A DNA stretch of 48,416 nt from a virus, in the IMG/VR virus record IMGVR_UViG_3300035659_000027, positions 1-48,416 of that record; one strand, 5' to 3'. Shown one piece after another: positions 1-48,416 of this stretch. The translations under genes were made by a program, and so were the position numbers. The stretch's first letter is position 1. The number at the start of each line of letters is the position of its first letter. The notes under the pieces are model-generated. The model was not told the DNA's origin and ran no database searches. It saw only the letters and a program-made list of their open reading frames with translations.

Positions 1-114
1 AAAGCCCTTAATCAGGAAATAATCCAGCCGCTCCAGCGTGGTGTTAATATGCACCACATAGTCAGCATGGTTATTCTCGTCCTGCCGAAGATTCAGGATT
101 TTAACAGTCAGCAT
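1..114 (-). CDS. Hypothetical protein, N-terminal fragment (runs off left edge)
   Basis: An open leftward frame runs from an ATG at 114 to the window edge without a stop, giving 38 residues that begin MLTVKILNLR. An AAGG-type ribosome site lies about 9 nt upstream. A longer in-frame start exists at 204, but its ribosome site is weaker and the extra residues look like translated GC-rich DNA. The peptide alternates hydrophobic and charged residues like an alpha/beta fold. I do not recognise the family. It is the last visible gene of the left leftward operon and should continue into sequence beyond the contig. Confidence 0.5.
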   Translation of the reverse strand, partial: MLTVKILNLRQDENNHADYVVHINTTLERLDYFLIKGF

Positions 115-226
115 TTGATTCTGCCTTTCTGCGGGGCGACCCGCCAGCCTCTCTACCACCACCAGAATCAGTCTGGCCGGGCGAGGCAAACGAGCCGCCC
201 GCATCTTGGAGCCGCCAGTAGACCAA

Positions 227-358
227 TTATGCGCGATGCTGCAAATGGCACGGGGCTATCGGGAAGATTTTGCATCGCTCTCCCGTTTTACTACTGGCGG
301 CACATCTTGATGGACGCGTGGCCGCTTGCCTCCGACGGCTAGGTGGGTCTATGCGCAT
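227..358 (-). CDS. 43-aa protein with a small Cys/His (zinc-knuckle-like) motif
   Basis: A short leftward frame starts at the ATG at 358 and lies downstream of the ssDNA-binding-like gene. Its second half carries CAASSKTGERCK followed by C-x2-H. This resembles a short Cys/His motif (C-x-A-x-S-K-T-G-E-R-C-K...C...H) that recurs in phage and bacterial mini-proteins and probably binds one zinc. The frame stays open upstream to 457, but that stretch overlaps the neighbouring gene out of frame and is probably not translated. Function unknown; the call rests mainly on the motif. Confidence 0.5.
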   Translation of the reverse strand: MRIDPPSRRRQAATRPSRCAASSKTGERCKIFPIAPCHLQHRA

Positions 359-413
359 GACCTCGACCCGTTCGGAATCCCACGGCTCACACGCCGCACG
401 CGCCCAAGCTCTG

Positions 414-878
414 CTACCCAACCAAGTTGTCACTGTGCTTTGTGGAACACCCAGCAACCGCGCAGATGTACCGCTTCACAGCGTTCCTGGTGCCACCTTT
501 CAGGTTGTCCACCTCAACAACCTCGGCCTTCGCAAGCCGGCCGGTCAGCGGACCAACATAGCTCCACTTTTCCGGGTCGTTGTCCGGTCCCTGGAACTCG
601 CCGGGGATAAAGGAGGTGTCTCCTTCAACGAGCATCGGGAGCCCGAAAGCGTGGCAGAAATCAAGCTGAATCCAGCCAGCTTTGCTGTTGAGGTTGTCGA
701 AGACCCGGCGGTCGTTGAGTGTTGGGTGGTTGATAACCACCAGCTTCGGGTTGAGGTTGACTGAGCCGCGGTCTTTGGAGAATCGTGGCTCGAAGCCGTC
801 GAGTCGGACAGTGTAGATGTCCTGCGGCATCGTCGGCATTCCTTTCAGGGATTCGGTGCTTACACCCATTCTCGGCAT
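414..878 (-). CDS. Single-stranded-DNA-binding-like protein (DUF669-type)
   Basis: This 154-residue protein starts at ATG 878, 8 nt after a perfect AGGAGG. Its core, roughly residues 17 to 80, has the beta-rich pattern of phage DUF669-like proteins: Y-x-V-x-L, then a SKDxGS turn, then strands ending in DRRVFDNLN. Such proteins are usually found beside Sak4-type recombination ATPases and are thought to bind single-stranded DNA. Here it lies 12 bp downstream of exactly such an ATPase, which supports a role in recombination or replication. The family assignment is from memory of the pattern and is moderate; DNA binding is inferred. Confidence 0.6.
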   Translation of the reverse strand: MPRMGVSTESLKGMPTMPQDIYTVRLDGFEPRFSKDRGSVNLNPKLVVINHPTLNDRRVFDNLNSKAGWIQLDFCHAFGLPMLVEGDTSFIPGEFQGPDNDPEKWSYVGPLTGRLAKAEVVEVDNLKGGTRNAVKRYICAVAGCSTKHSDNLVG

Positions 879-890
879 TGGTAAAACCTC

Positions 891-1679
891 CTATGTAGTT
901 TTTTGTGGCTGCTTGCGCAGCATTTCCTCGATGTTCGGCTGCTCAACCGGGTCAAGGTTGAGGCAGGTTGCTGTTGTGAATTGATAGTCCGGCGCAATTT
1001 TGACCTGTGGTACAGTGCCGCCGGCGCGGCTTATCCGCCAAACTTCGTTGAAGAATTTGAGCAACCGATGGTAACGCACCGGGAATGTAGTGACTTTGCC
1101 GGTGAACCTCGGGTTTGTGTCGGTTGATTCCGGTGCCTCCTCAGCAGCTTCGTGAAAGATTGTGATAACATCAACGCCCGGCAGCGCCAGTTGCCTAAGA
1201 ACCACCGCTTCGACCATGGACATCTCGGCGGCCCAGGCATCATAGCTCTTTGGAATCCTGACCATCATCTTGCCGCCGACGCTGATTTCGCGCCGGATTT
1301 CCTTGGTCGTGAACAGCGCGAATTCCATTGCGGCTTTCGCCATTGTTGACATGCTATCGTCAACGATTGTTTTCACCAAGGTTCCCGGAGGAACGTCAAA
1401 GCCAAGCAGGGACAAGTCCAAGCTCTGCTCCAGCTTGGTCATAACGTCCAGCATCTCACTGAAAGCCTCTGGCTGGTAGGGATACCCGCGGTCACGGAAC
1501 GTAATGACATACACGCCTGAGATGCCGGCGATGCTTTCAGCCCGCTGGTCGAAGTCGAAGAACAAAACCGGCTTCCTGCCGGTGGCGGCGAGGCGGGATT
1601 TGCCGGACTTTTCCGGCCCGATTTCAGCTAATTTCAGCTTCGTAAATGGTGTTATTTGGTCGGCTATTACAAGTTCCAT
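891..1679 (-). CDS. Sak4/RecA-like phage recombination ATPase (AAA_24 type)
   Basis: A 262-residue P-loop ATPase. Walker A is GPEKSGKS at residues 21 to 28. It is followed by PVLFFDFDQR, the conserved acidic strand of phage AAA_24/Sak4 proteins, and by a Walker B-like TIVDDSMS near residue 108. Sak4-like proteins are RecA-core single-strand annealing recombinases that load onto ssDNA with an SSB partner. The gene starts at ATG 1679 with a GGAG ribosome site. The SSB-like gene lies just downstream and a PD-(D/E)XK nuclease two genes upstream, so the three look like one recombination/replication module. Confidence 0.8.
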   Translation of the reverse strand: MELVIADQITPFTKLKLAEIGPEKSGKSRLAATGRKPVLFFDFDQRAESIAGISGVYVITFRDRGYPYQPEAFSEMLDVMTKLEQSLDLSLLGFDVPPGTLVKTIVDDSMSTMAKAAMEFALFTTKEIRREISVGGKMMVRIPKSYDAWAAEMSMVEAVVLRQLALPGVDVITIFHEAAEEAPESTDTNPRFTGKVTTFPVRYHRLLKFFNEVWRISRAGGTVPQVKIAPDYQFTTATCLNLDPVEQPNIEEMLRKQPQKTT

Positions 1680-1712
1680 GTTGACTCCTTTCCTTGTTCC
1701 TCCTGCTGTGCC

Positions 1713-1970
1713 TCACATCACTGGTTCGTAGGTCATCTCAAAGATGTCAGGTTTGCAGGGGTAATACTCGCCCTTGACCCCACGAATAATCCAGTCACCA
1801 GGACTGGCTTTCATAACACCTTCTGTTGTGTGGACCAGTAGGGCAGGATTCAGGGGGTCGTCAATATCAACTGTCCCCCTTTGTGTTTGCATGAACTCAG
1901 ATACTTCCTCGTAATTGCTGCCCGTCCACTGAATGGCCTCGATAACAACCGGCTTCTTTCGGAACTTCAT
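1713..1970 (-). CDS. Conserved small phage protein (MKFRKKPV type)
   Basis: An 85-residue protein starting MKFRKKPVVIEAIQW at ATG 1970, with a close AAGGAG site. This N-terminus followed by a short beta-rich core (SPGDWIIRGVKGEYYPCKPD) recurs in many phages and prophages as a small accessory protein of unknown function. It sits between the PD-(D/E)XK nuclease gene and the Sak4-like ATPase. No catalytic motif is visible. The start is strongly supported; no function is assigned. Confidence 0.75.
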   Translation of the reverse strand: MKFRKKPVVIEAIQWTGSNYEEVSEFMQTQRGTVDIDDPLNPALLVHTTEGVMKASPGDWIIRGVKGEYYPCKPDIFEMTYEPVM

Positions 1971-1994
1971 GCCGACTCCTTTTAGCTCTACTGC

Positions 1995-3053
1995 CTACTC
2001 GATTTCATAAGGCACCCACGGCTCAACCTGGACGTAGTCCGCGTTTATAACCAACTCACGCGAGCCTGGTGGAACTGCACAGATGAGCCGGTAGCTGCAA
2101 CCGCTGTAGATATGGCAGGCTTGGTCGTCAGCAAGCCAAACGTCGTTCTCAAAGCAATAGCGGAGCCGGGTGGCCTGCTCGACCTTCCGAGCCTGCCACT
2201 CCTGCATCTCTGGCAAAGAGTAGCTCGGATAAACCCGCGTGAATCGAACGGCATCATCTTTCGGCTCCGTCCGAGCACAAACATTGACGATACAACGGTC
2301 GACCGGCAAGTCCCAGCCAATGCTCTTTGCGATAGCACCAACGCCGAAGATGTAGCCTTGAATCTGGTCGTGCGGCTTGTACTTCTTGATAAGGTCAGCG
2401 TTGATTCTATCAACCGTCTTGTGGTCAACCGGGCATAGCCGGTTCTGGTCAACGACTAGCATGTCGGGTTTGATTACATAATAAACGACGACTTTATTGT
2501 TCTCGCCGACAAGGATTTCGTGCCTGCGACCGGCGCCGGCTTCTGTGGACACAATCTTCCACATCTTGGAGTCAATATCGGCCTGACGGTTGTGGTATCT
2601 CCCAATCATTGTGATAGCGCCATCACGGCCGCCGAAGGACTTGAAGCCGCGGGGGTCGTGCTCTTCGAGGGCGTCCATGTCCAGGGCGGCCCAATTCCGG
2701 GCCGCGCTCAGCAACGCTGATTGTTGGGTCAGCGTCCCCGCCAACATCCCTTCATAGAAGTCGGACATCACGGCCGACCACCAAGAACCGATGTCCATGG
2801 ACGCCCGGCGGCCTTTCCTGCGGAGGTTCCGGAGAACCTGGTAGTGAAACTGCCGTTCGCAAAGTGAGAAGGGTTTTATCGTGCTGGAGTCGTACATAAA
2901 GCTCCACCGACCGTCAGGGAGAACGTGGAACAGCGGCGTTACCGCTGGGGTTGGTTGGGGGCTTTGACTTGGCGTGGCACTCACAGCTACACTCCTTGTG
3001 GTGACAGAGATGGTGGAAGTCGCGGAAGCATAAGAGCGACACCCAATCTCCAT
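1995..3053 (-). CDS. PD-(D/E)XK nuclease (RecB/Cas4-like exonuclease)
   Basis: A 352-residue protein with the RecB-family nuclease layout. YDSSTIKPFSLCERQFHYQ (about residues 54-72) matches the start of PDDEXK_1 domains. Candidate catalytic residues are E171, D197 in IKPDMLV, and D210-x-K212 in CPVDHKTV. A later DQIQGYIFG matches the Q-x3-Y element. Such enzymes resect DNA ends for recombination, which fits the Sak4-like ATPase and SSB-like protein downstream. The first 40 residues are Ser/Thr/Pro rich and the start at 3053 has a poor ribosome site, so the true start may be an internal Met. Four clustered cysteines of a Cas4 iron-sulphur site are not obvious. Confidence 0.75.
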   Translation of the reverse strand: MEIGCRSYASATSTISVTTRSVAVSATPSQSPQPTPAVTPLFHVLPDGRWSFMYDSSTIKPFSLCERQFHYQVLRNLRRKGRRASMDIGSWWSAVMSDFYEGMLAGTLTQQSALLSAARNWAALDMDALEEHDPRGFKSFGGRDGAITMIGRYHNRQADIDSKMWKIVSTEAGAGRRHEILVGENNKVVVYYVIKPDMLVVDQNRLCPVDHKTVDRINADLIKKYKPHDQIQGYIFGVGAIAKSIGWDLPVDRCIVNVCARTEPKDDAVRFTRVYPSYSLPEMQEWQARKVEQATRLRYCFENDVWLADDQACHIYSGCSYRLICAVPPGSRELVINADYVQVEPWVPYEIE

Positions 3054-3059
3054 ACTCGT

Positions 3060-3326
3060 CTACTTTGTCGTCGGGTTCTTCGTCTTTTTCCATTTGGAAT
3101 CTTCACACGCTTCCGGCCATTCAAAGCCGCAATGTAGGCAAGTGCGGTGGAGGTGTTCCCGCTGCATTTTCCCGCCGTGCCAACCGGCAAAGACGCAGCC
3201 GTCTTGGTAGAACATCTTAGCTGCGTGGAAAGTTGTGTCAACTTTCTGATGGCCGCACTTTGGGCACTTGGCCCTTGGGCGATATGGCGGTAGCTTCCTT
3301 CTTGTCGTCGCCGTACCATGGCTCAT
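3060..3326 (-). CDS. Zinc-ribbon mini-protein
   Basis: An 88-residue basic protein whose start overlaps the stop of the upstream gene as ATGA, indicating translational coupling. It has CPKCGH near residue 21 and CLHCGFEW near residue 63, the two halves of a zinc ribbon, separated by about 38 residues containing more His and Cys. The lysine-rich tail suggests nucleic-acid contact. No family is recognised. It is one of at least eight CxxC mini-proteins encoded in the left operon. Confidence 0.65.
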   Translation of the reverse strand: MSHGTATTRRKLPPYRPRAKCPKCGHQKVDTTFHAAKMFYQDGCVFAGWHGGKMQREHLHRTCLHCGFEWPEACEDSKWKKTKNPTTK

Positions 3327-3886
3327 TTCTGTTGCACCTTCGCCGCAATCAACGCCTGCAAATCTGCGGCCGTCAGGCCGGCGGACTTCAACGACTCAAT
3401 AACCGATGTAATCTTGTCTCGGCGCGGTTTTGCGGCCGCTTGCTTCGCAGCAGTCGTTGGAACCTTGACATACCGCAGCGCCCGTGCCTTTGTATGCGCA
3501 CGGTCAGCTTGCTCAAGCTCCAGCGCGGAGAGCATTATCTGGCGATACTCCTTAGCGCGTTCCGCGTCGTGGAGCATCATCCGATATTTGTCAACCCATT
3601 GGGGAAGCTCGACTTCGGAAAGCTCGGAGATGATGCGGCACTGTGAGTACCACGTCTCGCCTTTGATGGAGATTTCCCGGCCGTTGTGCTGGACTCCGTC
3701 CTCGTCAATCAATGGCTTTTCGGTGATTTCGAGCTTGGGGGTTGCCGTGCAGTTTTTACAGAATGTTGGTTCGGCTTCGGAGGCGTGGTTTTCGCAGTAG
3801 AGGTTGCCGCATATGCGGCAGGCCATTGTTGTTTCAACCGCAAGGTCGCCTAGGCCCTCAGACTGGCAATAGAAGCAGGCTGACAT
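3323..3886 (-). CDS. Zinc-finger protein with helical C-terminus, unknown function
   Basis: A 187-residue protein. The start is placed at ATG 3886, 5 nt after AGGAGG, overlapping the stop of the ribbon-helix-helix gene as TGATG. The first 50 residues carry four Cys pairs or Cys/His elements (CFYC, CRIC, YCENH, CKNC), resembling a double zinc-finger/B-box arrangement. The rest is helical, ending in a Lys-rich linker and a short LKSAGLTAADLQALIAAK helix that may be a protein-docking segment. It is co-transcribed with the probable regulator upstream. A nucleic-acid or protein adaptor role is only a guess. Confidence 0.65.
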   Translation of the reverse strand: MSACFYCQSEGLGDLAVETTMACRICGNLYCENHASEAEPTFCKNCTATPKLEITEKPLIDEDGVQHNGREISIKGETWYSQCRIISELSEVELPQWVDKYRMMLHDAERAKEYRQIMLSALELEQADRAHTKARALRYVKVPTTAAKQAAAKPRRDKITSVIESLKSAGLTAADLQALIAAKVQQK

Positions 3887-4062
3887 CAAATCCTCCTAGG
3901 AGCTTTAATTATTACCACGTCCCCCGCCAAGAACTTCTCAACAAGCTGGCGCAGCACCTCGGAGCGGTCGCCGTACCTCGGTATGCGGTGCCTAAGCCGC
4001 TCCCACAGAAGCAGGGAAACCTGAAATGAAAGCGTTTTCCGGTTTGGATTTGGAGTTGCCAT
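3886..4062 (-). CDS. Ribbon-helix-helix (Arc/MetJ-like) DNA-binding regulator
   Basis: A 58-residue protein. Residues 8 to 50 fit a ribbon-helix-helix fold: a short strand RKTLSFQVS, helix LLLWERLRHRI, a turn PRYGD, and helix RSEVLRQLVEKFLAG. These dimeric proteins insert a two-stranded ribbon into the DNA major groove and act as repressors or activators. The ATG at 4062 lies only 5 nt downstream of the probable -10 of an early promoter, so the transcript may be leaderless. The stop overlaps the next start (TGATG). It is the best candidate for the phage's early/late transcription regulator; its operator is not known. Confidence 0.7.
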   Translation of the reverse strand: MATPNPNRKTLSFQVSLLLWERLRHRIPRYGDRSEVLRQLVEKFLAGDVVIIKAPRRI

Positions 4063-4067
4063 GCTCT

Positions 4068-4118
4068 AGTGTCTCATAGTCACAACTACTTGTCAACTAA
4101 AATAAGCACTTTGTTTTC
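4068..4118 (-). promoter_or_regulatory. Early promoter P1 with conserved upstream box
   Basis: Read leftward: box GAAAACAAAG (4118-4109), 12 nt, TTGACA (4096-4091), a 17-nt spacer, then a weak -10 GACACT (4073-4068), just before the ATG at 4062. The box and its exact 12-nt spacing to TTGACA recur at 8534-8561 and 10699-10726. The -10 matches the consensus at only three positions, so an activator or a non-standard sigma preference is possible. Confidence 0.6.
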
Positions 4119-4174
4119 AGCGACTTAGCAGTTTTCTTAATAAGCCTGCATTTCGGTTTTTCCGGCGTGTTCAT
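4097..4174 (-). CDS. Possible 25-aa Lys-rich peptide
   Basis: A very short frame whose ATG overlaps the stop of the small membrane-protein gene as ATGA, so it could be translated by coupling. The peptide is basic, and its KKTAKSLKTK end resembles the KKSRKALKTK end of the protein at 8549-8755. In both cases the 3' end of the frame forms the GAAAACAAAG promoter box. It may therefore be either a real peptide or a by-product of promoter duplication. Confidence 0.3.
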   Translation of the reverse strand: MNTPEKPKCRLIKKTAKSLKTKCLF

Positions 4175-4287
4175 TGCTTGTCTCCCGGTGCAATTTCTGT
4201 AAGCCAGAAGATTATGCCTGGGACGACTACATACCCTGCTACCACCACGCATACCAAACGGGCGAGAAACCACAAGAGTTCCATCAT
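4171..4287 (-). CDS. 38-aa single-pass membrane peptide
   Basis: The ATG at 4287 follows a clear GGAGG by 7 nt. The 38-residue product is almost entirely hydrophobic from residue 4 to 30 (LLWFLARLVCVVVAGYVVV, then PGIIFWL), ending in a charged tail. It should sit in the inner membrane. It is too short for a typical holin; small inhibitory or regulatory membrane peptides are common in phage early regions. It starts 16 nt after the stop of the 4303-4563 gene and lies upstream of promoter P1. Confidence 0.55.
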   Translation of the reverse strand: MMELLWFLARLVCVVVAGYVVVPGIIFWLTEIAPGDKQ

Positions 4288-4302
4288 AGATGCGCCTCCC
4301 TG

Positions 4303-4563
4303 CTACGCATGTCCAGCCTCCCCAGTCGGCATCGGCACCCCCATAGTTGTACCCAGATACTCCCCGACTATTGACACCGTCCCAATGAGCATCCTGGCGC
4401 CAGGCGCCGGCGCTGGGTGGGCATCGAGCCAGCTTGCAAGCTCTGGCCGTTTCATAAAAGTGACCTTCGGTTTTATTCCTCCGGAAAAGGTAATGACACA
4501 GAGGGCGCCTTCAAAGACGCGGGCTTCTTGGTCTTCGGCTATCCCGAGAATGATTGCGTCCAC
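4303..4563 (-). CDS. Hypothetical protein, 86 aa
   Basis: Starts at GTG 4563, 6 nt after GGGAGGTG, and overlaps the end of the upstream zinc-ribbon gene by 25 bp in another frame. The protein is acidic to neutral with alternating strands (VRFE-, ALCVITFSGG, PKVTFMKRPE, ARMLIGTVSIVG), suggesting a small beta-barrel. No family recognised. Confidence 0.55.
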   Translation of the reverse strand: MDAIILGIAEDQEARVFEGALCVITFSGGIKPKVTFMKRPELASWLDAHPAPAPGARMLIGTVSIVGEYLGTTMGVPMPTGEAGHA

Positions 4564-4745
4564 CGGACACCTCCCGCTTTGGAGCCGCAGTATGGGCAGA
4601 ATCTAGCAAATGGAGAAAGCTCTTTGCCGCACCGGATACACGCAAAACATCCCTCCTTTACTTCTGAACCGCACAAGTAGCAATACCTAGCGGTTGCCTC
4701 GATTGGTAGGTGTTCTTCTGGCTCTTTGGTGCAAAGTTTTGCCAT
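4539..4745 (-). CDS. Double zinc-ribbon mini-protein
   Basis: The start is set at ATG 4745, which follows AGGAG and begins MAKLCTKEPE. The longer frame to 4796 overlaps the FtsK-like gene out of frame. The 68-residue product has CYLCGSE, CIRCGKEL and CPYCGSK, i.e. three CxxC pairs, the pattern of DZR/zinc-ribbon proteins. Such domains mediate protein or nucleic-acid contacts. It directly follows the FtsK-like ATPase gene (1 nt gap), so it might assist that motor; this is only positional evidence. Confidence 0.7.
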   Translation of the reverse strand: MAKLCTKEPEEHLPIEATARYCYLCGSEVKEGCFACIRCGKELSPFARFCPYCGSKAGGVRWTQSFSG

Positions 4746-4746
4746 G

Positions 4747-5898
4747 TTATTCACTCCTATGAATAGCGGCCTCGACGGCCGCCTGGATGTCGCCAATACT
4801 CGCGTATGGCGCGTGGAGTCTCAAGACCCCCGGTCGATTCGGGCTTACAAACAGCATGTCGCCTCGGCTCAAAAGGTGCTCGGCCCCTGAGAAGCCCAAG
4901 ACAGTCCGACTGTCGGCCTCGCTGGGAAGCCGGAACGACAGCCTTGCTGGGAAGTTTGCTTTGATTGAGCCAATAACTACGTTCACCGAAGGTCGCTGGG
5001 TCGAGGCGATGACATAGACCCCAGCAGCCCGTGACTTCTGCACTATCGCAGATAGCTTCGACTCGGCGATTTTGCCGATGGACGGGCCGCGACCCTCGCT
5101 CGGACGCGCCCTGTCCATGAGTAAATCCGCGAGTTCGTCAATGACAAGGACGATGAATGGCAATGGTGTGCAGCGCCCGCCTGTTGGCGCGCAGATAAGG
5201 TTGTATTCATGCACGTTGCGGCAGCCGGTTTTGCTGAGCTTTTTGAGCCGGGATTCCATCTCATCAATGACCCAGTCCATCTGCTCAAGGGTTTGATAGA
5301 CGCTGGTTGCTGGCGGGAACAGCAGGTGCGGAGCACCAATGAAGTGCCCAAACTCGACATTCTTCGTATCCGACAGCACAAGCTGAACGGCGTTGCTGTT
5401 TACAATATAAACAATCGTGGCGAGGATGCTGCTCAGCAGCGTGGACTTTCCTGCGCCGGTGCTTCCGGCGATAAGCAAGTGCGGCAGCATTGCTAGGTTT
5501 TCAATCGCAGGTCGACCTAGGTGGTCTACGCCAAGGTTCAACGGCACATCATACCGAAGGTCGCTGGCCTGGTGTGTCCAAACTGCGTTGACGGTGTTTT
5601 TGAAATCAATGAAGGAACGCTTGGCGTTCGGTACGAAAACGCCGACGGCACTCTCACCCGGCAACCGCTTTATCAGGATATCTTCCACGCCGAGCGTCAC
5701 CGCGATGTCAGAGGCGAGCGCCTCTAGGTGGGAAACGCGGGTCCGGCTTGTTGGGAAGAAGCGGTACGCTGATATAATTGGGCCTTCAGCTACCGGAGGT
5801 ACGAAGTCCGCTTCAACGCCGAGTTCGGCGAATTTCACCGCAATCTTTGCTAGGATGGCAACTTGTTCTGCGGTCAGATTCGCGGTGGTCTTCATCAT
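4747..5898 (-). CDS. FtsK/SpoIIIE-like DNA translocase ATPase
   Basis: A 383-residue protein covering the soluble motor of FtsK/SpoIIIE. Residues 35-95 match the beta domain start (GPIISAYRFFPT, then VSHLEALASDIAVTLG and PNAKR). Walker A is AGSTGAGKST at about 144-153, and Walker B is VLVIDELADLL at about 250-260. A later STQRPSVNVVIGSIK segment matches the conserved TQRP motif. There is no N-terminal membrane domain and no winged-helix gamma domain, so it is a free motor. In cells these proteins pump double-stranded DNA. A phage copy in an early operon might act in genome segregation, recombination or exclusion. The start has no strong ribosome site. Confidence 0.85.
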   Translation of the reverse strand: MMKTTANLTAEQVAILAKIAVKFAELGVEADFVPPVAEGPIISAYRFFPTSRTRVSHLEALASDIAVTLGVEDILIKRLPGESAVGVFVPNAKRSFIDFKNTVNAVWTHQASDLRYDVPLNLGVDHLGRPAIENLAMLPHLLIAGSTGAGKSTLLSSILATIVYIVNSNAVQLVLSDTKNVEFGHFIGAPHLLFPPATSVYQTLEQMDWVIDEMESRLKKLSKTGCRNVHEYNLICAPTGGRCTPLPFIVLVIDELADLLMDRARPSEGRGPSIGKIAESKLSAIVQKSRAAGVYVIASTQRPSVNVVIGSIKANFPARLSFRLPSEADSRTVLGFSGAEHLLSRGDMLFVSPNRPGVLRLHAPYASIGDIQAAVEAAIHRSE

Positions 5899-5902
5899 TT
5901 AA

Positions 5903-6160
5903 TCACACTTGAGCGGAGTTTGGATAATCGAAAATGTCAAGCGGCAGCGGCCGTCGAGGCTTCCCTTCGGTTTGGTCGGCTAGTACAACCGCAACCTTTA
6001 GCATAGCTCCGCAGCCGCCGCAGATGAATGTCCATCCCTTCTCGATGGAATCTGGGTAAATGGTGTACTCAGCCCCGATACCTATTTCATCTCGCAGGAC
6101 GTGGAAGCCGCATTCACAAAGTGATAACTTGCAGACCTTCGCTCTGACTCGTTGGCTCAT
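5903..6160 (-). CDS. Cys-rich small protein, probable zinc binder
   Basis: An 85-residue protein whose ATG overlaps the previous stop (ATGA). Cysteines at KLCK-like CKLSLCECGFHV and at ICGGCGAML form a plausible four-Cys zinc site. The sequence between them is strand-rich. It lies immediately upstream of the FtsK-like gene (4 nt gap). Function unknown. Confidence 0.6.
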   Translation of the reverse strand: MSQRVRAKVCKLSLCECGFHVLRDEIGIGAEYTIYPDSIEKGWTFICGGCGAMLKVAVVLADQTEGKPRRPLPLDIFDYPNSAQV

Positions 6161-6378
6161 CTCGCTGGACCCTCCCCCGGACTACTCACTCTTGGCACCA
6201 ACTCCCGGCCAAGTTCGTCCCGAGGCTTGATTATTGAGCAGACTGTACCGCAAACACGGCAGTCGACCACTTCCAGTGACATCGGCCTATCGGCGATGTG
6301 CATTACCAGCTTGCACCGTGGGCACTCGACTGCGCCGGTGAACACCCGCCACTCTGCTACTGCTATTTCACGAGCCAT
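6157..6378 (-). CDS. Zinc-ribbon mini-protein, 73 aa
   Basis: The start is chosen at ATG 6378, which follows GGAGGGG and gives MAREIAVAEW; the longer frame to 6531 only shadows the neighbouring gene. CPRCKLVM and CRVCGTVC are the two knuckles of a zinc ribbon. It overlaps the upstream gene's end by 16 bp and couples to the downstream gene as ATGA. No specific family recognised. Confidence 0.6.
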   Translation of the reverse strand: MAREIAVAEWRVFTGAVECPRCKLVMHIADRPMSLEVVDCRVCGTVCSIIKPRDELGRELVPRVSSPGEGPAR

Positions 6379-6617
6379 GGTTTGTCCCCTCCAAACAAAG
6401 TTGGCTGATTCGGCGTCGAAGACGCAAACTTGCGGCGCAGGGCGAAGGCGTCGGCCAGCCAATCCCGCAGCGCGGTGTAGGTGTGCCGCACACGATATGC
6501 GGAGCATATCTGGGCGCCGCAGCTTGGGCAAGTGAGGATATGGAAGTGAGCACGCTTGCCGCGTGTTTGGCGCTTTTTCGGGTTGGTGGTGCTTATTTGC
6601 AGCTTAGTCCACCTCAT
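6363..6617 (-). CDS. Zinc-ribbon protein, 84 aa
   Basis: Starts at ATG 6617 inside the last codons of the VWA gene (14-bp overlap). It begins MRWTKLQIST and is strongly basic for 25 residues. It then has a single CPSCGAQIC cluster followed by a helical region rich in Arg and aromatic residues (YTALRDWLADAFALRR). Possibly a nucleic-acid-binding adaptor. Unknown family. Confidence 0.55.
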   Translation of the reverse strand: MRWTKLQISTTNPKKRQTRGKRAHFHILTCPSCGAQICSAYRVRHTYTALRDWLADAFALRRKFASSTPNQPTLFGGDKPWLVK

Positions 6618-7308
6618 CCGCGCCAAGCAGTAGCTTGGCCTCATTCTTGTCGCAAAGCAGACCGCGATAGGCGGGGGTCAGGTAGTGGAGCTTCGTCGCA
6701 AGTTGCGCTACGTCCTTGAACTTGATGTAGATTCCGCCCGTCAGCTCTGCTATGCGCCGCAGCCGGGCTTCGCCACTTTCAGTCGGGCCGATGTGGATGC
6801 AGTCGACCGGGACTTGTGCGGCGCAGAATGTTTCGGCTTGTTTGTATGAGGCATCGCCATCAGTTGCTTCCCCGTCGGAGATAAGAACGGCCCGTGAGAG
6901 CGGTTCCCGCAGGGCTTTTTCCATGCCCCATCCCATCGGCGTACCGCCTTGGGCCTGCATTGTCAGGGCGCAGACTGTGAGCGTGCCGAAGTCTGTGCCG
7001 AGCCTCCGGTCGTCCTCGTCCTTGCCGCCGAAGTTGTAAATGGCGATTTCAGTGTCGTCGGGATTGCAGCTTTGCAGGAACGACTGAACCGCTTCGCGGA
7101 GATATTCGATGCGGGATTTCTCCACGTTGTAGTCGTCCATTGCCGACATTGAGCCGCTGTTGTCGCAGATGAGTGCGACTCGGTTGGGTTTCGCGGTCAG
7201 GTCAATGGGCTTGTCCACCTGCGCCAGCACACGCTGGTGCAAAGCAGGCAAGCCACCGCCGACGCGGTGGGGCTTTTGGAGGGCGTTGTTGTTTTTTATG
7301 ATGGCCAT
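6604..7308 (-). CDS. von Willebrand factor A (VWA) domain protein with complete MIDAS
   Basis: A 234-residue protein. The start is set at ATG 7308, overlapping the J-domain gene stop as TGATG. The VWA domain spans about residues 40 to 215. The metal-ion-dependent adhesion site is intact: DNSGS (D-x-S-x-S) after strand 1, the Thr in GGTPMG, and the Asp of ISDGEATDG. VWA domains bind protein partners through a divalent metal and often work with AAA+ ATPases or chaperones. Here it lies between a J-domain gene and, three genes on, an FtsK-like ATPase. No signal peptide is seen, so it should be cytoplasmic. Intracellular VWA proteins in phages are poorly understood. Confidence 0.85.
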   Translation of the reverse strand: MAIIKNNNALQKPHRVGGGLPALHQRVLAQVDKPIDLTAKPNRVALICDNSGSMSAMDDYNVEKSRIEYLREAVQSFLQSCNPDDTEIAIYNFGGKDEDDRRLGTDFGTLTVCALTMQAQGGTPMGWGMEKALREPLSRAVLISDGEATDGDASYKQAETFCAAQVPVDCIHIGPTESGEARLRRIAELTGGIYIKFKDVAQLATKLHYLTPAYRGLLCDKNEAKLLLGADEVD

Positions 7309-7751
7309 CAGACCTTGAACACCTCCTTCTGTAGACGGTCCCAAACTGCGTTCAGTTTGGTCATTGCTTCCATATCTCCACCGTGGTCCGGATGCAACAC
7401 TGTCGCTGCCCTCCGATAGGCCGCTTGCGCGGCATCGAAACCGACAAGCGTTAGGAAATCCACAGCAAGCTGTGAGGCTGTGGATTTCGTAATGCTGGCT
7501 GGCGCCTGGGCGGATTGAGCCTGCTGCCGCGTTACCGCAACTACGTTGTGTTTGCCATAGACCTTCTCGCAGAGAAGCCGCATCGGGTCAAAGAACCGCT
7601 CGGTGAAGGTCCAAACTTTCGTTGTGGGGTCGAAGGCCCGGTCGCTGGCGGGTATGAGTGCTTTGATGGCGGTGACAAACTCCATTGAGTACGGAGTAGC
7701 GATGCGATACGCCGATACGGAAGTGTCCCACCAAATTCTTACATTGGCCAT
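7308..7751 (-). CDS. Protein with C-terminal J-domain (DnaJ-like)
   Basis: A 147-residue protein; start at ATG 7751, 6 nt after GAGGG. Residues 1-70 (RIWWDTSVSAYRIATPYS, then FVTAIKALIP, then DRAFDPTTKVWTF) form a beta-rich domain also seen in helicase-associated (HARP-like) or phage accessory proteins. Residues 100-147 form a short J-domain: helix AAQAAYRRAATVLHPDHGGD with the diagnostic HPD, then helix III. J-domains stimulate Hsp70 ATPase, so this protein probably recruits host DnaK to a specific target through its N-terminal domain. It is coupled to the VWA gene downstream (TGATG). Confidence 0.8.
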   Translation of the reverse strand: MANVRIWWDTSVSAYRIATPYSMEFVTAIKALIPASDRAFDPTTKVWTFTERFFDPMRLLCEKVYGKHNVVAVTRQQAQSAQAPASITKSTASQLAVDFLTLVGFDAAQAAYRRAATVLHPDHGGDMEAMTKLNAVWDRLQKEVFKV

Positions 7752-7760
7752 TTTCATCCC

Positions 7761-7913
7761 TCAATCCAACATATCAGCCATACTTTGGGCCATCGTATCC
7801 AGGTCTACCTCATTGAATTCTGGCACGAAGGTTCCACCCTCCCTGACTTGTGCAAACGCAACTATTAACGCGGCCTTGAGGCTTTCCTCTTTCTCTGTGA
7901 GTTTCGTTTTCAT
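7761..7913 (-). CDS. Hypothetical protein, 50 aa
   Basis: ATG 7913 with AAGGAGG 8 nt upstream. The product begins MKTKLTEKEESLKAALIVAF and is acidic and helical. It lies just downstream of the strong terminator at 7937-7982, so its expression needs read-through or an unseen promoter. No family recognised. Confidence 0.6.
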   Translation of the reverse strand: MKTKLTEKEESLKAALIVAFAQVREGGTFVPEFNEVDLDTMAQSMADMLD

Positions 7914-7936
7914 GGCTCATCCTCCTTCACCAAAAT

Positions 7937-7982
7937 AAAAAAAACCGCCCCGTGATACGGTGTTCTGTATCACAGGACGGTT
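7937..7982 (-). terminator. Rho-independent terminator
   Basis: Read leftward, arms at 7982-7967 and 7958-7943 pair over 16 bp with two G-U wobbles around an 8-nt loop, followed directly by eight Ts (7944-7937). It lies after the 145-aa gene at 8015-8452 and 24 nt before the next start codon, so it can end the P3 transcript or act as an attenuator for the downstream genes. Confidence 0.9.
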
Positions 7983-8014
7983 GGGGGTGCAGCTTTCCAG
8001 CAAAGCCAGCGAAG

Positions 8015-8452
8015 CTATCCCGCAGAAGCGAACTGCGCGATAACGGCCGCCAGGTCTTCCGGACTGAGCCCCGCCAGGAACTTGAGTGCCTTTTCCTTCG
8101 GGGTCGCCTTCCGGCGCTCCTTCACTTCGGCGACGCTCGCGCGGAGGTCCAGCGCGCCCTCGATGGGCTGGTACGCCGGGTCCGCCAGCAAGTCGCGGAC
8201 ATACGCTTGCTGTTTCAGGATTGAACCGCGGTTGAAGATGTCCACAGCGACGGGTTCGCTCTGGGCCAACTCCAACGCCTCGGCCCAAGTCTCCGCCTCG
8301 ATGAACTCCACGGTCTGTAGGGACTGGAGTTCCGGCTCCGGCTGGTTGTTCTCGGTGGCCTCCTTCTGGGCTTTCTCGATTTGCTTCTCGGTCAGGACTT
8401 TGATGTCGTCCCCGACCTTGACAGCGCCTCGGGTTTCGGTGTAGGTTTTCAT
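8015..8452 (-). CDS. Hypothetical protein, 145 aa, strongly expressed early gene
   Basis: Start set at ATG 8452 with AAAGGAG upstream (MKTYTETRGA); the longer frame to 8500 reads through the leader. The product is acidic and mostly helical (LTEKQIEKAQKEA, FIEAETWAEALELAQ) and ends in a short helix-turn-helix-like LSPEDLAAVIAQFASAG. It is a monocistronic unit with its own promoter (P3, 8511-8561) and a strong terminator, which suggests high or tightly timed expression. No family recognised. Confidence 0.65.
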   Translation of the reverse strand: MKTYTETRGAVKVGDDIKVLTEKQIEKAQKEATENNQPEPELQSLQTVEFIEAETWAEALELAQSEPVAVDIFNRGSILKQQAYVRDLLADPAYQPIEGALDLRASVAEVKERRKATPKEKALKFLAGLSPEDLAAVIAQFASAG

Positions 8453-8510
8453 TTGGCTCTCCTTTCTGGTCGACCGATGGGCGACCGATTTCGTTTCCAA
8501 CTACGTTAGC

Positions 8511-8561
8511 AGTATGAGCCATAAGGGCGAAAGTGTCAAGAACTATAATTACTTTGTTTTC
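8511..8561 (-). promoter_or_regulatory. Early promoter P3 with conserved upstream box
   Basis: Read leftward: GAAAACAAAG (8561-8552), 12 nt, TTGACA (8539-8534), 17-nt spacer, CATACT (8516-8511). The -10 matches TATAAT at four of six positions. A leader of about 50 nt precedes the gene at 8452. Confidence 0.7.
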
Positions 8562-8755
8562 AAGGCTTTGCGCGATTTCTTGGCACGCTTGCGCGTGAGT
8601 TTTTGCTTCTTGGCAAGGAAAGACTTTAGGATGCGGCGTAGCATCCGCCGCTGTAGTGCGGATAGGTTATCAACAAAGGCCACGAGCTGGCCTTCCGGTG
8701 CTAGGGCCTTGACGGCCCTTACGTTGTGCCACGGCACTGATTTGCGTATCACCAT
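8549..8755 (-). CDS. Small basic protein, 68 aa
   Basis: ATG 8755 overlaps the end of the 53-aa gene upstream and follows GGAGAAGA. The C-terminal half is extremely basic (LAKKQKLTRKRAKKSRKALK), typical of a nucleic-acid-binding tail. The N-terminal half forms a hydrophobic strand-helix. The last codons form the P3 upstream box. Function unknown. Confidence 0.55.
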   Translation of the reverse strand: MVIRKSVPWHNVRAVKALAPEGQLVAFVDNLSALQRRMLRRILKSFLAKKQKLTRKRAKKSRKALKTK

Positions 8756-8910
8756 GTTCGTATCTTCTCCAACTGGAAATCCACAATATCATCGAAAGCA
8801 TTGAGCATCTGCTGGAGGGCGTCAGTGAGGTAATCCTCAGCTTTCGCTGGGTCATCCAGCTCATCACCGTGTCGGACGGTCAACTCGACGTTGAAGGTTG
8901 ATTTGGCCAT
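8749..8910 (-). CDS. Hypothetical protein, 53 aa
   Basis: ATG 8910, product MAKSTFNVELTVRHGDELDD..., acidic, with a strand followed by two helices (AEDYLTDALQQMLNAF). It overlaps the next gene by 7 bp. It shares its size and acidic character with the neighbour at 8922-9083; both contain a DIVDF segment (DDIVDFQLEK here, KDIVDFHEEN there), so the two may be paralogues. Confidence 0.5.
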   Translation of the reverse strand: MAKSTFNVELTVRHGDELDDPAKAEDYLTDALQQMLNAFDDIVDFQLEKIRTW

Positions 8911-8921
8911 TTTTGGCTCCT

Positions 8922-9083
8922 CTACTTGGTGATTTCGGCGACGAACGCGACAACTTCAGCGCGTGCCAGGGCAGCCGCTTCTACGGTTACGTCAAGACCA
9001 GTCGCCACGTCAATATCCTCATCGTTCTCTTCGTGGAAGTCCACAATGTCTTTCAGCCATTGCTTGGCGTTTGGTGAAAGCAT
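8922..9083 (-). CDS. Hypothetical acidic protein, 53 aa
   Basis: ATG 9083 after GGGAGG. The product begins MLSPNAKQWLKDIVDFHEEN and is very acidic in the middle (ENDEDIDVATGLDV) with an Ala-rich C-terminal helix. Short acidic early proteins are often DNA mimics or host-protein inhibitors, but there is no direct evidence for that here. Confidence 0.5.
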   Translation of the reverse strand: MLSPNAKQWLKDIVDFHEENDEDIDVATGLDVTVEAAALARAEVVAFVAEITK

Positions 9084-9107
9084 TTTAGCCACCTCCCTTC
9101 CGTCCGC

Positions 9108-9317
9108 CTAGTGGACATTGCCCGATTCCCAACGCTCCCGGTCCGCTTCCTGGATCGGTGCGCCGGTAAGGAGTAGGTTGGTGCGCTTATCGGCTGGCCC
9201 CCAGAGATATTGAAGGCCGAATGCCTTACGGAGTTCCCGCCACGTACTGCCCTTACCAGGAGCAACCCAGTCAGTCCCTAACTTTGCTTTGTTCTCCCTA
9301 CTCGGGTAGTAGTCCAT
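9108..9317 (-). CDS. Hypothetical protein, 69 aa
   Basis: ATG 9317 with GAGAGGTG upstream. The product begins MDYYPSRENKAKLGTDW and contains WRELRKAFGLQYLWGPADKR, a basic helix. It is the first gene after the structured element at 9330-9470, whose last stem ends 13 nt before the ATG, so its translation could be controlled by that structure. Confidence 0.55.
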   Translation of the reverse strand: MDYYPSRENKAKLGTDWVAPGKGSTWRELRKAFGLQYLWGPADKRTNLLLTGAPIQEADRERWESGNVH

Positions 9318-9329
9318 TGTGTCACCTCT

Positions 9330-9470
9330 CTTCGGCTCCCCGCTTAGTGTGCCAGATAGCGGTTCCCACTATTCCGTCATTCTATCTGGCGACGGGTTCT
9401 CGTCGTGCCGTTGGCACGCCACATAAAGCGAGAAGCCGAAGGCAGGCGGCAAACCTGCCGGCTCCGCCGG
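9330..9470 (-). ncRNA. Cloverleaf-like structured RNA element
   Basis: Arms 9330-9345 and 9426-9441 pair over 16 bp. As leftward RNA this includes two G-U wobbles. An inner TGTG/CACA stem (9348-9351 with 9420-9423) continues it. Inside are three perfect hairpins: 9352-9359 with 9382-9389 (8 bp, 22-nt loop), 9390-9394 with 9401-9405 (5 bp), and 9406-9409 with 9413-9416. Two further hairpins follow toward 9470: 9441-9446 with 9454-9459, and 9458-9462 with 9466-9470. It lacks T-loop or CCA signatures and its outer stem is far too long for a tRNA. It lies in a gap between two leftward genes and is probably a structured leader or a stable RNA. Confidence 0.6.
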
Positions 9471-9471
9471 G

Positions 9472-9627
9472 TTAGAAAGCGGAGCAGTTGAGTACACGGA
9501 CCGCGAATCGGGTCTTACCGCTAGGCGACCCATACACCCTGAGCTGGGCCATTGGGTGCTGCTTGACGAACCATCCAGACGGTAAGCGGTAAATGTATTT
9601 CTCGCCGTGCTTACGAATCAACTTCAT
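9472..9627 (-). CDS. Hypothetical protein, 51 aa
   Basis: ATG 9627 after CAAGGAGGG. The product MKLIRKHGEKYIYRLPSGWF... is basic with short strands, like a tiny SH3-type barrel. The longer frame to 9900 is a shadow of the neighbouring genes. Unknown function. Confidence 0.55.
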   Translation of the reverse strand: MKLIRKHGEKYIYRLPSGWFVKQHPMAQLRVYGSPSGKTRFAVRVLNCSAF

Positions 9628-9833
9628 GGTGCCCTCCTTGTCAGACGTTGGATAGACTCTTTGACATGCCGCGATAGCGCGGCCCAGTCCCGCAGGACTG
9701 TGTCCAGGCGGTGCTGTTCGTTGAATTTGTGCATTAGCAAGAGCGGCTCCACGCTCTGCGTGTTGGTGGCAATGCGAAGCAGCACCCGCTTTTGCTGGTA
9801 GCTGAGACTGTTCCACATTTGGGCGTTGGTCAT
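9624..9833 (-). CDS. Hypothetical protein, 69 aa
   Basis: ATG 9833 overlaps the previous stop as ATGA. The product is helical (MWNSLSYQQKRVLLRIATNT, then DTVLRDWAALSRHVKESIQR). It ends just inside the next gene's start (4-bp overlap). No family recognised. Confidence 0.5.
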   Translation of the reverse strand: MTNAQMWNSLSYQQKRVLLRIATNTQSVEPLLLMHKFNEQHRLDTVLRDWAALSRHVKESIQRLTRRAP

Positions 9834-10243
9834 GCCTTTGTTGCCTCTCTAAGTTTCTTTTCTGCCTGAGTAAACTGGTACAGGAGCGTGTTTGCATCAT
9901 TCACGCGCGTGCTACATGCGCGTTGCAGTAGCGAGCCGGGTTCTGCGGCATGAGATATTCTGCTCCAGCGTTCGCTTATCTCTCTCAGGATTGTCACAAG
10001 TGGGTGCTCTGTCATTGCTTCGCTGCCTTCTGGTAGAGGGAGTGGGCCGTCCACGCTGAGCAGGCTGATTTTTGCTCCTATTCCTGCCCACACAACCTCC
10101 CTCTCCCTTGTTACAAGGTGCTCGGCTGCCCTCGTGATGATTCTCATTGCCTCTGGTATGTGTTCTGGCTGAGCTTGTACAAGTATCCTGATGCAGACTT
10201 GTCCTTCCCACACTTCTATCTTTTCTGTGGTCTCCGCTCTCAT
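9830..10243 (-). CDS. Hypothetical protein, 137 aa
   Basis: ATG 10243 after AAAGGAGGTGA, one of the best ribosome sites in the operon. The N-terminal 45 residues alternate strands and helix (IEVWEGQVCIRILVQ, EAMRIITRAAEHLVTRE). The C-terminal half is helical and ends with TQAEKKLREATKA. No catalytic motif seen. It follows the zinc-ribbon gene by 1 nt. Confidence 0.55.
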   Translation of the reverse strand: MRAETTEKIEVWEGQVCIRILVQAQPEHIPEAMRIITRAAEHLVTREREVVWAGIGAKISLLSVDGPLPLPEGSEAMTEHPLVTILREISERWSRISHAAEPGSLLQRACSTRVNDANTLLYQFTQAEKKLREATKA

Positions 10244-10244
10244 G

Positions 10245-10667
10245 TCAAATCACCTCCTTTCCGCTGGTGGGCTCTGTCAGAGCACCATCTTGCGCAGCCG
10301 CCGCCGGCTTGCCCAGCAACCTCCGCAGGAGTTCCTTCCGGTCCCCGCCGACTTCGGCAAGAGCCGCGGCTAGCTTTGTTTCAGCTTCATCCTGCAAGCG
10401 CCGCTCCCGCATGGTCTTGTTCTCCAGCTTTGGCGCTTCGCATTGCAGCATCCACTCAAAGTCGTTGAAGATGTGGCTGCACCGCCGGCACCGATAGGAC
10501 ATAACTTCGATTTCTGTGCCATCTGGCAAAGTCTTCCACTCTGCCCGTGACGGCAAGCCATACACGGTCAGAGACCCACAAGCTGGACAGTGAACCCGCT
10601 TTGCGGGCTTTCCGCAACGGCACCATGCTTCGGTTGGACGGACTTCGGTTGAGATTTCGGTTGTCAT
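10245..10667 (-). CDS. Zinc-ribbon protein, 140 aa, first gene of the P2 operon
   Basis: The start is placed at ATG 10667, which lies 7 nt after the -10 of promoter P2, so the mRNA may be leaderless; the upstream ATG at 10679 falls within the promoter. CRCGKPAK, CPACGSL and CRRCSH form a zinc ribbon in the first 65 residues. The remainder is a basic helix (MRERRLQDEAETKLAAALAE) followed by an Ala/Pro linker. A nucleic-acid or polymerase-binding adaptor would fit. Unknown family. Confidence 0.6.
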   Translation of the reverse strand: MTTEISTEVRPTEAWCRCGKPAKRVHCPACGSLTVYGLPSRAEWKTLPDGTEIEVMSYRCRRCSHIFNDFEWMLQCEAPKLENKTMRERRLQDEAETKLAAALAEVGGDRKELLRRLLGKPAAAAQDGALTEPTSGKEVI

Positions 10668-10674
10668 AATAGTA

Positions 10675-10726
10675 AGCATAGCGTAGCGGAGCTTTGCTTG
10701 TCAAGAGAAACAATTGCTTTGTTTTC
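10675..10726 (-). promoter_or_regulatory. Early promoter P2 with conserved upstream box
   Basis: Read leftward: GAAAACAAAG (10726-10717), 12 nt, TTGACA (10704-10699), 18-nt spacer, TATGCT (10680-10675). The ATG at 10667 begins 7 nt after the -10, where transcription would normally start. This copy of the box is not inside a reading frame, so coding constraint cannot explain its conservation. Confidence 0.7.
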
Positions 10727-10779
10727 AGTGAGTTACACTTAGAGCGCTACGCTGTTGTGTTTGTGATAGTGTTCGGTCC

Positions 10780-11073
10780 AAAACAGCTCTGGACAGATGT
10801 TCCTAGCGCAGCTACGCTGCACCACAAGCGAAGCTCCCCACCCGTGCACCGCACCAAAAAACTACGGAGGACTTAAAACTATTATTACCAAAAAAAAAAA
10901 AAATAAAAAAATTAGAAAAATAAAAGGGATTAGTTCTCCCCAACGAAGTTGCCGAATTGTCTATTTGGCGGGTTTCACCGGTGATTAGCTTTGTTGGCAA
11001 TTAGCTCCGCTGGCGTAGCTGAGCTATGCTTGCTTGCGTGCTTTGCGCAGGAACATCTGTTTAGAGCTGTTTT
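10780..11073. repeat. Long imperfect inverted repeat around AT-rich core (possible replication origin)
   Basis: Arm 10780-10810 and the reverse complement of 11044-11073 match at 28 of 31 positions: two substitutions and one single-base indel. They enclose 233 bp holding an A/T-only tract near 10,880-10,925. I see no convincing gene between 10,727 and 11,345. An easily melted tract inside a large palindrome, placed between divergent operons, is what a replication origin would look like; it could also be a mobile-element remnant. Confidence 0.5.
10870..10925. other. AT-rich tract (possible DNA-unwinding element)
   Basis: About 55 bp contain almost only A and T, including a run of 13 As, in an otherwise GC-rich genome. 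It lies in the loop of the 30-bp inverted repeat. On the leftward strand it is T-rich. A gene reading through it (poly-Lys) is not credible. Confidence 0.5.
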
Positions 11074-11119
11074 CTAGGACTCGCTATCTCGCAGGCGCAA
11101 TCTATCACACACACAGCAT

Positions 11120-11302
11120 CTACCGAAGGTAGGAGCGGGTGGCAGTGGCAGAGCCACCCGCTTGGGTTGGGCAGGGCTGCTTGCGCGGTGATACAGCGGC
11201 AGGGCGGCGGGGCTTTTGCGGAAGTAGCGGGGTTCCCACTCCGTGGATATCTCCTGCGGAGCACGGAGGAGGTTTCCCCGCCTAAGCTACCGCGTTCCCC
11301 AC
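11120..11302. repeat. Cluster of hairpins in non-coding DNA
   Basis: Three inverted repeats lie in a stretch without a convincing gene. One is CTACC/GGTAG (11120-11132). One is a perfect 10-bp stem (11134-11143 with 11153-11162). One is a long imperfect palindrome between about 11222 and 11302 (CCCCGC, CACGGAG and GTAGC elements). None is followed by a T tract, so they are not typical terminators. The open frames over them are low-complexity and lack ribosome sites. Confidence 0.45.
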
Positions 11303-11344
11303 CGCCTTGTCGCGGCATCAGGGCCGCAGCACCACGAGCTTTGC

Positions 11345-11581
11345 TCACCCGCACCGCTTACATTGTATCCGAGCGAGTTTACCGTGGCAACAAAATATCG
11401 GCGCTCCGGCAACCCTGTTCGCCTGAGCTACCGATAGTTCACGGTCAAGCTCAATAGCGGTTCGCGCCTGCGGTTTATAGCGTATCGGGCTACGCGCGAT
11501 AGCGTAGCGCTCCGCGGCGCGCAGCCGCGTTTGCTCGGCATCACGTTGTAAGCGGTGGAGTATTGATTCGATGTTAATCAT
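11345..11581 (-). CDS. Hypothetical protein, 78 aa, start site in a hairpin
   Basis: ATG 11581 after GGTGGAG; product MINIESILHRLQRDAEQTRL..., a basic amphipathic helix followed by Arg/Ala-rich sequence and a CxxH-x-CxxC-like end (FCCHG, CKRC). The ribosome site and start codon lie in one arm of an inverted repeat (11555-11588; GTGGAGTAT pairs with ATACTCCAC), so translation may be gated by RNA structure. No family recognised; coding status moderate. Confidence 0.4.
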   Translation of the reverse strand: MINIESILHRLQRDAEQTRLRAAERYAIARSPIRYKPQARTAIELDRELSVAQANRVAGAPIFCCHGKLARIQCKRCG

Positions 11582-11590
11582 ACTCCACCC

Positions 11591-11980
11591 CCGACTATGC
11601 AATAGTGGACGCCCCTTTCACTGCTACGCTTTCGGCTGAACCCCAGCCGGCTTGAGCCTGTCCAGCGCCTGCTGGAGGAGTTGCACTTGTGCGGGCGTGG
11701 GCGCTTTGTTCCCCGCGACCACTTCGCGCAAGTCGTAGGCTTCGCGGTACTTATCCCGCGAAGTCCATTCGGACTTCAGCCGGACGATAGCAAAACCCAG
11801 CAGCTCATCGGTGAAGCCCGCGGTACTTGAGCAATATCGGAACCTCGGGTCATTCCGCTTTTTCGCAGCGTCAAACGTACTGGCCACCATTGACGCTAGA
11901 GCGGGCGACAACTCAACAACAATCTTATCCATGTCAGACACCCCCATGTTGAATTAGGGGCGTCCGCTATTGCACATCGG
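11591..11980. repeat. Inverted repeats bounding a single small gene
   Basis: Arms 11591-11616 and 11956-11980 are inverted copies. The inner 19 bp (11598-11616 against 11956-11974) have one mismatch. They flank the 102-aa gene at 11624-11932 and nothing else. The right arm abuts the next repeat pair at 11981 with no base between. Confidence 0.65.
11624..11932 (-). CDS. Hypothetical protein, 102 aa, in an inverted-repeat-bounded segment
   Basis: Start set at ATG 11932 (MDKIVVELSPALASM), 8 nt after GGGGGT; an in-frame ATG at 11947 is an alternative. The protein is helical and mixed-charge, with VELSPALASMVASTFDAAKK then a Lys/Arg-rich middle and a C-terminal helix AQVQLLQQALDRLKPAG. There is no recognised domain and no transposase motif. 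It is the only gene between inverted arms 11591-11616 and 11956-11980. Confidence 0.5.
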   Translation of the reverse strand: MDKIVVELSPALASMVASTFDAAKKRNDPRFRYCSSTAGFTDELLGFAIVRLKSEWTSRDKYREAYDLREVVAGNKAPTPAQVQLLQQALDRLKPAGVQPKA

Positions 11981-12303
11981 GCGTGTCAGCATCGCGCAGC
12001 GATATTAGCTGCGCTTGCGCTTTCGGCGGGTTTGAATGTAGATGTTCTGCATAATCCCAGAGTTGCAGAGTAGCTCATAGACGATTCTGGGACATCGAGC
12101 TATGAATCTGTCCTTGGGGACTCTCACACGCTTCGAGATTGCACGTCGCATGGAATGTACAACGTCAACTATGTACTTCGTTGGGGTTTCACGTCTGTAT
12201 ACTGCTAGATGCGTCGCTGAAGCTCCGAAGCGTAGTATTACTACATCTCCATTTCGCATGTTAATCTCCCAGAGCGAAGTATCGCTCCGCGACACTGACA
12301 CGC
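11981..12303. repeat. Second inverted-repeat pair bounding a single small gene
   Basis: Arms 11981-12003 and 12281-12303 are inverted copies matching at 20 of 23 positions. They enclose the 84-aa gene at 12005-12259, with the left arm ending 1 nt from its stop codon. A separate perfect 7-bp hairpin (GCGCAGC/GCTGCGC, 11994-12014) spans the left arm and the 3' end of the gene. Confidence 0.65.
12005..12259 (-). CDS. Hypothetical basic protein, 84 aa
   Basis: ATG 12259, 6 nt after GGGAG; product MRNGDVVILRFGASATHLAV.... It starts with a beta-rich segment, followed by a basic middle (SMRRAISKRVRVPKDRF) and a very basic end (IQTRRKRKRS). The charge suggests nucleic-acid binding. It lies alone between inverted arms 11981-12003 and 12281-12303. 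No family recognised. Confidence 0.5.
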   Translation of the reverse strand: MRNGDVVILRFGASATHLAVYRRETPTKYIVDVVHSMRRAISKRVRVPKDRFIARCPRIVYELLCNSGIMQNIYIQTRRKRKRS

Positions 12304-12418
12304 TATTCAGTTGTCAAAGAGCAGGAGAGCAGTACTCAACTATAGTGTTACAGAGACACTGGGCCACAAAAAAGCAAAGGCGGCGGCGCGCGGGGAGGCC
12401 CCCCAATGAATTTTTCCT

Positions 12419-12491
12419 AATTTCCAGCTTCGCTAATCTCCCAATTTTCTCAATTTCCAGCCCTGCTACGCACCACGCTTCGCTAATCTCC
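12419..12491. repeat. Short direct repeats upstream of the late promoter
   Basis: CTTCGCTAATCTCC occurs at 12428-12441 and 12478-12491, and AATTTCCAGC at 12419-12428 and 12452-12461. The 440-bp stretch 12260-12699 has no supported gene; apart from these repeats and the late promoter I see nothing definite. The repeats could be protein-binding iterons. Confidence 0.35.
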
Positions 12492-12640
12492 AACACCATA
12501 GACGTTTACGATGTGAATACCTACGGTGGTGTGTAGCTTCGCTGCTGGGCCAGAGCTTCGTTGGCTGGAAACTAGAGCCTTCCTCTTAGTAGCTGTTTAG
12601 TAGGAAAAATGTAAGGCTTGTAGTTTCAACGGCTTGGGGC

Positions 12641-12669
12641 TTGACAAAGTGACGACTTTGTGTTATGTT
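12641..12669 (+). promoter_or_regulatory. Late promoter with operator-like palindrome
   Basis: TTGACA (12641-12646), a 17-nt spacer and TATGTT (12664-12669) make a good sigma70-type promoter facing the terminase genes. The spacer holds a perfect inverted repeat ACAAAGT-GACG-ACTTTGT (12644-12661), an ideal place for a repressor. ACAAAG also occurs in the conserved box of the three early promoters, suggesting one regulator may see both. Confidence 0.75.
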
Positions 12670-12699
12670 GTCTTGTCTGGCTAGGAGTGTACCTGCGTT

Positions 12700-13176
12700 A
12701 TGACTCCAAGAGTCGGAATCAAAGTCGCCCAAATTGCTCGGCTTCGCACTTCCGGTAATATCAAGGATGAGCGCATCTGCGAAATGTTTGGGATGACTCG
12801 GTCGGGGCTCTCGCGCATTCTTGCCACTCCTGAGTACCAGCAAGAAGAGGAAGCAGTCCTCAACGGCACGTTGTCCAAGATGGACGAGGCGCTAGCCGGC
12901 CGCGCTGAGGAGATGAAGAAGACTTTTTCTGTAGGAGTACCAGCCGCAATGCGGGCGTTGCTGGAGACTGTGGCTCAAAGAAAAGACCTGCGGGCTAGGA
13001 TGGAAGCCGCGAAGGAAATCTTGGACCGGGATCCAGAGCGCACTTTCTCGCGTTTCAGGGTTGCACAGGGGCTACCGCAGAATACTGCTATCCCCGACGC
13101 AGTCCTTGGAGCTACCGCCGAAACCGCCGACTCTGTCGCAGCTACCATAGCTACGAAGAAGGAGGTCGTACAATAG
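12700..13176 (+). CDS. terS: Terminase small subunit-like DNA-binding protein
   Basis: A 158-residue protein, first gene of the late operon. Residues 8-45 form a helix-turn-helix (AQIARLRTSGNIKDERICEM, then FGMTRSGLSRIL). The middle is a long helix (KMDEALAGRAEEMKKTF), suitable for oligomerisation, followed by RARMEAAKEILDRDPERTF. This 'helix-turn-helix plus oligomerising helices ahead of the large terminase' layout is typical of small terminases, which recognise phage DNA for packaging. The family assignment is from architecture and position, not from a diagnostic motif. Confidence 0.65.
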   Translation: MTPRVGIKVAQIARLRTSGNIKDERICEMFGMTRSGLSRILATPEYQQEEEAVLNGTLSKMDEALAGRAEEMKKTFSVGVPAAMRALLETVAQRKDLRARMEAAKEILDRDPERTFSRFRVAQGLPQNTAIPDAVLGATAETADSVAATIATKKEVVQ

Positions 13177-13177
13177 C

Positions 13178-13432
13178 ATGGGTTGGTTTAAGAAGCTCGT
13201 TGGGATTGGCGAAGCCGTTGTTGGCGCGGTCACTGGGCAGCCAGCGCTCATGGCTGGAGGCGCGAGGACTGCTGTGTCTTCCAATGGGGAGAAGCAAGCA
13301 CCAGGAAGAACCTTTGAGTCCCCCCGCAGGCAAATCAATGTCCAACCGGAGGTTCCAACACCCGCCAACTCTGTTGAGCAATCACGGCAGCAAACGCAAA
13401 AGCGGACACGGGGGATTTACAATTGGCCTTAG
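13178..13432 (+). CDS. Hypothetical late protein, 84 aa
   Basis: ATG 13178 directly after the small terminase gene. The N-terminus MGWFKKLVGIGEAVVGAVTG is amphipathic to hydrophobic, while the rest is polar, rich in Gln, Pro and Arg and probably disordered. This resembles small virion or membrane-active peptides often found near terminases. No family recognised. Confidence 0.55.
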   Translation: MGWFKKLVGIGEAVVGAVTGQPALMAGGARTAVSSNGEKQAPGRTFESPRRQINVQPEVPTPANSVEQSRQQTQKRTRGIYNWP

Positions 13433-13539
13433 ACGAGATGCCAGATTGGCCCGAGCTGGAAGAAGGCTCGGACGAGGGCGAGGTTGAAGAGGCGCAGGAT
13501 GAGTCGCCGGACGAAATCTTTGGTTGGGAAGAGATTTGA
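13423..13539 (+). CDS. Small acidic protein, 38 aa
   Basis: A frame opening at TTG 13423 (or ATG 13438) and ending exactly where the large terminase starts (stop 13537-13539, ATG 13540). The product is very acidic (PELEEGSDEGEVEEAQDES, ending in FGWEEI). It fills the gap between two late genes and keeps tight spacing, which supports translation. It could be a scaffold or DNA-mimic peptide; unknown. Confidence 0.45.
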   Translation: MALDEMPDWPELEEGSDEGEVEEAQDESPDEIFGWEEI

Positions 13540-15228
13540 ATGGCCGAAAGATTCGTTCCAATCCCAGTGTTGGGGCTACCGGACAATGACGCCAAGATAG
13601 CAGCTTTGCGGCTTAACTGCCTTGGCTCTTTGTACTACTTCGTCAAGATTGGGCTTCGCCGCAAGCGTTTGGTGGAGCACCTTCACTTTCCATTCTGCTC
13701 CTCCCTTGAACGGGACTACATAAAGGACGTTTACGAGTTCCCCAGAGACCACTTCAAGTCCACAATCTGTTCCGAAGGACTGCCGGTTTGGTGGTCACTA
13801 CCGGTTTCCAACCAAGACATTGATGGCTTCAAGAGCCTTGGCTACTCCGACGAGTTTGTCAAGTGGATTCTTAGACGCCATGACCCCGATACCCGCATCC
13901 TTCTAGTCTCCGAAAACATTACAAACGCCGCGAAACTCGGCAAACGAATCCGTTGGCACTACGAGTCGAACGCCCTCTTTCGTGGGCTCTTCCCGGAAGT
14001 CTTACCGACTCCGCAAGAAAGCTGGACCAACTTTTCCCTCCACACCCGCCGACTATCCTCAACCACCGGCGGAGCCCACGGCGAGGGCACGTTCGATTTC
14101 ATTGGTGTCGGCGGCGCGTTGCAGTCTCGGCATTATCCCGGTGGTGTAATAGAGGATGACCTTGTGGGCCGGAAAGCGATCGAGTCGCCCGCCATCATGG
14201 ACGGGACAATTGATTTCCATAGACTCCTAGTGGGCGTGTTTGAGTCTGGGGATGCCAACCACGAAAGCAACGAACTTGTTGTCGGCAACCGCTGGTCCTT
14301 CCACGACCTCAGCTCGTACATTCGTGAAAACGAACCCTGGTTCGTTTTCCACAGCCATTCTGCTCTCGGCGGCTGTTGCAGCGAGCACCCTGCGGACCGG
14401 CCAATCTTTCCGGAGGAATTTAGCTTCGAGAAGCTCTTGAGACTCCGAGAGCGCCTGGGCAATTACCATTTTAGTTGCCAGTTCCTTAATAACCCGGCAT
14501 CTCCTGAGAACGCCGACTTCAAGCCTGAGTGGCTTGGGTACTACCACACTGAAAAGACGGCCGACAACCGTGACCGGATCACCCACGAGGTCAAAGATGG
14601 AATCGTCAAAAAAGACCTCCTGTACGGCCATCTACAGATTTGTATGGTCTCCGACCCGAATCACGCTGGCAATGCTGCGGCGGGACGTTGCCGTCATTCA
14701 ATTGTGGTCATTGGGCTCTCCGAAACTGGGGATTATTACCTACTGGATTGCTGGGCGGGTCATGCTAGTTACGATAGTTACATCGGGGAAATCTACAAAA
14801 TCGCAGACAGGTGGGGTCTGCGCCGGTTCGGGCTTGAGACCGTTGCTGCGCAGAAGTACCTCGCATACCATATCAGCTACCGAAACATGATTGAAAATCG
14901 GTCCTTGCGGATTATCGAGTTGAATGGTGAATGCGAAGCCCCAGACGGGACAATGACCAGGAAGAAGGAATGGCGTATCCGGAATGTCCTATCTCCGATT
15001 TTCGAGAGCGGCCGCTTTTGGATCCAAAAGAAATTTCAGGATTTCATCGGTGAATACACTTCGTTTCCGAAAGGGCGCTACTGCGACATCCTCGATGCGA
15101 TGGCGTACACGCCGCAGATGTTGAAAAGCCCGCGTAGCTCTGAGGTGTTCCGCAAGATGTTGGTGGCGAATCGGCAGCAGGCACGGCATATTGGGCAGCC
15201 CTATTCCTACGTTGGGATGGTGAATTGA
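13540..15228 (+). CDS. terL: Terminase large subunit (packaging ATPase-nuclease)
   Basis: 562 residues, the usual length. The ATPase domain has Walker A FPRDHFKST (67-75), a variant of the P-R-G-H-G-K-S/T found in this family, and Walker B VIEDD (203-207). An adenine-motif-like LLVSEN lies near 121-126. The C-terminal RNase H-like nuclease carries acidic candidates in CMVSDPNH, in FGLETV and in CDILDAMAY. TerL pumps genome DNA into the prohead through the portal and cuts it at the end. The unusual F in place of Gly in Walker A (HFKST) is worth noting but occurs in related podovirus terminases as far as I recall. Confidence 0.9.
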   Translation: MAERFVPIPVLGLPDNDAKIAALRLNCLGSLYYFVKIGLRRKRLVEHLHFPFCSSLERDYIKDVYEFPRDHFKSTICSEGLPVWWSLPVSNQDIDGFKSLGYSDEFVKWILRRHDPDTRILLVSENITNAAKLGKRIRWHYESNALFRGLFPEVLPTPQESWTNFSLHTRRLSSTTGGAHGEGTFDFIGVGGALQSRHYPGGVIEDDLVGRKAIESPAIMDGTIDFHRLLVGVFESGDANHESNELVVGNRWSFHDLSSYIRENEPWFVFHSHSALGGCCSEHPADRPIFPEEFSFEKLLRLRERLGNYHFSCQFLNNPASPENADFKPEWLGYYHTEKTADNRDRITHEVKDGIVKKDLLYGHLQICMVSDPNHAGNAAAGRCRHSIVVIGLSETGDYYLLDCWAGHASYDSYIGEIYKIADRWGLRRFGLETVAAQKYLAYHISYRNMIENRSLRIIELNGECEAPDGTMTRKKEWRIRNVLSPIFESGRFWIQKKFQDFIGEYTSFPKGRYCDILDAMAYTPQMLKSPRSSEVFRKMLVANRQQARHIGQPYSYVGMVN

Positions 15229-15229
15229 G

Positions 15230-15358
15230 ATGCCAGCAAAGCTTGAAAGATGCGTGGCAAAAGTCAAGGCCCGGCAACAAGGCAAGAGCAAGAAGGTCAA
15301 TCCTTGGGCGGTTTGTATTTCGGCGACAGGATTGAAGCCCCACAAGAAGAAGAGGTAA
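15230..15358 (+). CDS. Small basic conserved phage protein, 42 aa
   Basis: ATG 15230 overlaps the terminase stop by one base. The product MPAKLERCVAKVKARQ... ends in VNPWAVCISATGLKPHKKKR. This Lys-rich peptide with a 'VNPWAVC' element recurs in many phages next to terminase or portal genes, and in proteins annotated as hypothetical. The two Cys and NP-WAVC segment are the conserved part. Function unknown. Confidence 0.7.
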   Translation: MPAKLERCVAKVKARQQGKSKKVNPWAVCISATGLKPHKKKR

Positions 15359-15364
15359 CCGGGC

Positions 15365-15619
15365 ATGAACGACACGGTCAGTAAGCACTTTGACAAACTG
15401 ATTCTAACCCTTTTATTCGTCCTGCTTTTGTTCGCGGTCCTTTATTTCAGTGGTGATGCCAACACCAAACAAGCACTCATTTCGATGTTTGCCAGTATCG
15501 GTGGTGCTGTTGTGGCCTTGATGACTGGGGGCCGTAATGTTCCGCGAAGTGGTGATAGCGGCCCACAGCCCGACGTGAAGAAGCCTAATGCCAACGATAG
15601 TCAAAGTAACCCTGTCTAG
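15365..15619 (+). CDS. Small membrane protein, holin-like
   Basis: An 84-residue protein with two predicted transmembrane segments, LILTLLFVLLLFAVLYF (about 13-29) and ALISMFASIGGAVVALM (about 37-53), then a polar C-terminal tail. Size and topology fit a class II holin, the pore former for lysis, but it is separated from the likely lysis gene (32,138) and small two-pass membrane proteins near terminases are often of unknown role. The tail overlaps the portal gene start. Confidence 0.5.
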   Translation: MNDTVSKHFDKLILTLLFVLLLFAVLYFSGDANTKQALISMFASIGGAVVALMTGGRNVPRSGDSGPQPDVKKPNANDSQSNPV

Positions 15620-17483
15620 CGACGCTGAAGCGGCTCTGAAGAAGCACCTCAAGAACCGCGTCCGCGCGATGCAGGACGGTCTTAAAACGCTGCACACCCA
15701 ACGACTGCGTGAATGGCGGATGCTCCGTGAAGCGCAGCCGAAGGAGAAGGTCCGGGAGTATCCGTTCCACGGCGCGAGCAATCTTATTGTCCCCATCGTT
15801 GCGATTTTCTGTGACTCACTGAAATCGAGGTTCATGGCGGCGGTTTTCAAGACCCGGCCGCTTTGGTACTTCCGTGTTCTCGGCACACACAAAGGCGCTG
15901 GCGAGCCGATGCGTGAGGCTCTTGAAGAGTTTATGCAGTATGTCGCTTTCGAGCCAACAGAGCTTGACCTTTACAGGGTTTACTCCGAGTTCTACGATGA
16001 TGTCATTGCGTTTGGGACTGGCGTCATCAAGTGCCCACATGAGCTTTCCCTTGAGGATTGGGTGGTTCCTGCTGGTGATGGCCTATCGCCGGTGACAACT
16101 GAGTTCACCCATACCCGCCGTCCAAAGTACGAGGGGCCGAAGCCGGAGAAGGTCCAGTTTGAGAATTTCCTCATCCCCCCATCGGCGAGGACTGTTGAAG
16201 GCGCAGACATTAAAGCCCACATCCAACGGATGCAGCGGCACGAGATTGAGGAACGTGAGTTCATGGGGGTCTTCGACAAGAAGGCAACTGAGGTTGTCCT
16301 GAAAACCCCCGACCGAGCCGGCCCCGCGCCAGCACAACTTCAAAGACAAGCGGATGCGGATGTCAGATCGCCGCTTGACTACGACTACGCGGAGTGGGAC
16401 ATTTACGAGTGCCATTGCATCTACAAGGTGAACAACCTCCGGACTCGTATCATTGCTTGGTATCACATGGGCACCGACACGCTGCTCCGTGCGGTTTACC
16501 AGTATTACCCAGACGAGCTTTTCATTGCTGGCAGGCTCCTCGCCCGTGAGGGGGTGTTCCACGGCATTGGCTTCTGCGAAGCTCTCGGTCCGATGCAGGA
16601 GGAAATCTCAGAGGTTCACAACCAAAGGCGTGATGCAATGACGGTGGCTAACGCCAAGGTCGCCCGTGTGGACCCGGACTCAAAACTGCATGAGGGCTAC
16701 AATATATTCCCCGGCGCGTTGGTTCCTGCGGCTAAGGACGAATTGGAAATGATGTCCTTTGGCGAGCCTTCACCGATGACAATGGAGGAGGAGCGCCTTC
16801 TGCTGGACCTCGCTGAGCGGCGAACTGGCGTCAGCCCTCCGCAGCAGGGCTTTGGCGCTGGCGGTCCGGGCAAGCGCGGTGTCTACACCGCAATGGGGAC
16901 TTTGTCGCTTTTGCAGGAAGGCAATAACCGCAGCGACCTGAATATCTCCGATGCTCGGTACGCGCATACAAAGCTCGGCCGTATGCTGGTACGGCAGTAC
17001 GCGGAGTTCGGTGTTGGAGACCGGGCGGACCTGTTTGGCGATAAGGCGAAGGACATCAGGGCTGGTCTTGAAGCCGTTAAAGCTGGCACGATTGGCTTGC
17101 CGATTGCTTCAACTACCGCGAGCGTCAACCGCGAAGTCGAGAAGCAGAATGACATCATGTTGTCTGGTCTGATGTCCCGACATTATGGGATGATAACACA
17201 GATGCTCCAAGCAGCGGCTAACCCGCTGTCACCGCCAAACGTCAAGGACTACGTTAGCAGTACCATCATTGCGGCGAACAATCTTATGAAGGTTATTCTG
17301 CGTCACTTCGGCTTTGACGAAGTTGAGCGCATGGTGCCGGAGGCAAAGAGTGAAGTACGAGGAACTCCTGGAGCACAAGTCGGCGGTGCTCCAATGGCTG
17401 GGGCAGCCGGAGGCGGTTCACTTCAACAGATGGGTGGCCCAGAGGTTCTCGCAAACCTTGCGGTTACTTCGGGCCGCCAGTGA
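15588..17483 (+). CDS. Portal protein
   Basis: A 631-residue protein directly after the terminase. It contains RVREYPFHGASNL-like and IVPIVAIFCDSLKSRF segments near residue 60-80, typical of podovirus portals, and long helices toward the C-terminus. The portal is a 12-subunit ring at one capsid vertex through which TerL pumps DNA and to which the tail adaptor binds. The Gly/Ala/Met-rich C-terminal region (about 595-620) may be the crown or barrel. Its last 134 nt are shared with another gene in the +1 frame. Confidence 0.85.
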   Translation: MPTIVKVTLSSDAEAALKKHLKNRVRAMQDGLKTLHTQRLREWRMLREAQPKEKVREYPFHGASNLIVPIVAIFCDSLKSRFMAAVFKTRPLWYFRVLGTHKGAGEPMREALEEFMQYVAFEPTELDLYRVYSEFYDDVIAFGTGVIKCPHELSLEDWVVPAGDGLSPVTTEFTHTRRPKYEGPKPEKVQFENFLIPPSARTVEGADIKAHIQRMQRHEIEEREFMGVFDKKATEVVLKTPDRAGPAPAQLQRQADADVRSPLDYDYAEWDIYECHCIYKVNNLRTRIIAWYHMGTDTLLRAVYQYYPDELFIAGRLLAREGVFHGIGFCEALGPMQEEISEVHNQRRDAMTVANAKVARVDPDSKLHEGYNIFPGALVPAAKDELEMMSFGEPSPMTMEEERLLLDLAERRTGVSPPQQGFGAGGPGKRGVYTAMGTLSLLQEGNNRSDLNISDARYAHTKLGRMLVRQYAEFGVGDRADLFGDKAKDIRAGLEAVKAGTIGLPIASTTASVNREVEKQNDIMLSGLMSRHYGMITQMLQAAANPLSPPNVKDYVSSTIIAANNLMKVILRHFGFDEVERMVPEAKSEVRGTPGAQVGGAPMAGAAGGGSLQQMGGPEVLANLAVTSGRQ

Positions 17484-17625
17484 GCCGCATGTGATGAATC
17501 GTTTGCAGGGAAAGTTGGACGCTTTCGAGGAGGTTTCCAACATCCAAGAGTCCTTACGCCAGTATGAAAGGGATTTAGCGGCAGGGAAAGTCAAAACGGT
17601 CGCTTACACTAAGGGGGTTAAGTAG
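17350..17625 (+). CDS. Overlapping late protein, 91 aa
   Basis: The start is placed at GTG 17350, 6 nt after a perfect GGAGG (17339-17343), well inside the portal gene. It gives MKYEELLEHKSAVLQWLG..., and about half of the gene overlaps the portal's end in another frame. The protein is helical and ends in a Lys-rich tail. Its strong internal ribosome site and its stop abutting the next start codon (17626) support real translation. It may be a head-assembly or scaffold accessory protein; unknown family. Confidence 0.7.
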   Translation: MKYEELLEHKSAVLQWLGQPEAVHFNRWVAQRFSQTLRLLRAASEPHVMNRLQGKLDAFEEVSNIQESLRQYERDLAAGKVKTVAYTKGVK

Positions 17626-18345
17626 ATGTCCTGGTTCAGCAAACAAGACGAATCGAAGATTCCAGAGAACCTCAAGAGCAAGACTTCGGAAGAAATTGTG
17701 AAAGAACTACAGGAGGCGTCTCAGGTCAGGGCGGATTTGGAGAAAGTTCGTACCGACGCAGCGACAGCGGCAACAGCCGCCGCGACGCAGGCCACTGAGT
17801 TTGAGCAGGTCAGAGCAAAGCTGGTGGAGCTTGAGGCAGTGCAAGCGGCAGCGGCGGCAGATGCCACAAGGCCGCCAGGCTTGACCAGCTTCTTGGTTGA
17901 TGAAGACAAGGCTTTCGCCGAGCGGGCCGCTCCAATTGCATCTATGGCCTACAGCTCCGCCGCGGCTACGGCCCGAATGCTCGCCAGGGACAGGCTTCGA
18001 ACCGAGAGCAAACCTGGTGGGCTAAACTTGACGGCGTTGTATGACAAATACTCCGCCGAGATTGACGAACTTGCAAAGCAGGTTCCGATTGTTCAACAAG
18101 TTCACCCGCAAACCTGGGTCAATCTCTTTGACCTTATCAAGGGCCGGCACGCTCTGGAGTTGGTTGAGGCGGCGAAGAAGGGTGAAAACTGGTTCCTGGT
18201 TGAGCCGGTTGGCGCTGCGCCCCCGGGGGGGCCTCCGCCGAGCGAGGAGCTAACGCCGGAGCAACTCAAGATCGCGGCGAAATTCAAGATGACGCCGGAG
18301 GACTACAAGAAGCGTCAGAAGGAGTTGACATTTGTTGCAGGATAA
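17626..18345 (+). CDS. Putative scaffolding protein
   Basis: A 239-residue protein between portal and capsid genes. Residues 20-90 form a long Ala/Glu/Lys-rich coiled coil (EEIVKELQEASQVRADLEKV, then AATAATAAATQATEFEQVR). The C-terminal part has a Pro/Gly-rich linker followed by a small helical, Lys-rich domain (MTPEDYKKRQKEL). Position and elongated helical character match phage scaffolding proteins, which template the prohead and are removed later. No sequence family is recognised, so the call is by context. Confidence 0.6.
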   Translation: MSWFSKQDESKIPENLKSKTSEEIVKELQEASQVRADLEKVRTDAATAATAAATQATEFEQVRAKLVELEAVQAAAAADATRPPGLTSFLVDEDKAFAERAAPIASMAYSSAAATARMLARDRLRTESKPGGLNLTALYDKYSAEIDELAKQVPIVQQVHPQTWVNLFDLIKGRHALELVEAAKKGENWFLVEPVGAAPPGGPPPSEELTPEQLKIAAKFKMTPEDYKKRQKELTFVAG

Positions 18346-18874
18346 CAAAACACCAGCAGTTACGTCTCAGAATCTTCCGACGCCGCCGGCGCCTGCTGGC
18401 GCGCCGCCCCCGGCAGGGGCCAAGTTTCTTGGTGATGAAACTATCGTGGCGAAGCCACTTTCTTCGGCCGATTTCACCAACTTGAGGGTCAAGAACCCCA
18501 ACATCTCGCTGCGGTGGGTCAACCGTCTGGCGATGGACGGCATCTGGTACGAGCAGATGAAGTCCATGGGCTTTGTCAACGCCACAGTGAACGACGTTGA
18601 GGCTCCTACGTTCTTGCTGAAAGACAGCGCCATCATCAAGGGAGACCTCATCTTGATGAAGATTGCCAAGAAAGATTACCTCGGCGCCCTCAAGTACAAC
18701 GTCGAGCGGGCTACTGATCGCTTGACCCGCAGGTTGAAAGAGGAGAAGGGCAAACAGAGCCTACGGGAAGCACTCGCGGAGGTCGGGGCTCCGCCGGAGT
18801 TGACCAGAAAGATTTCAGCTTTTCTTCCGGGGGAGAAAGAAGTCGAAGCCGTAGTTGGAGGCGAATCCAAGTAG
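18332..18874 (+). CDS. Late head-region protein, 180 aa
   Basis: Starts at TTG 18332, 7 nt after AAGGAG, overlapping the previous gene by 14 bp. After a Pro/Ala-rich disordered N-terminus (TPPAPAGAPPPAGA) there is a compact domain, with FTNLRVKNPNISLRWVNR and GIWYEQMKSMGF as likely conserved parts, then a basic helical end. Its place just before the capsid genes suggests a virion or assembly role, e.g. a head-completion or minor capsid protein. Unassigned. Confidence 0.6.
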   Translation: MLQDNKTPAVTSQNLPTPPAPAGAPPPAGAKFLGDETIVAKPLSSADFTNLRVKNPNISLRWVNRLAMDGIWYEQMKSMGFVNATVNDVEAPTFLLKDSAIIKGDLILMKIAKKDYLGALKYNVERATDRLTRRLKEEKGKQSLREALAEVGAPPELTRKISAFLPGEKEVEAVVGGESK

Positions 18875-18887
18875 GAGGTAAAAACCC

Positions 18888-19448
18888 GTGGCAAGTTCCT
18901 CGGGAGTATCCATTCCGATCCGTGCCGTGAGGACGACAACTGCGAACCAACCTCCGGTTCGTCGTCTTGCTGAGGACGCGATCCAGACGTTCTTGGCCGG
19001 CACCCCCGTCAAAGTGTACACAACTACCGGCGGGGTCATAGCGTGGCCTGGCGATGGCGGTTCTGCTGTTACTGATGCCATCGCAGGCTTTTCCCTCGAA
19101 GACGCATCGTACCTGACCACACTTGGGGTTCCAAAGACCCTGTCGTTCGGGACGGTGCCGAATCAGCCCGCCGCAGTCAACATTCCGCGTGGCGCGCCAC
19201 TCAACGATGGTAAGGTTGGTGTTGAGTTGGCGTCGGAGGAGGTGGTGTTTCATGGCCAAGTTGGCACGACCGCCGTCGCCACTGACATCGGCAAGTCCTA
19301 TGGTTTAACCATAGACACCGATCTCCACTGGTATGTTGACAAGGCGAAAGGCACATATGTTGCCGTAAGAATCGTCGGCATCGACCCAAACGATTCTCGT
19401 GGGGTGTACTTCGTTGTTCTCCCTGCGTCCCGGCAAATGCTCGCATAG
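18888..19448 (+). CDS. Putative head decoration/stabilisation protein
   Basis: A 186-residue, beta-rich protein starting at GTG 18888 after GGAGG. The pattern (AVRTTTANQPPVRRLAED, then GTPVKVYTTTGGVIAW, then many short strands and a VAVRIVGIDPND end) is like capsid decoration proteins that precede major capsid genes in podoviruses. It lies 22 bp before the capsid gene. The function is inferred from fold and position only. Confidence 0.55.
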   Translation: MASSSGVSIPIRAVRTTTANQPPVRRLAEDAIQTFLAGTPVKVYTTTGGVIAWPGDGGSAVTDAIAGFSLEDASYLTTLGVPKTLSFGTVPNQPAAVNIPRGAPLNDGKVGVELASEEVVFHGQVGTTAVATDIGKSYGLTIDTDLHWYVDKAKGTYVAVRIVGIDPNDSRGVYFVVLPASRQMLA

Positions 19449-19469
19449 CCTGGTAGGAGGATCAATCAC

Positions 19470-20420
19470 ATGATGGTAAGAGGACAATTTGCACAGTTGA
19501 TGGCTCCGGGGCTACGCGATATGTTCGTCCATTGGCTTGACATGCTTCAACGGGCTGAGGAGTACTCGTTGGTTTTCAACATCGAAAACTCCACAGCCGC
19601 CTACGAGGACGAAGTCGAGTTCTCTGGGCTTGGCCCAATGGTCGAAAAGCCCGAAGCCGAGGCTATCCAGTACGAGGACGCAATTCAAGGCGGCACCAAG
19701 CGGTACATCCACACGACCTTTGCTCTTGGCGTGCGGTCGTCCTGGGAACTCTACGAAGACGACCAGTACCAGCTTATCAAGCAGGTGCCGAAAGCGATTG
19801 CTCGCAGCGCACACTTCTCACGCGAGCAGAGCGCCTGGAACGTCTTCAACCTGGGTTTCACAACGATTACCACCATTGACGGCGTATCGCTGTTTAATGC
19901 AGCGCATCCGCTGTTGGGTGGGCCAAGGGCCACAAACATCGGCCCCGGTGTGTCCAGCTACATTAGCTCTGCTGGGACATTCCCGAACCGACCTGCGGTT
20001 GACCAGGACTTGAGCTTCTCAGCGATTCAGCTCGCGCTCGACCAGTACGAGCGAATCATTGATAGCCAAGGGCTTCCGGTCGCACTCAAGCCGAAGTTCT
20101 TGGTTATTCCGCCTGAGCTTCGCTGGCTCGCGCGGGAGTTGCTTGGGTCCCCGTACAGGCCGACTGACGCCAACAACGCAATCAACTCTCTGCTGGCTGA
20201 GGACCTCCAGGTCATCAAGCCGCACTACCTAACCAGCAGGACAGCGTGGTATCTGCTCGCGGACAAGAGCGAAACCTGGCTCAAGTTCTACAACAGGTTC
20301 CCGCTGACTGAGGATTATTCGGACGATTTCGACACTCGTTCGATTAAGATGATTGCGTACCAGAGATTCTCAGTTGGTGCCACCCACTGGTGGGGCGTTT
20401 GGGGTTCCAACGGGCCATAG
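19470..20420 (+). CDS. Major capsid protein, Mu gpT-like HK97 fold
   Basis: A 316-residue protein with the layout of Mu gpT-type major heads. An N-terminal helix is followed by the E-loop region (GGTKRYIHTTFALGVRSSWE, about 76-95) and by YEDDQYQLIKQ. The A-domain ends in KFLVIPPELRWLARELLG and DLQVIKPHYLTSRTAWYLLA. The AHPLLGG element near 150 is a hallmark of this group. Hundreds of copies form the icosahedral shell. The ribosome site AGGAGG lies about 10 nt upstream; expression should be very high. No protease gene is seen nearby. Confidence 0.85.
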   Translation: MMVRGQFAQLMAPGLRDMFVHWLDMLQRAEEYSLVFNIENSTAAYEDEVEFSGLGPMVEKPEAEAIQYEDAIQGGTKRYIHTTFALGVRSSWELYEDDQYQLIKQVPKAIARSAHFSREQSAWNVFNLGFTTITTIDGVSLFNAAHPLLGGPRATNIGPGVSSYISSAGTFPNRPAVDQDLSFSAIQLALDQYERIIDSQGLPVALKPKFLVIPPELRWLARELLGSPYRPTDANNAINSLLAEDLQVIKPHYLTSRTAWYLLADKSETWLKFYNRFPLTEDYSDDFDTRSIKMIAYQRFSVGATHWWGVWGSNGP

Positions 20421-20430
20421 AGCGTAGCTC

Positions 20431-20679
20431 ATGCCGAGTCAAGCTGGAAGCGGCATTCGTGGCATTCCTTGGTCCCGTTGCGACAGATGTGGCCTAGACT
20501 TCTCGCTAGACAAGCTCGCGGCGCAGCGGGGCCTGTTACTCTGCCAAGACTGCTTCGATGACCCGGCCAACCTCGACCGGGACCAGGTAATTGCAGAGGC
20601 CCTGGAGTCTGCCTCGGAAGAGGCGAAGGACTTAGTTTCTGAGGTGCGGAGCAGTGATGTGCCAAGTGACACTTTTTAA
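20431..20679 (+). CDS. Zinc-ribbon protein after the capsid gene, 82 aa
   Basis: Begins MPSQAGSGIRGIPWSRCDRC 11 nt after the capsid stop. CDRCGLDFSLDKLAAQRGLL is followed by CQDCFDDP, i.e. a C-x2-C/C-x2-C zinc ribbon; the C-terminal half is acidic and helical. Small zinc-ribbon proteins in this place are known in several podoviruses, role unclear. Confidence 0.65.
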   Translation: MPSQAGSGIRGIPWSRCDRCGLDFSLDKLAAQRGLLLCQDCFDDPANLDRDQVIAEALESASEEAKDLVSEVRSSDVPSDTF

Positions 20680-20680
20680 T

Positions 20681-20876
20681 GCCCTGCGTTGCTACTCCGT
20701 GGCGGAGCGGGATAACACGGCAAAGGCGGAGTCGTCGCCGCCAACCTCCTGTGGCGCCCGTCCCGTGGCAGCCGTGTGCGTAATCGGGTGTGCGGCGCAG
20801 GGCAAAAAATCTGGGTAAGCGGGGGTGTCCACGATTCCCCCGGGCAGGCTGGGAGCGGGATAAGACTAACCACCCA
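20681..20876 (+). ncRNA. Structured non-coding element in the late operon
   Basis: A perfect 8-bp outer stem (20681-20688 with 20796-20803) encloses hairpin CTCCG-TGG-CGGAG (20695-20707), a 6-bp stem ACACGG/CCGTGT (20715-20720 with 20772-20777) and an inner GGCGG/CCGCC hairpin. After an A6 run come two more perfect stems, CGGGGG/CCCCCG and GCTGGG/CCCAGC. There is no convincing gene in the 221 bp between 20,680 and 20,900. It may be a processing or regulatory structure after the highly expressed capsid gene, or a stable RNA. Confidence 0.5.
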
Positions 20877-20900
20877 GCGTGTTCCTAGTGGAGGTGAATT

Positions 20901-21896
20901 ATGTCGCTTACGAACTTTCCGAATGGAATTACCAGCTTTGGGGCTCCTGTTTTTGGCTCTGGCCACCTTGGCTGGAAGAAAGAGGCCAATGTATTTTTTG
21001 TTGATGGCGTCAATGGCCTTGATGGCTATGAGGGGACGAGCCCTGAGAATGCCCTCAAGACCATCGGTCGTGCTCTCGCACTCGCCGGCCCCTACGATGT
21101 GATTTACGTCCTCGATAAGGGATACGATGTCAGTGGCGGTGACCCGGTAGCCTACATTGAGGCTGCCACGGACTTGAGTATCGCTGTTGGTAAGAACAAC
21201 CTCGCGCTCGTCGGAGTACCGCATAACATCAACCAGGTTTACGGTCTCCAACTTAAATGCGTCTCGGCCTCCACCGCGCCGGTACTCTCGGTCTACGCTC
21301 CGCTTGTGACTATCGAAAACCTCTGTTTCAACAAGCGCGGCGACGGCGTTGGTTCCTGTGTTTACATCATTGAAGACGGGACCTATGGTGGGACCGGGGT
21401 GTCGCTCTACAACTGCCACTTCCGCAACGCTGACATGGGCTCGGCAGCTCACACTACAAGTGCCGGCGTGAAACTGATCGGGACGAAGTGGGCCGACATC
21501 AACCGTTGCTACTTCTTCGACTGCCGCAATGGCGTCGCACAGGGTAGCGGAACCAACACCATCAACTTTACCACGATCCGAAACTCTGTCTTCTCGGCCT
21601 CGGTGGTTGCTAATGTTGACGTTGACATCCTTCTGATTCCCGGATCTTCGGGTCAATCTGCGGGACATCTCGTTGACAACTGCCGTTTCGTTCACGACGT
21701 TCCAGCATTTGCAGGAGCCGGTGCGCTCACAGCGTACATCTACGACCTGCTCAGCACCGATTTTCTGGTTAGCGAATGTCACTTTGCCACTGACAATGCA
21801 ACTTGCAAGGATACAGTGACGAATGAAATCGTGACTTTGGCGGGCAACACCATCGTTGGCTGTTATGATGCAGCCGGGTTGATTGCTTGGGCATAA
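20901..21896 (+). CDS. Right-handed beta-helix virion protein
   Basis: A 331-residue protein; ATG 20901 follows GGAGG. After a short N-terminus, FFVDGVNGLDGYEGTSPENA leads into repeated strand-turn units (ENLCFNKRG, VSLYNCHFRNADMG, INRCYFFDCRNG, LVDNCRFVHD) typical of pectate-lyase-like beta-helices. Such proteins in this position act as head fibres, spikes or decorations. It has no signal peptide, unlike the fibre-like proteins further on. A polysaccharide-binding or depolymerase role is possible but no catalytic residues can be assigned. Confidence 0.7.
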   Translation: MSLTNFPNGITSFGAPVFGSGHLGWKKEANVFFVDGVNGLDGYEGTSPENALKTIGRALALAGPYDVIYVLDKGYDVSGGDPVAYIEAATDLSIAVGKNNLALVGVPHNINQVYGLQLKCVSASTAPVLSVYAPLVTIENLCFNKRGDGVGSCVYIIEDGTYGGTGVSLYNCHFRNADMGSAAHTTSAGVKLIGTKWADINRCYFFDCRNGVAQGSGTNTINFTTIRNSVFSASVVANVDVDILLIPGSSGQSAGHLVDNCRFVHDVPAFAGAGALTAYIYDLLSTDFLVSECHFATDNATCKDTVTNEIVTLAGNTIVGCYDAAGLIAWA

Positions 21897-21900
21897 ACTT

Positions 21901-22101
21901 ATGCTCATTAAGACGAGCAAAACTCGATTCAAAATCGGTCGTACACGCGCTGAGCAGGCGGAGAACCTCCGGCGCGTGTACGGCGGTTCCGGCGGAATGA
22001 CCGACGAGAACTTGGACAAGTTGAAGTACGCTGAGCGGAAGCTCGGCATCAAGGGCTTTGTTCCACAAGCCGTCATTGACGACATTGTGAGGGACACCTA
22101 A
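21901..22101 (+). CDS. Hypothetical late protein, 66 aa
   Basis: ATG 21901 begins MLIKTSKTRFKIGRTRAEQA. An upstream in-frame TTG at 21883 is a weaker choice. The protein is basic and helical (EQAENLRRVYGG, LDKLKYAERKLG), ending in an acidic helix. Its stop overlaps the next ATG (TAATG). Unassigned. Confidence 0.55.
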   Translation: MLIKTSKTRFKIGRTRAEQAENLRRVYGGSGGMTDENLDKLKYAERKLGIKGFVPQAVIDDIVRDT

Positions 22102-22370
22102 TGGCAGAGTCACAGAACCACAACGGCATCTACAAGTACGTTATAGTCGCGGTGTTTTGGCTTCTAACTCTGTACATTGCCTGGACGCAGGCTTCCTCCC
22201 GCGTTGACAGCAAGGTAGAAGAAGCGTTCTCCCAGGTCGATGGCAGGGTGGAGAAGGCGTTTGAGATGCGGGCTGAGAGCAACACCGTCCGCACTGACAT
22301 GATAGAGAAGCGCCTTGAGCGGGTTGAAGCAAAGCTGGATAGGTTGCTGGAGCTAATGCCCAGGAAATGA
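22101..22370 (+). CDS. Single-pass membrane protein with coiled coil, holin/spanin-like
   Basis: An 89-residue protein: short N-terminus, transmembrane helix VIVAVFWLLTLYIAW (about 14-28), then a continuous amphipathic helix with heptads (VDSKVEEAFSQVDGRVEKAF, IEKRLERVEAKLDRLLELM). This is the layout of i-spanins and of some holins. No outer-membrane spanin partner with a lipobox is adjacent. It is tightly coupled to genes on both sides. Confidence 0.55.
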   Translation: MAESQNHNGIYKYVIVAVFWLLTLYIAWTQASSRVDSKVEEAFSQVDGRVEKAFEMRAESNTVRTDMIEKRLERVEAKLDRLLELMPRK

Positions 22371-23650
22371 AATTCTTGTTCCTTTCGGAAGCCGGCGCTG
22401 GTCTTGGCATCGCCCTTCGGGTCCTTGATGAGGGCAACGAAGTTGCCATGTGGATTCGCGGCCTGGACCACCAGTCTATCGGGGACGGGCTTGTACCGAA
22501 GGTGACAGACTGGAAGTTCTCCATTGACCCGGAGACCAACATCATCGCCGACGTTAATGGATTCGGCTGCATCATGGACGCGCTCCGTCTGGGCGGTTTT
22601 CCCACCGCTTGTGGTAACGTCTTAGCCGACCGTCTGGAAGCTGACAGGAAATTCGCTGACGAAGTGATGCACGACTGCGGCATCAAAACGCCCAAGTCGT
22701 GGTCATTTAAGGACTGGGACAAGGCCACTGACTTTGTAGATGAGTTTGAGGGCCGCTTGGTGTTTAAGCCTACCGGCGACCTTAGTGGAGTTGTTCCAAG
22801 CTATGTCTCGCTCGGCCGGGAGGACATGCTTGAGGCTCTGGACCACGCTGAGAGGAAGAGCTACGGCGAGCCGGAGTTTGAGTTGCAGGAGTTCCTTGAG
22901 GGTGTCGCTCTCTCAACTGAAGGTTGGTTCAATGGGCTTGATTTTCTTAAGCCCTTCAACCACACCATTGAGCGGAAGCAGTTGATGAATGGCGACCTGG
23001 GACCGTCTGGGGGATGTACCGGTAATGTCGTTTGGGCACGCCCAGACGATTGCCCGCTTCTTTGTGGCATGACCAAGTTCCTTGCTGGCCATCACTACAT
23101 CGGCCCAATTGATATTAACGCAATCGTGACCGAGGACGGCAAAGCCTATGGCCTTGAATTTACTCCTAGGTTCGGCTACGACGCAGCGCCAACCCTGTTT
23201 CTGGAGCTTTTCGACGGTGAGGTGGGGAAGTTCCTGTCTGACCTTGCCCGGGACCAGTCGAGCGTCGAGATGCCGCTGAGACCTGGGTTTGGGGCCGGCG
23301 TTCGAGTTACACTATCGCCTTGGCCGCACAAGGAAGGTAAGTCAGAGTCAGGGGTTACAATCCGCGGCTTGGATAAGGGCGACCTGAACCACTTTGACCC
23401 GTGTTCGCTTATGCTAGGCTCCCGGAAGGAACTGGTCAAGGCTGACGGCTCCAACGTTGTTGGGGTTGTTACAGGCCATGGCGATTCTGTCCGCTCCGCT
23501 TTCAACAAGGCGTACAAGATTGCGGATAAGCTGAAGGTTCCCGGCAAGCAATTCAGAACCGACCTCGCCGACGTAGTCCGGGACGACTTGGAGAAACTAG
23601 GGATTTCCGAAGAGGAGATTGCCAGTGGTGTACAGCAGAACGTGGGTTGA
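22367..23650 (+). CDS. ATP-grasp enzyme resembling PurD (GARS)
   Basis: A 427-residue protein with the order of PurD: an N-terminal Rossmann-like strand (MKFLFLSEAGAGLGIALRVL), then ATP-grasp elements RLVFKPTGDLSGVVPSYV, FELQEFLEGVALSTEGWFNG and, near 265, YGLEFTPRFGYDAAP. PurD has EFNxRFGDPE there; the metal-binding Asn is Thr here. PurD joins glycine to phosphoribosylamine using ATP. The altered motif and the place inside a structural operon suggest another ATP-dependent ligase, perhaps modifying a virion protein or peptide. Its start overlaps the upstream gene by 4 bp. Confidence 0.75.
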   Translation: MKFLFLSEAGAGLGIALRVLDEGNEVAMWIRGLDHQSIGDGLVPKVTDWKFSIDPETNIIADVNGFGCIMDALRLGGFPTACGNVLADRLEADRKFADEVMHDCGIKTPKSWSFKDWDKATDFVDEFEGRLVFKPTGDLSGVVPSYVSLGREDMLEALDHAERKSYGEPEFELQEFLEGVALSTEGWFNGLDFLKPFNHTIERKQLMNGDLGPSGGCTGNVVWARPDDCPLLCGMTKFLAGHHYIGPIDINAIVTEDGKAYGLEFTPRFGYDAAPTLFLELFDGEVGKFLSDLARDQSSVEMPLRPGFGAGVRVTLSPWPHKEGKSESGVTIRGLDKGDLNHFDPCSLMLGSRKELVKADGSNVVGVVTGHGDSVRSAFNKAYKIADKLKVPGKQFRTDLADVVRDDLEKLGISEEEIASGVQQNVG

Positions 23651-24299
23651 AAGCGATCCCCCAGATACCCAACTTGCTAGTTTGCTGGGGCAGGTCACTC
23701 GTTACCTTAAAACTGACATCCGTGAACGGTTGTTCCTGTCCGGGCCGATCGCCAGCAGGCCCACGCCGGAGGCGGTCTTCGTAGGGCTTACCTACATTGC
23801 TACCGATGAAGCCAAGGTGTATCGGTGGAACGGGACTGGGTGGGATGAGATTTCGCTGGTGGCTCCTACGACGCCGGATGGAGCGCGGGTGTACAACTCA
23901 GCACCGATTAACATCCCTAGCGGCGTAGATACCAAGCTCACTTTTGATACAGAACGGTACGACAATGGTGGGCTGCACGATCCAGGGGCCAACCCCGGCC
24001 GCCTCACCGCGCAGAAGGCCGGAACGTATGTAATTGTGGGCATGGTCGATTTTGCTGCGATTAGCGCTTTAGGGTTCCGCGGGTCTACTATTCTGCTCAA
24101 TGGAGGCACCTCCCTGGCGCGGTCGACCTGGACCCCGCGGCTTACAGCGAGTAATGCTGGAGTTGTCACCACCGTCTATCATTTGGCTGCGAATGACTAT
24201 GTGGAATTGCAGGTGTACCAAGACAGCGGCATAACGGTTAGTTGCATTGTGACCCCCAACCTCAGCCCAGAATTTGCTATGCAATGGTTGGGTTTGTAA
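23625..24299 (+). CDS. Fibre-tip-like protein with C1q/TNF-like C-terminal domain
   Basis: Start chosen at GTG 23625, 7 nt after GAGGAG. The 224 residues begin with an N-terminal helical part, then a short stalk (TPEAVFVGLTYIATDEAKVY), as in virion proteins that plug into a baseplate. The last 140 residues form a C1q-like jelly roll (GRLTAQKAGTYVIVGMVDFA, then VVTTVYHLAANDYVELQVYQ). Such trimeric domains bind receptors. It overlaps the ATP-grasp gene by 26 bp. No signal peptide. Family call is by pattern. Confidence 0.65.
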   Translation: MVYSRTWVESDPPDTQLASLLGQVTRYLKTDIRERLFLSGPIASRPTPEAVFVGLTYIATDEAKVYRWNGTGWDEISLVAPTTPDGARVYNSAPINIPSGVDTKLTFDTERYDNGGLHDPGANPGRLTAQKAGTYVIVGMVDFAAISALGFRGSTILLNGGTSLARSTWTPRLTASNAGVVTTVYHLAANDYVELQVYQDSGITVSCIVTPNLSPEFAMQWLGL

Positions 24300-24300
24300 T

Positions 24301-25890
24301 ATGCCAATTCTACCGCCAGGTCAACTTCGTCCAGACGAGCTTCCAGAACTGCCGATGAGCGGGCCTTTCGGCGGGATTCAATCGGAGCTCCCACAGCATG
24401 TCCTTGGCAACCTCGGCTTCTACGACTGCCGGAACATAATGTTCCGTTCTGCTAGGGCGGACGTTCGGCCAGGCTACACGCCACTAGCCAGCATCGGCGA
24501 GTCAATCCTAGCGATAGCTGATTTCTTTACGGTTGCCGGGAACAGGGTTCAATGCGTCATAACCCCAACAAAGATCAAAGTGTGGCAGTCCGGCACCAGA
24601 ACATGGTCGGATGTCACTGGCACGTTGGCCGGCGCGCCGCCGAGGCTCTTTGGCTGGACTGTCGTCAACCACAAGCTGCTGTTCTCGAATGGAATTGACA
24701 AAGTCCAGCTTTGGGACGGCATTACGGATACATTTGCTGCCGCAAGCGCGAACGCTGTTCCGGCCCGGTATCTAGCTGAGATTGGGACGCACCTTGTTGT
24801 CGCAGATACCATTGAAGGCGGCCGTTGCCACCAGCGTACACGCTGGACTCGTAGCGGCGATCCTACGGATTGGACATCATACTCCGCAGGAGTCCACGAT
24901 GAGCTTGGTGACCTCGGCCCAATAACTGGCCTGTGCCGAATCTCCCAGATTGGCTACCAGTTCCACTGGCGTGGCATTGTTCAAATTGTTCCGACTGGTG
25001 TTGCGCTGCGTCCGTTTGATTTCAGGGCGATTACCCAGAACAATCGAGGCAACACCGCACCGTATTCCCTGGCAGTCTTCGGCGAGCAGGCTGCGTTCTA
25101 TGTCGGCAAAGACGACATTTATATGTTCGACGGCACTAATAGCGTGCCCATAGGCAGCCGGGCGATGACGAGCGAGTATGGGATTGCTGGCGCCGCCCGC
25201 CTGGGCGCGAGGGCGCGGATATTTGCCGAGCTAAAAGTCGCTGACCTGGACAAGGTCTATGGCTTTGTTTCTTCCAGCATCTCCGGCAACGCCTTCAATG
25301 CCTACTGGCTGGTGATTCCCGGCGGTGGCTCCGTCTGGGTTTACAACATCGAGGAGGGAAGCTGGACACGCTTCGCCTACGATAAGGCGGTTGACTTGGT
25401 ATCTACGTTCTCCGACTTCCATGCTATCCGCATCTGCGACCTTGTCGGCACGATTGCCGACCAAAACTGGACTCCTGCCGGCCTGCCGGTCAACGGCGGG
25501 ATGGATTCGATGCTCGTTGGCTTCTCCGACGGAACCCCCGGTCTTGTCGATTTCACCGGTTATTCTGAGTCGCCCTGGTTCATCCAAAGCGGCCGTCTTG
25601 CGATGAACGACACTCGCCACGGCAAGACTGTCAAGAAGTTCCGGATTGTCTTCTACGACCTTGGGCCGTTGAGTTTCACTGTGAGGTTCCGCAACGAACG
25701 CGGCCAGGTGCATACGGAATCCGTTTCGTTTGCTGGGACTGGGTCTGGCGACCCAGTGGTACGCACCGTGCCAGTCAGCCTTTCCGGGATGTTCCTTGAT
25801 TGGCGTCTTGACGGCGACGCAAACTCGCCGTCAAGCTTCGCAGAATTCACCCCGGTCTACGATGTTTCCGGGGAGCATAGGAATGCTTGA
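24301..25890 (+). CDS. Large tail protein, 529 aa
   Basis: ATG 24301 follows the previous stop by 1 nt; the longer frame to 24274 is less likely. The protein starts MPILPPGQLRPDELPELPMS and shows repeated strand motifs with DGxx turns (VQLWDGITDTF, DIYMFDGTNSVPIG, AYWLVIPGGGSVWVYNIEEG) like a beta-propeller. Proteins of this type with a 'CRNIMFRSARADVRPGYTP' segment are common in podovirus tail regions. It is probably a tail-tube or nozzle component. The stop overlaps the next start (TGATG). Confidence 0.65.
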   Translation: MPILPPGQLRPDELPELPMSGPFGGIQSELPQHVLGNLGFYDCRNIMFRSARADVRPGYTPLASIGESILAIADFFTVAGNRVQCVITPTKIKVWQSGTRTWSDVTGTLAGAPPRLFGWTVVNHKLLFSNGIDKVQLWDGITDTFAAASANAVPARYLAEIGTHLVVADTIEGGRCHQRTRWTRSGDPTDWTSYSAGVHDELGDLGPITGLCRISQIGYQFHWRGIVQIVPTGVALRPFDFRAITQNNRGNTAPYSLAVFGEQAAFYVGKDDIYMFDGTNSVPIGSRAMTSEYGIAGAARLGARARIFAELKVADLDKVYGFVSSSISGNAFNAYWLVIPGGGSVWVYNIEEGSWTRFAYDKAVDLVSTFSDFHAIRICDLVGTIADQNWTPAGLPVNGGMDSMLVGFSDGTPGLVDFTGYSESPWFIQSGRLAMNDTRHGKTVKKFRIVFYDLGPLSFTVRFRNERGQVHTESVSFAGTGSGDPVVRTVPVSLSGMFLDWRLDGDANSPSSFAEFTPVYDVSGEHRNA

Positions 25891-26258
25891 TGCCTAGGGC
25901 GAAGCCAACGCTGGAGTTTCGGAAGCCGTCTTTGACGGAGTCGTGGCTTGGTGAGCTTTGCCGGATTATCCGACTGGGCTATGAACAACTTGTTGGCATT
26001 GTCAATGGGAGAATCTCTTTCGGAGATGGCACCAACTCGGATAACATTGACGGGGTTTGGGCTGATGTTACTACGCCGTTCGCGCCGGACACCAACTTCT
26101 CCGTAACCCATAACCTGGGAAGGCTGCCGGCTGGGTATTTCGTCGCGCGGAGGGAGATAGCCACAGAAATCTACGACGGCACAGACGCATGGACAGAAAC
26201 AACCATTTCGTTAAGGTCTACAATTGGCGAAGTTCCGCTGGTACTATTTATCTTTTAG
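25890..26258 (+). CDS. Small tail protein, 122 aa
   Basis: ATG 25890, coupled to the large tail gene. It has an N-terminal amphipathic helix ([19 protein letters not shown]), then beta strands with a [16 protein letters not shown] element. This element is typical of the C-terminal domain that caps many podovirus tail fibres and spikes. The last 70 bp overlap the signal peptide of the next gene in another frame. Confidence 0.6.
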
Positions 26259-27265
26259 CAGCGCTGCTCTTTGCCGCCAGCGCGGCTGCGCAGCCGCTAC
26301 ACCGCGGGCCTGCTGTTGCGTTCAATTTCAGCGGCGTGCCGACGGGTGTGTGTTTCCCGAACTACGTTGCTATTGACGATTCTAACGGAGACTTCTACAC
26401 CTGTGAGAAGCATGGCGAGGAGCCTGGTGTCTGGAAGAAGCAGGGCGCAGGCGGGCCACCTGGGCCTCAGGGTCCGAAGGGAGATACTGGCGATGTAGGA
26501 CCAGCAGGCCCGAAGGGCGACAAAGGTGATGTAGGGGATACCGGCCCGCAGGGGGTTAAGGGAGATACGGGAGATACCGGCGCCCAGGGCTTGCAGGGCA
26601 ACACCGGCCCACAAGGACCTCCTGGAAACGATGGTGCTGTCGGCCCCAAAGGCGATACGGGAGATACTGGTCCGCAGGGGGCAAAGGGTGATACTGGGGA
26701 TGTAGGACCGGCGGGAGCGAAAGGCGATACCGGCGATCAGGGACCACAAGGTATTCAAGGGCCGCAGGGCGACACTGGAGCTAAGGGTGATAAAGGAGAT
26801 ACAGGAGCGCAAGGCCCTCCAGGCCCAGGGCTTTCACCCGGTGCAGTCGTCCTTATCGTTTCGGGAACTTGCTCTGCTACTTTAGGGTCGGGATGGACGG
26901 AAGAGGTTTCACTCAACGGCAAGTTCCTCCTAGGAACCGTTGCAGCGAACTCCGACATCGGTGGAGCAGGTGGGACGAACAGTATCACTCCGCAAGGGAC
27001 TAATAGCACCACCACTACCGGCCCGACGGGTGCTGGGACGCCAGTGGGGGCTGTAAGCGCTATTGCAGGGACAGCAACGGCGGCGGTGAAGATCGGTACG
27101 AGTTCAAGCAACGCCGCGGCGCAGGCACATACGCATCCTGCACCGACGTTTACTGGCTCGGCCTTGCCGACGCACACGCATACCGTTCCGGCAGAGACTT
27201 TCACAGGCGAGCAGTTTGACAACCGTCCTGCATTTGTGAAAGTCATCTTTTGTAAGAAAACATAG
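26189..27265 (+). CDS. Collagen-like tail-fibre protein with signal peptide
   Basis: 358 residues. Residues 1-35 have a basic n-region and [17 protein letters not shown], ending in an AxA-type site, i.e. a Sec signal peptide. A globular part with CFPNY and CEKHGEE follows, then 42 uninterrupted Gly-X-Y triplets (about 92-217) rich in GDT, GPQ and GPK: a collagen triple helix. The C-terminus has repeated HxH motifs (AHTHP, THTHT) and [16 protein letters not shown], like metal-stabilised receptor-binding tips of long tail fibres. A virion fibre with an export signal is unexpected. Confidence 0.75.
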
Positions 27266-27317
27266 GTGTTTACAACATGAACATCAACGCCGCATCATAC
27301 CTAGGAGGTATACAATA

Positions 27318-27596
27318 ATGGCAATCCAAGCAACCGGCCGAGTAATTGCGGTCCCCGCAGCCGAAGCCGGTACAACGCCAATCTTCACCCACATGGTCAA
27401 GGTCGAACACATTGAGTTTGTCGGCTACACTGTCGAGACCCACGTTTGTGCTGTCCAGGACCGGCAGGGCCGTAAAGTTTGGGACGGCAACGGCAAGTCC
27501 GACTTGTCCGCCGAGCGGAGCGGCAAAATTGGCTGGGTTGATGGGTTGGTTGTTCCAACCTGCGATTCTGGCGAAGTGAGGATTTACTTGCTATGA
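27318..27596 (+). CDS. Hypothetical late protein, 92 aa
   Basis: ATG 27318 after AGGAGG. Beta-rich (VIAVPAAEAGTTPIFTHMVK, VEHIEFVGYTVETHVCAVQD), with no signal peptide, unlike its neighbours. It sits between two exported fibre-like genes and its stop overlaps the next start as ATGA. It might be a fibre chaperone or a small baseplate protein. Unassigned. Confidence 0.55.
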   Translation: MAIQATGRVIAVPAAEAGTTPIFTHMVKVEHIEFVGYTVETHVCAVQDRQGRKVWDGNGKSDLSAERSGKIGWVDGLVVPTCDSGEVRIYLL

Positions 27597-28732
27597 AAAA
27601 GCTGGCGCTCCTAGCTACGCTGCTGTTGGCCGCCCTGCTCCCATTGCAGGCGCAGACTGTTGTGTACTCTGGGTTGAGGTCTTACGCCGCCTCTGCCATC
27701 GGCGCCGACACTGGCGTCCGCCTAATCGGCTCCGCCATCTCCTGGCACATACTTACCTGGACAAAGTCCGGGACGGTGACTGTCTGTTCGGTACAGGTTG
27801 ACTCCTCAGCAGACAACATAACGTGGGGTGATGGAGATATTATCGCCGTTCAGGACTGTTCCTCGAATGGGGCTACTATCCCATACAACTTCACCGTGAA
27901 CTACGTTCGCATCCATTTCGTGACGACGTTCACCGGTACAGGCTCCGTGACCGCAGTGTGGACGGGGTATATTAGCAGGCCAGGAGGTGCCGTCGGGCCG
28001 GCTACGGCCAATCAAGTTGCCTATTTCACTGGGACCGATACTGTGGGTGGCGATACAGGGCTGACCTACGACCCTGCGACTGGGCTTACTATCGGAGGCG
28101 CAGGCTTGGGCTACATGACCCCCGCAGCCGACCCCACCGGTGGTGATCTGGTCGCTGGCAAATTCTGGTTCAACAACACGGCCCCAGCCGCCGTGCTTAG
28201 CAAGTTTTATGATGGGACGGCGAAGCAGACCAACCTTACAAGTCCGGCTAGTCTCTTTGGCAGTTCTCCCGCAGCCCTACTGGTGACCAAGGCAGCGGGT
28301 GCGGACCCGACCACAGATAACTGCGTAAAGTGGCTAGCAGGTGGCGGAGTAGGCGATGCGGGTGCAGCCTGCGGCATAGGCATCAAGAGCATCTGGATAG
28401 ACACGCCCGTGGTTGCAGACTCGGGGCGAATTCAGTTCATGTTTCCTGTGGCCGTTACAATCACCCGCGTCGCTTGCTCGACGAAACTGGCGACCTCGAC
28501 GGTGGACCTAAACATGGAGGAACGTGCGGCAGCCACACCGGATACAGCAGGTACAGACGTGCTCAGCGCGGAATTGGTCTGCGACACCAACCAGCAGACC
28601 TCGTGCGCCTCAGGTTGCGACGTGAACACAATCACAAACGGCGGGATCGCTGCTCGCGTTCCGGTGGCGATTACGCCCTCGGCCATCGCCAATGCGCCGA
28701 CAGATTTGAGGATCTTCATTGAGTACTACTAG
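27593..28732 (+). CDS. Exported fibre-like protein, 379 aa
   Basis: The N-terminus MKKLALLATLLLAALLPLQA is a textbook Sec signal peptide with cleavage near residue 20. The mature part is Thr/Ser/Gly-rich and strand-rich (WHILTWTKSGTVTVCSVQVD, VRIHFVTTFTGTGSVTAVWT), with a central 'GLTYDPATGLTIGGAGLGYM' repeat typical of phage fibre shafts and a compact Cys-containing tip (CDTNQQTSCASGCDV). Cysteine pairs would be sensible for an exported protein. Start overlaps the previous stop (ATGA). Exact family unknown. Confidence 0.65.
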   Translation: MKKLALLATLLLAALLPLQAQTVVYSGLRSYAASAIGADTGVRLIGSAISWHILTWTKSGTVTVCSVQVDSSADNITWGDGDIIAVQDCSSNGATIPYNFTVNYVRIHFVTTFTGTGSVTAVWTGYISRPGGAVGPATANQVAYFTGTDTVGGDTGLTYDPATGLTIGGAGLGYMTPAADPTGGDLVAGKFWFNNTAPAAVLSKFYDGTAKQTNLTSPASLFGSSPAALLVTKAAGADPTTDNCVKWLAGGGVGDAGAACGIGIKSIWIDTPVVADSGRIQFMFPVAVTITRVACSTKLATSTVDLNMEERAAATPDTAGTDVLSAELVCDTNQQTSCASGCDVNTITNGGIAARVPVAITPSAIANAPTDLRIFIEYY

Positions 28733-28739
28733 GAGACCG

Positions 28740-29447
28740 ATGCGAAAACTAGTCCTCGTTATATGGTTCATCGTGCTGGCCGCAATTCCAAGTTATGCCA
28801 CGGTGACCCTCGTCCAAATCAAGCGTACAGCGACAAATGACACCCACGTTCATGCGATATTCGCTTCGAATGTCACCGCCAACAATCTAATCATCGCGTC
28901 CATCTACCATGCTCAAGCTAGTAATCCCGGCGGAACCGTAAGTGATTCTCAGGGCAATACATATACCTCTGTCATCCAGACCAATTATTCCACAGATCGC
29001 CGCATTGAGACTTTCTGGGCCATTGCCGCAAATTCGGCAGCGAATACGGTGACCTTCACTTGGGCGTCTGGGAGTGGAACGCTGCTCATGGAGGCTTCAG
29101 AGTGGTCGGGTGCGGCCACCTCCTCAGTCGCAGATGTATTCGCTGGAGCCAGTGCCAGTTCGGGCACGGACTTGGCAAGCGGCAACACCGGGAACACCGC
29201 TCAGGCAAATGAGTTGGTCTACGGTTTCGGGTATCTAGGTGGGGCGGCGACTGGCACCGAAGGCGCGACTTTTACCCTTGCCAATACCGGGAACAACGTC
29301 ATCGCCGAATACAAAAATGTAACTGCGATTGGGGTTCAGGCAGCCGACGCGACCCAAGGCGCAAGTGGCGTCTGGCTGATGCAGGTGGTTACATTCAAGG
29401 ACGGTGTGGCGGGCGGTGCCAAGAAACGGGTGGTGGTAACCGAATGA
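28740..29447 (+). CDS. Exported beta-sandwich protein, 235 aa
   Basis: Start set at ATG 28740, 4 nt after AGGAG, giving MRKLVLVIWFIVLAAIPSYA, a signal peptide with a site after SYA. The mature protein is a single jelly-roll-like domain (HAIFASNVTANNLIIASIYH, NTYTSVIQTNYSTDRRIETF, VWLMQVVTFKDG). This pattern also occurs in secreted Acidobacteriota proteins of unknown function. It is coupled to the next gene (ATGA). Confidence 0.6.
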   Translation: MRKLVLVIWFIVLAAIPSYATVTLVQIKRTATNDTHVHAIFASNVTANNLIIASIYHAQASNPGGTVSDSQGNTYTSVIQTNYSTDRRIETFWAIAANSAANTVTFTWASGSGTLLMEASEWSGAATSSVADVFAGASASSGTDLASGNTGNTAQANELVYGFGYLGGAATGTEGATFTLANTGNNVIAEYKNVTAIGVQAADATQGASGVWLMQVVTFKDGVAGGAKKRVVVTE

Positions 29448-31765
29448 CTCGAATCCTCAAAAGCGCGTTGATTTTATTATTTGCTGCCATTCCTGCCCCC
29501 GCCCAGGTCACTATTGTCTGGCAGGATAATTTGGAGAGTGGGGCCTTTGTCGGTTGGACAGCATCCGATTTTCGGACGACGGTTTCAAATGAGCTGGCGC
29601 ACACTGGAACCTACGCTTCGCGTAGCTATTATACCCGCTGCGGTTACTCGGCACCATATTTTCCCTCAGTGACGAATGTTGCGGGAACAGGGGCACCTGC
29701 AGAGAGCGGCATATACCGCAGGGTATCCTATGTCAATGCTGCGGGCGAGACCCTAGCGGGGTCATCGGACTCAGGCTCTCATGCGGCAAACTATGTGTTT
29801 CGGTTTGCCAGTCCTGCCGCTTACTCGAACGGTGTCTTGCCCGCGACTGGATACAACGTCTACCTGGGCACGACTGCCGCTGGGGTTACGCTTCAGAACG
29901 CTGCCGGGGTGGGATGTGCAGCCGCTAATGCTGATGGCTCCTGCCAGATCGGAACAATCTGGACTGAGCCGATCACCGGCATGGTGGCGGGTGCAGCAAA
30001 ACCCACTATCAACAAGGCCATTGCTCCCGCCGCGCCTTCACTGAGCCAGACAGCAGGCGGAGCGCTCGGCGCTCGGACCTACTATGTGGTTGTTACCGGC
30101 AAGACGCTGGCCCCCGGAGAGACATGGTATTCTGCCGAATCTACCCTGGCGATTGATGCCAACAAACTCCTCAAGGTCACCTCCCCTGCAGCGTCCACTG
30201 GTGATGTTACGCAGTACAACGTCTATGCCTCGACGGTTTCAGGCACGGAAACAAAGCAAACCACTTCGAGTGTCAACCTCGGCACGGATTGGACGGAGCC
30301 AGGAACGGGATTGATTGCAGGGTCCGCCTTGCCCACCTCAGTTACCGGCTGCGGCAGCACATCTGACAGTCGTGATAAGTATGCTCAGCGTGTACAATCT
30401 CCCGGACTGGAGCAGTTCGTCTTCCGTGGCTACGTCTACATTAAATCGTCCACCACTTTCGGTGCGGCAGTTGAAAGCATCCAGCGCAAACTCCTCTATC
30501 TGAAAGACCCGGCAGGCGATACGGGCGATGGCCACCCGTGTTCAGATCATTGCTGGGCGCCAGTTATTACCTCTTTTGATGCCCTGAACGGTGGCATACA
30601 CCGGATGGGATTGCAATTCATACTCGGATACATGGCCAACGACAGGTATTGGGGCACAGGAAGTTCGTTCCCAATCGCGTGGATGGATTATGATATTCAC
30701 TACTACCTTGAGATTCAGGTTGTGGCGAACACTTCTGGAGCGATTGACCCAGCCAATTACGCTAGTGGCGGGACATACAACGACGGCTACGTAAAGATTT
30801 GGCTGGCGAAAACCGGTGACGCTCCCGTTCTCATCCTGAATACGCTCACGGATGCTTCCTCCTCCGGTCATACAGGAGGCTGGGATATACGTCTCGGCTA
30901 CCCAACCGGCATCACAAAGTTCAACATTGGGGAGCAGGTCAACCGCGTCCAGTGGGCACCGATGGACGAGTTACGGTATTGGGACGACGTGGTTCTAGCC
31001 AGCGGAACTTGTGCCTCTCCACCCTGCATTGGGCCATTGGGCGCAGGGCCAGAAGCAAGCCCAACTCCAGTGTCGGTCAACTTCAACGACACCAATGTCG
31101 GCAACACCAGTGCCGATTCGCCCAGGATAATCACGCTTACGAACAACGGTGGGGCCACGCTGAAGATTTCCGACAGCTCGATTACTGGTGCACACGCAGC
31201 CGATTTCGCCGTTGACTCGACCACCTGCGGGTCAACCTTGGCGGTGGACGACTCCTGCACCGTGAGCGTGAGTTTCACGCCGCTGGCTTTGGGCCTGCAC
31301 ACCGCCGCCGTAACTTTCACTGACGATGCCAGTGACAGTCCGCAATCTGTCTCCTTGTCGGGAACTGGAACGGGGGCACCGCCCGCGCCAGCAGTCAGTC
31401 TCACGGAATCCAGCCTTGGGTTCGGCGCGTTGACGGTGGGCAGCGCAAGTGACACACAGCAGATCACGCTCTACAACTCCGGCGATGCGACGCTGAATAT
31501 CACGAGCATTGTGGCCTCGACGACTTCCGCGCCGACCAGTCCGGGAGATTTCGCTATCGACTCGACCACCTGTGGGGCGACCCTAGCACCAGCAGCGAGT
31601 TGCACGGTGAATGTCTCGTTCACCCCAGTGGCGGGCGGGAGTCGCACCGGGCGAATCAGATTCACGACCGACGCGGCAAGTTCCCCCGATGATGTTTCAA
31701 CTAGCGGCACGGGGCAGATTGTCTTGACCCTGCGGGGTGGGACGTTTCGGGGGTTGACGAAGTAA
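29444..31765 (+). CDS. Exported giant fibre-like protein with ASPM/SPD-2/Hydin domains
   Basis: 773 residues. MTRILKSALILLFAAIPAPA is a Sec signal peptide. The next 180 residues have fibronectin-like repeats (AGETLAGSSDSG, APGETWYSAESTL). The middle (about 320-510) is lectin/glycan-binding-like. The C-terminal 230 residues hold two tandem Ig-like domains of the ASPM/SPD-2/Hydin ('choice-of-anchor D') type: VNFNDTNVGNTSADSPRIIT ... STTCGSTLAVDDSCTVSVSF, and a second copy with STTCGATLAPAASCTVNVSF. Such repeats are notably abundant in Acidobacteriota surface proteins. It suggests host-derived adhesion domains on an exported or virion protein. Confidence 0.7.
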   Translation: MTRILKSALILLFAAIPAPAQVTIVWQDNLESGAFVGWTASDFRTTVSNELAHTGTYASRSYYTRCGYSAPYFPSVTNVAGTGAPAESGIYRRVSYVNAAGETLAGSSDSGSHAANYVFRFASPAAYSNGVLPATGYNVYLGTTAAGVTLQNAAGVGCAAANADGSCQIGTIWTEPITGMVAGAAKPTINKAIAPAAPSLSQTAGGALGARTYYVVVTGKTLAPGETWYSAESTLAIDANKLLKVTSPAASTGDVTQYNVYASTVSGTETKQTTSSVNLGTDWTEPGTGLIAGSALPTSVTGCGSTSDSRDKYAQRVQSPGLEQFVFRGYVYIKSSTTFGAAVESIQRKLLYLKDPAGDTGDGHPCSDHCWAPVITSFDALNGGIHRMGLQFILGYMANDRYWGTGSSFPIAWMDYDIHYYLEIQVVANTSGAIDPANYASGGTYNDGYVKIWLAKTGDAPVLILNTLTDASSSGHTGGWDIRLGYPTGITKFNIGEQVNRVQWAPMDELRYWDDVVLASGTCASPPCIGPLGAGPEASPTPVSVNFNDTNVGNTSADSPRIITLTNNGGATLKISDSSITGAHAADFAVDSTTCGSTLAVDDSCTVSVSFTPLALGLHTAAVTFTDDASDSPQSVSLSGTGTGAPPAPAVSLTESSLGFGALTVGSASDTQQITLYNSGDATLNITSIVASTTSAPTSPGDFAIDSTTCGATLAPAASCTVNVSFTPVAGGSRTGRIRFTTDAASSPDDVSTSGTGQIVLTLRGGTFRGLTK

Positions 31766-31784
31766 AAAAATCAAAGGAGGATGT

Positions 31785-32135
31785 ATGTCGTTACTAAGTT
31801 TTCTAGGAAAGGTTGGAAAGGGAATCTGGAAAGGGATTGCCAAAGCTCGTCCTGTAGCCGTCGCTGTCGGCGCGGTAATCCCAGGGCCGGACCCGTTCGA
31901 GGCAGTCGGGAACCTGCTTGCTACGGCTGAAGCCGTCGGAGAGATCGTTAGGCAGCAAGGCGGCAGCAAACTCGACAAGTTGGTTCTGATTCTGCCTCAG
32001 GTGAAGGAAGTCATCAGGAACTCGGAGTTCTTTGCTAAGCAGGAACTTGCCGATGAGGCGCTGTTTGAGCAGGGGGCCATTGAGCTTATCGGCGCCGAGG
32101 TGAAAATCTACAAGGCTTTTAAGGAGCCGAAGTAG
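31785..32135 (+). CDS. Hypothetical late protein, 116 aa
   Basis: ATG 31785 after AAAGGAGG. The N-terminus MSLLSFLGKVGKGIWKGIAK is an amphipathic, membrane-active-looking helix; the remainder is helical (VGNLLATAEAVGEIVRQQGG, LIGAEVKIYKAFKEP). It is adjacent to the DUF5675 gene, so a lysis-related role (holin or antiholin) is possible. Similar proteins in other phages are unannotated, as far as I recall. Confidence 0.55.
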   Translation: MSLLSFLGKVGKGIWKGIAKARPVAVAVGAVIPGPDPFEAVGNLLATAEAVGEIVRQQGGSKLDKLVLILPQVKEVIRNSEFFAKQELADEALFEQGAIELIGAEVKIYKAFKEPK

Positions 32136-32137
32136 CC

Positions 32138-32581
32138 ATGAAGCTGGACTTGGTGCGTGAGCAAATAACGCCGAAAAGCTCCGCTGGGCGTCTTTTCATT
32201 GATGGTGTCTTCGAGTGCTACACCCTCGAAGATACCGTCCGGGAGGTTCCTGGCAAGCCCGTCTCGGAGTGGAAGATACCGAAGGTCACGGCTATTCCTA
32301 CCGGGACCTACAGGGTCGACATTACTCCGTCCGCTCGGTACAAGCGGGACATGCCGATAGTGCTGGATGTTCCAGGCTTCACCGGCATCCGTATCCACTC
32401 TGGGAACACCGATGCGGATACCGAAGGTTGTATCCTTGTCGGTGCTTACCGGGAGAGCGCGGATGAGATACGGGGTTCCCGAGCAGCGTTTGGCTGGCTG
32501 TTTGAGAAACTGCTCGCTGCCAAGGCACGGGCGGAGGAGATTTGGATTGCTGTAACGATTGCGCTGGAGGCTCACGGATGA
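32138..32581 (+). CDS. DUF5675 family protein, probable lysis enzyme
   Basis: A 147-residue protein with the DUF5675 signature: an N-terminal SSAGRLFIDGVFECYTLEDT, then IPTGTYRVDIT, then IRIHSGNTDADTEGCILVG, ending in a helix. DUF5675 proteins are common late phage proteins; the conserved H and C in RIHSGN...GCILVG resemble an L,D-transpeptidase/peptidoglycan-enzyme core, so an endolysin-type role is likely though not proven. It overlaps the following tail-spike start as ATGA. It has no signal peptide. Confidence 0.75.
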   Translation: MKLDLVREQITPKSSAGRLFIDGVFECYTLEDTVREVPGKPVSEWKIPKVTAIPTGTYRVDITPSARYKRDMPIVLDVPGFTGIRIHSGNTDADTEGCILVGAYRESADEIRGSRAAFGWLFEKLLAAKARAEEIWIAVTIALEAHG

Positions 32582-34671
32582 GGAAAAAACTTCTGCTTTT
32601 TGCGGCTTTTCTGCTACTGCCAGCGGCGCTCTTCGCCACTGACTCTGCCCACTACTTCGATGTTGCGTTTTCCCCTTCGGGGAAGCCAATCGCTGGAGCT
32701 TCCATCCGCGTTTGTACAGAGCCGGCTACAACGACGCCGTGTACGCCGTTGGCAACAATCTACTCCGACTACGCGCTCACTACACCGCTGGCCAATCCAT
32801 TTCTGTCAAGCTCCACCGGCAACTACGAATTCTACGCTGTTTCCAGCGAGGTCGCCATCGAAGTTTCGTTCAGCGGCTACACCACGGTAATAAGGCATGT
32901 CGCGCTGCGTTCCCTAAGTACGCCCGTCACGCCGGGCGCTGTAGCTGGGGGGTTATACCCTTCGGTCGATGCTGCCTACGACTTGGGTACTTTGGTTCCC
33001 TTAAGACGCTGGCTGAACTTCTATGCGGTGGCTGGTAACTTCACCACTGCAAACATCGCCGGAGACCTAGCCGTTGTTGGAGATGCGACTGTATCCTCGC
33101 TCAATAAAGTCTGTAAGGCCGACGGAAAAGGCGGCGCAAATGCAGGGGAGAAGATTCAGGCTTGCCACGACGCACTACCAATCACAGGCGGTACAATAGA
33201 TGCGCGTGGACTCACAGATGCTCAGAGTGCCGCCGCTCAAATCAATATCACTAAGCCGAACATAACCCTGGAGCTTTCACCAACCACAGTCCTGACTCTT
33301 GCTTCTGGGGTTGGTTCGACTTCTGGAATGTACGTCACTTGGAACAACGTGTCCGGCCCAGCAAACAATTTCCATTTGCTGTGCAACGGGGCAACGATTA
33401 AAGCGACCCGCGCCCTGGAAAGTGTGGCGTTTGACGAATACTATCTCGTCCGCGTGACTGCCCTGAATATCCAACACGTTGACGGTTTCGTCTCAGATAC
33501 CTGCAACTACGAACTGACGGTGACGGGCGCTCTGGCGACCGCCGCACAGATGGGAGGTATCAAGCTCGAATCCACGGCTACTACGCGCTTCGTTAAGAAT
33601 TGGAGCATCCGCCACAACAAGTTTAACACGCAGGCGCCGGACATTGGCATAACCCACAGGTGGTATGGCGCAGAGGCCAGCCCGGCATCTATGGTGGCAA
33701 ACACGCGGGTTTTCTTCGACGGCAAGTTCGAGTTTAATGAGTGCTTGGGTGACGGAAGGTGCTTGCAGGTATCAGAAGGCAGAAACATCAGTTGGATCGG
33801 CAACCAGGCCAGGAACCCGTCTCAAGGCAATCAGTACGGCGGCGTTCAATTCCGCGCCATCGGAGTCGACAACGCCGTGTTCACCGGGAACTCTTGCTTG
33901 GTAGATACCGGGGACAGCGGGGCCGCTTGCATCTACATCGGTGGGAACGCCACTTTTGCCAATGATGAATCTAAAGGCTTCTCCATCACCGGGAACGTGG
34001 CCAAATACGACACCGTTCAGCTTACCAGCGATACCTATGGGGTCAATATCCTTGGGGCGCGAGACGGTACGATCAGCGGCAACACGTTCGTAAACACCCA
34101 GGCTGGCGCAGGCGGGGCCTCCGACGGCATCAAGGTACAAGCCGCCACAGCCCTCGTAAACAAGAACATTAACATCTCCAGCAACCGCATTGTTGGCTTC
34201 CTGGGGTACGAGATTCTGGTGAGCGATACAACCCCACCGGAACATTTGACTGCCCAAGGGAACCATCTCGGCGACTCCGCGGCTGGCGGTGCAAACGACT
34301 TTGGCGGCGCAGGAATTGCCAATCTGAAACGGTATGGCAACTACTCCGAGGCGGCAGGGACCTGGACTCCAATCAACACCGTCACCTTCTCCGCCACGCC
34401 GACTTTCGATGCCAGTCTCGGCAACACGCAGAAGATCACGCTGACGGACAATGTGACCAGCTCCACGCTCTCGAATGCCACGGCAGGGCAGCAGATTGAT
34501 TTCCTCATCTGTCAGGACGGCACCGGCAGCCGGACGTTCGTGTGGCCCACCAACGTGCTGGGTGGGATGACTATCGGGTCCACGCTTTCTAAGTGCAGCG
34601 CACAGAGTTTCCGCTATGACGGGACCCTGACCAATGCCTACGCGCTCAGCGCGGGCGTAACGAATATGTGA
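32578..34671 (+). CDS. Exported beta-helix tail spike
   Basis: The start is ATG 32578, overlapping the DUF5675 stop; 697 residues. MRKKLLLFAAFLLLPAALFA is a signal peptide. After a domain with FSPSGKPIAGASIRVCTEPA (a fibre-head-like element) comes a long right-handed beta-helix (about 215-600), with short repeated strands such as GFVSDTCNYELTVTGA and ISWIGNQARNPSQGN. Beta-helix spikes bind or cut host polysaccharide. The C-terminus repeats ITLTDNVTSSTLSNATAGQQ and LICQDGTGSRTFVWPTNV, a trimer-stabilising tip. The signal peptide is unusual for a spike. Confidence 0.75.
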   Translation: MRKKLLLFAAFLLLPAALFATDSAHYFDVAFSPSGKPIAGASIRVCTEPATTTPCTPLATIYSDYALTTPLANPFLSSSTGNYEFYAVSSEVAIEVSFSGYTTVIRHVALRSLSTPVTPGAVAGGLYPSVDAAYDLGTLVPLRRWLNFYAVAGNFTTANIAGDLAVVGDATVSSLNKVCKADGKGGANAGEKIQACHDALPITGGTIDARGLTDAQSAAAQINITKPNITLELSPTTVLTLASGVGSTSGMYVTWNNVSGPANNFHLLCNGATIKATRALESVAFDEYYLVRVTALNIQHVDGFVSDTCNYELTVTGALATAAQMGGIKLESTATTRFVKNWSIRHNKFNTQAPDIGITHRWYGAEASPASMVANTRVFFDGKFEFNECLGDGRCLQVSEGRNISWIGNQARNPSQGNQYGGVQFRAIGVDNAVFTGNSCLVDTGDSGAACIYIGGNATFANDESKGFSITGNVAKYDTVQLTSDTYGVNILGARDGTISGNTFVNTQAGAGGASDGIKVQAATALVNKNINISSNRIVGFLGYEILVSDTTPPEHLTAQGNHLGDSAAGGANDFGGAGIANLKRYGNYSEAAGTWTPINTVTFSATPTFDASLGNTQKITLTDNVTSSTLSNATAGQQIDFLICQDGTGSRTFVWPTNVLGGMTIGSTLSKCSAQSFRYDGTLTNAYALSAGVTNM

Positions 34672-34678
34672 GGTACAA

Positions 34679-35422
34679 ATGGCTATTGTAGTTGGAGCCG
34701 TCGTAACAACACCAACCATCGGTTCCCTAGCCGATGAAGTCATTGCAAGGGTTGAAAACAGAGTTTCCGACAAGACACGCGCCGAGATTTGGCTGCGCGA
34801 CGCCCTGCTGGAGATTTCTGCTAACCCGGACTTCCGGAACGAGTTTGTGGAGCTTGAGGAGAATGGACCGGACTGCGTCCTAACAATCGGCCTAGCTGAG
34901 TACGACGAGGCTTTATTCGTCAACACCGGCGATGTGAACCTTGGTTTCCTGAACTTCCGCTTGTGGCTTGACCCGCCAACAAACAGTCGCTGGCGCAAGC
35001 TGGAATCTCGCTCGTACCAGTATATTGACAAAAGCTCAAAGCAGCCCTCAACTCCGTCTGTCTGGTACAGGTTCAAGGGAACCATCGGGTTCGACCCTCC
35101 TCCAGACAAGACGTATCAGGTTCGGTCGAGGTATTACCTCCAGCATCCAATTGATGATACGCTGGTTGGCGTGACGCAGATTTTGCTTCCAAGGGACTGG
35201 CTCGAAGTCCTGGTCTTGAGCGCCGCTGAACGCGGGTTCATGGAACTGCTGGAGTTTGAGAAGGCGACAACGATTCACATGCTTTTGCACGGCGACCCGA
35301 AGCACCCAACAAGGTTGGGCTTGCTCGCGGGGCGTATTAAGAAACGGGAACGCGAAGATTGGCGTCATTCCAGGGCGCTAAAGCCTGTTAAACGGGCGTA
35401 CACGCTCGCAGGGAGGTATTGA
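34679..35422 (+). CDS. Head-to-tail adaptor / tail tubular protein (gp11-like)
   Basis: A 247-residue protein. Residues 10-60 fit podovirus adaptor helices (SLADEVIARVENRVSDKTRA, then EIWLRDALLEISANPDFRNE). A beta-barrel middle follows (LGFLNFRLWLDPP, WYRFKGTIGFDPPPDKTYQV), then a C-terminal helix with Arg/Lys. Tail tubular protein A of T7-like phages and gp4/gp11-type adaptors connect the portal to the tail nozzle. The identification is by pattern and by position after the spike gene, so moderate. Confidence 0.65.
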   Translation: MAIVVGAVVTTPTIGSLADEVIARVENRVSDKTRAEIWLRDALLEISANPDFRNEFVELEENGPDCVLTIGLAEYDEALFVNTGDVNLGFLNFRLWLDPPTNSRWRKLESRSYQYIDKSSKQPSTPSVWYRFKGTIGFDPPPDKTYQVRSRYYLQHPIDDTLVGVTQILLPRDWLEVLVLSAAERGFMELLEFEKATTIHMLLHGDPKHPTRLGLLAGRIKKREREDWRHSRALKPVKRAYTLAGRY

Positions 35423-35427
35423 GAAAA

Positions 35428-36459
35428 ATGGGAACTTGGCCGTATGGACCAGGAGCACTTGATGGCGGCGGTGGCGCGCCTGGTGGCAGCTCGAACCAAT
35501 GGTTCAACCCGCTACCGCCTTCTCCGCAGGTTTCGCCGGGGGTTGTGCCTCCGGCTTCTACTGGCCGTGGATACAGCGACACTGGCATTCCGTATGAGCA
35601 GGGTACAATGTTGACTGACCCTGGCCAGGCCGACTTTTGGCGTGTCAACCCGCTTGACCCATCGTTTACGCAGAACTTCCTGCAATTCTTGACCAGCCAA
35701 ATGGGCAAAGGTGCAACTCCGTTTGACTTGTCAGCGTTGCTTCCTACCGGAGGTGAGACTGGAGCTGGACAGCTCACGGCTCCGCTCAACCCGTTGATTC
35801 AGGCGTTGATGAAGTTTTACCAAACCGGCCAGCCTGGTGAAACGCCTGGTTTGGGGCCTTTGTCGGAGATGTCCAAGACAGGGATGCCAGTCGACCAGAC
35901 TCCGGCTTGGAAAGCCATGGTCGAGGCTATGCAGCGGCAGATTGGTCAAGGCGCCGAAGGAATGCGGGAGCAGTTCGCGTTTACTGGCAATCTTGCCTCA
36001 TCGCCTTTTGGCCAGGCCATGGGAGACTACTACGGCCAAACAGAGAAAGACATCAACGCCCAGCTAATGCAGGCTCAGACCCAGGCTTTGGAAGCCGCTA
36101 GAGCCCGGCAGATGGGCGCCTCAGAGTTCCTGGCCACGGGCATGGGCAACCTCTCCGAGATTTTGCAGGGCTACGACCAGGCGTCAATTGACAGGCTCTT
36201 GGCCGAGTTCATCCGGACTCGTCCTGAGTATGGGCCGTTGATAAATGCGATGTTTGGGATGGCGACTACGTTTCCGCCGTATCTTGGAGGTTCCTACGGA
36301 CTTGGCGTTGGCGGAGCCTTGGCGGGCTCTGCGGGGTCGATTATGAGTGGCATTGCTGACCTCTACGGGACTATCAGAGGTGGAGGCGGCGGTAGCAGCG
36401 GTGGAATCTACACCGGAGCGGGTGGTGAGGTCACCTCCGGTGGTGATATTGGTATGTAG
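35428..36459 (+). CDS. Internal virion/tail protein, 343 aa
   Basis: Start chosen at ATG 35428, 11 nt after GGAGG; TTG 35419 is an alternative. The N-terminus is Gly/Pro-rich (GPGALDGGGGAPGG). The centre is a long helical domain (WKAMVEAMQRQIGQGAEGMR, EKDINAQLMQAQTQALEAAR). The C-terminal 90 residues are Gly/Ser-rich with possible membrane-active parts (LGGSYGLGVGGALAGSAG). Such proteins form part of the ejected internal core in podoviruses. No family match recognised. Confidence 0.55.
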   Translation: MGTWPYGPGALDGGGGAPGGSSNQWFNPLPPSPQVSPGVVPPASTGRGYSDTGIPYEQGTMLTDPGQADFWRVNPLDPSFTQNFLQFLTSQMGKGATPFDLSALLPTGGETGAGQLTAPLNPLIQALMKFYQTGQPGETPGLGPLSEMSKTGMPVDQTPAWKAMVEAMQRQIGQGAEGMREQFAFTGNLASSPFGQAMGDYYGQTEKDINAQLMQAQTQALEAARARQMGASEFLATGMGNLSEILQGYDQASIDRLLAEFIRTRPEYGPLINAMFGMATTFPPYLGGSYGLGVGGALAGSAGSIMSGIADLYGTIRGGGGGSSGGIYTGAGGEVTSGGDIGM

Positions 36460-36468
36460 GAGGTTTTT

Positions 36469-37821
36469 GTGGCTAATATGGGTCTTGGCAACCTCAGCGA
36501 GCTTTTGAAAAATGTCGTACAGACTCCAGGTGGTGCGGACCCGGCGGCCCAAGCCGGGGCTGCTCCTGGGGGAAACGCCGCCCTGTTCGAGAAGATTACG
36601 AAAGTGCTTGCACCAATGCTGAAGCAGTTTGGGCAAATCCAGGCGCAAATGCAGCCGCAGGGGCAGGCCCAAGGCTTCCCAGGCCAAGTTGGCGGGGCTC
36701 CGCCGGCGATTGTGCCAGGGCCTGTGCCTCCTGGCGGAGCCGCTCGCGCTGCGCCTGCGTTGCAGCAGATGCCCGGTTCGAGGCCATACGTCGCCCCTGG
36801 CGGCTACGAAACTGGTTTCGAGTTCCGCACTAAAGGTGGTGCTAGAGCAGCGACGGTCTCCGGCGCCGTCAGCAACATAATGCAATCAATTTCACGGATG
36901 AAGCAACAGGCGGAAGACCGGAAGCGGACGGAAGCCCAAAACATTATGAGTGTTCTTCTCAGGGCGTATGAGAACCCTGATGATCCGGTGAACAAGCGCA
37001 TCATCCAGACGATTATGAGCGACCCGAAGAAACAGAAGGTCTTGAGGGAAATCTACGGGTCGGTTGCAGAAGCGATGAAGCCGGGCGAAACTTCGCCCGA
37101 GGCTGTCGGTGCGCAGCAAGCTGTTAAGGAGGCGCAGCAGAGGGAGCAGCAGGGGGCGGCGAAGCCGGCGCCGCAGGCCGGTGCCGGAGCGCAACCGCTG
37201 TTTATGACTGGGACTACGCCGCAGGCCCGCGCGGGCGCTGAGCAGGCTAGAACGGCGGAAATGGCAGAGAGTGTCAAGCAAAAGATGATGCAGCAGGGCC
37301 GGGGGCCGGAGATGCTTGGCGCTAGTCCCCTGGGCCGGGAAGAGCAGCACCAAGCTGCTAGGTTCGCTGCTGGGTTTGAGCTAAGCCCTGTCCAGAGAGC
37401 TACGCTGGATGCCAGGACGCAGATGACGCATGACCTGATTGTGTCACGCGAAATCACCGGCGCGTTGGCTCGGCAGACAGTCCTGGCCAAGGCTGTCATT
37501 GATGCCGAGTCTCGGGAGAAGGTCCAGCGGCTTCGCGGCGATGCTCTGACGGCCGTTGCGAAGTTGAGCCACAGTGGAACTCAGGACGAATACAATAAGA
37601 ACCTTCGGGCGCTTTTAGCGGCCAAAAAAGCTGAGGCTGGCAACTTGCGGAATAACTATACATCTCTCTTGAAGGCTGACAAAGACGATGAGGCCGCCGC
37701 GTTTCTAAGCCAAGCTCAGCAGGTCGAGAAGGAAGTTGATGACTTGCAGGGCTTGATGGAGACCAAGGATGATGAGTTGTTGAAATATCTGATAATGGGA
37801 GAATCTGGTGGGGGGTCTTAA
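36469..37821 (+). CDS. Internal virion protein, 450 aa
   Basis: GTG 36469 follows AGGAGG with a 5-nt spacer, a clear start. Low-complexity Gln/Pro/Ala/Gly tracts (residues 20-110, 200-260) separate helical coils (VSNIMQSISRMKQQAEDRKR, then AKKAEAGNLRNNYTSLLKAD). The end is acidic. This composition is typical of podovirus internal core or ejection proteins. It overlaps the next gene by 14 bp. Confidence 0.55.
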   Translation: MANMGLGNLSELLKNVVQTPGGADPAAQAGAAPGGNAALFEKITKVLAPMLKQFGQIQAQMQPQGQAQGFPGQVGGAPPAIVPGPVPPGGAARAAPALQQMPGSRPYVAPGGYETGFEFRTKGGARAATVSGAVSNIMQSISRMKQQAEDRKRTEAQNIMSVLLRAYENPDDPVNKRIIQTIMSDPKKQKVLREIYGSVAEAMKPGETSPEAVGAQQAVKEAQQREQQGAAKPAPQAGAGAQPLFMTGTTPQARAGAEQARTAEMAESVKQKMMQQGRGPEMLGASPLGREEQHQAARFAAGFELSPVQRATLDARTQMTHDLIVSREITGALARQTVLAKAVIDAESREKVQRLRGDALTAVAKLSHSGTQDEYNKNLRALLAAKKAEAGNLRNNYTSLLKADKDDEAAAFLSQAQQVEKEVDDLQGLMETKDDELLKYLIMGESGGGS

Positions 37822-39658
37822 CCTTAATCCGGCCCAAGTTGGGTCTTTGACGAACCGCCCTGATTTTAGGGCGCGCCTAGCGAGGCTACCGCCTGAGTTG
37901 CAGGAGCGTGCCCTTTCGCGGTTGTGGACGCTGACGGTTCGTCCCAAGCTGTCCAAGGGCTTGGCGGATAGCGAGGTAGAGCAGTCCAAGCAACAGTTCG
38001 TTCGCGGCGTTCTGCGCCAAGCAATGCCAGCGCCGCTGGAGCGCGGTCAGGCGCCATCGCCAAGCGCAGCTATGCCGAAGCCTTCAATTGCGGACCCACT
38101 TTCGGCGGGCTTTGCCAAAGGCATTGCTAACGTGAACACTCTAGCTGGCTACCTCAACCGTCTTGCTCCAGGGCCAGCGGGTGTTGAGGCACAGAGAGCC
38201 TTGGCCCGGACCGGCGAGGAGTACCTAAAGCGCGGTGAGACAACGATTGGTCTGTCTGAGGAATATCAGAAGGCACACCCAATAGTCGGCGGCCTCGCCG
38301 AAGTCGTTGGCCAAGCCGCGCCTTCAGCGGCCCCAGCGGCCCTCATTCCGGAGGTCCAGGCCGCTAAGGGCATTCCGCTCCTAAGCCGCGCTGCCGGTAT
38401 TTTACCCCGTGCGATGGTAGAAGCAACTTCGTTTGCGAAAACTCCTCAAGAGCTTGTTGAAACTGGCACGGGATTTGCCGTCGCAGGCGGTGTTCTTGGC
38501 GCCGTCGGCGAGCGCATCCCTGCTCTTCGCCGGCTTGTCCGCCGTATCCTAGGGCGTCCGCTGGAGGAGATGCCAAGCCCGGCGGCTGCTGCCCCAAAAG
38601 CCGCTACCCCTGCGGCTGCCGTTTCCCCTACGGCTGGGGCTGCGCCAGCGGCCGCCGGAGCGCCACCAGCGCCAATCGACAGGACTCTTCTTCAGGACTT
38701 TGAGGCGATGGCCCAGAGGAAGTATGGAAGGCCACTTGACAAGCTGACTGATGTTGAGGAGAAGGATGTCCACCGCTTGGTTGTCGAGGGACACGGCAAG
38801 ATTGCCTCAGAGGCAAGGGCCGCTAGGAGGGCCGAGAGGAAGGCTGATAGAACGGCTGTTGAGGCCGCGAAGGTCACAGAAAAAGACACAAAGGTAGCCA
38901 GCCGCCTCACCGCAGCGGAGCTTAGGGCCAAGGCCAACAAAGAAGTCGGCGCTTACAAGAAGGCAGTTCCAGCCGGAGCCCGCAACCTTGAGGCTCTTGA
39001 AAACCTTGCCAAAGGCAACATAACTGCCCAGGAGGCGATTGGAAAATACCATGCAACGCAGCAAGCTACAACAGCTTCTACCACCGAAGCAGTCGCGCAA
39101 GCCACAGCGGAGAACCCTCAACTGGCGAAGGCCGCAGAAGCGGCCCAGACGGTTCGGCAAGCTGTAGCGCCGTCGGCGGAAGTTACTAGGATGACGTATG
39201 AAAAGGCGGCCGAGTTGATTCGTTCCGACGAAGTTATCCGAAACGCCGTCGCGGAGCACATGAAGTTGAATCCGGGGAAGAAGGCTCCACAGGCGTTGAG
39301 GGATGTCTTGAGGGACAGAGGAATGAATGTTGAGTTTGTCGCGGCTGTGCCGAAGGCCCGGGCTGCCAAGGCCGCCGCACCGCCCCGCAGCGTAGCTGAG
39401 ATTAATAATGAATTAGTAGGTCTTGAACAAGAAGCCGGGGCCGGCCGCGTCTCGGCCGAGGACTACATCGACCGGAAGCGAAAGCTGTTGATTGAGAAGG
39501 CAAAGGCTACTGGTGAAACTGAAGTTGCCAAGAAGTTGCGGCAAGAGCAGGCCGCTGAAGGCATAGCAGGAAAGCGCAAAGCGGCGCTTCGTACTGAGGC
39601 GTTGACGCAGCAGGAGGCACAACTCGGCGGTGGCAAAAGGACTAAGCCGCCCGATTAA
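37808..39658 (+). CDS. Large internal virion protein, 616 aa
   Basis: GTG 37808 overlaps the previous stop by 14 bp; no strong ribosome site, so coupling is likely. The first 130 residues are helical and basic, with RPKLSKGLADSEVEQSKQQF. The middle contains two hydrophobic stretches (GLAEVVGQAAPSAAPAALIP, TGFAVAGGVLGAVGERI). The C-terminal half is a long Ala/Glu/Lys/Arg helical coil with Ala/Pro-rich linkers. These traits match ejection proteins that form a conduit across the cell envelope. A muramidase motif is not evident. Confidence 0.6.
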   Translation: MGGLNLNPAQVGSLTNRPDFRARLARLPPELQERALSRLWTLTVRPKLSKGLADSEVEQSKQQFVRGVLRQAMPAPLERGQAPSPSAAMPKPSIADPLSAGFAKGIANVNTLAGYLNRLAPGPAGVEAQRALARTGEEYLKRGETTIGLSEEYQKAHPIVGGLAEVVGQAAPSAAPAALIPEVQAAKGIPLLSRAAGILPRAMVEATSFAKTPQELVETGTGFAVAGGVLGAVGERIPALRRLVRRILGRPLEEMPSPAAAAPKAATPAAAVSPTAGAAPAAAGAPPAPIDRTLLQDFEAMAQRKYGRPLDKLTDVEEKDVHRLVVEGHGKIASEARAARRAERKADRTAVEAAKVTEKDTKVASRLTAAELRAKANKEVGAYKKAVPAGARNLEALENLAKGNITAQEAIGKYHATQQATTASTTEAVAQATAENPQLAKAAEAAQTVRQAVAPSAEVTRMTYEKAAELIRSDEVIRNAVAEHMKLNPGKKAPQALRDVLRDRGMNVEFVAAVPKARAAKAAAPPRSVAEINNELVGLEQEAGAGRVSAEDYIDRKRKLLIEKAKATGETEVAKKLRQEQAAEGIAGKRKAALRTEALTQQEAQLGGGKRTKPPD

Positions 39659-39660
39659 AA

Positions 39661-41538
39661 ATGGGAGCCTACCTAAAAACCGCATTCCGTGTAGTTGCCA
39701 AAGACCTTTGGCCGAAGGCCGAGAAGTGGCTCATCACCAACGGCGCAAAGGCTCTTGCGGACAGTGGTGAAACAAGCTCGTACCTGTCAAAGACACTCCT
39801 CCGCTACCGCGACGCGATCGACCTTGAAAGAGGCCCGATTGACGCTTGGTTCGAAAACCGGGCTAAGCCGTTCCTGGACGGAACCTTCCCGAAGGAATCT
39901 TGGTACAAGACCCTGGATGCCAGCCAGCCTCACTCTAGCGACTACGTCAAGAACGTAGCCCGGGAGACCCGGAACCTAGAAGCCGCTTGGTACAACAGGT
40001 CCAAGAACGCTGGCGTTCCGGTCAAGCCAGAGCTTCTTGATTACGCGCCGCGTAGGTGGGACCCAGGAACGTTTGCCGGGATGAACCTGGATAAAGCCCG
40101 GCTGCACCTGATAAAATCAGGCTTTGCCAAGACGGTGGCGGAGGCTGACAGGATTCTGGAGTTCACCAAAAGCTCCGCTGCCAAGAAAGTCCACACGATG
40201 GAAAGCCCTAGGGTCGTGGGCCTGAAAGGCTACCGTGAAGACCCTTCGACAATTCTCGAAGACCTCCATAGCAGGGTTGTCCGTACTGTCGGCGCAGAGA
40301 CCTTCGGTCCGAAAAACGAGTTTCTGGACCGCATCTTAGATGAAGTCCGGCTTCGTGAGGGAGAAAGCGCCTACAAGTTTGCAAAGTTTGTTTCACACAG
40401 CACGCTCGGTATCGAGCCTGGTCAAATGATTGGCGAAGCCGAGCGGGCGCTTTTCAGCCTTGAGGCTGCGACAAAGTTGGGCTCCGCTGTCATTGGCAAC
40501 TTGTCGCAGACGCTTAACACCGTTGTATTTGCTGGAGTTAGGCCAACGGCCAAAGCGTTGTTGGACATGATGATGGAGCATGGGAATTTCAGGGACTTCG
40601 GCATGCGAACCGGTGCGCTTTATGGCCACACGCTGACTGAAATGCGAGCTTTGCTTGGTGTTGAAGCCAACTCACTCGGCGCTAAGGTTCTCAAAGGAAC
40701 CGGGTTCAGCGGTGTCGAAACCTACAACCGCTTGATAGCAGCAAGGGCCGGGTACTACGCTGCAAAGGATGCCTTTGAGACCCTGCTACGCAACCCCGCT
40801 GATGAATCCGCAAAGAGGATGCTTCTCACGCTTGGCGTTAGGGACCCACTTGCGGCTGTCGGCCGCGGCGCCCTGACCGACACCGAGCTAAGACTCGCCG
40901 GCAAACTCGCCAGCGATATAACGCAGTTCCGGACTAGCGTTCTTGACCTTCCAGCAGGGTGGCGTAAAGACCCGTTCATGCGGATGGCTACGTTGTACAA
41001 GCAGTTCGCGTACAACCAAACAAGGTTTATCAAGGACTACGTTGTTAAGCCGGCAATACTTCACGGCGAGCTTCGCCCGTTAATCTACATGACGCTGTTG
41101 TTCCCGACCTTCGGTGAGGTGTTCGCCGACGCGAAGAACCTTGTTCTGCGGGGGAACTTGAAGAATCGGCCGGACAGCAAGCTCCTCTTGGACCGGGCTC
41201 TCGATAACCTGTCCTATGTCGGCGGCTTCGGCATAGTCCAGGACCTCGTGTACGCTCTTACAATGCCGTCTGAGGAGCCGACTTGGCGGTTTCTAGCCGG
41301 CCCCGTTTTCAGCGACGCCGTTGACGCTGGCAAGACTGTGTGGCCGTTTGTTACTGGGATGACGGTGCATAAGTACGAAAAGCGGGCTGCGAGGGAGGCC
41401 CTGAGGCGGGTGCCGACGTTTGGGCCACTGTTGGCGCGGAAGGCTTACCCGCCAGAGACAAAGTCCAAAGGAATCTTCCAGAGGGGAACGGTGACCAAGG
41501 CTGTCAAGCGTGCTGAGCATTTCGTTGAAAGTTTTTGA
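39661..41538 (+). CDS. Large internal virion protein, 625 aa
   Basis: ATG 39661, 2 nt after the previous stop. The protein is helical throughout, with a conserved-looking core TKLGSAVIGNLSQTLNTVVF near 273-292 and YNQTRFIKDYVVKPAILHGE near 450. A hydrophobic segment follows (ELRPLIYMTLLFPTFGEVFA). The C-terminus is basic. Similar long helical proteins with an 'RPLIYM'-type segment are common at the end of podovirus structural operons and are thought to be ejected with the DNA. It is the last large gene before the convergent region. Confidence 0.65.
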   Translation: MGAYLKTAFRVVAKDLWPKAEKWLITNGAKALADSGETSSYLSKTLLRYRDAIDLERGPIDAWFENRAKPFLDGTFPKESWYKTLDASQPHSSDYVKNVARETRNLEAAWYNRSKNAGVPVKPELLDYAPRRWDPGTFAGMNLDKARLHLIKSGFAKTVAEADRILEFTKSSAAKKVHTMESPRVVGLKGYREDPSTILEDLHSRVVRTVGAETFGPKNEFLDRILDEVRLREGESAYKFAKFVSHSTLGIEPGQMIGEAERALFSLEAATKLGSAVIGNLSQTLNTVVFAGVRPTAKALLDMMMEHGNFRDFGMRTGALYGHTLTEMRALLGVEANSLGAKVLKGTGFSGVETYNRLIAARAGYYAAKDAFETLLRNPADESAKRMLLTLGVRDPLAAVGRGALTDTELRLAGKLASDITQFRTSVLDLPAGWRKDPFMRMATLYKQFAYNQTRFIKDYVVKPAILHGELRPLIYMTLLFPTFGEVFADAKNLVLRGNLKNRPDSKLLLDRALDNLSYVGGFGIVQDLVYALTMPSEEPTWRFLAGPVFSDAVDAGKTVWPFVTGMTVHKYEKRAAREALRRVPTFGPLLARKAYPPETKSKGIFQRGTVTKAVKRAEHFVESF

Positions 41539-41570
41539 TGTTTACATCCTGAATAGCAACGGAGGAACGT

Positions 41571-41699
41571 ATGTCAGTTGGTAAATCAAGCGTTAGCGTT
41601 GAGCAGGTCAAGGCAACCTGCAAGGCACTCGAAATCGCACCGGGGGATAAGGGCAAGAAGACCTCCGGTCCGACTTTGAAAAAGGGCAAGGGGAAATAG
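41571..41699 (+). CDS. Small basic late protein, 42 aa
   Basis: ATG 41571 with GGAGG 5 nt upstream. The product begins MSVGKSSVSVEQVKATCKAL and ends in GPTLKKGKGK, strongly basic. It is the last rightward gene. Small Lys-rich proteins at the operon end are often DNA-associated virion peptides; unknown here. Confidence 0.6.
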   Translation: MSVGKSSVSVEQVKATCKALEIAPGDKGKKTSGPTLKKGKGK

Positions 41700-41706
41700 C
41701 TTTGGC

Positions 41707-41775
41707 AAGGGCCGCTGGCCAGCCCTGGCACCCTTCGGTCTCTTGACCGAAAACCCCCGGAATGCCATGTGGCAT
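41707..41775. terminator. Hairpins between convergent operons (possible bidirectional terminator)
   Basis: Two perfect stems, TTCGGTC/GACCGAA (41734-41740 with 41745-41751) and ATGCCA/TGGCAT (41762-41775), plus a partial GGGC/GCCC stem near 41707, fill the 92 bp between the converging genes. No T tract follows on either strand, so termination would be rho-dependent or depend on stem strength alone. Confidence 0.4.
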
Positions 41776-41791
41776 GGTCGGCGGCTCCTGC

Positions 41792-42091
41792 CTATGCAAC
41801 GGTTCCCTCCAGCTCAAGGCTTTCCCCAACCACCTTTGCCAGAATTTCATCCTGCACCAGCACACGGAACGCCGGTTGGTCTTTGAACTGAATCAGTGTG
41901 CCACTCATCTGGGCAAACACAACGCGGTCGCCAACAGCGACTTCGTCTATGTATTTGCCGACGGCGACGACAACGCCAGTCGTCGGGCGACGCTGGGCGG
42001 TGTCTGGTATCTTGATCAAGCCCTCATACTTGAAGGGATCCTCCTGGACAATCACGCGACCGGAGGTCGGCAGCAAAAAATTTTCGGTCAT
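41792..42091 (-). CDS. GroES-like co-chaperonin
   Basis: A 99-residue protein with the Cpn10 layout: strand LPTSGRVIVQED, mobile-loop region FKYEGLIKIPDTAQRRPTTG, VVVAVG, VAVGDRVVFAQMSGTLIQF, and DEILAKVVG. Cpn10 caps GroEL. Phage versions such as T4 gp31 replace host GroES so that large capsid proteins fit into GroEL. The loop contains I-K-I in place of the usual I-V-L-type anchor, which may tune GroEL affinity. No GroEL gene is in the window, so it must use the host GroEL. It is coupled to the upstream gene as ATGA, with AGGAG ahead. Confidence 0.85.
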   Translation of the reverse strand: MTENFLLPTSGRVIVQEDPFKYEGLIKIPDTAQRRPTTGVVVAVGKYIDEVAVGDRVVFAQMSGTLIQFKDQPAFRVLVQDEILAKVVGESLELEGTVA

Positions 42092-43284
42092 GGCTTACTC
42101 CTTGTTGGAACTGTCTTGTAGAGAGTTTTGTTTCCCTGGTAGTATTCGGTTATGAGCCCACCTTCATGGAGCGTTGCCAAGATTATGCTCATGTTTTCGG
42201 TAGAGCCGATATCCCGCCAAAGGTGGTGCATAATCTCCGCACGCGAGGCGTAGCCTCGGATTTCAACAAAACGGAGGACTTTGTCCGCCACCTCGACCAG
42301 GTCACTCTCGCCGCTGGCGCGGAAGACCAAAGCTAGGTCAGCTATGACCTCCTCAGTTTTTTCTAGCGCAAGTTCAAAGTCTTCCTTGCTGATTTTCCTG
42401 CTGTCGCTTTTAGCGGCGCTAAGCGACATCGCCAACTTCGTTGCGTGTACCCACTTTGAGGTTTTGTAAACCGACGTTGCCTCGTCGTCGAACTCGTTGG
42501 ACTTGGACTCTGAGTGGCACTTTTCAAAGACCGGCTTGGCGCTGTCCTCGAATGTAAATTCGCCGTTCAGATTCGCTGAGATGTGCCGTAGGCCGTCAAT
42601 GAGGGCATCCTTCGCCGGGTCGTTTGGCAGCAGCACCGGCCACGGCATGAAGTTCTTTTGCTCCCTGCCATAGACGCAGTTTAGCCTCCGTGTGAATCCG
42701 CCGCCAATCGCGTTTGATGGAATCGAGCGCACTAGCCAAGCTGGCGCCGAGCCGGCAAGTATAGTCACCGAAGGTGACCGAATCATAAACTCTCCTTTGC
42801 CGCGGGTGCAGTACGGGTAATCACCCTCTCTAGCGTCCCACAGATTTGATAGGTCGGGGAGGTATTCATCAGGGTATCTTATGAAGACTGAAAGCTCTGG
42901 AGCGTATAACAACGCCGATGCGTCGGTGCCGAAGGCGACGCCGCCGGTCGCGGTTACGGAGTGCGCTTGGAACCCCTTTGACAGCTTCTCTAGGACATAA
43001 GGCATCGTCAGCCGGTCGCTGAGGAGATTGACAGTACCGGCCGCCTTTGCAATCTCTACGGCCGGGTTCATCGCCCCGCCTTTGCCACCACCTGGAGCCG
43101 CAACGAGGACGGTGTAGATGTTAGGGAATAGCTTCCACGAGCCCCTGTCAACCCACACATGCCGCTTCAAAGTCGCTGCTATAATCGTCGCCGCAGACCA
43201 AAAGTGGAAACTCCTTAGGCTCTCGGCAATTGGTTCAACGTATTGTAGGTACGCAGTAATCCAGCTTCGTTGTATCTGCCGCAT
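42088..43284 (-). CDS. DUF3987-like P-loop ATPase, replicative helicase/primase candidate
   Basis: A 398-residue protein. YVEPIAESLRSFHFWSAATI is followed by LKRHVWVDRGSWKLFPNIYT. A P-loop variant VAAPGGGKGGAMNPAVE (about residues 61-77), with GKG in place of GKS/T, comes next. Then a Walker B-like LYAPELSVFI, and SPSVTILAGSAPAWLV with the sensor region. A C-terminal winged-helix follows (YASRAEIMHHLWRDIGS). This resembles DUF3987/YfjI proteins near phage replication genes, which act as primase-helicase or loader. It overlaps the polymerase gene by 70 bp. The atypical P-loop may mean weak or altered ATPase activity. Confidence 0.65.
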   Translation of the reverse strand: MRQIQRSWITAYLQYVEPIAESLRSFHFWSAATIIAATLKRHVWVDRGSWKLFPNIYTVLVAAPGGGKGGAMNPAVEIAKAAGTVNLLSDRLTMPYVLEKLSKGFQAHSVTATGGVAFGTDASALLYAPELSVFIRYPDEYLPDLSNLWDAREGDYPYCTRGKGEFMIRSPSVTILAGSAPAWLVRSIPSNAIGGGFTRRLNCVYGREQKNFMPWPVLLPNDPAKDALIDGLRHISANLNGEFTFEDSAKPVFEKCHSESKSNEFDDEATSVYKTSKWVHATKLAMSLSAAKSDSRKISKEDFELALEKTEEVIADLALVFRASGESDLVEVADKVLRFVEIRGYASRAEIMHHLWRDIGSTENMSIILATLHEGGLITEYYQGNKTLYKTVPTRSKP

Positions 43285-44564
43285 TCGGCCATGTCCCTCA
43301 GGTTGTAGCCGAGCTTGAACTGTGTTGGTATCACGATTGTAGTTCCGTTGGGAAATCTGATTTCTCGGTCGAAGGCTTTGCGGAGTTGGTCCGCCGCTGG
43401 GATAACTGCACTGACCGAATCAGGAACCTCAAGCACAACCTCGTCATGCAAATCCATGACCACAAGGCCCGGACAGGAGCCCTCAAAGTAAAGGATAGCC
43501 AGACCCGTGTTGTCACCCACAGTGCTTTGAGGAGTGTATGAATAAGCGTCTCGGAAGATGGAAGAGTTGTCACCGTACGGACGGCATCCGAAGAAGCATC
43601 GTTCTCTTCCGAAAGGAGTTCGCAGAAACCTTTTCGTCGAGATTTCTCGTTCAACATATCGTTGGAAAACCCCCCTTATCGAAGGTTCGGACTCGTGGAA
43701 CTTTGCCAGGAAGAACTCGCATTGCTGCTTGTTGATATGGAACCCCTCTTTTGCGAGTTCCGCCGAAAGCCTGTTACCGGCCATGCCATAGTTGCCAGCA
43801 TGGCGCGTTTTCTTACCATAGAAGCGGAACGGTGTTCCTTTTCCGCATTCGTCGGCTGGACGTGAGAAGATAAGCGAGGCCAGCTTTTGGTGCCTATCAA
43901 CACCCGCGCGAAGCTCGTCAAGACCGGAGGTGTCGCCGGAGTTATCAGCGATTATTGCTTGGACAATCCAGTCCTCTGCTTGGTCTTGATCACCGGCAAC
44001 GAATATCTTTCCAGGCCGGGCCACGATGCACCTACGGAACATCCTGCCAAGGTCGGAATGCTTTGGTAGGTTTTGTAGGTCTGTCCCAAGACCAAGGAAG
44101 CTCTTCCTTGAAGAGCGGCGACCGCCCTTTGTTCCGGTTACCACAAACGAGCCGTATAGGATATTGTTAGCCAGCTTCGCGTTGACATAAGTTCCGAGAA
44201 CCTTGCTAAGCTCGCGCACGCGCAGGATTTCCCGGAGGAAGGCATGGCCGGTTTCGGCGAACATGGTATTGAGTTGGTCCTCACCAGTTGATTCCTTCCC
44301 GGTCTTCCTGCTCCTTGGGACTTTCAGTCCTAGCCGCTTGAACTCTACCAGCAGTTGCGCTGGAGAACCAAGGTTGAGCGTGCCCTCGCCAAGAGCGACA
44401 GCCTCAGCGGTGCTTGGAGCAACGGCTCTGCCAATAACCCCGCTTGCGGCAGCACAGCTTTTGGCAAGCTCCGCGTTCACGTACCGTCGTAGCTCATCCA
44501 GCTTCGCTGGGTCTACGGCGACGCCGCGCTTCTCAATCTCGAAGAAGGCGCGAGCAAGCGGCAT
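43215..44564 (-). CDS. Family A DNA polymerase, palm-fingers-thumb part
   Basis: 449 residues covering the C-terminal polymerase domain. TDLQNLPKHSDL (about 161-172), motif A GDQDQAEDWI (about 191-200), motif B KKTRHAGNYGM (251-261), O-helix partner YTPQSTVGDNTG and motif C LHDEVVLEVP (HDE 373-375) are all present. Family A motif A is normally DYSQIELR; here the final Arg position is Trp. Motif B has His where Taq has Lys663. No 3'-5' exonuclease is in this frame; it lies in the adjacent gene. No ribosome site precedes ATG 44564, and the homology runs upstream of it in the same frame. It may be made by frameshift or reinitiation. Confidence 0.85.
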   Translation of the reverse strand: MPLARAFFEIEKRGVAVDPAKLDELRRYVNAELAKSCAAASGVIGRAVAPSTAEAVALGEGTLNLGSPAQLLVEFKRLGLKVPRSRKTGKESTGEDQLNTMFAETGHAFLREILRVRELSKVLGTYVNAKLANNILYGSFVVTGTKGGRRSSRKSFLGLGTDLQNLPKHSDLGRMFRRCIVARPGKIFVAGDQDQAEDWIVQAIIADNSGDTSGLDELRAGVDRHQKLASLIFSRPADECGKGTPFRFYGKKTRHAGNYGMAGNRLSAELAKEGFHINKQQCEFFLAKFHESEPSIRGVFQRYVEREISTKRFLRTPFGRERCFFGCRPYGDNSSIFRDAYSYTPQSTVGDNTGLAILYFEGSCPGLVVMDLHDEVVLEVPDSVSAVIPAADQLRKAFDREIRFPNGTTIVIPTQFKLGYNLRDMAECGRYNEAGLLRTYNTLNQLPRA

Positions 44565-44586
44565 TTCATAGTCGGTGTAGAAGCTG

Positions 44587-45720
44587 CTAAGGCTTTGGAA
44601 AATTGAGTTCCTCCAGTTCTTTCAGAAACACCTCATAGGTCACTGCTGCATCCTTGGCATTGTATTTCATCAACTTACTCTTTCCGTCTTTTGGTGTCCA
44701 CCGCCTCCCTTCGTCTTTCCAGAAGGGTTCGCGGGTAAACTGCATCGCCAGGAACTCCAGCTTATGCGGAAGCTCCGGCCACAGGACGTGATGCGCTACC
44801 ATTGTGTCATCTACCAGCCCGGTGTTCACACGGAAGCCCAGCGTCTCCAGCCAATGGCTATCGAAGCCAAGGTAGTTCTGCCCAATTTGGTTATTATTGC
44901 GGAAGATTCTGTCAAGCAACCTCCACAGCTTCGCTCCATGCTCCCCCTCATAATCCCCAAACCCAATACTCATAGCTACGCTGGGGCTTGTGGCGAGAGC
45001 CACGGTGTATGGAAGCCTCCGAAATAACATTTCGATATCCACCGACACCCGTGTTTTCTTTTCGGCGATTTCGTTCAAGAACGCAAACGCATCATCGAAC
45101 GTTGGTTCGATGATAAGCTGGCGCTCGGGCAAGGGTTGGAGCTTGCCGTTGGCGAGGAAGTAGTTTAGTTCTTCCCGGACTTTCCGGAGGACGAAGATGG
45201 AGATGTCCCGTTCGGACCACTCGCGGAGCACAAAGGCTGGATGAGAAATAGGAATAACAAAATGCTGATGCCCAAGCCTGCTACAAGTGAGGAGGCTTCC
45301 ACGCCACTTAGTAATCTGTGGGCCAGCTCGGCCGCAAGTAGCAGGGCCGCCAAGAAGGCCAAGAGCAGTAGCACCAGCAGCAATAATGAGCGTTGGTCTT
45401 GTTTCATTGAGTTCCTCCCAAAGTTGGTCCTCGTAGGCTTCAAGTGGAATCCCTAGCCCCGGCAGCTTCGCTAGGTCATTGTCCGGCGGCCGACACTTGT
45501 AGCAATTGGTAAACCAGCAGTCGGTCAAGCCAGCTTCGCTGAGCATCCGGTCTTGCTCTTGGCCCGATGGGCCGGTGAATGGGAATCCAAGTCTTTCCTC
45601 GACCTCACCCGGAGCTTCGCCGACTACGCAGACCAGACTGTGGGTATTGCCCCGCGTCCCGACGTACCGGAGGTTCCGCTCCTCGCAGAGCTTCTTTAAT
45701 CTCTCCGTAGCTGCGCCCAA
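44587..45720 (-). CDS. UDG-like domain fused to 3'-5' exonuclease (partner of the split polymerase)
   Basis: Start chosen at TTG 45720, with GGGGG 5 nt upstream; a longer GTG start at 45789 overlaps another gene's frame. Residues about 30-190 match family 4 uracil-DNA glycosylase: GEAPGEVEERLGFPFTGPSG, NCYKCRPPDN and SHPAFVLR. Cysteines for the iron-sulphur cluster are incomplete. Residues 220-377 are a DnaQ/PolA proofreading domain with ExoI VSVDIEM, ExoII NYLGFDSHWL (preceded by NQIGQ) and ExoIII YNAKDAAVTYEVF, all catalytic acids present. Together with the next gene this gives a UDG-exonuclease-polymerase chain, as in SPO1-type polymerases, but broken in two. Confidence 0.75.
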   Translation of the reverse strand: MGAATERLKKLCEERNLRYVGTRGNTHSLVCVVGEAPGEVEERLGFPFTGPSGQEQDRMLSEAGLTDCWFTNCYKCRPPDNDLAKLPGLGIPLEAYEDQLWEELNETRPTLIIAAGATALGLLGGPATCGRAGPQITKWRGSLLTCSRLGHQHFVIPISHPAFVLREWSERDISIFVLRKVREELNYFLANGKLQPLPERQLIIEPTFDDAFAFLNEIAEKKTRVSVDIEMLFRRLPYTVALATSPSVAMSIGFGDYEGEHGAKLWRLLDRIFRNNNQIGQNYLGFDSHWLETLGFRVNTGLVDDTMVAHHVLWPELPHKLEFLAMQFTREPFWKDEGRRWTPKDGKSKLMKYNAKDAAVTYEVFLKELEELNFPKP

Positions 45721-45832
45721 ATAAAACCCCCAGTATCTCGTTGATAAGCTCTTCGGCCTTGAAGTCGAGGTTGGGGCCCTGGAGTTCACCCGCTATCCGC
45801 CGTACATCCTCGAGTTTGTGGTGTGGAATCAT
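45605..45832 (-). CDS. Small coupled protein, 75 aa, overlapping the UDG gene
   Basis: ATG 45832 overlaps the methyltransferase stop as ATGA and begins MIPHHKLEDVRRIAGELQGP. The first 45 residues look like a real alternating helix (FKAEELINEILGVLFG), while the C-terminal part overlaps the start of the UDG gene in another frame and is Arg/Gly-rich. The coupling supports translation of at least the first part. Function unknown. Confidence 0.5.
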   Translation of the reverse strand: MIPHHKLEDVRRIAGELQGPNLDFKAEELINEILGVLFGRSYGEIKEALRGAEPPVRRDAGQYPQSGLRSRRSSG

Positions 45833-47127
45833 AGGGCACCTAGCCTCGCTTTGATTACCGCGCAAGCCGCCGGCTCACGCTCGAACAGGATAACCCGGCA
45901 CTTGCATTGCAATGCCGCCACCCCAGTAGTCCCGCTGCCGGCCATCAGGTCAACGACCAAAGCGCCAGGCGCGACCATGTCACGGATGAATTTCTCAACG
46001 AGCGCCACCGGCTGCTGTGCGATTTGGATTCGTTCGCTTGGCGTCACCGCCGGCATGTCAATGACGTTGGCTTGGCCCGGGCGGATAAACACCGGCGAGC
46101 CTTTCATCGCTACGATTGCTGGATCGTAGGCGTTGGCGTAGCGGGTGTTGGGGTTTTCGGTGGAACGAGTGTGCTTGAACCAGATGACAGGGACCGGATT
46201 AACCGTGAACCCGGCTTGTAATAGATGCAGTACAAGTCTGGTGTAATAGTTAAACCCAAAGAAGAAAACGGCGAACCTGTCTCCGCGTAGGATACGAAAT
46301 GCTTCCCTCGCCACATCAGGAAGACATGCCACCATGTCGGGTTTTTCATCGGAATAGCTAACAACACCCCCTGCGTGCTTGGACATCTTGTCAAGACCCA
46401 CAGCAAATGGCTGGTCCGTATAAACAAGGTCAACCGAGTCGCCAGGGATTTTAGATATGTTATCACGAAAATCTCCTTCATACAAAGTCCAGAGTTTCTC
46501 GCCCGGCGGGGCTGCTTTCGCCGATTGCCGCATCTGGGCCACCGCTACGATTATTGACGCCCGGCGAATCGCAGACTCTTTGGTCTCAGCGTTTGCTAGG
46601 TCAGGCAAGATAGCCAACGCCCTGGCAACGTCGAGGTCTTTGCTGGTTAGAGCAGGGCTCTCGCCGAGCATCGCGGCTAGCTTGTTGATGCCGAAGCCTT
46701 GGCTTTCGCCCGCAGCGCGTTCGGCGCGGGTGCGACCGCCAATCTCAGCGGCGCCATGGATGGATTGCATCAAATCCAACAACTGCTGCTTGCCTGTGAC
46801 AATCTCCACCCAAGTCAAGTCCTTCCGGCGGAGGTTCTCCTCAAGCTCAACCGCTTTGCGCCGCAAGGGGCTTTCCTCACCGCGCCAGATAAATTCAATA
46901 CCATGGCGTAGTTCCGTGCGGCCGAGGCGCTCAAGTGCGGATAAGCGGCGGCGGCCGGCAATCAGTAGAACGCGCTTGGAGTCCACCTCGACCGACAGAA
47001 CTACCGGCTCGATAATACCGTACTCTTTAATGGAGTTACACAGCCAGTCGATGTCGCCGAGGTCAGCGCGGATGCGGTCGGAGACAACTACGTCGGAAAT
47101 GTTTACCGTTCGTTCATCGGATGCCAT
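45829..47127 (-). CDS. ParB-like / DNA methyltransferase fusion
   Basis: 432 residues. The N-terminal 115 residues are a ParB/Sulfiredoxin domain (LCNSIKEYGIIEPVVLS, AGRRRLSALERLG, ELEENLRRKDLTWVE). The C-terminal 215 residues form an N6-adenine/N4-cytosine methyltransferase of the beta layout: motif IV TDQPFAVG (normally DPPY/F) comes before motif I DLMAGSGTTGVAAL. ParB domains bind or cleave DNA with CTP; the methyltransferase would modify host or phage DNA, e.g. to evade restriction. ParB-methyltransferase fusions are known in phages and mobile elements. The first Pro of DPPF is Gln here, which is unusual and may affect activity. Confidence 0.85.
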   Translation of the reverse strand: MASDERTVNISDVVVSDRIRADLGDIDWLCNSIKEYGIIEPVVLSVEVDSKRVLLIAGRRRLSALERLGRTELRHGIEFIWRGEESPLRRKAVELEENLRRKDLTWVEIVTGKQQLLDLMQSIHGAAEIGGRTRAERAAGESQGFGINKLAAMLGESPALTSKDLDVARALAILPDLANAETKESAIRRASIIVAVAQMRQSAKAAPPGEKLWTLYEGDFRDNISKIPGDSVDLVYTDQPFAVGLDKMSKHAGGVVSYSDEKPDMVACLPDVAREAFRILRGDRFAVFFFGFNYYTRLVLHLLQAGFTVNPVPVIWFKHTRSTENPNTRYANAYDPAIVAMKGSPVFIRPGQANVIDMPAVTPSERIQIAQQPVALVEKFIRDMVAPGALVVDLMAGSGTTGVAALQCKCRVILFEREPAACAVIKARLGAL

Positions 47128-47294
47128 TGTTTTACATTCTCCGGGTCTGAAACCTCGGCTTCCGTAGCCACGTCACGGTAGTTCCTGTAAAAACAAATCA
47201 GCAGGAACCTTGCGGCGCTGATGATGCCAAAGATGCAGAAGATGATTACGGTGAAGAGTCCTATTAGGTAGATGAACCGGTCAGAAAAGTCCAT
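47103..47294 (-). CDS. Small membrane protein, 63 aa
   Basis: ATG 47294 overlaps the previous stop (TAATG). One or two membrane segments (FIYLIGLFTVIIFCIFGII, SAARFLLICFY) are followed by a polar tail that overlaps the ParB-methyltransferase start by 25 bp. It may be an inhibitory or superinfection-type peptide. Unassigned. Confidence 0.55.
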   Translation of the reverse strand: MDFSDRFIYLIGLFTVIIFCIFGIISAARFLLICFYRNYRDVATEAEVSDPENVKQWHPMNER

Positions 47295-47806
47295 TATTGT
47301 CTAGCCCCCTTCGGCAGCGCGGCGAGCTGGCGCTCAAGGTCGGCGATCTCGGCTTCGGCCTTGCTATCTACGGACAGGAAGCTCTCTCGGTTGACTAGAA
47401 TCTTCACGAGTTTCCACACTTCCCGCCTTGCCTCCAACTCCCAGCGCTCTCTCGCGTGCGGGTCGGGCGACAGGGCGCGGATGGCTTTTAACAATCCACC
47501 CCAGGTCGAATCTCCTCTGTCAGTGTTGCAGACCTGTAGCACGCGCTCGACCATCTCCGCCTGGGCCTGTCTCCTGACAGGGTTCTTTTCGCAACTGGCG
47601 TCGTGCGCTTGGCTCGCCTTCACGTCAACTTTAATGTCGCCGGTTCTCTCGATGGTCTGCCCACACCAGACGCAGATGATGATTCGTTTGGTCTCCGCTT
47701 GGGCCTCGGTGAGCTTCTGTTCTATCCAATTCCAGAGCAGGGCAAAGTCGCCGGGAACTCTTCCCACAGAGTGAAACACAGCAAGGCATTCATCTCGCAG
47801 GCTCAC
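47294..47806 (-). CDS. Hypothetical protein, 170 aa
   Basis: The start is set at GTG 47806, 7 nt after AGGAGG and overlapping the upstream stop as GTGA; the longer frame to 47923 shadows the neighbour. The product starts MSLRDECLAVFHSVGRVPGD. A helical N-terminus is followed by a CVWCGQTI zinc-knuckle-like pair and a long C-terminal coil (WELEARREVWKLVKILVNRE). Function unknown. Confidence 0.55.
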   Translation of the reverse strand: MSLRDECLAVFHSVGRVPGDFALLWNWIEQKLTEAQAETKRIIICVWCGQTIERTGDIKVDVKASQAHDASCEKNPVRRQAQAEMVERVLQVCNTDRGDSTWGGLLKAIRALSPDPHARERWELEARREVWKLVKILVNRESFLSVDSKAEAEIADLERQLAALPKGARQ

Positions 47807-48416
47807 GGCTTCACCTCCTTGCAGGCGGCAAGGGCTTTTCCCAATTCCATGTCTGGCTTGTAAAACGGCCTCTTGAAACTCATTGCTGCATGTTCCCGCA
47901 CCCGCTCCAGCTTCTCCAGCCACTTCAAGTGCTTCCTAGCCATCTCTGCATGATGCGGACAGTCTTTTGCTATTTCCTCTGGAATGGAACCGACATGGCA
48001 AATATGCTCGACTAGCCGTTGCAGGGCGATTGAATAGTCGAGTTGTTTTCGATTCTGAGATTCTAGCCAAGCCAGCCGTTCGAGCAGCGGTTGGCCGGGG
48101 TTGTCCTTAAGGGTGGCATCAACGGCCTTAATTTCATCTGCGTACAAAGCATCTTCGCCGTCCGCCTCTACCATCACAAGCAGACGGTGGCGAGTCCTCC
48201 GAAGAACTGATGCCATCTCCGCGCACTTCGCCTCCAGCAAATCCGCCCGACGCAGCCGGTCGAGCAGCAGTTGGCCGGGGTTGTTGGGAAGCGTCTCCAA
48301 TAGTTTCCGCAGACCATTCGACCCACTGATATTCGGAGCGGGCAAGTCAATCCGATATTTGACAGTCTCCAGAAGTTGCCATAACTCCGCGCACTTCGCC
48401 TCCAGCAAATCCGCCC
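47803..48416 (-). CDS. Coiled-coil protein with internal repeats (cut at right edge)
   Basis: The leftward frame is open to the window edge, so the start lies outside. At least 200 residues show a repeated unit: LLEAKCAEL near the edge and again as LLEAKCAEM, and NNPGQLLLDRL then DNPGQPLLERL. Between the units are long charged helices. It is a coiled-coil or repeat protein of unknown function; similar repeat proteins can act as structural scaffolds or inhibitors. The downstream gene begins by GTGA overlap. Confidence 0.6.
   Translation of the reverse strand, partial: ADLLEAKCAELWQLLETVKYRIDLPAPNISGSNGLRKLLETLPNNPGQLLLDRLRRADLLEAKCAEMASVLRRTRHRLLVMVEADGEDALYADEIKAVDATLKDNPGQPLLERLAWLESQNRKQLDYSIALQRLVEHICHVGSIPEEIAKDCPHHAEMARKHLKWLEKLERVREHAAMSFKRPFYKPDMELGKALAACKEVKP
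48217..48416. repeat. 32-nt direct repeat ending at the contig edge
   Basis: The 32 nt at 48217-48248 recur exactly at 48385-48416, the last bases of the window. They encode the LLEAKCAE unit of the repeat protein. An assembly that stops exactly where a repeat begins again is typical of short-read assemblies, so the true genome continues. Confidence 0.8.

Follow-up and report, generated by a model that had tools for sequence, protein, structure and literature searches.

The sequence comparisons reported here point to an assembly route in which the receptor-binding proteins of a tailed phage are made as Sec precursors, oxidised in the periplasm and docked onto the particle at or after lysis, a reading that we consider quite likely. 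On a broader scale, it seems reasonably probable that widespread tailed soil phages, probably of Acidobacteriota, build their particle in two compartments and join the parts at lysis. Standard teaching has tailed phages assemble wholly in the cytoplasm. The virion proteins of filamentous phages pass Sec or the inner membrane and are assembled in the inner membrane; the phages described here would resemble them in sending virion proteins via Sec, and differ from them in being tailed, with a terminase and a portal. We found no report of tail fibres or spikes bearing signal peptides (SPs), or of such an assembly route for tailed phages, in an open-access full-text library.

Signal peptides in the fibre block of the window

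The window, meaning the whole stretch of DNA that was analysed, is an IMG/VR virus record of 48,416 bp in which 62 genes were called; the gene calls are home-made, and the hosts of metagenomic contigs are assigned by inference. Family searches placed the large terminase at 13,540, an SU10-type portal at 15,588 and the capsid gene at 19,470, and a head-closure/stabilisation-like protein is encoded at 24,301. Judged by this gene set, the phage is therefore tailed and probably podovirus-like. Between the capsid and tail genes, the protein at 22367-23650 resembles PurD/ATP-grasp enzymes (GARS_A, E=5.5e-9) and is possibly a ligase modifying a virion protein or peptide; a similar N-terminus is found at the equivalent place in most relatives. 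At 44587-45789, a single gene combines a uracil-DNA glycosylase superfamily domain with a 3'-5' exonuclease domain and adjoins a separate DNA polymerase A gene.

Signal peptides were called with a home-made rule that scores the charge of the n-region, an uncharged hydrophobic core and the -3/-1 site, using a cut-off score of at least 7.5. For calibration, 170 annotated genes of E. coli K-12 were scored; at 7.5 the rule passed 21/27 Sec proteins, 6/40 inner-membrane proteins and 3/96 'cytosolic' proteins. Among the last three, yhhH and ymdA seem to be genuinely exported. Exactly five of the 62 window genes were positive and all five lie in an eight-gene fibre block, a placement with a chance probability of 8.7e-6; none of the remaining 57 genes passed. 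The first-pass annotation had named these five genes as starting with SPs, and had described the beta-helix, C1q-like and propeller-like proteins just upstream as lacking them; under the calibrated rule both statements hold. Its premise that tail fibres and spikes normally carry no SP was borne out by the control phages P22, T7 and phiGT1, in whose tail and structural genes no SP was found, and a remark on phage DGR targets in one passage of the literature agrees (PMC6199706).

All genes of the region are on the plus strand. The upstream border is formed by the SP-less head-closure/stabilisation-like virion protein (24301..25890, phrog_3287), which is followed by a small conserved virion-module protein of 122 aa, also SP-less (25890..26258). 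The first SP-bearing gene (26189..27265, score 9.09) encodes a collagen-like tail fibre of 358 aa with matches to PF01391 (E=6.6e-17) and PHROG 6320 (E=3.8e-38), reflecting Gly-X-Y repeats in a tail-fibre gene. Its cleavage site (AAA↓QP) lies about 34 residues after the called start; this start has no Shine-Dalgarno sequence and the gene overlaps the preceding one by 70 nt, so the exact start is uncertain. A diverged homologue of this fibre (in contig L020) has a different, ordinary SP. A small SP-less protein of 92 aa (27318..27596) then precedes the fibre at 27593..28732 (score 7.69, site LQA↓QT, SP MKKLALLATLLLAALLPLQA↓QT), which combines a jelly-roll-like N-domain (family B) with a variable distal part and has 8 Cys. 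Next in order are a putatively secreted protein of 235 aa without Cys (28740..29447, score 9.13, site SYA↓TV, SP MRKLVLVIWFIVLAAIPSYA↓TV) and a fibre of 773 aa with 12 Cys and ASH/HYDIN-type Ig-like repeats at its C-terminus (29444..31765, score 9.60, site APA↓QV, SP MTRILKSALILLFAAIPAPA↓QV).

Two SP-less proteins, one small (116 aa, 31785..32135) and one of the DUF5675 family (phrog_1501, 32138..32581), separate these from the tailspike (32578..34671, score 8.80, site LFA↓TD, SP MRKKLLLFAAFLLLPAALFA↓TD). The spike has 697 aa and 12 Cys and is laid out as SP, head-binding-like domain (family C), swappable middle and conserved C-terminal knob. All five cleavage sites are of A-x-A type, and clear Shine-Dalgarno sequences were seen at two of the five starts (AGGAG at 28,740 and GGAGG at 32,578). 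The downstream border is a conserved SP-less tail-module protein of 247 aa (34679..35422), gp4-like by position, for which a family search gave no match.

Virion likeness and the proposed assembly route

AF2 gave a model of the domain that follows the SP in the 32,578 spike (pLDDT 84.9). The top three Foldseek matches in the PDB were chains of 9vyg and 7eeq, with probability 1.00 and E of only 0.02-0.04; these entries are the tail complex (tail spike) of cyanophage Pan3 and the head-binding domain of the Pam1 tailspike. The N-domains of the P22 and Sf6 tailspikes came lower in the list (E up to 0.7), and a profile search with the same domain found the same families weakly (E 0.05-0.12), so that a head-binding fold is supported but not proven. 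Homologues with the same motif in cultured phages are the Arya tail spike, the GJ44 tail fibre and the P12026 tail protein, all of which begin directly at the domain and have neither an SP nor the conserved Cys pair; a phiGT1 protein is similar to these. Furthermore, the C-terminal knob of the spike matches proteins of other phages. For the jelly-roll-like family B domain, phage cement proteins ranked top with low TM-scores, and families B and D gave no clear virion homologue.

The 32,578 spike is like the P22/Sf6/Pam1/Pan3-type podovirus tailspikes in its domain order (head-binding domain, beta-helix, C-terminal part), its place in the tail module, its probable head-binding-like fold at the mature N-terminus and its swappable distal part. 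It differs from them in adding a conserved Cys pair (VC...PC) and in having an SP, whereas the P22 tailspike has none and is synthesised in the cytoplasm. Similarly, the 26,189 fibre shares Gly-X-Y repeats and fibre-gene position with collagen-like phage tail fibres (PHROG 6320, 819, 5073) but has an SP and four Cys in its mature part.

Three contigs (L002, L003 and L004) represent nearly identical phage, with head-closure proteins 99-100% identical. Here the 27,593 fibre keeps its SP and N-domain and has its distal part replaced, giving proteins of 375 aa (L002), 877 aa (L003) and 394 aa (L004). In L004 the middle of the 32,578 spike is swapped, with SP, N-domain and C-terminal knob kept, and the 29,444 homologue has an equally clear SP of different sequence (MRLLFAILLFCSTAFG). 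The 28,740 gene is absent from both L003 and L004. A kept N-domain with an exchanged distal part is, as read from these sequences, the classical pattern of receptor-binding proteins, and homology suggests that the SP-bearing fibres and spikes are receptor-binding proteins located in the virion. The 877-aa variant (L003 7376-10009) includes a module that, judged by eye, reads as a calcineurin-like phosphoesterase (GDIV...GNHDY), and may display an enzyme instead of a plain tip.

A different explanation is that these proteins are exported without becoming part of the virion, and act on the infected cell as secreted adhesins, depolymerases or receptor blockers serving superinfection exclusion or progeny release. 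Export and oxidation, shown by the sequence statistics given below, suit this explanation, as does the metallophosphatase-like module of the L003 variant, which is not a plain fibre tip. There is also a precedent, in that lambda Lom is described in one part of the literature as an SP-bearing outer-membrane protein encoded among tail genes (PMC12309495). Lom and similar exported phage morons share with the present proteins an SP and a place among tail genes; Lom, however, is an outer-membrane barrel, not a fibre that carries a domain for binding the virion. Against a non-virion role stand the resemblance of the spike N-domain to tailspike head-binding domains, the fit to virion fibres of conserved N-domains bearing exchanged tips, of collagen repeats and of a phage-shared knob, and the lack of a lipobox or, one borderline case apart, of a C-terminal anchor. 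Moreover, in the cultured phage Tunturi 2 (see below) the large fibre/lyase-like genes all have SPs and few alternative receptor-binding candidates are left. We hence regard a non-virion role, Lom-like or other, as unlikely. The first-pass annotation had suggested exported adhesins; the export stands, and decoration of the host or a block to superinfection is possible, but a receptor-binding role in the virion is favoured over such a purpose because of the head-binding-like domain, the domain swapping and the gene position.

According to the virion route that we prefer, the tailspike and fibres would be synthesised as Sec precursors and exported, and signal peptidase would remove the SP, leaving the mature N-domain as the new N-terminus. 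The mature proteins would fold oxidatively, with disulfide bonds, in the periplasm, and fibre trimers would wait there during cytoplasmic filling and closure of the head. SPs are lacking on capsid, portal and terminase, so particle and spikes would be in separate compartments until lysis and docking would, by this logic, have to be late. Particle and spikes would meet once lysis breaches the envelope, and the mature N-domain would then dock on the tail or head. Late docking is made plausible by P22, whose spikes are able to attach to heads in vitro. What such phages would gain is a spike stabilised by disulfides for use in soil; surface receptors could, as a side effect, be trimmed or blocked by the exported spikes, which would then have a dual role.

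If this is true, a particle can acquire its receptor-binding proteins as late as lysis or afterwards, the sturdy spikes of soil phages are explained, and free spikes could already work on the surface of the host ahead of lysis. The combination of an SP with an even number of mature Cys would be a simple genomic marker for receptor-binding proteins now annotated as hypothetical, and laboratory expression of these spikes would need an oxidising compartment.

Cysteine parity of the mature proteins

Even Cys numbers in exported proteins are an accepted indicator of disulfide pairing (PMC7678975). We counted Cys in clustered, non-redundant SP proteins that contain Cys and have a mature part of at least 200 aa, and in SP-less proteins from the same contigs. 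The mature count was even in 52/53 SP proteins as against 193/395 SP-less proteins (binomial p 6e-15, Fisher 6e-14), and Cys content was 2.0% in the mature SP proteins versus 1.1%. An earlier count on fewer genomes had given 24/25 even, and in contigs outside that first count 23/24 full-length family members were even. The spacing of consecutive Cys showed no difference between SP and SP-less proteins (27 versus 28), so the informative measures are parity and density only. The odd exceptions are a spike variant in L168 (7 Cys) and a family B protein in L188 (5 Cys). The former (L168 12129-14474) is a recombinant of the 32,578 spike and the sole odd member among the 53 clusters; its odd Cys is possibly unpaired or inter-chain.

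The strongest test draws on SPs that themselves contain an odd number of Cys (n=20). In these proteins the mature count was even in 20/20 and the precursor count in 0/20, a pattern that requires the SP to be cut off and the remainder to be oxidised. Collectively, these statistics show the SP proteins to be exported, their SPs (on this indirect evidence) to be cleaved and their mature Cys to be paired outside the cytoplasm; the oxidising compartment in which they fold would be the periplasm of a diderm host. Anchoring as lipoproteins or in the membrane was ruled out, since 0/66 SP clusters had a lipobox (Cys at mature +1) and no SP cluster had a hydrophobic C-terminal anchor apart from the one borderline case.

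Besides export, the first-pass annotation had offered a second reading, in which N-termini of host secreted proteins were reused as uncleaved hydrophobic anchors and the fibres were assembled in the cytoplasm. Export is strongly supported, and the second reading has become very improbable. A virion socket might in principle accept a hydrophobic N-terminus, and the particle itself is invisible to all the statistics used; however, a reducing cytoplasm gives no reason for even Cys counts, parity tracks the mature part and never the precursor, and A-x-A-type sites are kept while the remainder of the SP diverges. Host-derived uncleaved anchors were rejected on the SP-cysteine test.

Spread among relatives and the cultured Tunturi phages

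A search of viral contigs with a terminase alignment gave 80 loci, whose identities range between 100% and about 22%. The contigs of 25 of these loci and the record MW202554 were examined piecewise, and the N-terminal domain families B, C and D were collected by iterated profiles. An SP preceded the domain in nearly all of 15 distinct family B members, in 7/7 of family C and in about 12/14 of family D, some of the latter judged by eye given the strictness of the rule; the two family D members without a visible SP are in L020 and L115. The SP sequences in front of the three families share little, and A-x-A-type sites are kept. A separate family B scan yielded 27 loci on contigs all outside the earlier set, with an SP reading in 22/22 confident matches whose N-terminus was present. 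Comparison with related phages thus upholds the initial call, diverged homologous N-domains being almost always preceded by SPs. That the hydrophobic N-termini arose by chance or from wrong gene starts has next to no probability: the rule is home-made and the 26,189 start has no Shine-Dalgarno sequence, but miscalled starts and chance hydrophobicity were ruled out by the count of 0/57 among the other window genes and by the recurrence of SP-type N-termini before homologous domains in dozens of contigs.

In closer relatives the SP genes lie mostly between the head-closure gene and the 34,679 homologue, and in G007 and G018 some lie outside this block. The trait is shared by MW202554, a distant record that originates in a spring metagenome. 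Family B had no relative in the cultured-phage collection; the alignment of family D varied too much to be used in a collection scan.

The Tunturi phages are cultured Acidobacteriota phages, and the main text describing them is silent on signal peptides and mass spectrometry (PMC11924767). Tunturi 2 (PP885685), a podovirus of Tunturiibacter psychrotolerans, bears SPs on gp12, gp13, gp14, gp16 and gp17, with gp13 scoring 7.42, just below the 7.5 cut-off. These genes are annotated partly as tail fibre, pectin lyase and virion structural protein, and their mature parts contain 20 (gp12), 10 (gp13), 20 (gp14) and 34 Cys (gp17), with one in the small gp16. Every large fibre/lyase-like gene of this phage has an SP. 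The siphovirus Tunturi 4 has SPs on gp113 and gp114 (8 and 20 Cys), and none was found in the structural genes of Tunturi 3. Tunturi 1/2 and Tunturi 4 are like the window phage in having large, SP-bearing, Cys-rich fibre/pectin-lyase/structural genes in the tail module, and differ from it in genome type.

Given the trait in Tunturi 2 and 4, the host of the window phage is likely to be an Acidobacteriota member too. Bacterial genomes were scanned for related prophages with the terminase and with the family B domain; neither scan found one, so this host is still a deduction. Cultures exist of Tunturi 2, Tunturi 4 and their hosts, which makes the idea directly testable.

Tunturi 2 also has lipoprotein-type SPs on gp79 (L155 8070-9269), gp72 (11036-11329) and gp43 (23673-24056); one of these proteins is annotated as a tail protein, and they are candidates for superinfection exclusion. 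Two Cys-rich proteins were seen in other contigs. A phage contig encodes an SP protein of 2,762 aa (L018 203-8491, the same as L150 6295-14583, minus strand) that has 76 Cys in its mature part and contains repeats resembling the choice-of-anchor-D type, and contig G026 (in L121) encodes at 5438-6388 an SP-less protein of 316 aa with 62 Cys in CSDC/CYDC-type repeats.
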